27,706 nucleotides of DNA from a virus: positions 1-27,706 of IMG/VR virus record IMGVR_UViG_3300009425_000073; one strand, written 5' to 3'. The notes below the pieces were generated by a model that saw only the letters and a list, made by a program, of their open reading frames with translations, made no database searches and was not told where the DNA came from. The translations under genes and the position numbers were made by a program. This document shows, piece after piece, positions 1 through 27,706 of the stretch (the stretch's first letter is position 1; each line of letters opens with the position of its first letter).

Positions 1-163
1 CAGTCTTTAAGAATTGACCTGCTGATCCATCACTGACATTTAGCCGTGCAATGTCTACTGCGTTGTCTGCAATGGCGTCAGCGGCTACTGCGTCAGTCAA
101 AATAGCAGAAGCAGTGACCGCATTGTCGCTTATGGCTCTCGCTCTAAGTTTAGTTACAGCCAT
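1..163 (-). CDS. Tail fibre-like structural protein, N-terminal part only
   Basis: Only the first 54 codons are in the window; the gene runs off the left edge. It starts with ATG at 161-163, which shares one base with the TAA stop of the gene upstream (TAATG), so the two are probably translationally coupled. The visible part begins MAVTKLRARAISDNAV and has short repeats of the type DNAV/DAVAADAIADNAV, followed by SDGSAGQFLKT. Short alternating Ala/Asp/Val repeats followed by a DGSxGQxL element are common in tail fibre or baseplate proteins of marine phages. The position at the end of the leftward tail-fibre operon fits a receptor-binding or accessory fibre protein. The function is an inference from composition and context; the C-terminal region is not visible. 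Confidence 0.6.
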   Translation of the reverse strand, partial: MAVTKLRARAISDNAVTASAILTDAVAADAIADNAVDIARLNVSDGSAGQFLKT

Positions 164-498
164 TATGTGATCTCCATGATTCCGAGAGACACATCGACGG
201 CGGTTGCAGTTCCAGATTTGACGCGGAGTACATCTGTTGTTTCTAAGATGTACTTTTGTCCTGCCAGCACTTCGAGAGTCGTTCGACCAGGTATTGAGAC
301 AGTGTCAAGAACTTGAAAGTCAGCACTACTTGCCGAGGTATCTTGAATCTGTACGGTTACGTCAACCGCGCTTCCAGTCTTGTTGCATATAGCCAAGCCA
401 AGAATCACAGTCGTGGTTCCCGATGGCGCAGTGTAAAGATCAACATAAGCAGAATTGTTTACGTTGGCTGCAAAAGCATTTTTAAAAGTATTTGCCAT
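163..498 (-). CDS. Small beta-rich virion protein of unknown function
   Basis: A 111-residue protein starting MANTFKNAFAANVNN and ending GIMEIT. It has alternating Val/Ile/Thr stretches and no cysteine, signal peptide or membrane segment. The pattern (TTTVILGLAICNKTGSAVDV, then TLEVLAGQKYIL) looks like a compact beta-sandwich. It lies four bases after the long tail fibre stop, with AGGAT just upstream of its ATG, and overlaps the next gene by one base, so it is part of the tail operon. Small proteins of this size and composition are frequent beside tail-fibre genes in marine phages and may cap or decorate the fibre or adsorption apparatus. I recognise no catalytic motif. Being a real virion-module gene is well supported; the precise role is not. 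Confidence 0.7.
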   Translation of the reverse strand: MANTFKNAFAANVNNSAYVDLYTAPSGTTTVILGLAICNKTGSAVDVTVQIQDTSASSADFQVLDTVSIPGRTTLEVLAGQKYILETTDVLRVKSGTATAVDVSLGIMEIT

Positions 499-502
499 TT
501 TA

Positions 503-2791
503 TTATCCTAAAGCGATAGCTAGAGCTGTAGCGTCATCAACGGTTGCTGCTGCTGCAGGTGCAGATGAAATCCAATTTGTCCCGTTACTTGTTAGTACAT
601 TTCCATTAGTACCTGCTGCTGTTAACCCTGTACCACCATTTGCAATAGGAAGTGTCCCTGCAATTTGGCTAGCTAGATTTACACCAGATAGTGTTCCACC
701 TAGCACCAAATTGCCGGCAGCTGTAACAGTGCCTGTTAAAGTAATTCCGTTAACAGTTCCTGTACCACCTACGCTAGTAGCAGTTCCACTAGGGTGAGCA
801 TCGACGTAAGTTTTTATTGCGCCTTGAGTGGCCAATAACGTTGCTGATGTTCCAAGAGCTCCGTTATCTATCCCAGTTACAGTTGCACCAGTTGCTAGTT
901 CTAAACTTGTACTGGCTTCTAGCACTGTAAACGTGCCGTTATTAGCAGTTACTGTGTTGTCTTTTAGCAACACACTGTCAATAGTTACGCCTGAGGCGGC
1001 TGTGGTTTCATTAATGACGTTAGTTGTAATCACGTCACCCGCAGTAATAACTACGTTAGTTCCTCCGGAACTGTTACCCAGGCCAAGCACTTCAGAAAGT
1101 GTGTCAGCGCTGCCTACTTGAGAATCAACATACGTTTTAATAGCACCTTGAGTAGCCAACTTTGTTGCGCTGCCTGTTGCAAGCGTGCCGTTGTCTATAT
1201 CTGTTACAGCTGTTGCACTAGTGCCTGATATTGAGGTGAATTGAACGGCACCATCAAGGTCAATAGTAGTCGCTGCTATTTGTATTTCAGCATCAGCAAC
1301 AATATCTAACTGGCCATCTGTACTTGAATTAATATAGATGGCTGTATCACGGAAATTTACTTTATCGTCCGTGGTAAGAAGCACATCGTTACCACTAGTG
1401 CTGTTGCCATTAGCAAGCGTTGACGCCCAATTACCCGCAGCAGAGTTAGCTGCGCTTGTAGCGCTAGCCGCAGCATTTGTTTCGCTATTAGCTGCTGCTG
1501 TGGCAGAAGCCGCAGAAGCAGTTTTATCGGCATTAGTTAAGTTTTTGTTAGTTACTGTTGTTGCAACATTTGTAACAGTAGACGCCACGTCCGCATTAGT
1601 TAGGACTACATCTGCATGCGTACTAACTACATCTGCTGCTGTGGCAACTCGATCTAACCCTGTTTGGACTTTATCTGCTTCAGCAAGAACTACATCAGCG
1701 TGGGTCAGCACTACGTCAGCATTGGTTAATACTACATCTGCATTGGTAGCATTTTTTGATACTAGGGCAGCTGCTGCGCTAGCCGCAGCTTCACTAGCTT
1801 TAGTAGTAGCAGTAGCTGCGTTTGCAGTAGTAGATGCTTCTGGGTCTTCCCAAGCTGACCCATTATAAAATCGTGTGTTATTAACCGTGCTATTAAAATA
1901 AATAGCACCAATAATTAAGGCATTACTATCGTTGTCGACAGTAGGGTCTGTTGCTTTCGTCCCTAAGTATCTGTCGTCAAATGTATCGTACAGCGTAATA
2001 ATTGCAGCTTTATCGGCTGCAGTACTCACTACGTCTGCATGTGTTAGTACAACATCAGCATTGGTTAATACCAGGTCAGCTGCGGTATCAATAGTATCTT
2101 GGTTAGTAGCAACTAAATCTGCCGCAACCGCTGCTCTGTCTACACCTGTTTGAACTTTGTCAGCTTCTGCCAACACGACATCAGCGTTTGTTAATACGAC
2201 ATCTGCAGCAGTAAGGTTTTTATTAGTGGTTCCTGTTGCAGCATCTGAAGCTGCACTAGTTGCACTTGAAGCGGCAGCTGTGGCGCTTGAGGCTGCTGCC
2301 GTAGCACTATTACCTGCCGCAGTAGCACTGTTTGCCGATGCTGTTGCGCTGGTAGCGGAAGCAGACGTACTAGCCGCCACAGTAGCTGCGCTAGCTGCGG
2401 CTGCAGTAGCACTACCTGAAGCTGCTCCTGCACTAGCTGCCGCTGCATTTGCGCTATTTTCTGCGTCTCCAGGTACTTCAACAGTAACGGAGCCAACCAA
2501 GTTTCTTAAATTGGCGTTATTAGCAGGCATCTGAATAGTGTGGGTAGATACTGCTTTTGTTACTGGATCAATGATCCATACTACATAGCGAGAGTCTTGG
2601 GTGCCTGTAGTGTTAGCCAAGAGAGGAAACACAGCTTCACCACTAGCGTTAGTAACGCCAGTGACAGGAGTAGTAGATACAGTACCTGTGGGAAAGTAGT
2701 CCGTTTTATCTAAAGCAATGCGGACAGTAGCCCCTGCAACAGGATTTTCAGAAGCATCTAAGTGTTTAATCGTGAGATTATATGTAGTCAT
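503..2791 (-). CDS. Long tail fibre with heptad-repeat stalk
   Basis: A 762-residue fibre that should form the host-recognition stalk. Residues 1-100 resemble a small Ig-like/carboxypeptidase-regulatory-like beta domain, perhaps the virion attachment end. Residues about 108-190 are Ala/Ser/Thr-rich with recurring SATAAAS units. Residues about 190-265 and 345-430 consist of seven-residue units such as LTNADVV, LTHADVV, LAEADKV and QTGVDRA, consistent with a trimeric coiled or fibrous shaft. Between them is a segment (DDRYLGTKATDP, GAIYFNST, GSAWEDP) common in marine phage fibres. Later parts include DGQLDIVADAEIQIAA and two LATQGAIKTYVD copies typical of fibre tips. The ATG at 2791 follows GGGATAA, and 101 bp separate it from the upstream gene, more than elsewhere in this operon. 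There is no sign of a chaperone gene or lytic domain. Confidence 0.85.
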   Translation of the reverse strand: MTTYNLTIKHLDASENPVAGATVRIALDKTDYFPTGTVSTTPVTGVTNASGEAVFPLLANTTGTQDSRYVVWIIDPVTKAVSTHTIQMPANNANLRNLVGSVTVEVPGDAENSANAAAASAGAASGSATAAAASAATVAASTSASATSATASANSATAAGNSATAAASSATAAASSATSAASDAATGTTNKNLTAADVVLTNADVVLAEADKVQTGVDRAAVAADLVATNQDTIDTAADLVLTNADVVLTHADVVSTAADKAAIITLYDTFDDRYLGTKATDPTVDNDSNALIIGAIYFNSTVNNTRFYNGSAWEDPEASTTANAATATTKASEAAASAAAALVSKNATNADVVLTNADVVLTHADVVLAEADKVQTGLDRVATAADVVSTHADVVLTNADVASTVTNVATTVTNKNLTNADKTASAASATAAANSETNAAASATSAANSAAGNWASTLANGNSTSGNDVLLTTDDKVNFRDTAIYINSSTDGQLDIVADAEIQIAATTIDLDGAVQFTSISGTSATAVTDIDNGTLATGSATKLATQGAIKTYVDSQVGSADTLSEVLGLGNSSGGTNVVITAGDVITTNVINETTAASGVTIDSVLLKDNTVTANNGTFTVLEASTSLELATGATVTGIDNGALGTSATLLATQGAIKTYVDAHPSGTATSVGGTGTVNGITLTGTVTAAGNLVLGGTLSGVNLASQIAGTLPIANGGTGLTAAGTNGNVLTSNGTNWISSAPAAAATVDDATALAIALG
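1505..1760 (-). repeat. 21-nt tandem repeats encoding heptads (second stalk block)
   Basis: Imperfect tandem 21-nt units inside the tail fibre gene, encoding x-T-x-A-D-V-V-type heptads at about residues 345-430. On the plus strand the repeats are recognisable as recurring versions of CATCTGCATTGGTTAATAC. Units differ mainly at third positions, so the protein repeat is kept while the DNA drifts. Confidence 0.75.
1995..2220 (-). repeat. 21-nt tandem repeats encoding heptads (first stalk block)
   Basis: A second run of about ten 21-nt units in the same gene, about residues 190-265. It carries the same ordered series (LTNADVV, LAEADKV, QTGVDRA) as the block at 1505-1760, so a multi-unit block appears to have been duplicated. 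Confidence 0.75.
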
Positions 2792-2892
2792 TTATCCCGG
2801 CCTTACGACTTAATACAAAGAAGTCTAAGTGGTCGAAATAAGTTTTTCTGTAATATTAATGGGCCTTTCACTAACTCATTTGACCGCACTCA

Positions 2893-3459
2893 TTACCATG
2901 TAATAGCGGCTAAAGATTCTTGCGTACTAGCTTCCTCTATCTGCTGACGCAGAGAGGAAGCTTTTAAATGACAAGCTACAACGTGCTCTGATAAAGCTTT
3001 GCCTACTTGCAAATACTCTGTCCCAGTAAAGACCTGGGTAGTGTTATCAGCCAATGTCCAAGTAATAGATATTGTTGAATCCAATTGAGCCTGTTGGGTG
3101 GTGCTCATTATTCTTTGCTGACTTTTCTCCCCACATTGAAAAGTCTGTGCATTAAAAGTAAAAGTAGAGAATTCAGCATAATGCCTACTTTGTTTTATTC
3201 TGCCCCACGCATTAGCTTTTGCTCCAGCAAGGCTTATTTCCCAGGTTTCAGACGTAGTATTAAAAACATGAGCAGGGGAGGGCTCTTCTGGCTTAGGTAA
3301 AGGTACACCATCTTTTATATACCAATTAGGGGTGACGTCTTCTTCACCCTCATAAACCATGAATAACCCTTCTGGCTCAACCAGAGCGTCTGCTGGCCCA
3401 GACTGGACAGCTGTAATGTTTCCATCTTCGTTATGGCATAAATATGTAACTACTGTCAT
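2893..3459 (-). CDS. DUF4376-type tail/baseplate-associated protein
   Basis: A 188-residue protein. Residues 1-100 are a variable N-terminal part with short beta stretches (YLCHNEDGNITAV, GLFMVYEGEED, WYIKDGVPLPKPEEP). Residues about 100-188 match the DUF4376 pattern as I know it: a helix with RIKQSRHYAEF, an F/Q segment (TFNAQTFQCGEKSQQRI), an ITWTLADNT core, the leucine/glutamate helix TEYLQVGKALSEHV, and the ending LRQQIEEASTQESLAAITW. This family sits beside tail-fibre genes in many phages and is thought to be structural or a fibre-assembly factor; no enzymatic role is established. Its ATG overlaps the stop of the DUF1983 gene (ATGA), which implies coupled translation. Family confidence is good; function is inferred from context. 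Confidence 0.75.
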   Translation of the reverse strand: MTVVTYLCHNEDGNITAVQSGPADALVEPEGLFMVYEGEEDVTPNWYIKDGVPLPKPEEPSPAHVFNTTSETWEISLAGAKANAWGRIKQSRHYAEFSTFTFNAQTFQCGEKSQQRIMSTTQQAQLDSTISITWTLADNTTQVFTGTEYLQVGKALSEHVVACHLKASSLRQQIEEASTQESLAAITW

Positions 3460-5120
3460 CTTCTAGCTCCAAGAACACTTAGATTTGAATTCCCTGATCT
3501 CCACCAACCAGTAGCGTTTACGCCATCTCCAGTTGCTCGTAGGGTCAAAAAGAAATATCTAGTGCCAGTCCACCCACCAGTTGTTACTGAAAAATTCATA
3601 GAAGGAGGGGCGCCTTTTTTACCGTGTGTTGAGCTAGCCATCAGTAAAGTACTACCGCTAATCGCTGTACTATTTGACGTGTTATACCTCAACTCAAAAT
3701 ATGCAGCCGCCCAATCTCCCCCATACCCACCAACATTTGACACATTGCAATTAGCCAGACAAATCACTTTGCCTGGCGCGTTTGTGCCAAAGTTAACCGC
3801 TAGTGTGGTACTGATTGCTATGGACACACCGTTACTAAGAGTTGAACTAACGCCATAACTACTAGAGAACGGTACAGTTACGGCATTAAGACCAATGTCT
3901 AAAGTTAGAATTGAAGCATCAGCTATATAAGTAGCCGCGTTAAGCACGATCCTAGTCGCCCCAGCAACCGTACCAATAACAAACGGCACTTCAGCAGCGC
4001 CATAGCCCGGTTTAATAATGGCAAATTTATCGGCATTGATAATAAATTCGCTAGAAGTACCGTTATTCAATAAACCAAAACCAGCTACATGGCCATTAGA
4101 ATCTATACGGACTGCGTATTCTCCTACCAGGCCATTAGTAACGCTTTGTGTTGTTTGAATAGCAGTGGTGTGCCCACCTACTGTTCCTTGGATAGTAGTG
4201 ATCTGACCTGCAAAAGAAGAATCTGCACTAGCTCTAGCTGTGGTTTCTGTTTGAATAGCAGCCGTATTGAAAGCTCGTTCTGCGGCGTCTCCAACCGCAA
4301 ATGCAGCAGATACATTAGTAATATCTTGTGCTAAAGCACTTTCTGCAGTCACTCTAACAACACGTTCCGCTATTATAGCCGCAGCTAGATTATTGCCAAA
4401 TGTAACACCTAACGCTTGTCTAGCTGTTGCTTCAGCACTATCAGCAGTAGCCCGAGCACTTTGCTCAGTAATTACTGCAGCAGTGTTTCCAGCTGCTGTT
4501 GCTACTACGGCAGTCATTTGAGCAGCTAATGCGTTATTTGCAGACGTACGCTGAACTACTTCATTAGCAACCAAAGTATCAGTTGCGGCCAAGTCAGATA
4601 TTTGCTGAGTAAGCAGCCCACTAAATACGGAGTCTTGCGCAAGACGCGCTACACCTTCTGTTATCAAATCTGCAGCAACAACATCTATCTCATTAATCCT
4701 AGTTCTTAGCAGAGCAGTTAATTGAGATTCCTGTATCTGCCCAACTAATGTATCAACTATGTATTGGTGAGAGGGCAGCATAGTTGCTGAAGCAGGGCCT
4801 ATCAAAGTCCCGTAAGTCCCATTAACTGAGACTATTTTTATCCAGTAGTAATGAGTTGTGTTAGCTACCAGGGGAACCTGGTGAAAGTAATAACTGCCCG
4901 CTACTACTATTCCTGCGCTTTCTACAGATGAGCTCCAAACGCTAGTTGTGCTGCGGTACAGAATTGTGTGCGCAACAGCCTGCGGTAACACCGATGGGTA
5001 AGTCCACGCTACATCAATACCGTCTTTTCTAGCAGTAGCTGTCAACACGCTGGTGTCCATACCTACTGGATCTCCCGGTGCCGGAAAATTACCTAGACCA
5101 GTGCCACAGATTTCAGACAT
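3456..5120 (-). CDS. FN3 and DUF1983 (J-like) tail fibre protein
   Basis: A 554-residue protein. Residues about 25-115 look like a fibronectin type III domain (TARKDGIDVAWTYP, THTILYRS-like strand, THYYWIKIVSVNGTYG). Residues about 120-330 are a long Ala/Thr/Gln-rich helical region with recurring TAxSA/TARQA units, probably a trimeric coiled coil. Residues about 330-410 carry the signature of DUF1983, the central-fibre region of lambda J-type tip proteins: VRIDSNGHVAGFGLLNNG, then SEFIINADKFAI. The rest is a beta-rich tip (about 410-554). Lambda-type J proteins exceed 1,000 residues and begin with hub domains; those are missing here, so this is a free-standing fibre. It is the first gene of the leftward tail operon and is divergent from the excisionase gene. 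Confidence 0.75.
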   Translation of the reverse strand: MSEICGTGLGNFPAPGDPVGMDTSVLTATARKDGIDVAWTYPSVLPQAVAHTILYRSTTSVWSSSVESAGIVVAGSYYFHQVPLVANTTHYYWIKIVSVNGTYGTLIGPASATMLPSHQYIVDTLVGQIQESQLTALLRTRINEIDVVAADLITEGVARLAQDSVFSGLLTQQISDLAATDTLVANEVVQRTSANNALAAQMTAVVATAAGNTAAVITEQSARATADSAEATARQALGVTFGNNLAAAIIAERVVRVTAESALAQDITNVSAAFAVGDAAERAFNTAAIQTETTARASADSSFAGQITTIQGTVGGHTTAIQTTQSVTNGLVGEYAVRIDSNGHVAGFGLLNNGTSSEFIINADKFAIIKPGYGAAEVPFVIGTVAGATRIVLNAATYIADASILTLDIGLNAVTVPFSSSYGVSSTLSNGVSIAISTTLAVNFGTNAPGKVICLANCNVSNVGGYGGDWAAAYFELRYNTSNSTAISGSTLLMASSTHGKKGAPPSMNFSVTTGGWTGTRYFFLTLRATGDGVNATGWWRSGNSNLSVLGARR

Positions 5121-5187
5121 TAGTTACCGCCGTTAACAAGAATTCCCACAATTAGAACCAAACCATTCACATTTTTCTGAGGTTTAT

Positions 5188-5463
5188 ATGACTAAACAAG
5201 TAGTAACAGAACGCCTATTGCGAGAAGCTTTCGGATATACAACAAGCCAAATCAAGCGGCGTAGGCAAATGCACTGGTTAGAAGGCGTCCATTATTGGCG
5301 AGACGAAGCCGGCGCTACAATGTACTCAATGGAGGATATTAAAAAATGGACCACCCTACAGGCGTCGACCTTTGCCGAGGCAAAGTCAGGATTAGATGGC
5401 AAGAAGGCAAGAGGAGGCCGGAGCAAGTCCTCCACCACATCCCCTATACCTTGGCTGGTTTAA
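5188..5463 (+). CDS. xis: Excisionase-like small DNA-binding protein
   Basis: A 91-residue basic protein starting MTKQVVTERLLREAFGYTTSQ, with GAGG a few bases upstream of the ATG. Residues about 6-50 form a winged-helix/MerR-like pattern (LREAFGYTTSQIKRRRQMHWLEGVHYWRDEAG, then MYSMEDIKKW), as in small phage excisionases that bind attachment sites and bias integrase towards excision. The C-terminal third (GLDGKKARGGRSKSS) is basic and probably disordered. Its last 118 bases overlap the start of the integrase in another frame, the usual close xis-int coupling but with an unusually long overlap. No catalytic residues are expected. It could instead act as a transcriptional regulator of int; the position strongly favours an excisionase. 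Confidence 0.7.
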   Translation: MTKQVVTERLLREAFGYTTSQIKRRRQMHWLEGVHYWRDEAGATMYSMEDIKKWTTLQASTFAEAKSGLDGKKARGGRSKSSTTSPIPWLV

Positions 5464-6452
5464 AAACTGCCGCTAAGCTTCGTCGAGCAAAAATTCAACA
5501 ATACCTGGCTGGTTTTTCAGATAGAGGGCCAGTGCCAACATTTGGTATGTTGGCTAAAATACGGCTTGAAACTACAGTTTTTGCTCCAGAAAGTCTGAGA
5601 AGTAACAAGCTTTTGTTACGCAATTATTGGTTACCTTTCTTTGATATGCCCGTAGATGACATACAGTACTCTGACCTTCTGCAACCATTTAGAACTCTTC
5701 TACTTAATCCAGAAGGAGAAGAAAGCGAGTTTAATAAACGACCACTAAAACCAAAAACTGTAGTTAATATACTGTCTGTTGGATCAGCCATTTTTAAATT
5801 AGCTATTAAATCTAAATGGCGTACTGACAATCCAGCATTAGAGTTGCAAAAAGAAATAAAGATGCCAGATAAGTTTATTGACCCGTTCACTACAGAAGAG
5901 CGGGACAAATTTCTTAACTTCTTAAAAACAAACCACCGCTCGCCAAACCAATACTTGTTCTACCTTATTAGGTTTTATTGCGGCTTAAGACCCAGTGAGG
6001 CAATTGCGCTAACTTGGTCCGACTACGACCAAAAAAATCATGAATTTATAATAAACAAAGGCACAGTTAGAAGTGTTGACAGAAAACGTACTAAAACAGG
6101 AGTTGATCGCACAGTCCCTGTACATCCTCGTGTTAAAGCTTTGTTACAAAAAACTCCACGGCAGCTGCATGACCAGCATATTATTACTACAAAAGAAGGC
6201 AAAGGATTTCGCAGTGCAAACAAACTGACAAAAAACCTTGTACGGGCAATGCGCAAACAAGGTATACGTTACCGGAGTCCCTATAACGCTAGGCACACTT
6301 GCGCAACAATGATGCTTGAAGACGGAATGGAGCCAGCTTACTGCGCAGAACGTCTAGGCCATTCACTTGAAATGTTTTTTAAAACTTATGCAAAGTGGAC
6401 TAACGCTGACAAGAGTGCTGCGCAGGCAGCAATATGGGCTAGGATGAAATAA
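5346..6452 (+). CDS. int: Tyrosine site-specific integrase
   Basis: A 368-residue phage integrase that should join attP to a host attB site. Residues 1-55 resemble an arm-type DNA-binding domain (TGVDLCRGKVRIRWQEGKRR). Residues about 65-165 form the core-binding (SAM-like) domain. The catalytic domain shows R215 in GLRPSEA, a lysine in the RTKTG segment (K248/K250), R316 in PYNARHT, H339 in LGHS and the nucleophile Y348 in KTYAKW. The box-II HxxR histidine position is Tyr313, which is usual in this arm-type subfamily. A TAA in the same frame at 5340-5342 makes the ATG at 5346 the first possible start; GGAGG lies ten bases upstream. The whole arm-binding N terminus is read out of frame through the 3' end of the excisionase gene. 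The candidate attP follows at once. Confidence 0.92.
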   Translation: MDHPTGVDLCRGKVRIRWQEGKRRPEQVLHHIPYTLAGLKTAAKLRRAKIQQYLAGFSDRGPVPTFGMLAKIRLETTVFAPESLRSNKLLLRNYWLPFFDMPVDDIQYSDLLQPFRTLLLNPEGEESEFNKRPLKPKTVVNILSVGSAIFKLAIKSKWRTDNPALELQKEIKMPDKFIDPFTTEERDKFLNFLKTNHRSPNQYLFYLIRFYCGLRPSEAIALTWSDYDQKNHEFIINKGTVRSVDRKRTKTGVDRTVPVHPRVKALLQKTPRQLHDQHIITTKEGKGFRSANKLTKNLVRAMRKQGIRYRSPYNARHTCATMMLEDGMEPAYCAERLGHSLEMFFKTYAKWTNADKSAAQAAIWARMK

Positions 6453-6453
6453 G

Positions 6454-6473
6454 TGGGGGCATGGTGGGGGCAT
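6454..6473 (+). repeat. Arm-site pair 1 (TGGGGGCAT, 11-bp period)
   Basis: Two identical TGGGGGCAT copies at 6454-6462 and 6465-6473, beginning two bases after the integrase stop codon. They match the pair at 6657-6676. Confidence 0.65.
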
Positions 6474-6580
6474 TAAAAAGAGCGGTCTAGTAAGTATATG
6501 ATTTTAAAGAGCTTTATCGAAAAGGGCGGAGATAGTAGCACTCACCTACCCATACCTTTGAAGCAACATAGGTCTTCAGA

Positions 6581-6598
6581 CTTCTTAACACTAAGAGG
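6581..6598. other. Possible attP core dyad
   Basis: CTTCTT and AAGAGG face each other around AACACT, with one wobble pair in the dyad. Two short inverted core-binding sites separated by 6-8 bp are the usual layout of a tyrosine recombinase crossover site, and this dyad is near the midpoint of the two arm pairs. The match is short and could be chance. Confidence 0.25.
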
Positions 6599-6649
6599 CT
6601 ATCAAGTAAGGGTACACTAACCAGTCTGCTTATATATGCCATATTTAGA

Positions 6650-6676
6650 CCCCCTTTGGGGGCAAAGTGGGGGCAT
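6650..6676. repeat. Arm-site pair 2 with C5/G5 hairpin
   Basis: Contains TGGGGGCAA (6657-6665) and TGGGGGCAT (6668-6676). The first copy also forms a perfect CCCCC-TTT-GGGGG hairpin with 6650-6654. The hairpin lies just beyond the stop codon of the serine recombinase, so it may add a transcription pause or terminator for that gene, although no T-run follows it in either direction. Confidence 0.55.
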
Positions 6677-6685
6677 TTACGATTT

Positions 6686-7228
6686 TCATAGTACGTTATA
6701 GAGTGTCTGACGACTGACACCATACTCTTTAGCCAATGCACTTTTACCTTCACCTGTTTTAGTCCTTCTCTTTATGTCACGAACTTGGGTCTTACTTAAC
6801 TTAGGCTTTGCACCAAAGCGCTTTCCTTTAGCTTTGGCTGCTTCAATGCCTTCACGCTGTCGTTCGTGTATCAGCTCACGCTCAAACTCAGCAAATGCTC
6901 CCATCATTTGAAGCATTAGTTTTTGGAGAGGTGACTCATCACCGTTAAAAGTTAGATTCTCTTTATAGAACTTTAAGGTGACACCTTTATTAGTTATTTC
7001 TTCAACCAGGGTCTGCAGGTCTTTTAGATTTCTAGCTAGTCGATCAATGCTATGCACATGTAATCTGTCACCATCTCGTATATAGCCTATTAATTCTTTT
7101 AGCTGGGGTCTTTCTACATCTTTGCCAGAACACTTGTCGGTGAACACTTTATCTAGCTGGACATCAGATAGTTGCCTATCAGTATTTTGATCAACACTAC
7201 TGACCCGAATGTAGCCAATGTCTGTCAT
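6686..7228 (-). CDS. Small serine recombinase (resolvase/invertase family)
   Basis: A 180-residue resolvase/invertase. The catalytic domain begins IGYIRVSSVDQNTDRQ, with the nucleophile Ser10 and Arg8, followed by the GDRLHVHSIDRLARNLKDL motif that contains the active-site arginines and by the long E helix (MMGAFAEFERELIHERQREGI). The C-terminal helix-turn-helix (residues about 158-180, GKSALAKEYGVSRQTLYNVL) binds DNA. Size and domain order are those of Tn3-type resolvases and Hin/Gin-type DNA invertases, not of large serine integrases. Possible jobs are inversion of a nearby segment or resolution of genome multimers. It is divergent from the early operon and ends ten bases from an attP arm repeat. 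The sequence alone does not separate resolvase from invertase. Confidence 0.88.
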   Translation of the reverse strand: MTDIGYIRVSSVDQNTDRQLSDVQLDKVFTDKCSGKDVERPQLKELIGYIRDGDRLHVHSIDRLARNLKDLQTLVEEITNKGVTLKFYKENLTFNGDESPLQKLMLQMMGAFAEFERELIHERQREGIEAAKAKGKRFGAKPKLSKTQVRDIKRRTKTGEGKSALAKEYGVSRQTLYNVL

Positions 7229-7495
7229 AACGTAAATTCTCTATATAGTGTCTAAAATAGTCTAAGGCTACTGTGGACACATGTCCATTAATGCTACTAA
7301 TGGCTTTTATGTACACCTCTAAGGCGCATTCCTGCGACTCTATATAAGTGCCAAGTAAGTACACTCATATGTACATCTTTTATATCCCAGTAATTCAATC
7401 TAATTATTGGGGTATCTATATAAATAACCCTACACTTAGTAAGGTAATTAATATTGCTGCCTCCGTCAGCTGTGGTGAACAAAGCACATCAAGAT

Positions 7496-7620
7496 TTACT
7501 AGTGAACGATTTGGTTGGCGCAAAGAAGAGGTAAGCCATTAAATTGATACCTGTACCGTACCTAGAGTCTGACTCGGTAACAAACCGGCTATAAACAAAG
7601 CCAGATCGTTCAACTAGTAA
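7496..7620. repeat. Long inverted repeat around an 86-bp segment
   Basis: The left arm (7496-7514, TTACTAGTGAACGATTTGG) is the reverse complement of the right arm (7601-7620, CCAGATCGTTCAACTAGTAA) except for one inserted base and one mismatch. ACTAGT occurs in both arms and again at 7658-7663. The segment lies between a serine recombinase and the early operon. It may be an invertible control element, a pair of looping operators, or a leader RNA stem. Confidence 0.6.
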
Positions 7621-7641
7621 GCCTCAATACAAACCTCAGAA

Positions 7642-7666
7642 AAGACTAATAATTCTAACTAGTCTT
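7642..7666 (+). promoter_or_regulatory. Leader hairpin before the early operon
   Basis: AAGACTA (7642-7648) pairs perfectly with TAGTCTT (7660-7666) across an 11-base loop, 30 bases before the first early start codon. There is no T-run, so a simple terminator is unlikely; operator or 5' leader structure are the alternatives. Confidence 0.4.
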
Positions 7667-7696
7667 CTTATCCCCCGAAGTAAATCAGGACATATT

Positions 7697-8722
7697 ATGC
7701 AGACCTTTTCCAATGGAACTGGCGTTCCTCTGTCCGTGGCTGTTTTTCTAGCAACGGATTACTACGACTATGTACCCAACGTTGTATCAGCTACGGCATT
7801 GATGCGGCCCATTAGACAGCAAGTGCTGCCAGCTAGAGTGCCATTAGACGCACCAGAACGCGTTATTGAAATAATGGGAACTGTTAAGTCTCGAATGGGC
7901 ACTGCTATTCACGACAGTGTTGAAAAGACCTGGACACAAGGCCACTACAAGAAGGCTATGTTAGGGCTAGGTTACCCACAAAAGATTATAGACAGGGTGG
8001 TAGTTAATCCTGGCTACACAAATGATCCTGCCACAGGTAACCCAGTAAAAGTAGAAGGTTCTCCTGAACTTGCAGCTGATGCTATTCCTGTTTATATGGA
8101 AATAAGGTCTTTTAAGGAGATTGGCGGCAAGACAATATCAGGCAAGTTTGACTTTGTAGCTGAAGGTAGGCTGGAAGACTTCAAGTCCACTTCTACATTT
8201 ACTTGGGTCAACGATACAAAGTCTGAAGATTACAAACTTCAAGGCAGCATTTACCGCTGGCTTAACCAAGACATTATTACGCAAGACCATATGGCTATTC
8301 AGTTTTTATTCACAGACTGGATGAAATACCGCACTACAGATAATAACTATCCAAGCCATCCCGTTAAGCAAATGACTTACCCGTTGATGAGTATTGATGA
8401 CACGGAGTATTACGTTCGATCAAAGCTTGAAATGTTTGATAGATACAAAGATTCAAACGAACAAGACATTCCTCAGTGCACTGATAAAGAATTGTGGCGC
8501 AAAGAGCCACAGTTCAAATATTACAAAAACCCTAATAAAACTTCACGCAGCACAAAAAACTTTACGTCATCTGCTGAAGCATACGCTCGCCTGTCAGCAG
8601 ACGGTGGAGTAGGGGTTGTTAAAGAAGTACCAGGCGAAGTAGTCGCTTGTAGATTCTGCCCGGCATTTTCAGTATGCACGCAGAAAGACACTTACCTTAT
8701 GGACGGGACACTTACTTTATGA
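7697..8722 (+). CDS. Cas4/RecB-like PD-(D/E)XK exonuclease with Fe-S cysteines
   Basis: A 341-residue nuclease, the first gene of the early operon, with CAGGA six bases before the ATG. The core shows H72 (TAIHDSVE), D152 (GKFDFVAEG), the E160-D161-x-K163 motif (LEDFKS) and the QxxxY motif Q182/Y186 (LQGSIYRW), the order found in RecB/Cas4-family nucleases. Four cysteines, C261 (IPQCTD) plus C318, C321 and C327 (ACRFCPAFSVC), are placed to hold a 4Fe-4S cluster as in Cas4 and AddB. It probably resects DNA ends for recombination with the downstream Sak4-like protein, SSB and RuvC. Its stop overlaps the next start (ATGA at 8719-8722). Polarity and exact substrate cannot be read from the sequence. 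Confidence 0.82.
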   Translation: MQTFSNGTGVPLSVAVFLATDYYDYVPNVVSATALMRPIRQQVLPARVPLDAPERVIEIMGTVKSRMGTAIHDSVEKTWTQGHYKKAMLGLGYPQKIIDRVVVNPGYTNDPATGNPVKVEGSPELAADAIPVYMEIRSFKEIGGKTISGKFDFVAEGRLEDFKSTSTFTWVNDTKSEDYKLQGSIYRWLNQDIITQDHMAIQFLFTDWMKYRTTDNNYPSHPVKQMTYPLMSIDDTEYYVRSKLEMFDRYKDSNEQDIPQCTDKELWRKEPQFKYYKNPNKTSRSTKNFTSSAEAYARLSADGGVGVVKEVPGEVVACRFCPAFSVCTQKDTYLMDGTLTL

Positions 8723-10878
8723 AGAAATTTGAAGAGATGGAATTCCATCGACCTAGTGAAAATCTAGTAACAAAATTAATGGCACATGTGAACAATGAAG
8801 ACCCTATGTTTTTTAGGCTGCAGGCTGCGTTCTATTTATGCACGGCTGCGTCTCAAATGCGTTGCACCCTTAGGTTAGTTGATGGGTCAAAAATACCTGT
8901 AAATATGTACGCACTTAATTTGGCCCCATCAGGAGCTGGTAAAGGCAAAGCAACTAAATTTATTAAAGACAGAGTTTTAGATCAATTTGAAAGTAATTTC
9001 ACTAACAACACTTGGCAAGTGTGTGCTGATCGAAATATGCCGATCCTAGCTAACAAGATTGCTCAACGTAATGGCACAGATCCCGACAGGGAATTAGAGT
9101 CAATGAAAACTGAGTTTAAAAACATGGGCGCTCCATTACTCGTTTTTGACTCTGGCACAGTACCAGCAATCAAACAGGCTAGAGATAAAATACTGATGGC
9201 AAACTCAGGCTCGCTTAGTCTCGTCATGGACGAGACAGGCGCTAATCTTGCTGCCAACATGGAATTACTAGAAACCTTATTAGAGCTCTTTGATAGTGGT
9301 CAAGTAGGCCAAAAACTAATTAAAAGCACTAAAGACGCTTCTAGATATGAAGTGTTTAAAGGGTCAACGCCCACCAACATGCTCTTATTTGGTGTGGCAT
9401 TAAAACTGTTAGACGGTGGCAAAGTCGAAGAAGATTGGATTAGCCTACTTGTTCAAGGCATGGCTAGAAGATGCTTCTTTGGTTACAGCATATTGCATCT
9501 ACGTGAAGGAAGCCAAGACCCAGAAGATGTTGCTTTGATTGAAAAGATTTGGCAGGACATGGTTGATTCATCTAACGACACATCAATAGAAGATATGTCT
9601 GACTGGCTCGGTGATCTAGCTGATCCTGCAAACCTGCATAGAGAGATTTCTATGCCTAAAGATGTAGCAATGATCTTTATTAAATACCGTCTTCAGTGTG
9701 AAGGCTTAGCCGACAAGCTAGGCGAGCATCACGAGCTTAGGAAAAGTGAGATATCACATAGGTATTTTAAAGCAATGAAGCTGGCTGGTGCATACGCTTT
9801 TTACGATGGCTCACCTGAGATGATGGAAGACCATGCTTACGCTGCTATTAAATTAGCAGAAGAGTCAGGTAAAGCGTTTAAAGAGATGCTCTCTAGAGAC
9901 AGACATTACGTGAAGCTGGCTAAGTATTTAGCAGAATCAGAACGCCCAGTTACTCAAGCAGATTTAATAGAAGACTTACCTTTTTACAAAGGGTCAAACG
10001 CGCATAGACAAGAGATGCTTCAACTAGCAACTGCTTACGGCTATCAGAATAATATTCTGGTTAAAAAAGCATACGAAGACGGTGTTGAGTTTATAAGAGG
10101 CGAAACTTTAAAAAGTTTAGATTTGACTAAAGTAATTGTTAGTCACAGTAATGATCTAGCAGAAGGCTACAGGCCAGAGACTGGTCCATTTGAAGACTTG
10201 CACAGACTTACTGGAGCAGAAGACCTTCACTGGTGTAACCATCATTTAACTGGTGGTCATCGACAAGAAGACAAAGCCATTCCAGGCTTTAATCTTATTG
10301 TGCTAGACGTAGATGGAGGGGTGAACTTAAGCACGGCTAAGCTAATGCTTAAAGATTACTGCGCACTATTCCACGTAACTAAGCGCCACACTGATCTAGA
10401 AAACCGATTTCGCATAATAATGCCAATAAATTATGAGCTGGCGTTAGACGCGAAAGACTATAAAGAGTTTATGAAAAACCTTTATCAATGGTTACCTTTT
10501 GAGGTAGATACCGCTACCGGGCAGCGTGCCAGAAAATGGCTAACAAACCCTGGCAAGCACTTTTATCAAAAGGGCGACATACTCGATGTCCTTCCATTTA
10601 TTCCTAAGACTAGTAAGAACGAAACTTTTAAAGCAACCGTTCTAGACCAGAAAGGAATGGATAACCTTGAGCGTTGGTTCATCAACAACACAGGCGATGG
10701 TAACCGTAACAACATGTTACTTAAATTTGCCATGGTACTTGTTGACGGTGGATTCGATTTTGATGGAGTCCTAAGCAAGGTTACTGCCCTTAATGAAATG
10801 CTACCAGACAAGTTACCTGAAGAAGAAATCATGACCACAATCATGGTCTCTGCAGGTAAAGCAATAAGCGCTCGGTAA
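8719..10878 (+). CDS. Replicative ATPase (helicase-like) fused to an AEP-type primase
   Basis: A 719-residue replication protein. I use the ATG at 8719, which overlaps the upstream stop, rather than an in-frame ATG 45 bases earlier inside the nuclease gene. The N-terminal half is a P-loop ATPase resembling DUF3987 helicase-like proteins: Walker A APSGAGKGK (69-77), Walker B-like SLVMDE (D171, E172) and a sensor-like GSTPTNMLLFG (about 215-225). From about residue 520 the pattern is that of an archaeo-eukaryotic-type primase: VLDVDGG (D530, D532), NRFRIIMP (R563, R565) and FEVDTATGQRARKW (D597), then a PriCT-like end. It should unwind DNA and make primers at the phage fork. Primase assignment is moderate and rests on motif order; no zinc-binding cysteines are evident. 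Confidence 0.72.
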   Translation: MKKFEEMEFHRPSENLVTKLMAHVNNEDPMFFRLQAAFYLCTAASQMRCTLRLVDGSKIPVNMYALNLAPSGAGKGKATKFIKDRVLDQFESNFTNNTWQVCADRNMPILANKIAQRNGTDPDRELESMKTEFKNMGAPLLVFDSGTVPAIKQARDKILMANSGSLSLVMDETGANLAANMELLETLLELFDSGQVGQKLIKSTKDASRYEVFKGSTPTNMLLFGVALKLLDGGKVEEDWISLLVQGMARRCFFGYSILHLREGSQDPEDVALIEKIWQDMVDSSNDTSIEDMSDWLGDLADPANLHREISMPKDVAMIFIKYRLQCEGLADKLGEHHELRKSEISHRYFKAMKLAGAYAFYDGSPEMMEDHAYAAIKLAEESGKAFKEMLSRDRHYVKLAKYLAESERPVTQADLIEDLPFYKGSNAHRQEMLQLATAYGYQNNILVKKAYEDGVEFIRGETLKSLDLTKVIVSHSNDLAEGYRPETGPFEDLHRLTGAEDLHWCNHHLTGGHRQEDKAIPGFNLIVLDVDGGVNLSTAKLMLKDYCALFHVTKRHTDLENRFRIIMPINYELALDAKDYKEFMKNLYQWLPFEVDTATGQRARKWLTNPGKHFYQKGDILDVLPFIPKTSKNETFKATVLDQKGMDNLERWFINNTGDGNRNNMLLKFAMVLVDGGFDFDGVLSKVTALNEMLPDKLPEEEIMTTIMVSAGKAISAR

Positions 10879-10889
10879 GCAATTTTTAT

Positions 10890-10908
10890 ATGTCCTCCGG
10901 ACATTTTT
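10890..10908 (+). terminator. Hairpin with T-run: intraoperon terminator or vRNAP-type hairpin promoter
   Basis: ATGTCC (10890-10895) and GGACAT (10899-10904) form a perfect six-base-pair stem around the three-base loop TCC, followed by TTTTT. It lies between the primase stop and the Sak4-like start. It looks like a short intrinsic terminator or attenuator. It also has the shape of an N4 vRNAP promoter: a 5-7 bp stem and a 3-nt loop whose centre is a purine on the template strand. Confidence 0.5.
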
Positions 10909-10931
10909 GTGACAAACACCAGGAGAAAAAT

Positions 10932-11666
10932 ATGTCAGGCAATAAACATATTGTACTGATTATGGGCCAGCCTAACTCAGGTAAGTCCACATCATTAATG
11001 AACATGAAAAACCAAGACCAAATGGTCTACCTAAACACTGATCTTAAGGCTTTGCCTTTTGCCGATAAATTTATGAAGAATATAGAAGTAGCTGACGCTG
11101 CGGACATCATTGGCTTTATTGATCAGATTGAGGCTGGAGATTGTGATGGCGCCGTGCTGGACACCATTACTTTTCTAATGTCGATGTATGAGCGGCAACA
11201 TGTAACTGGCGCAGTTGATGGCCTAAGAGCGTGGGGTGAGTACGGTAATTTCTACCGTAATTTTATACACGCAATTAAATCAGGCTCAAAAGATTACGCC
11301 ATTTTGGCTCATGAAGAAGTCGTTCATAACGAACAAACTATGCAGTTGGAATCTAGAGTGCCCATTAAAGGTGCTGTAGGCAAAATCGGTGTAGAAGCTG
11401 ACTTCACAACTATTTTGTCAACTAAGCAGATGCCACTAAATAAGTTGGCAGGAATAGAAAACAACTTACTAAATATCACTGATGAGGAAAAAGAAGACGG
11501 CTTTAAATACGTTTTCTGTACTCGCGTAACTAAAGACAGCGTTGGCCAGAAAATGCGTGCAGCTGTTGGTCTTTGGAATAGAAACGAACTCTATATCGAT
11601 AACGACTTAGAGCAAGTCTTTACTAGGTTGCGTGAGTATTACTCACCATTACAGGAAGCAGTATGA
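10932..11666 (+). CDS. Sak4-like RecA-fold ATPase
   Basis: A 244-residue P-loop ATPase. The start at 10932 is chosen because AGGAG sits directly before it, whereas an in-frame ATG at 10890 falls inside the hairpin and has no ribosome binding site. Walker A is MGQPNSGKST (residues 11-20) and Walker B is GAVLDT (D77). The length and single RecA-type core resemble Sak4-family phage recombinases, short RAD51-like proteins that anneal single strands with the help of an SSB, and it keeps that company here: nuclease, probable SSB and RuvC-like gene in the same operon. It could instead be a generic AAA phage ATPase with a replication role. The stop overlaps the next start (ATGA at 11663-11666). Confidence 0.68.
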   Translation: MSGNKHIVLIMGQPNSGKSTSLMNMKNQDQMVYLNTDLKALPFADKFMKNIEVADAADIIGFIDQIEAGDCDGAVLDTITFLMSMYERQHVTGAVDGLRAWGEYGNFYRNFIHAIKSGSKDYAILAHEEVVHNEQTMQLESRVPIKGAVGKIGVEADFTTILSTKQMPLNKLAGIENNLLNITDEEKEDGFKYVFCTRVTKDSVGQKMRAAVGLWNRNELYIDNDLEQVFTRLREYYSPLQEAV

Positions 11667-12184
11667 ATCCAGAGGAAGAAACACCTCATCAAAAAATGGT
11701 GTCTGAGTTAGCAAAACCAGGCGAAGAAGTTATTAAGACCTTGGATTTGGCTAATAAGATTTTATTACTCAATGCCTTACAGAAAGGAGTACATGCAGGT
11801 AACTATGTAGACACTGTTAAAAAACAAGTGATTTACAACAAGCCTCAAAGCTTTCCTGCTGTTATAGAAAGGTTGTTTTTCCCACGAGCAGAAAAAGAGT
11901 TTACTCCAGCACAAGGAGACCTAGCTCATATGTCTATGGGCATCTTAGGCGAAGCAGCAGAAGTAATGGCTGTTATCCAAGACCACATAGAAAAAGAAGA
12001 ACCTTTAGATGTCGATAACCTTATAGAAGAGCTCGGTGACATTGAGTTTTATCTGGAAGGACTTCGCCAGGCTATAGGTGTTAGCCGTCAAGAGATACTA
12101 GATACCAACATCGTTAAATTACGAAAGCGATATGAATCTGGTTACTCAGACCAAGCAGCACAAAACCGCGCTGATAAAGCGTAA
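11663..12184 (+). CDS. MazG-like nucleoside triphosphate pyrophosphohydrolase
   Basis: A 173-residue protein whose second half is an all-alpha NTP pyrophosphatase fold. The metal-binding residues follow the MazG pattern: E97 and E100 in LGEAAEVM, then E123 and D126 in IEELGD, and the helix continues with FYLEGLRQAIG and KLRKRYESGY, a common ending of this family. The family hydrolyses (d)NTPs to monophosphates and pyrophosphate. In phages, MazG-like enzymes are proposed to alter nucleotide pools or remove aberrant nucleotides during replication; an effect on ppGpp has been suggested but is disputed. Residues 1-85 are helical, variable and unassigned. It is coupled to the Sak4-like gene by a four-base overlap. 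Confidence 0.85.
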   Translation: MNPEEETPHQKMVSELAKPGEEVIKTLDLANKILLLNALQKGVHAGNYVDTVKKQVIYNKPQSFPAVIERLFFPRAEKEFTPAQGDLAHMSMGILGEAAEVMAVIQDHIEKEEPLDVDNLIEELGDIEFYLEGLRQAIGVSRQEILDTNIVKLRKRYESGYSDQAAQNRADKA

Positions 12185-12212
12185 ACAACTTTAATAATTA
12201 GGAGGGGCATAT

Positions 12213-12959
12213 ATGTCTCTAGCATCACTTCAAATGGATGATTCCGTTAATAATGAAACGGATTTTGTTCCAAAACGCGGGCTCTTAGAATCCGAAATTT
12301 ACACTTGTACAGTAAAAATGGCTTACATGAGCGAATCTTCAGGCGGAGCTAAAACTTTAAACCTGTCTTTAGAAACTGCTGATGGTCGTGTAGTTGATAA
12401 CAAAGTTTATCTAACTTCTGGCAGAGCTAAAGGCCAAAAGAACTATTCTGTTAGCAACAAAACAGGAGAAAGAAATTATCTTCAGGGCTTTAATTTAGGC
12501 AATAGCCTAGCGGCATTATCACTAGGACAACCAATTGGTAATGTAGAACTAGAAGATAAAGTGCTTAAGATTTGGGACAACGATCTTAAAGAAGAAGTAC
12601 CTACTACTGTTCCTGTATTTGCTGCTCTTTTGGGTCAGCCTATTGTTGCTGGTATTAAGCAAAAGATTGTAGACGCTGTAACCAACGTTGCAGCTGAAGG
12701 AGAACTTGCTCAATGGAAACCAAACGGCAAAGTGAAAGAAATAAATGAGTTTGATAAGTTTTTTAGAGCTTCAGACAACCTTACTACAGCTGAAATCTTA
12801 GCTGGCATTACCGAAGGTGATTATATTAATACCTGGCGTACTAATAATGCTGGTAAGACTATAGATGAGTCTACAGTACCTAGTGGAGCAACTCAGTCTG
12901 CAGCTGCCTTAAGTACTCCTGAGGCTGTTGCAAAGCCACAGCAAAGTATTTTCGGTTAA
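12213..12959 (+). CDS. Probable phage single-stranded DNA-binding protein
   Basis: A 248-residue protein preceded by a strong AGGAGG. Residues about 20-130 look like an OB-type beta barrel (SEIYTCTVKMAYM, AKTLNLSLETADG, VVDNKVYLTSG, a basic loop at RAKGQKNYSV, and NVELEDKVLKIW). The last 30 residues are flexible, rich in Ala/Ser/Thr/Pro, and end QQSIFG. SSBs typically end in a short hydrophobic peptide after a flexible tail; here the tail is not acidic. The position beside Sak4-like, nuclease and RuvC-like genes supports an SSB role in coating DNA and loading partners. The family is recognised only from pattern and context. The stop overlaps the next start (TAATG). Confidence 0.6.
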   Translation: MSLASLQMDDSVNNETDFVPKRGLLESEIYTCTVKMAYMSESSGGAKTLNLSLETADGRVVDNKVYLTSGRAKGQKNYSVSNKTGERNYLQGFNLGNSLAALSLGQPIGNVELEDKVLKIWDNDLKEEVPTTVPVFAALLGQPIVAGIKQKIVDAVTNVAAEGELAQWKPNGKVKEINEFDKFFRASDNLTTAEILAGITEGDYINTWRTNNAGKTIDESTVPSGATQSAAALSTPEAVAKPQQSIFG

Positions 12960-13558
12960 TGGCTATATTGGAGGTAGTCGGTTTCGACCCTTCATTGCGT
13001 AATTGGGGAATAGCTACAGGAGAGTACTGTTTAGACAACGCAAGACTTCAGATCACTGGACTCGCGGTCACCAAACCTGTCTTACCTAAAGGTAAGCAGG
13101 TTCGGCAAAACAGTAAAGACCTAGACGCTTCTTTCCAATTAGCAGAGGGAGCATTAAGCGCCGCCCAAGGCGCTGATGCGATCTTTGTTGAAGTTCCTGT
13201 AGGAAGTCAGAGTTCCCGTGCTATGGCCAGTTATGGCATGTGCAACGGAATACTTGGCGCTCTCAGGGCTTTCGGCATTCCCTTTTTTGAGGTTACACCT
13301 ACTGAAGTAAAGCTTATTTCAGTTGGGGATAAAAAAGCTACAAAGCAAGAGATGATTTCTTGGGCAACTAGCAAACATCCTGAAGCACCGTGGCCAACTA
13401 AAAAAGTAAAAGGAGGAGTATCTATAGTCGAAGGCACTGCTGAACACATGGCAGATGCTGTGGCAGCTATTTATGCCGGCTTAGCTACTTCTGAATTTAA
13501 ACAAGCGGCCCAACTAATGGGCCGAATAAGTAATGCGAGAAAAAATCCATGCAAATAA
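12959..13558 (+). CDS. RuvC-like Holliday junction resolvase
   Basis: A 199-residue RNase H-fold nuclease. The catalytic acids are visible in order: D10 in VVGFDPSLRNWG, E78 in IFVEVPVGS, and H163/D166 in EHMADAVAA. This is the RuvC layout in which metal-bound carboxylates cut four-way junctions symmetrically. It is slightly longer than E. coli RuvC (173 residues). Its likely task is to resolve junctions made during recombination and replication, perhaps before packaging. The start overlaps the SSB stop by one base, and its last ten bases overlap the following gene, so the three genes are tightly coupled. It could also act on other branched DNA, as some phage resolvases do. Confidence 0.85.
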   Translation: MAILEVVGFDPSLRNWGIATGEYCLDNARLQITGLAVTKPVLPKGKQVRQNSKDLDASFQLAEGALSAAQGADAIFVEVPVGSQSSRAMASYGMCNGILGALRAFGIPFFEVTPTEVKLISVGDKKATKQEMISWATSKHPEAPWPTKKVKGGVSIVEGTAEHMADAVAAIYAGLATSEFKQAAQLMGRISNARKNPCK

Positions 13559-13836
13559 CATTAGTGGAAGACGAACTAACAGTGGCTGTTAGGGACTACG
13601 TTAAGAAAATGGGCATCACTTACCTGGTAGGCGATATTCAATTCAGAGCAACTCGGGGAAAACCTGGGTCTGATACTCAAGGTGGTGTCGAGACCACAGT
13701 CACAGTAGGAGAGCCATCGGGCCATCTTACTAACATTGTAGAACCCGTAATGTTGAAAGAAGTACCTGAAGGTGTTGTTATTCCTTTAGAAGTTTCTGAC
13801 ACAGAAGGGGCTGCAGACGAAAGTATATTCGGTTAA
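13549..13836 (+). CDS. Small operon protein with an SSB-like SIFG tail
   Basis: A 95-residue protein of unknown function starting MQITLVEDELTVAVRDYVKKMGI and overlapping the RuvC-like gene by ten bases. The N-terminal half looks like a small alpha/beta domain; residues 36-60 include TRGKPGSDTQGGVETTVTV. The end is acidic and flexible and finishes ADESIFG. The same four C-terminal residues end the probable SSB, and the underlying DNA around the two stops is nearly identical (AAAGTATTTTCGGTTAA against AAAGTATATTCGGTTAA). A role as a partner or competitor of the SSB is possible but only inferred. No catalytic motif was recognised. Confidence 0.6.
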   Translation: MQITLVEDELTVAVRDYVKKMGITYLVGDIQFRATRGKPGSDTQGGVETTVTVGEPSGHLTNIVEPVMLKEVPEGVVIPLEVSDTEGAADESIFG

Positions 13837-13848
13837 GAGGAGGAAGCT

Positions 13849-14043
13849 ATGAGGAGACTCTTAGACCACCTATTAGCTGGAGTAGGCACCCTTTTAGGAA
13901 TGCTAGTGCTTGCCACTATCTTTCTAGCAATAATACCCGCCATTAGTATTATATTTTCAATACTAGTGTGCGGGGCTATTGTAGGTGCTATCTACGTCAT
14001 CATAAGAATACTTATCACTGAGTCTAGAGAAGAGGGCCCATAA
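13849..14043 (+). CDS. Small membrane protein with two predicted transmembrane helices
   Basis: A 64-residue hydrophobic protein at the end of the early operon, preceded by a strong GAGGAGG. Residues about 8-30 (LLAGVGTLLGMLVLATIFLA) and about 32-56 (rich in Ile/Val/Ala) would span the inner membrane; the last residues (TESREEGP) are charged and likely cytoplasmic. Size and topology would suit a holin-like or superinfection-related protein, but it lies with replication genes and no endolysin is nearby, so no function is assigned. Its stop codon is inside the terminator hairpin shared with the convergent virion gene. Confidence 0.6.
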   Translation: MRRLLDHLLAGVGTLLGMLVLATIFLAIIPAISIIFSILVCGAIVGAIYVIIRILITESREEGP

Positions 14044-14058
14044 GGGCCTTATTCTTCT
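14032..14058. terminator. Shared terminator hairpin between convergent operons
   Basis: GGCCC (14035-14039) pairs with GGGCC (14044-14048) around ATAA, extended by one GT and one AT pair and followed on the plus strand by TTATTCTT. On the minus strand the hairpin is followed by a pyrimidine-rich stretch, so it could work in both directions. It overlaps the end of the membrane protein gene and the stop of the giant virion protein. Confidence 0.6.
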
Positions 14059-17000
14059 GTAACAGTATCGTAGGCGCCAAGCGCAGCCTGGATAGTGATA
14101 GGCTGATCTAGCGCGTCAAGTATATCAAATGGCCCTGCACCAAAGTTTAATGGCGATTTGGCTAACGCAAAAGAATCCAAAACATCAGACACGGAAGTAT
14201 AATAATCCAGTCCTGAGAGAGCAGCTACTCTTAGCGGGTTGTCTCTCATGCGATTAATTATTACTGCCTGTATTCTTAGATAGTATTTTGTAAACCACAA
14301 CAAGCCCATGTCATTAAGATACTGTAATGGTTTAGAGGTCGGAACGTCATAATTAACAAACGCTGCTTTAGCTTCAATTAAAGCTGCTTCAGACGACATC
14401 GGATTAATGTTTCTTTCGGTTAAGTGCTTGTGTAGCACGTACCTAGATGTGAAGTCAGACATCATTGTTGCTTTATTAAGAAACTCATATATCCCGGTGC
14501 CATGCGCTAGTGTTAAAAACTTGGCTGCTTTTTTGACGTTAGGGTTAATCCAAGAAGTTTTGTCGTCTATAAACGTAGTAAGTTTGGATGAATAAGTATG
14601 TAAGTCATCCTCACCTACTTTAATATCTTCTACAATTGTTCCCCACATGCCGTTCTCCATTAACAAGTGTACGGCATTACTTTGCATTTCTTCCTCTAGC
14701 TCTATCATTTTTTGCCTAGCCGCTTGAGCTGCAGGGCCAGTTAAGTAAGAGAGCTCTACTTGTTTTTCTAAATCAAAATGCTCTTTGCGTATCTTTAAAT
14801 ACCTATTGGTAGCACGCCAGGCAACTGCTTTGTCTTTGAGAACGTTAACGAAAGGCACGCCATGTAATACTAACAAAGACGCATTACTAGTTTCGTTACC
14901 CATCAATGTAAATAAGTTTTTTATAACCAAGACATCTTTGATCATGCTAACAATCTCTTGCCAAACGTTTTCTGCTTGGACAAGCCTTAATGCCACCCTT
15001 TTGCCTATAAGCTTTGGTTTGTTTGTTTCATAGTTCCAGCCAACTGGAATGCTTTCTAATGCTGTAACCAATAAGCTTTCTGTAAAATTTCTATCTATTG
15101 GAGACTTATCAAACATGTCTCCTACACTAAACTTACGGTAACCCAGAGTTATGTTGTACATGTCATTTCTGACGTACATACCGTTTTGGCCAAACACTTT
15201 TCTGATGTAACGTTTTGTTTCATCAGGTAACACTCTGTACCGCTCTCGAACAACAGGGTCGTTGCTGGTTGCAGTAACGTAGATATACGCGCCAGAGTTA
15301 CCTAAGTAGTCGTTATCGTATTGAGCTTTTATAGCGTCTATAGCCGTTTCGGCTAAGCCAGTACTGTTTGATTTATCAAAGATAGAAGAAGCTATGGCTC
15401 CCATAACACGATCTACTCTATTGTCTCTTTCAAGGACAGAGTCTTTAGTAGTTTCTTGCATAAGGTAACGGTAGCCGGCAACTTTACCCTGGTCATTAAG
15501 AACAGGAGATAGGTAGCTGCCCTGGTAGTTAGCTAAGTTAAACGTGGTTCTTTGCTTAAACATAGCTCTGACTTTTGAGCGTTTACGATTAGTTATTTTG
15601 TCAATTTCTTGTTTGCTACCTGCATGTACAACGCCGTCGACAGCATCTACAACAGACCCGCTTAAGGTTGATCCTTTAGCTCGCTTACCAACATTTTGTA
15701 TTATGCCCATTACCCAAGGTGTAAGGCCCCTGTCACGTATCTTGTAGAGAGATTTGCCTCCTGAATTATCATCCGGGTCTTGACCCAGTTCTTGTTCACC
15801 AACTTTTACATAGCCAGCTGCTTCTAGTTCACTAGCTTTTGATGGGTCAGCAGATACTACTTGTATATAAGGATTGTAAGATTCTTTGGTGTAGCCCTTA
15901 ATCATAAGAGCGTCTTTACCTTCAAACAGTTTCGCTTTCGATTGCTCTTTTAATTCAGCGTGCAGCTTGATTAGAAAATCTATGCCGTTTTGCCCATTGC
16001 CTCTAGCGGCTTCATTACGCATTAAATCAGACGCTTCGTTTTTCTGCTCTCTGCTTGTGTGCTTCAAAGCATACAAAGTAGCTAAAGGGTCTATAATTTT
16101 TAGCGCAGCGTTAGCAGCTACATCAGCTTGATCTGTAATAATCTGTTCAGTGGCGTAAAGAAACGCAATGTTATGTGCGTTATGCATTAGGTTAGCTTCC
16201 ATCAGGTTGATACCCGTGGCCATCATTATTCCTAAACCTTCAGCACTGGTACTGTAGTAGTTATACGTCTCAGTACTATTTTCTTTTGCCAGTTGAGCTT
16301 CTAGTGCTGCTATTGCTCTGTTTAGTTCAACTGGATCACTAATTAACTGTTCTATCTCAGCCAGCGTAAAATCATCAACTAGACTAGAAACTTCCGTTTT
16401 AATAAAAGTTTTTGTTAAAGCTTCAGACTGCTTTTTATTGAGCTCACCTAGAAAAGCTGTAAGCGTTGCTGAGGCTGTATATTCTTTTAGCCTTTTTCTA
16501 TTTTGCTCGTGTTTATTACTCATATTAAGAAGAGAGTTAGAGATTTGTAAATCAGGGCGTCCATTAGTAATTTCGTTAATGAGCTCACGCTGAGCAGACA
16601 ATCTGACGCCAGAGTCTCTATCCAGTATCTTGTTAAAGTGTCTCATAACTTCTTCAGTCCGCTCACCAGCAACGGTGCTGACAAGTGAACCAAGCGCACT
16701 GACTACTTTGACTTTACTTCCTTGAACTAAACCTGAATCAGCTACAGCTATAACGCCCTGTTTTATGTCATCAGAGAGTTTTTTAGACGCTTGATCAAGA
16801 AGAGGCTCGGGCCTATCTTTTCGGCTTTCGATCTTCGACTTTTCTTTGTTTTCTATTGTTGCCAGATTAGTCGCTAACTGCATAATCCTTGTGGGCACAT
16901 TCTGATTTTGCTCGATTCCAGTAGCGAACCGTACATACATGTCCATTAACTTTTTAAAGAACAGCTCTAAAGCTTCTTTTACCGTTAAGCCTGCATACGT

Positions 17001-20000
17001 TTCGCTATTTTCTGGAATGCTGATTAATGCCAGTTGCTCAACCAAAGGCTGATAGGTAAGCGCTGCGGCAGCAAACTGGCTTAAATAATCGCTTTTATTG
17101 CCATCGTATTGAGTAGCGTCAAATATGATTGAGTGAACTCTTTCAGCTTGGCGCTTTTGATCGTTTGAAGCATTAGCCCAGTCACCGTCATAAAGTTTCT
17201 CGGCAGTAATCTGCTTTTTAGCCAGGTTGCGCAGCTTAGTTAGCTCATTCCGGTTAGTTACAGCTTCTCTCATACTCAGAGCGGCGCGTAGCGTAAGCTC
17301 TGCCGATTCAGCCACAAAAGCTTCTTGGTCAGTCATAAGCAATTCAGCAGACAATGCTGATGCAAATGGCCGAATACCTGAGGTTAAAGAGTTTAAAAAT
17401 ACATCTTCTGCTGTGACTGGCGCCGCTCTTTCAGCCGCTGGCTTCAGAGCGCCTGTATTCCCATATGCGGCTGATACAACAGCAGCTAATATAGATCGCA
17501 ATCGCATATCGTGAATGGGCGATATAGCTTCTGTGGAGTCCCTAGAGGCTAACGCTTCATACACTTGTCTAGTGTCAAATGTTCTAGGCGTGGTCTCTTC
17601 TATGAAAAGGTTTATGTCTCCTTGTTCAGCTGTTTTAATCTCTGCTGTTTGCTGGGTTAAAACCCCAACATTGTAAACCAGTACTCCCAGTCCATTACTC
17701 TGGTCTTCTTTCGCACTACCAAATATGATCGTACTTATAGCGTCAAAAAATCTCTTGAGCCCATTCTTTGCTGGCTCACTTGATCTATTTTGTTCCTCAA
17801 TAGGAAATGTGACTTTTGCCAGTATTTCCTGCTGAAACTGAGGGTTAGTCATGCCAAAGGCAACTAGCTCATCCACACTAGATAAAGCAAGAGTGTGTGC
17901 TTCAGACTCTATTTTGTTATCCACCATGTATTGCTGAGCACGTTCGCGTAACTGCTCAAGGTCTGCAACAGCCTCAACGATATGAAGCGGCATGCTGGTT
18001 TCGTCTTCTCGCGCTGCTTTTACAACTTCCGCTGTAGCAGCGTGAGATAACTCATGGAGTACAACTTCAGAAGTAACGCCGGGGCCTTCAAACTGAGGAC
18101 CGCGTATATAAATAGTGCGTACACCATTTCTGACAGAAAACATTCCTCGGGTAGTCATGCCAAAAGCAATTAACTCGTCCATGCTAGATAAAGCAAGAGC
18201 TGGAGTAATTAAAACTATTTTTGTATCACTTGGCGTAGTTTCGTAAATTCTTCTAAGTAGCTCTATTTGGAATTTGTTATAAGGGTTATTTTCGTAACTC
18301 TTAATTAAGTTAGCTAAAGGTTTTAACAAGCTTCCAATAGTGACGTTGTCGCCACTAAGCATAGCTACTAACTCTGGGTCACTATTATTAGTTCCATTGC
18401 CGACGACACCCCAAGGGGTCTCTTCCGGCAATGGCGTAGGAACAACAGGAGGAACTTTTTCTTCAGTTGTAGTTCCTTGTTTGGGCTTGTTATTTAATTC
18501 TTTTAATTGAGCATCAATTACAGCTTTGTTTTTAGCTGCTAATTCTCGTTGTTGGGCAGAAACTTCATAAGCTCCGCCAGGAAAAGAGTATTGATCAACT
18601 AAGCCAATCTGGCTTAAGTAGCCTAACTTACTAGACTCAGCTCTAAGTGCGAATCTGCGTACATTTTCCATGTAACGCATGTCTACAAATATATCGGGCT
18701 CGAATTCACTTTCAAGCGCCACATCACTTAATACAGCAGCTAGATCCCCATATGCTTGCTGGTCTTCAGACAAAGATTCTAAAAGGCCAAGTTCACCATC
18801 CATAGACCGCTGTAATGAATCAGCCAGCTCCATAGGCACCGAAAAATTAGCAAGCAAGTTAAAAGTATGTTTGTTTAATTCATTAGCGCCTTGTTTTATG
18901 TTGGATACGCCAAGACCGTGTGCGTCATGAATGTTTAATGCTTTCATTGTTCTAATAGCTAAAGTAGAAATTGCGCTATCTAATGCGTGAATCATTAAAA
19001 TAAACGGAGCCACGCCAGGATCAACAGACCCTCGTCGCCTACCTGTCACTGATAATTGGCTTAATGTGCCTTTGCGGTTTGTTTTAGTTCGCACGGTGGG
19101 CACTGGCATGCCAAAGCGAACACTTTGGAAGTAAGTTTGGCTATCTTCATCAGTGACATACTCAGATTGGTCAGCACGGATGCCTGCATCCAAATTCATA
19201 TCGCCTTTAGACAAGGGCGTATGCATAACAGGCACAAAGTTATGTTCTTTCAATAGCGTGTCTATTGCTGCTATATCCGTGTCTGTTAACTCCTGCAAAG
19301 GATTACCAGCAGAGTCTGTAGGCATAGTGCCTTTTTTAATTTTGCGAGCAACTTCCGCCGAGTAAAGAAATTGGTAAGCCGCGTCATACCTAAGCCAAGT
19401 AGCTGTAGCAGACTTATTCATTTCCGACCGTGATGCTTGAAAGCTTGCGAATTGTCTCTCCAACGCTGTTTTTATATGTTTGCCAGACTTATTATAAAAA
19501 CTCTCTCCAATCATTTTTACCTGGGCTGGTTTTAACACAGTAGATAAAGCTTCTTGCCCAGTTTTGAAATAGGGCAACGCATTTTGATCATCAAGTAACA
19601 CGTTAAGCCTATCTATTACATTTCGTGTGGCTTTTAGCGCTTCTTGCTCAGTGGTAGATGTATCATTAGAGATGTCTTGTATTTCTTGATAGAAACGCTC
19701 TTCGATGCCTGATGCAAGACTTTGTATTGCTTTTTCTAGGTTTGCGCCAAAGAACATCATTTGCACTGGCGTCTTAATCTCATTTCGATCTAATTTAAAT
19801 AAAGACCCCATATCGTCTTGTAGCTTTATCGCCGTTTTGTTTTGGTTAATTAAAAGCTTTGCGTTTTTTACAATGGTTTCATACAAGTCATCATTATTTG
19901 TATCGCTGATGTACTCAGCGTGACTAGTGTGTGGGCTGCTAGTGCCAAACATGCCGAACTTTTCACCAAGCAGTGAGTTAACCGCCCCCATCATAATAAG

Positions 20001-23000
20001 CGAAAGGGCAGGGCCATTAGTGACCCCGTCGACTTCAAATAACATTTCTGTTGTAAAAGAAGTTTTTTCTTCTGTGGCATTAAGGTAAGCAAGCCAATTG
20101 ACTAGTGCATCTAAGGTATGCGTGTTTTCTCCGCCGACTTTAAGGTTGTTGTTGTTGTACTTGACCTTAATGCCTTGAGTCACAGCAATAATTGCGTTTT
20201 CTTCGGGCTCAGGTAACTTAGTACCAGGCTCTATAGAGTCTATTAATGCTAATGCGTCTAATGCGTCTTGCACTTCTTCACTAGCCATAAGCGCGTTAAG
20301 TTGTGCGATAGACCTTTCAGGGTTTTGTTTATCAACTTTAAGGCCCATACCTTGGGCAATAGCCAATTTAAAATTGCGCAACAAAGCATTATCAACAGTT
20401 GGGTCTACTTCTACACCCCAGGCATTCATTGTTACGTTGTGACGATGCTGCTTGTTAGTTTGCGTATTAATGGTGTTAGAGCTTTGCCCGGTCCTTTGGT
20501 GTTTCCAAATTACAGGAACAGTAAAAAAATCTTCGAGACCGACTTGTTCGTCAAACTCTTTAAGAGCTGTGTTGCCTCTTTCTAACTCTTCGTTTCTAGA
20601 CTCTTGTGGGATTTTAATACCGTCATGCCAGTTTTGACCGCTATTTAGATCAACCCAGCCGGTAACTTGCAACTGACCAATATCACTTAAACTGTCACGC
20701 ACCCGCTTCATATCCTGGCGGATACTATGCGGGCGCTTGCTAACTAACTTAGCAATTTTTTGCTGTGTCTTAGGTACTAGTTGCTTAATTTTAGTTTTGA
20801 GCTGGTTAAACATACCTGGCTTAAGCGCAGGAGGAACGATTTTTTCCTCTACAGACATTAGCTGGTTTAGAAATCTGTCCCCTAAACGAGAGGCAACAAC
20901 AATCTCTTCATTAGCTTGAATAGGTATTGTGCCGTTTCTAGTAGCTTTAACGTAAAGAGAGGGAGGATTAAAATCATTGTTTTCATCTGTTTGCTCTGCC
21001 TGCTCAAGAAAAGCTAATGACTCTGAAGTAAGCGCTATCTCAGCAGTTTGCTGTGTAAGTCCCATTTGTTGAAGCAGAGCAAACGCGTGGGCGCCCATTG
21101 CTAACTCAAATTTAGCCAGCTCATCTATAGGCACATTTTTATGCGTAGTCATTTCTAAAGCTTGGCGAACTTTTTCGCCTAAGTCTTGAATAACAAAGTC
21201 ACGCCTAGTGCCAACATGCGTAAAACGAATAATGTCTTGTGGGTCTACAGTGTCATCTTCTTTAAGCCCCAACATTTGCTTAATAACAGACAATGTATTG
21301 ATGCCTGTACCACCTGCATTTTCAGACAGCCACAAAAAAGCTCCTGTTGAAATAGCCGTTATCAGGTTTTCTGGCACAGCTCCTTTGAAATGCTGTGTGT
21401 AATCTTCATATTTAAAATCACGCTCAGGCGTTTTGGATGTTTTCTCGCGGAGTGTAGTAGCAGAATCATTGATATTCGTTTCAATGGTTTCTTTCCATTC
21501 TTCGTGCTTAGCACGAAACAACGTAAACAGGTCTATTTGGGCTGGAGTAAGCTTAGCGTTAGCTACAAAGCTTTCTAGCTTATCTAGATTTAACGCGTTT
21601 TCTTCGTACACCCATGACATAAAATCTTTCACGTAAACCAAAGGGTTTACTGATCCTGACTCTTCATCAGGCGAGCGCTGAGTAAAGTACGCTGCTATAA
21701 AGTTAGTAGAAGGTAAGGTTAATTGCTCGCCAGTCATGTTTCCTTCAACCCTACTATCGGGGTCTAAACCAGCTATCTCACCTTGATCAAAACTGTCTTC
21801 CTCTACGTTTTGTTCTTCTCCAAGGTCACTTTCAGGGGTTTCTTTCTGTCCAGCAGTTTCTTGGTCAACGTCCGTTTCTGTCTCGGTCTGTTCATCAGCT
21901 TGATCATTAACGTCCTCTGGTTGAGTTTCAGGATCTGCACGACCGGGCGTAACGGCTACGCCGTCCGCCTGGTCCGATTCTTTGGGCTGAGCGTCTGTAT
22001 TTTCAATGGGGTCAGGTGTTGAATTACTTTGAGTGTTGCCCATTAAAGCCAGGGCAGCTTTATGCTGCTCTACAGCTGCTTCTAAAATAGCGTTTTCTTC
22101 TGTGACTCTTTCTATAACGTTTCTAGTTCCATTGGGATTTTTAAAGTCCCAACCACCGTTCCTTTTTCTGTTCCAACCTTGGGGAGTTTCAGTGGCAATT
22201 CGCCAACCAGACGACTCGTTATTGTCACGAATAAGATGCGTTGTGGAGCTTGCTTTACCTTGAGTGGCCTCGAGTCCTGCTTCAAGACCAGCTTGTTTGC
22301 CCTTATGGTTTGCTAAAAAGCTCTCTAACGAAGCAATTTCTTTCTCTGCTTCTGGTATGTTTCCGTCACGCAGTGCTGCAGCAATATTAAGTTCATACTG
22401 AAGCACACCTTTGAAACCATTACGGCCATTTACTACGTCAGTATTTGTGGCATCAGTAGTGTTTAATTCATTTAACTTTGAGTGAGCCTCACTAAAATTA
22501 TTAACATAAGTTCTTTGCTCGCTTGTTAATAAAGGGCTTTGTTTAAGCGTTTCTACTTGCTCTGAGCTTACCGTGTCAAAACTGCTCATCATTAATTCAA
22601 TAATGTTATCAGCCGCCTTAACCTGAGTAGGGCTAGCGTCAGGTGATCCTGCTTCAGCGATCAATCCATCTACGTCTACATTACTTTGCCCAGTAACTCT
22701 AGAAACGCCCACCTCTCTATAAACAGACATCCTAGCGGAGATGTCTGGCGCTTCGTCTAATTGAAGTGCTAACGCATCCAGTCGCTTGTCTAGTTTCTGC
22801 TTTTCAACAGGATCAGTAGTGCTGTTGAACTCAGCTTCTAGTTGAGTCATTTCAACATTTAAAGCTTCAACGTTCTTGTTCTGTGTCTCAATAAGTTCGT
22901 CAATTTGAGTACGAAGCGCCGTGCGCTCTACTTCAGAAATAGCGGGATCACTTATTTTTGTGGCTAGTGCTTCAACAGCGTTTAAAGGACTGTATGTTTC

Positions 23001-25481
23001 TGGAGTGGATTCATCTAGTAACGGTTCAACATTACCGGTGACAGCCCCGTCTCGGGTGAGTTCAGTTAATTTTTTATCCTTTTTACTAATAGGTGCAGAA
23101 GGGCGCGTACTTCCTATGTTAGCTAACTCGCTAACAGCGGTACGAGTGGCAGTTAACGTTGAACCAGCCCCTATACCAATCATGTAGCCTTGAAAAATGT
23201 TAGCGCCGTCAAAATCTCTATTAAGTCTTGAAAAGTTCTCTTCGACTGCTGTTTGGTAAGCTTCAGTGGGCCCTTCTACAACAGCACCTCTTACTAGGGC
23301 TTTTCCAGTTCTGGTAATTGGATTATTAACAGTGGCAGCAACAACTCGTCCTGTTGTTGAAGCCGCTGCCGTTGTAACTGCGTCTAGTAATTTATTAGGC
23401 AATAATTTAGTTAACGTAGCGGCTGTATCTGCAGTGCCGCCTGGAATGCGTTTAAGCTGTTTTAAAATAGATAAATCTGCAACTTGCTCTAGTGCAGACG
23501 CAGATAAAGCCCAAGCAGCCATGTGCGCTGCTTCTTCTTGAGTAGGGCTTTTGCCATGCGTTTTTTTGTAATCTGTCAAAGCATCGCTATAAATGTCAGC
23601 GCCGTACGCAAAGTTAGTTACAAGCAAAGCCGGTCTACTAACTGCACCTATTGCGAGCTGAGGAATGTTTTCTGATATGTACTGAAAAGTTGCTGAAGGG
23701 TTATCTTGTAAATCGTCGATACCGTCCATGGTAAGGCCAATCACGCCTGTTGCAGCGCTCATTACAGCTTCGCCCAGGTCTCCCTGTGTGTACTGAATTT
23801 CAGCAGCAGCAAACGATTCTACAATTCCGCTCTGGTCAAACGTTCTATCAAGACTTTCGTGTAACAGTGCCTTATCTATTGGATTAACTAAGTCATTAAC
23901 AGGTTTGCCAATAAGACCTTCGGGTCCGACTATGTCAGAAATAGTGGCAGCTATTAGTTCATTTAAATACGTTCTTTTAAGTATATCTCTTCTAGTGCCC
24001 ATATTACGGCCATCAGAATCAGGTCTCGTGTCTAAATATGCGTTTTCGTTATCAGTAAGCGTATCTTTTGCAATTAAAGATCGTTCATACAAACGTATTG
24101 CGCGATCATCAACGCTGGCTCGACCAGAAGCAGCTCGTATCGTATAAGGCAAAGCAATTGCGTGCCCAGCAACTCGCAATGTACCAACTGCAAGGCTAGT
24201 TATACTTTGTTTAGTTGCCCCAATTTTAGTGGCCAGCTCTGCGTCAGACGCCCATGCTCTGCTCTCTCTTATTTTTTGTTCTTTAAAAGCTCTATCAATT
24301 GATGCCAGCCTTTCTGCCGTCTGTCTTTCCATAAAATAACGACTTGTATCAACGGAAGGCTGGCCATTAACAGCAACCCAATCACTTAAATTTGCGTAGT
24401 TTTGAACGTCTTTAGGATCATCAGATACTTGTGGATAAGCCACCGCTGCTGTCATTGGCGTTAATGACGTATTTCTATCTGTTGGCTCAGGGGTCTCTTT
24501 TTCAGCTTCACCTGCTATAAAGTCTTGAGCCCGTTTTGCGTCTACACCTGCTACTGCCGCTTCAAGCTGTTCTAAAGCTGTTTTTGTGGAAGCAACAGGT
24601 TCTTCTGTTTTTGTTTCTACTTCTACTTCTACTTCTGCAAGTTTAGGAGTTTCTTTTGGTGTCTGGTCTCCTGCAACATCGTAAACAGCTTCTTTTTGAG
24701 ACATAGCTGCTACAAGGTCTTCTGCATCACCTGAAGGATTATCAACAGATTCACGCGTTGTTTGATTAGGGTATTCCCCCACTAAACCGGGCACGCCTGG
24801 TTCACTGGCGCGTCTGATCGATGCAATGTTTGTTTCAGAAGGAGATGGTTCGGGAGTTGCTGATGCTTTGCCGATATTAAAAAATTCTTGGCCTTTAGTC
24901 CCATTTGCATCTTCATTATCTAAGCCGCGTGCAGTACCTGTAGCGCCTAGCAAATGAGCTGCTGTCGTATATCCAATTGCGTCAGCTTCTGACATATCTT
25001 CTGTGATAGTGCCATTGCCTATTAACCGCTTACGGTTAGCATCAAAGTTTTCTTGAAACAGCTGATCTTGTAAACCAGTGTTAGCTAAGAATGAAGCTAA
25101 ATCAGTAACGCCGCCTCTACCTGTCCAGTTATCAGGGTTATTCATTGCTGCGGCATTGCCTAGCGCTCCACTGCCAGGCTTTAGCATTCCTGTGTCTTCC
25201 AACGCCATTGCGCCAAACTGATAACCGCCCGCGTAATGAAGATCATTAATCGAGTTGTAGTTACCAGACGACTCTCTATTAAATATAGTAGTCGCTAAAG
25301 ACTGGCTAGCTGGACCAGAAGAGTTGGTCGATATAGGGGTAAGAGGCGGAGCGCTTTCTTTTACAAAGTCAGGTATGACTCTATCTATAGCCTCTTGTTT
25401 TACAGAAGAGAGGCTCGACAGCAAATTCTGCTTGAACGCAGCTGCCGCCCCAACAAGCTCCGTTTTGAGGTTTGTAGCCAT
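14049..25481 (-). CDS. Giant virion protein: transglycosylase-like domain, N4-type virion RNA polymerase and metallopeptidase
   Basis: A 3,810-residue protein read as one frame. Residues about 60-205: transglycosylase-like domain (E70 in NRESSGNY, YAGGYQFGAMALEDTG). Residues about 430-790: hydrophobic segments and EGPTEAYQ, as in ejected virion proteins. Residues about 1160-1235: acidic linker. Residues about 1240-2340: single-subunit RNA polymerase related to N4 vRNAP, with degenerate TxxGR (R1663 in KHQR, then INTQ), motif A D1818 (FEVDGVTNG), motif B R1899/K1903/F1911 (RNEIKTPVQMMFFG) and motif C D2186 (NIHDAHG). H2476-E-L-S-H2480 marks a polyvalent-protein-type metallopeptidase. The C-terminal 1,300 residues are unassigned. 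N4 vRNAP is about 3,500 residues. It is the third gene after gp14- and gp15-like genes, the place of T7 gp16. I infer that it is packaged, ejected and transcribes early genes. Confidence 0.85.
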   Translation of the reverse strand: MATNLKTELVGAAAAFKQNLLSSLSSVKQEAIDRVIPDFVKESAPPLTPISTNSSGPASQSLATTIFNRESSGNYNSINDLHYAGGYQFGAMALEDTGMLKPGSGALGNAAAMNNPDNWTGRGGVTDLASFLANTGLQDQLFQENFDANRKRLIGNGTITEDMSEADAIGYTTAAHLLGATGTARGLDNEDANGTKGQEFFNIGKASATPEPSPSETNIASIRRASEPGVPGLVGEYPNQTTRESVDNPSGDAEDLVAAMSQKEAVYDVAGDQTPKETPKLAEVEVEVETKTEEPVASTKTALEQLEAAVAGVDAKRAQDFIAGEAEKETPEPTDRNTSLTPMTAAVAYPQVSDDPKDVQNYANLSDWVAVNGQPSVDTSRYFMERQTAERLASIDRAFKEQKIRESRAWASDAELATKIGATKQSITSLAVGTLRVAGHAIALPYTIRAASGRASVDDRAIRLYERSLIAKDTLTDNENAYLDTRPDSDGRNMGTRRDILKRTYLNELIAATISDIVGPEGLIGKPVNDLVNPIDKALLHESLDRTFDQSGIVESFAAAEIQYTQGDLGEAVMSAATGVIGLTMDGIDDLQDNPSATFQYISENIPQLAIGAVSRPALLVTNFAYGADIYSDALTDYKKTHGKSPTQEEAAHMAAWALSASALEQVADLSILKQLKRIPGGTADTAATLTKLLPNKLLDAVTTAAASTTGRVVAATVNNPITRTGKALVRGAVVEGPTEAYQTAVEENFSRLNRDFDGANIFQGYMIGIGAGSTLTATRTAVSELANIGSTRPSAPISKKDKKLTELTRDGAVTGNVEPLLDESTPETYSPLNAVEALATKISDPAISEVERTALRTQIDELIETQNKNVEALNVEMTQLEAEFNSTTDPVEKQKLDKRLDALALQLDEAPDISARMSVYREVGVSRVTGQSNVDVDGLIAEAGSPDASPTQVKAADNIIELMMSSFDTVSSEQVETLKQSPLLTSEQRTYVNNFSEAHSKLNELNTTDATNTDVVNGRNGFKGVLQYELNIAAALRDGNIPEAEKEIASLESFLANHKGKQAGLEAGLEATQGKASSTTHLIRDNNESSGWRIATETPQGWNRKRNGGWDFKNPNGTRNVIERVTEENAILEAAVEQHKAALALMGNTQSNSTPDPIENTDAQPKESDQADGVAVTPGRADPETQPEDVNDQADEQTETETDVDQETAGQKETPESDLGEEQNVEEDSFDQGEIAGLDPDSRVEGNMTGEQLTLPSTNFIAAYFTQRSPDEESGSVNPLVYVKDFMSWVYEENALNLDKLESFVANAKLTPAQIDLFTLFRAKHEEWKETIETNINDSATTLREKTSKTPERDFKYEDYTQHFKGAVPENLITAISTGAFLWLSENAGGTGINTLSVIKQMLGLKEDDTVDPQDIIRFTHVGTRRDFVIQDLGEKVRQALEMTTHKNVPIDELAKFELAMGAHAFALLQQMGLTQQTAEIALTSESLAFLEQAEQTDENNDFNPPSLYVKATRNGTIPIQANEEIVVASRLGDRFLNQLMSVEEKIVPPALKPGMFNQLKTKIKQLVPKTQQKIAKLVSKRPHSIRQDMKRVRDSLSDIGQLQVTGWVDLNSGQNWHDGIKIPQESRNEELERGNTALKEFDEQVGLEDFFTVPVIWKHQRTGQSSNTINTQTNKQHRHNVTMNAWGVEVDPTVDNALLRNFKLAIAQGMGLKVDKQNPERSIAQLNALMASEEVQDALDALALIDSIEPGTKLPEPEENAIIAVTQGIKVKYNNNNLKVGGENTHTLDALVNWLAYLNATEEKTSFTTEMLFEVDGVTNGPALSLIMMGAVNSLLGEKFGMFGTSSPHTSHAEYISDTNNDDLYETIVKNAKLLINQNKTAIKLQDDMGSLFKLDRNEIKTPVQMMFFGANLEKAIQSLASGIEERFYQEIQDISNDTSTTEQEALKATRNVIDRLNVLLDDQNALPYFKTGQEALSTVLKPAQVKMIGESFYNKSGKHIKTALERQFASFQASRSEMNKSATATWLRYDAAYQFLYSAEVARKIKKGTMPTDSAGNPLQELTDTDIAAIDTLLKEHNFVPVMHTPLSKGDMNLDAGIRADQSEYVTDEDSQTYFQSVRFGMPVPTVRTKTNRKGTLSQLSVTGRRRGSVDPGVAPFILMIHALDSAISTLAIRTMKALNIHDAHGLGVSNIKQGANELNKHTFNLLANFSVPMELADSLQRSMDGELGLLESLSEDQQAYGDLAAVLSDVALESEFEPDIFVDMRYMENVRRFALRAESSKLGYLSQIGLVDQYSFPGGAYEVSAQQRELAAKNKAVIDAQLKELNNKPKQGTTTEEKVPPVVPTPLPEETPWGVVGNGTNNSDPELVAMLSGDNVTIGSLLKPLANLIKSYENNPYNKFQIELLRRIYETTPSDTKIVLITPALALSSMDELIAFGMTTRGMFSVRNGVRTIYIRGPQFEGPGVTSEVVLHELSHAATAEVVKAAREDETSMPLHIVEAVADLEQLRERAQQYMVDNKIESEAHTLALSSVDELVAFGMTNPQFQQEILAKVTFPIEEQNRSSEPAKNGLKRFFDAISTIIFGSAKEDQSNGLGVLVYNVGVLTQQTAEIKTAEQGDINLFIEETTPRTFDTRQVYEALASRDSTEAISPIHDMRLRSILAAVVSAAYGNTGALKPAAERAAPVTAEDVFLNSLTSGIRPFASALSAELLMTDQEAFVAESAELTLRAALSMREAVTNRNELTKLRNLAKKQITAEKLYDGDWANASNDQKRQAERVHSIIFDATQYDGNKSDYLSQFAAAALTYQPLVEQLALISIPENSETYAGLTVKEALELFFKKLMDMYVRFATGIEQNQNVPTRIMQLATNLATIENKEKSKIESRKDRPEPLLDQASKKLSDDIKQGVIAVADSGLVQGSKVKVVSALGSLVSTVAGERTEEVMRHFNKILDRDSGVRLSAQRELINEITNGRPDLQISNSLLNMSNKHEQNRKRLKEYTASATLTAFLGELNKKQSEALTKTFIKTEVSSLVDDFTLAEIEQLISDPVELNRAIAALEAQLAKENSTETYNYYSTSAEGLGIMMATGINLMEANLMHNAHNIAFLYATEQIITDQADVAANAALKIIDPLATLYALKHTSREQKNEASDLMRNEAARGNGQNGIDFLIKLHAELKEQSKAKLFEGKDALMIKGYTKESYNPYIQVVSADPSKASELEAAGYVKVGEQELGQDPDDNSGGKSLYKIRDRGLTPWVMGIIQNVGKRAKGSTLSGSVVDAVDGVVHAGSKQEIDKITNRKRSKVRAMFKQRTTFNLANYQGSYLSPVLNDQGKVAGYRYLMQETTKDSVLERDNRVDRVMGAIASSIFDKSNSTGLAETAIDAIKAQYDNDYLGNSGAYIYVTATSNDPVVRERYRVLPDETKRYIRKVFGQNGMYVRNDMYNITLGYRKFSVGDMFDKSPIDRNFTESLLVTALESIPVGWNYETNKPKLIGKRVALRLVQAENVWQEIVSMIKDVLVIKNLFTLMGNETSNASLLVLHGVPFVNVLKDKAVAWRATNRYLKIRKEHFDLEKQVELSYLTGPAAQAARQKMIELEEEMQSNAVHLLMENGMWGTIVEDIKVGEDDLHTYSSKLTTFIDDKTSWINPNVKKAAKFLTLAHGTGIYEFLNKATMMSDFTSRYVLHKHLTERNINPMSSEAALIEAKAAFVNYDVPTSKPLQYLNDMGLLWFTKYYLRIQAVIINRMRDNPLRVAALSGLDYYTSVSDVLDSFALAKSPLNFGAGPFDILDALDQPITIQAALGAYDTVTEE
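17848..17892 (-). repeat. Internal direct repeat in the giant gene, copy A
   Basis: A 45-nt segment matching 18154-18198 at 39 of 45 positions. It encodes LALSSVDELVAFGMT, part of the expected metallopeptidase tail followed by NPQFQQEIL. Confidence 0.7.
18154..18198 (-). repeat. Internal direct repeat in the giant gene, copy B
   Basis: The second copy, encoding LALSSMDELIAFGMT just before the HELSHA motif. It is 306 nt (102 codons) from copy A, so the frame is kept. Confidence 0.7.
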
Positions 25482-25493
25482 TCTGCGAGTACC

Positions 25494-26978
25494 TTAAGAG
25501 TCTTTACGAGGTGGAACTTTAAGCCGATTTGCTGCCTCAACTAATTTTGTTGCGTCAACATTAGATTTTCTAAATGTGTCTAGCTTCTCTTGATAGGCTT
25601 TTGAAGGTTTCAGATTTGCTGTTTCTACTTGTGTGTCATAAGCCTTTTTGGCTGCAGTTCGAGTCGCTCTGGCGGTAATGTTTGACTGGTAACTATCTAG
25701 AAGTCTTTCCATTTCATTAGTTATACTTTCGATAGGTAAATCAGAAACAAAAGTAAACCTTCGTTCGTCTCCGTCCGGCGCAATTTCGCCTTGACCCGCC
25801 GGACCCATGGCTCCTAACGCTTTATAAAAAAGATTATCAATAACTGCTTCTGACTGCTCTTTACCAACACCAGCCTTAAAAGTTTTACGAATGTTTAGTA
25901 ACTCTTCGTTTAAGTTGTCTCCCGCTCCTGCAAAGGCTTCTTTGTCCCACCCCATCTCGTTAGCTAGCGTATTAATTTGTGGCATTCCAATAGCATCGTC
26001 AAAGCTAAACTCTTCGTTTACTTGGTTCATGCTTAAAACATCGTCATAGACGGCTTTAGCCCCGCTTAGTTCTTTGTCTTGAGTTACACGAGCGTCTGCT
26101 AAAACCATCTCAGATTGTTTTAACTGATCTTCGGTGATGCCAAAATTTTGCGCTAACTCAATACCAACACCATTTACCAGTTGTTGTCTGTCTTCTGCAG
26201 ACATCCCGGCAAAATCAGGACTGGCAATTAATTGCAGAGCTCGTGCTCTAGCCTGTTGTATGTTGGGGCGGTTGTTTTCGTCGAGCTCAGCAACTTTAAC
26301 AATTTCTCGCTGCGCCCTTTCCCTAAGATCCTTACTGTCCTGCGCTCTTTTATCGTCTGCTTTCTTTCGGTTATTTATTACTAGGTCACTTTCTGTTATT
26401 TGGCTTTCGTTAAACGATTTCCGTAGACCTTGCGTTAGCCCTAGTCTATTGAACTCCGTCTTGTTCTCCGTCATCAATTTTTCAAACGTTGCATCGTCAG
26501 CTGGAGTAGTACCCAGTTGAGCAGTAGCTAGTGCGTCTAACACAGGGCGTAATGCCAGCGTATCTTGGGTGTCTTCAAAGTTTTGCTGCTCTGTTTGAAA
26601 GCCTTGCTGCGCTGTTAAGAAATCTTGATCCGCAGTAAATCTGTCACGTATAGTGTTTTTGCGGTTTGTTACGCCGTCACGCAATACGCTTTGATCGGCT
26701 TGTGCACCGAAAGAGTCCGCCATGCGTTGTACGGCACCTGAGTTTACAGCCGCGTCTAGTTCTTCCTGAGTATTAAAGCCAGCCATCATGTCTTTAAAGG
26801 CATTAGTGTTGTTGTCTTTTACAATGTTGTAATTGTCTTGCTCGTTTTGCTCAATACCCTGAGCAACACCGGCTAGTCTGTCTAAGCCTCCTGTTATCGA
26901 GCTTTGCGCTCCACGCATTAAGTACGCAGCATCGTTATTGTTTTTACTGTTGACGTTTTTCCAAGTAATTACGCTCAA
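25494..26978 (-). CDS. Internal virion (ejection) protein, gp15-like
   Basis: A 494-residue protein, mostly alpha-helical, rich in Ala/Gln/Asn/Asp and without cysteine or membrane segments. It starts at TTG (26976-26978), overlapping the TGA of the upstream gene as TTGA; the first in-frame ATG would remove a WKNVN-type N terminus of a kind common in podovirus internal proteins. A central region (about 195-240, KKADDKRAQDSKDLRERAQ) is charged and helical. Length, composition and position between a small gp14-like protein and the giant enzyme-bearing protein match the second ejection protein of T7-like podoviruses, which helps build the conduit across the cell envelope. The assignment rests on context and composition; no enzymatic motif is visible. 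Confidence 0.7.
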   Translation of the reverse strand: MSVITWKNVNSKNNNDAAYLMRGAQSSITGGLDRLAGVAQGIEQNEQDNYNIVKDNNTNAFKDMMAGFNTQEELDAAVNSGAVQRMADSFGAQADQSVLRDGVTNRKNTIRDRFTADQDFLTAQQGFQTEQQNFEDTQDTLALRPVLDALATAQLGTTPADDATFEKLMTENKTEFNRLGLTQGLRKSFNESQITESDLVINNRKKADDKRAQDSKDLRERAQREIVKVAELDENNRPNIQQARARALQLIASPDFAGMSAEDRQQLVNGVGIELAQNFGITEDQLKQSEMVLADARVTQDKELSGAKAVYDDVLSMNQVNEEFSFDDAIGMPQINTLANEMGWDKEAFAGAGDNLNEELLNIRKTFKAGVGKEQSEAVIDNLFYKALGAMGPAGQGEIAPDGDERRFTFVSDLPIESITNEMERLLDSYQSNITARATRTAAKKAYDTQVETANLKPSKAYQEKLDTFRKSNVDATKLVEAANRLKVPPRKDS

Positions 26979-27556
26979 GCTGTGCGCTCCCTAACACTGT
27001 ACTGATTTATAACGTCCTCAGGCTTGTCATAAAAATCTGGGTTAGCAGAGTACTGAGATTTAGCAATGCCTGCTATTTGCTGATTAGTAATGTTCCGCTG
27101 CGCATCGTAGTTCAAACCAAATTCTTTTTTGCTTTGTTTAAAGGAATCTTTAGCTAAACCATATTGCTTCATGCCTAAATAGGCACTGGCAAGCCCAGTA
27201 AAAGTATTAAGCATGGGCATAAGAGCCCCACGATCTCGGGTGCCATCTTGGTTGTTTTTACCAAACAATATCTGTTTCCAATTACCTCTTGTATTGGCGT
27301 CTGAGCTATTTGACGAAGGGTCGCTAGGAAGAAAATCCTCCCCTTGACCGTAACCTCCCATCATTTCAGCAAATGTTTGTTGACCATCAGCCATTGTTTG
27401 TCGAAACTGAAACGCACCAGGGCTATTGTCTTGGTAACCTTGGTAACCTTGTAAACCTGTTCCGGCATACCCTGTATTTGGGTTGACTGACCAAGGAGGC
27501 GAAACGTTCATTCCCGGACGGCCGCTGCCGTAATTAAAATCATATTCATTTGTCAT
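26975..27556 (-). CDS. Internal virion protein, gp14-like
   Basis: A 193-residue protein. Residues 1-60 are Gly/Tyr/Asn/Pro-rich and flexible (YDFNYGSGRPGMNVSPPW, then a repeated QGYQGYQD). Residues about 108-170 form an amphipathic helical segment (LMPMLNTFTGLASAYLGMKQ, then QYGLAKDSFKQSKKEFGLNY and NITNQQIAGIAKSQ). This pattern, a Gly-rich start followed by a helix of the LASAYLGMKQYxLAKD type, resembles small internal core proteins of marine podoviruses, the counterpart of T7 gp14, which inserts in the outer membrane during DNA ejection. It is the first of three consecutive ejection-protein genes. It begins four bases after the stop of the preceding virion gene. Recognition is by pattern and gene order. 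Confidence 0.68.
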   Translation of the reverse strand: MTNEYDFNYGSGRPGMNVSPPWSVNPNTGYAGTGLQGYQGYQDNSPGAFQFRQTMADGQQTFAEMMGGYGQGEDFLPSDPSSNSSDANTRGNWKQILFGKNNQDGTRDRGALMPMLNTFTGLASAYLGMKQYGLAKDSFKQSKKEFGLNYDAQRNITNQQIAGIAKSQYSANPDFYDKPEDVINQYSVRERTA

Positions 27557-27559
27557 GAC

Positions 27560-27706
27560 TTATGCCCACGAGTTTTCCTCAATTGTCTCTTCTATGGTGG
27601 GAAGCGTAAGCGAAACGCTAACGAAATTCTGAACTATATTTAGTGACTGAACCCCCACATTTCCTGAGTGAACAGTCCGGTCAAAATAATCTTCTGGCTT
27701 CTCACC
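27560..27706 (-). CDS. Virion protein, C-terminal end only
   Basis: An open frame enters from the right edge and ends at a TAA at 27560-27562. The 48 visible residues begin GEKPEDYFDRTVHSGNVGV and end TIEETIEENSWA. The next gene starts four bases later, so this belongs to the same leftward operon. In T7-like order the gene before gp14 is a tail tubular or gp13-like protein, which is a possibility, but the fragment is too short for a family call. The frame is supported by being open from the edge and by the tight spacing. Confidence 0.6.
   Translation of the reverse strand, partial: GEKPEDYFDRTVHSGNVGVQSLNIVQNFVSVSLTLPTIEETIEENSWA

Follow-up and report, generated by a model that had tools for sequence, protein, structure and literature searches.

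A giant N4-type virion RNA polymerase predicted in an integrase-encoding phage related to Schitoviridae

Background

The virion RNA polymerase (vRNAP) of phage N4, gp50 (Schitoviridae; PDB 2po4, 3c3l, 9pnq), is a cysteine-free protein carrying an HExxH-containing C1 domain and a large C-terminal domain, and it is encoded in an operon with gp51 and gp52, opposite the replication genes. Related vRNAPs occur in LUZ7, LIT1, PEV2, and DEV (Migulavirinae) and in the Pseudoalteromonas phage pYD6-A (Fuhrmanvirinae). Lysozyme-RNAP-metallopeptidase fusions are already known: Iyer et al. (2017, PMC5512222) described the polyvalent protein DR90_1081 of a Moraxella prophage, in which an N4-like RNAP is joined to zincin metallopeptidase and lysozyme/transglycosylase domains. 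In addition, 54 integrase-encoding N4-like viruses, that is, N4-like genomes with lysogeny genes, have been reported, and N4-like prophages have been published (PMC10654107).

Results and Discussion

Identification of the giant protein as a vRNAP

The DNA analyzed was a 27,706-nucleotide stretch of a viral record (hereafter, the window), in which one single open frame encodes a protein of 3810 residues (Table 1). The PHROG scan matched phrog_2206 "virion RNA polymerase" to residues 425-3794 (1605 bits, E=0), phmmer matched the N4 vRNAP structures 11gp/9pnq by sequence at E 2e-54, and tblastn yielded 344 matching phage records; these values (E=0, E of approximately 1e-54, and 344 records) far exceed a chance match. 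The first-pass annotation had described the polymerase as hidden; this description was wrong because an ordinary family scan, through phrog_2206, names the vRNAP directly. Its proposal of an N4-type polymerase within the 3,810-residue protein was borne out by the PHROG match, the aligned catalytic residues, and an AlphaFold2 model that leads to N4 vRNAP. The product is thus almost certainly the vRNAP of a Schitoviridae-related phage that encodes an integrase.

Table 1. Features of the window, with strand and supporting evidence
Feature	Coordinates	Strand	Basis
Tail fibre/J-like protein, LIT1 gp56-like	3456..5120	-	E 8e-44 to LIT1 tail56; LIT1 tail-cluster position
Excisionase	5188..5463	+	PF06806 over cut-off; phrog_539
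Tyrosine integrase	5346..6452	+	PF00589 66 bits; phrog_1 1e-48; YNARHT...LGH...Y motifs
Serine resolvase/invertase	6686..7228	-	PF00239 133 bits; phrog_125
Exonuclease, N4 gp42-like	7697..8722	+	44% to N4 gp42; phrog_2139
DNA primase, N4 gp43-like	8674..10878	+	43% to N4 gp43, 49% to LIT1; phrog_2135
Sak4-like, N4 gp44-like	10890..11666	+	37% to N4 gp44
MazG-like pyrophosphatase	11663..12184	+	phrog_229 8e-36
Single-strand DNA binding protein (SSB), N4 gp45-like	12213..12959	+	phrog_743; 27% to N4 gp45, 33% to LIT1
RuvC-like resolvase, N4 gp46-like	12959..13558	+	45% to N4 gp46; phrog_159
Giant vRNAP, N4 gp50 homologue	14049..25481	-	3810 aa, single open frame
C-terminal domain (C2)	14052..17411	-	best conserved part; phmmer domain 3 to N4 vRNAP, 169 bits
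HELSHAA (HExxH), zincin-like C1 domain	18036..18056	-	residue 2476
RNA polymerase core, residues 1240-2340	18462..21764	-	AlphaFold2, Foldseek, profile
Motif C NIHDAHG, catalytic D2186	18915..18935	-	starts at residue 2183
Motif B R1899-x3-K1903-x7-F1911-G	19746..19787	-	R, K invariant in 51; F in 41/51
Motif A FEVDGVTNG, catalytic D1818	20013..20039	-	starts at residue 1815; Asp invariant across 51 sequences
Predicted peptidoglycan-hydrolase (tail-lysozyme-like) domain, residues 60-209	24855..25304	-	phrog_27932 8e-32
Ejection protein in gp51 position (494 aa, cysteine-free)	25494..26978	-	position, length, weak sequence similarity to vRNAP-linked ORFs in relatives
gp52-like ejection protein (193 aa, cysteine-free)	26975..27556	-	LIT1 gp52-like, E 4e-8

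The layout, with the RNAP in mid-protein followed by the HExxH motif (aligned in the majority of 15 vRNAPs) and a large C-terminal domain, fits the pattern of vRNAPs of approximately 3000-4000 residues. As in all 14 other vRNAPs inspected, cysteine is absent (0/3810 residues), where the composition of the other proteins of the window predicts approximately 23. The zero cysteine content and the adjacent gp51/gp52-type ejection genes fit, and by analogy support, a protein that is probably packaged and ejected.

The polymerase core was modeled with AlphaFold2 at a pLDDT of 86.4 and a pTM of 0.88. Foldseek ranks 1-10 were all N4 vRNAP (E 1e-25 to 3e-30, TM 0.69-0.71), and mtRNAP/T7 matches appeared only from E 4e-13; the core profile matched 2po4 at E 4.6e-59. 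The predicted core contains a polymerase palm, the absence of which had been set beforehand as refuting the proposal, and the strand of motif A, the helix of motif B, and the turn of motif C lie at the positions of the N4 fold.

The motif sequences, positions, and spacings given in the first-pass annotation were all recovered from the translation: motif B reads RNEIKTPVQMMFFG from residue 1899 (R1899, K1903, F1911, G1912), and IHALDSA is located at residue 2164. D1818, R1899, K1903, F1911, and D2186 align with D1556, R1663, K1667, Y1675, and D1948 of N4 gp50, which correspond to D559, R666, K670, Y678, and D951 of mini-vRNAP; the upstream arginine (T/DxxGR), listed as R1663, also aligned with N4. 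The two catalytic aspartates and the motif B arginine and lysine are invariant among 51 sequences. The distance from the motif B lysine to motif C is 283 residues (281 in N4), and that from the motif A aspartate to the lysine is 85 (111 in N4). The motif A-to-B distance ranges from 85 to 121 in the 51 relatives, the shortest being that of the present protein; this distance is a variable of the family.

Compared with N4 gp50, the protein shares the polymerase fold and all catalytic residues but one; however, core identity is only approximately 18%, motif B has phenylalanine for tyrosine, the A-to-B distance is 26 residues shorter, and an additional N-terminal hydrolase-like domain is present. 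Its core is 31-32% identical to those of the Migulavirinae vRNAPs; in gene layout and in the phenylalanine of motif B, this is the nearest group in culture, although those phages have no annotated integrase and their vRNAPs no N-terminal hydrolase-like domain.

Neighboring genes and relatives

Contrary to the earlier statement that the replication genes are not N4-like, the exonuclease, primase, Sak4, SSB, and gp46-type genes keep the order of N4 gp42-46, and non-N4 replication genes were ruled out by identities of 27-45% (individual values in Table 1). The Schitoviridae layout is present, with this block adjoining and opposing vRNAP-gp51-gp52 as in N4, and the tail cluster precedes the exonuclease as in LIT1. 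The phage is therefore no new system; although diverged, it can still be recognized as belonging to a known virus family. The record is a 27.7-kb fragment; the early region lies outside it, and RNAPII, DNA polymerase, helicase, portal, capsid, and terminase are not seen in it. Loss of DNA polymerase and RNAPII from the phage was considered and rejected: the N4-type genes sit to the left of the LIT1 tail cluster and elsewhere in the near-complete relative G007, in both cases beyond a fragment such as the present one. G007 has the same tail-int-exo-primase-Sak4-SSB-RuvC-vRNAP order, and also RNAP1, RNAP2, helicase, DNA polymerase, capsid, portal, terminase, and a gp68 homologue.

Searches for related loci using the window core alone and then a 14-sequence alignment were unproductive. 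A FastTree phylogeny built on the C2 domain placed the vRNAP in an uncultured clade with 98% support, and all five clade records long enough to cover the site have an integrase. The N4-type vRNAPs thereby gain a well-supported branch that is uncultured and bears integrases. The record of the closest relative, G006, is 38 kb long, ends without a repeat, and has a fragmentary portal match. The reading of G006 as a reduced 38-kb genome was set aside because these two features indicate that the record may be trimmed or incomplete.

The integrase cassette

Unlike lytic N4, the window carries an xis-int-resolvase cassette, and the xis-int pair would give the phage a lysogenic option; lysogeny genes are also present in the integrase-encoding N4-like viruses (PMC10654107). 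The cassette might instead be a transient or dead insertion in a phage that is strictly lytic, as are most cultured Schitoviridae. No repressor, att pair, or host flank was found within the 27.7-kb fragment, and the serine resolvase has no match in five relatives examined in full or large part, both of which favor such an insertion; however, the integrase is kept at the identical site and orientation in three relatives (L023, L027, and L029), its motifs are intact, an excisionase accompanies it, and N4-like proviruses have been published (PMC10654107). We consequently regard a transient or dead insertion as unlikely and prefer the lysogenic option.

A 17-nt inverted pair (16/17 bases identical) occupies positions 5173-5189 and 7627-7643, and its first member overlaps the start codon of xis. 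Conceivably, the cassette (5188-7228) is invertible, and the serine recombinase within it could flip it and thereby set integrase expression, but we consider this very improbable. To our knowledge, no invertible integrase switch is known for Schitoviridae.

The motif B phenylalanine

F1911 replaces the motif B tyrosine (N4 Y678), and phenylalanine also occurs at this position in LUZ7, LIT1, and Littlefix and in 41 of the 51 relatives, which indicates that the tyrosine is not a requirement of the vRNAP family. In T7 and N4, the position of F1911 is occupied by the tyrosine that discriminates sugars; the polymerase might therefore be naturally dNTP-permissive and might yield primers or products of mixed RNA and DNA. 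The equivalent Tyr-to-Phe substitution relaxes sugar discrimination in T7 RNAP, and the prevalence of phenylalanine among the relatives is in keeping with this proposal. Nevertheless, the residue is a clade feature, other residues may restore selectivity, and the authors who noted the substitution in the N4-like phages LUZ7 and LIT1 read it in the opposite direction, as a possible aid in excluding dNTPs (PMC3715699). We consider permissiveness very improbable; the phenylalanine raises the question of whether sugar discrimination in a whole natural vRNAP clade resembles that of N4 and T7.

Proposed mechanism and the N-terminal domain

Extrapolating from N4 and DEV, the vRNAP would be packaged, threaded through the envelope with the gp51/gp52-type proteins, and refolded in the cytoplasm, where it may begin early transcription at extruded DNA hairpins, the start of which would pull the genome in. 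By sequence and predicted structure, a T7-like single-subunit polymerase lies between an N-terminal ejection region and the HExxH and large C-terminal regions. A scan for hairpins with 3-nt loops found an excess in N4 (6 against 1.7 expected), whereas LIT1, the window, and the G007 early region showed no extra hairpins or an excess that was not clear. The tryptophan by which N4 vRNAP touches the promoter loop, W1126, is not conserved in the present protein. A decayed or repurposed ejection protein, in which the fold was kept, transcription lost, and envelope passage became the main job, is scarcely credible: polymerase-free giant ejection proteins with a shared N-terminus do exist (L122 ORF 5058-12545, 2495 aa, 50% identical over 259 residues, with no vRNAP match), but the N4 catalytic residues are all retained apart from the tyrosine of motif B, which is phenylalanine here and in LUZ7/LIT1, the frame is open across 3810 codons, and core conservation equals that of characterized relatives.

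The ejection region of the vRNAP begins with the predicted hydrolase domain, which may cut the cell wall during passage. Residues 60-209 share 34-38% identity with tail lysozymes of rhizobial phages and 32% with the N-terminus of the pYD6-A vRNAP, the only other compared vRNAP with this domain. In the tree, the pYD6-A polymerase falls on a different branch, and independent gain or loss of the domain is therefore probable. The domain had no Pfam match above the cut-off (PF06737 was sub-threshold in relatives), its profile retrieved nothing relevant from the PDB, and its model, built from too few sequences, was poor (pLDDT 51.5) with no significant fold match. The fusion of DR90_1081 is, by its published description, of the same kind and lies in a prophage, with an extra PBECR RNase domain (PMC5512222). 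According to a structural study of N4, ejection likely requires the cutting of peptidoglycan, an activity that the N4 ejection proteins seemingly lack and that is presumably supplied in trans (PMC12633501). In the present phage, by contrast, the vRNAP itself carries a candidate hydrolase domain.

Identification of an N4-type virion RNA polymerase

The first-pass annotation had claimed, from sequence alone, that a 3810-residue protein of the window, a linear virus record of 27,706 bases, contains an N4-type virion RNA polymerase (vRNAP), and all of the motif residues and motif distances given for it were correct in the translated frame. A PHROGs scan of the protein revealed a match to phrog_2206, "virion RNA polymerase", over most of its length (Table), and the best solved relative by sequence was the N4 vRNAP (E about 1e-54). 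When the polymerase core was used as a tblastn query, 344 phage records were matched; among the matches listed, most were annotated virion RNA polymerases of N4-like phages, with approximately 29% identity.

Table. Positions of the features in the window, in its vRNAP, and in two other records
Feature	Position	Strand	Remark
vRNAP gene	14049-25481	minus	single frame, 3810 aa
Tail-lysozyme match (PHROG 27932)	vRNAP residues 60-209		E 8e-32
phrog_2206 match	vRNAP residues 425-3794		1605 bits
Polymerase core	vRNAP residues 1240-2340
HExxH of zincin-like C1 domain	vRNAP residue 2476
17-nt inverted pair, left copy	5173-5189		ends at xis start codon
17-nt inverted pair, right copy	7627-7643		~50 nt upstream of exonuclease start
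GGGGGCA, four copies	6455, 6466, 6658, 6669		two pairs directly past integrase gene
16-bp inverted repeat TTACTAGT(T)GAACGAT	about 7496-7620		loop ~90 nt
Giant protein gene of L122	L122:5058-12545		2495 aa, cysteine-free
PF00589 integrase of L018	L018:974-1534

We aligned the catalytic motifs with those of N4 and 13 other vRNAPs. Residues D1818, R1899, K1903, F1911, and D2186 of the window vRNAP aligned with D1556, R1663, K1667, Y1675, and D1948 of N4 (D559, R666, K670, Y678, and D951 of mini-vRNAP), and R1663 of the window vRNAP aligned with R1421 in the T/DxxGR motif of N4. Both aspartates, the arginine, and the lysine were invariant in 51 sequences, in which motifs A and B were 85 to 121 residues apart and motifs B and C 255 to 296; because of this spread among relatives, the window A-to-B distance of 85 represents the low end of the family range rather than a different layout. 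The phenylalanine in motif B was already noted in 2010 (PMC3715699).

A profile of the 51 sequences found the structure 2po4 (E 4.6e-59), and an AlphaFold2 model of the core, with 50 relatives in the input, had a mean pLDDT of 86.4 and a pTM of 0.88. In the model, a strand ends at D579 (D1818), K664 (K1903) lies within a helix, and D947 (D2186) occupies a turn joining two strands. The top ten PDB matches were all N4 vRNAP (E 1e-25 to 3e-30, TM 0.69-0.71); mitochondrial and T7 RNA polymerases ranked next. Judged from secondary structure and fold match, the predicted fold has a polymerase palm with D1818, K1903, and D2186 placed as in N4, and to this extent the model gave no sign of the missing palm or scattered catalytic residues that would have spoken against the first-pass claim. 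The family match, the N4 vRNAP sequence match, the aligned catalytic residues, and the modeled fold thus bear out the N4-type assignment.

Absence of cysteine and the N-terminal domain

The vRNAP contains no cysteine; at the frequency seen in the remaining window proteins (31 in 5053 residues), approximately 23 would be expected. Cysteine was also absent from 14 further vRNAPs, and its absence in LUZ7 and LIT1 has been tied to the way the protein crosses tail and periplasm (PMC3715699). The two genes preceding the vRNAP gene, in the gp52 and gp51 positions, both encode proteins without cysteine; the former protein has measurable similarity to gp52 (E 4e-8), and sequence comparison revealed no significant similarity of the latter to gp51 of N4 or LIT1. 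We infer that the window vRNAP is packaged in the virion.

The N-terminal tail-lysozyme match, with 34-38% identity to annotated tail lysozymes of rhizobial T4-like phages, was found in only 2 of 64 vRNAP N-termini. The same residues are matched by the N-terminus of the pYD6-A vRNAP (32%), and the Pfam transglycosylase-like domain PF06737 matched below the cut-off at the corresponding motif in three phage relatives. The domain presumably cuts peptidoglycan; neither structure prediction nor profile search could confirm its fold. Two podovirus-like records, L122 and L123, encode a 2495-aa giant protein, which in L122 is 50% identical to the window vRNAP over 259 aa at the N-terminus and carries no polymerase; no vRNAP was found in the L122 record. 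The presence of this module on a vRNAP and on a different giant protein suggests that it moves between giant ejection proteins.

By homology and by analogy with N4 and DEV (PMC4496689, PMC10925440, PMC12633501), gp52- and gp51-type proteins would be ejected first and the vRNAP next, its N-terminal region aiding the crossing of the wall and inner membrane. Once inside the cell, the polymerase would most likely refold, use gyrase-extruded DNA hairpins to initiate early transcription, and draw the genome in. The window vRNAP does not conserve W1126, the N4 residue at the promoter loop, and the promoter sequence therefore probably differs from that of N4.

Replication genes and gene order

The first-pass annotation had also described the replication genes as not N4-like, which proved wrong. 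Five window proteins, an exonuclease (44% identity), primase (43%), Sak4 (37%), SSB (27%), and RuvC-like protein (45%), match N4 gp42, 43, 44, 45, and 46, respectively; their order is that of N4, but a MazG gene is inserted. To the left of these genes are tail genes that match the tail cluster of LIT1, and in LIT1 that cluster likewise sits directly before the exonuclease. Between tail and replication genes, the window carries a cassette of excisionase (xis), tyrosine integrase, and serine resolvase that LIT1 lacks.

No DNA polymerase, helicase, or RNAPII was found in the 27,706 bases. The 66.9-kb relative G007 has the same order as the window (tail genes, integrase, exonuclease, primase, Sak4, SSB, RuvC, vRNAP, gp51, and gp52) and additionally encodes RNAP1, RNAP2, helicase, DNA polymerase, capsid, portal, and a gp68 homologue; the genes missing from the window are therefore best explained by the ends of a fragment.

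Relatives and integrases

The window vRNAP clustered with eight uncultured records (FastTree local support 98), and none of the cultured phages included in the tree fell in this clade. Integrase genes were found in members L021, L023, L027, and L029, that of L021 on the opposite side of the record and on the opposite strand; L020, L022, L032, and L040 stop before the integrase site, inside the vRNAP gene or at most 6 kb past it. PF00589 matched in 18 of the 69 virus records searched (16 above the cut-off). N4-like RNAPs fused to metallopeptidase and lysozyme/transglycosylase were reported in a Moraxella prophage in 2017 (PMC5512222), and N4-like proviruses together with 54 genomes carrying lysogeny genes in 2023 (PMC10654107). 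What is new here is the particular vRNAP branch and the combination of features.

The closest full-length relative, G006 (37,953 bases; L021 and L100), begins at an integrase start codon and ends at the start of another gene. Its portal match is a C-terminal fragment only, and a search of it for DNA polymerase, RNAPII, and a gp68 homologue found none; it may be a trimmed provirus or a reduced element. In the assembly of Larsenimonas suaedae DSM 22428, a cultured strain, the vRNAP gene spans both ends of a phage-sized 74,886-base contig (L016), which is therefore probably circular; Vreelandella venusta and Acinetobacter sp. A47 have similar phage-sized contigs. A Burkholderiaceae MAG contig (L018, 126,998 bases), longer than a typical Schitoviridae genome, carries a vRNAP gene and an integrase together and is possibly an integrated prophage.

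Repeats around the integrase cassette

The 17-nt inverted pair, complementary at 16 of 17 bases, flanks the whole cassette. The four GGGGGCA copies, three of which lie in the context GTGGGGGCAT, are candidate att or arm sites; the window holds no further copies, and none were found beside the integrases of G007, L027, and L029. The 16-bp inverted repeat is located in a 470-base non-coding stretch upstream of the exonuclease, with a DNA fold z-score of -2.4.
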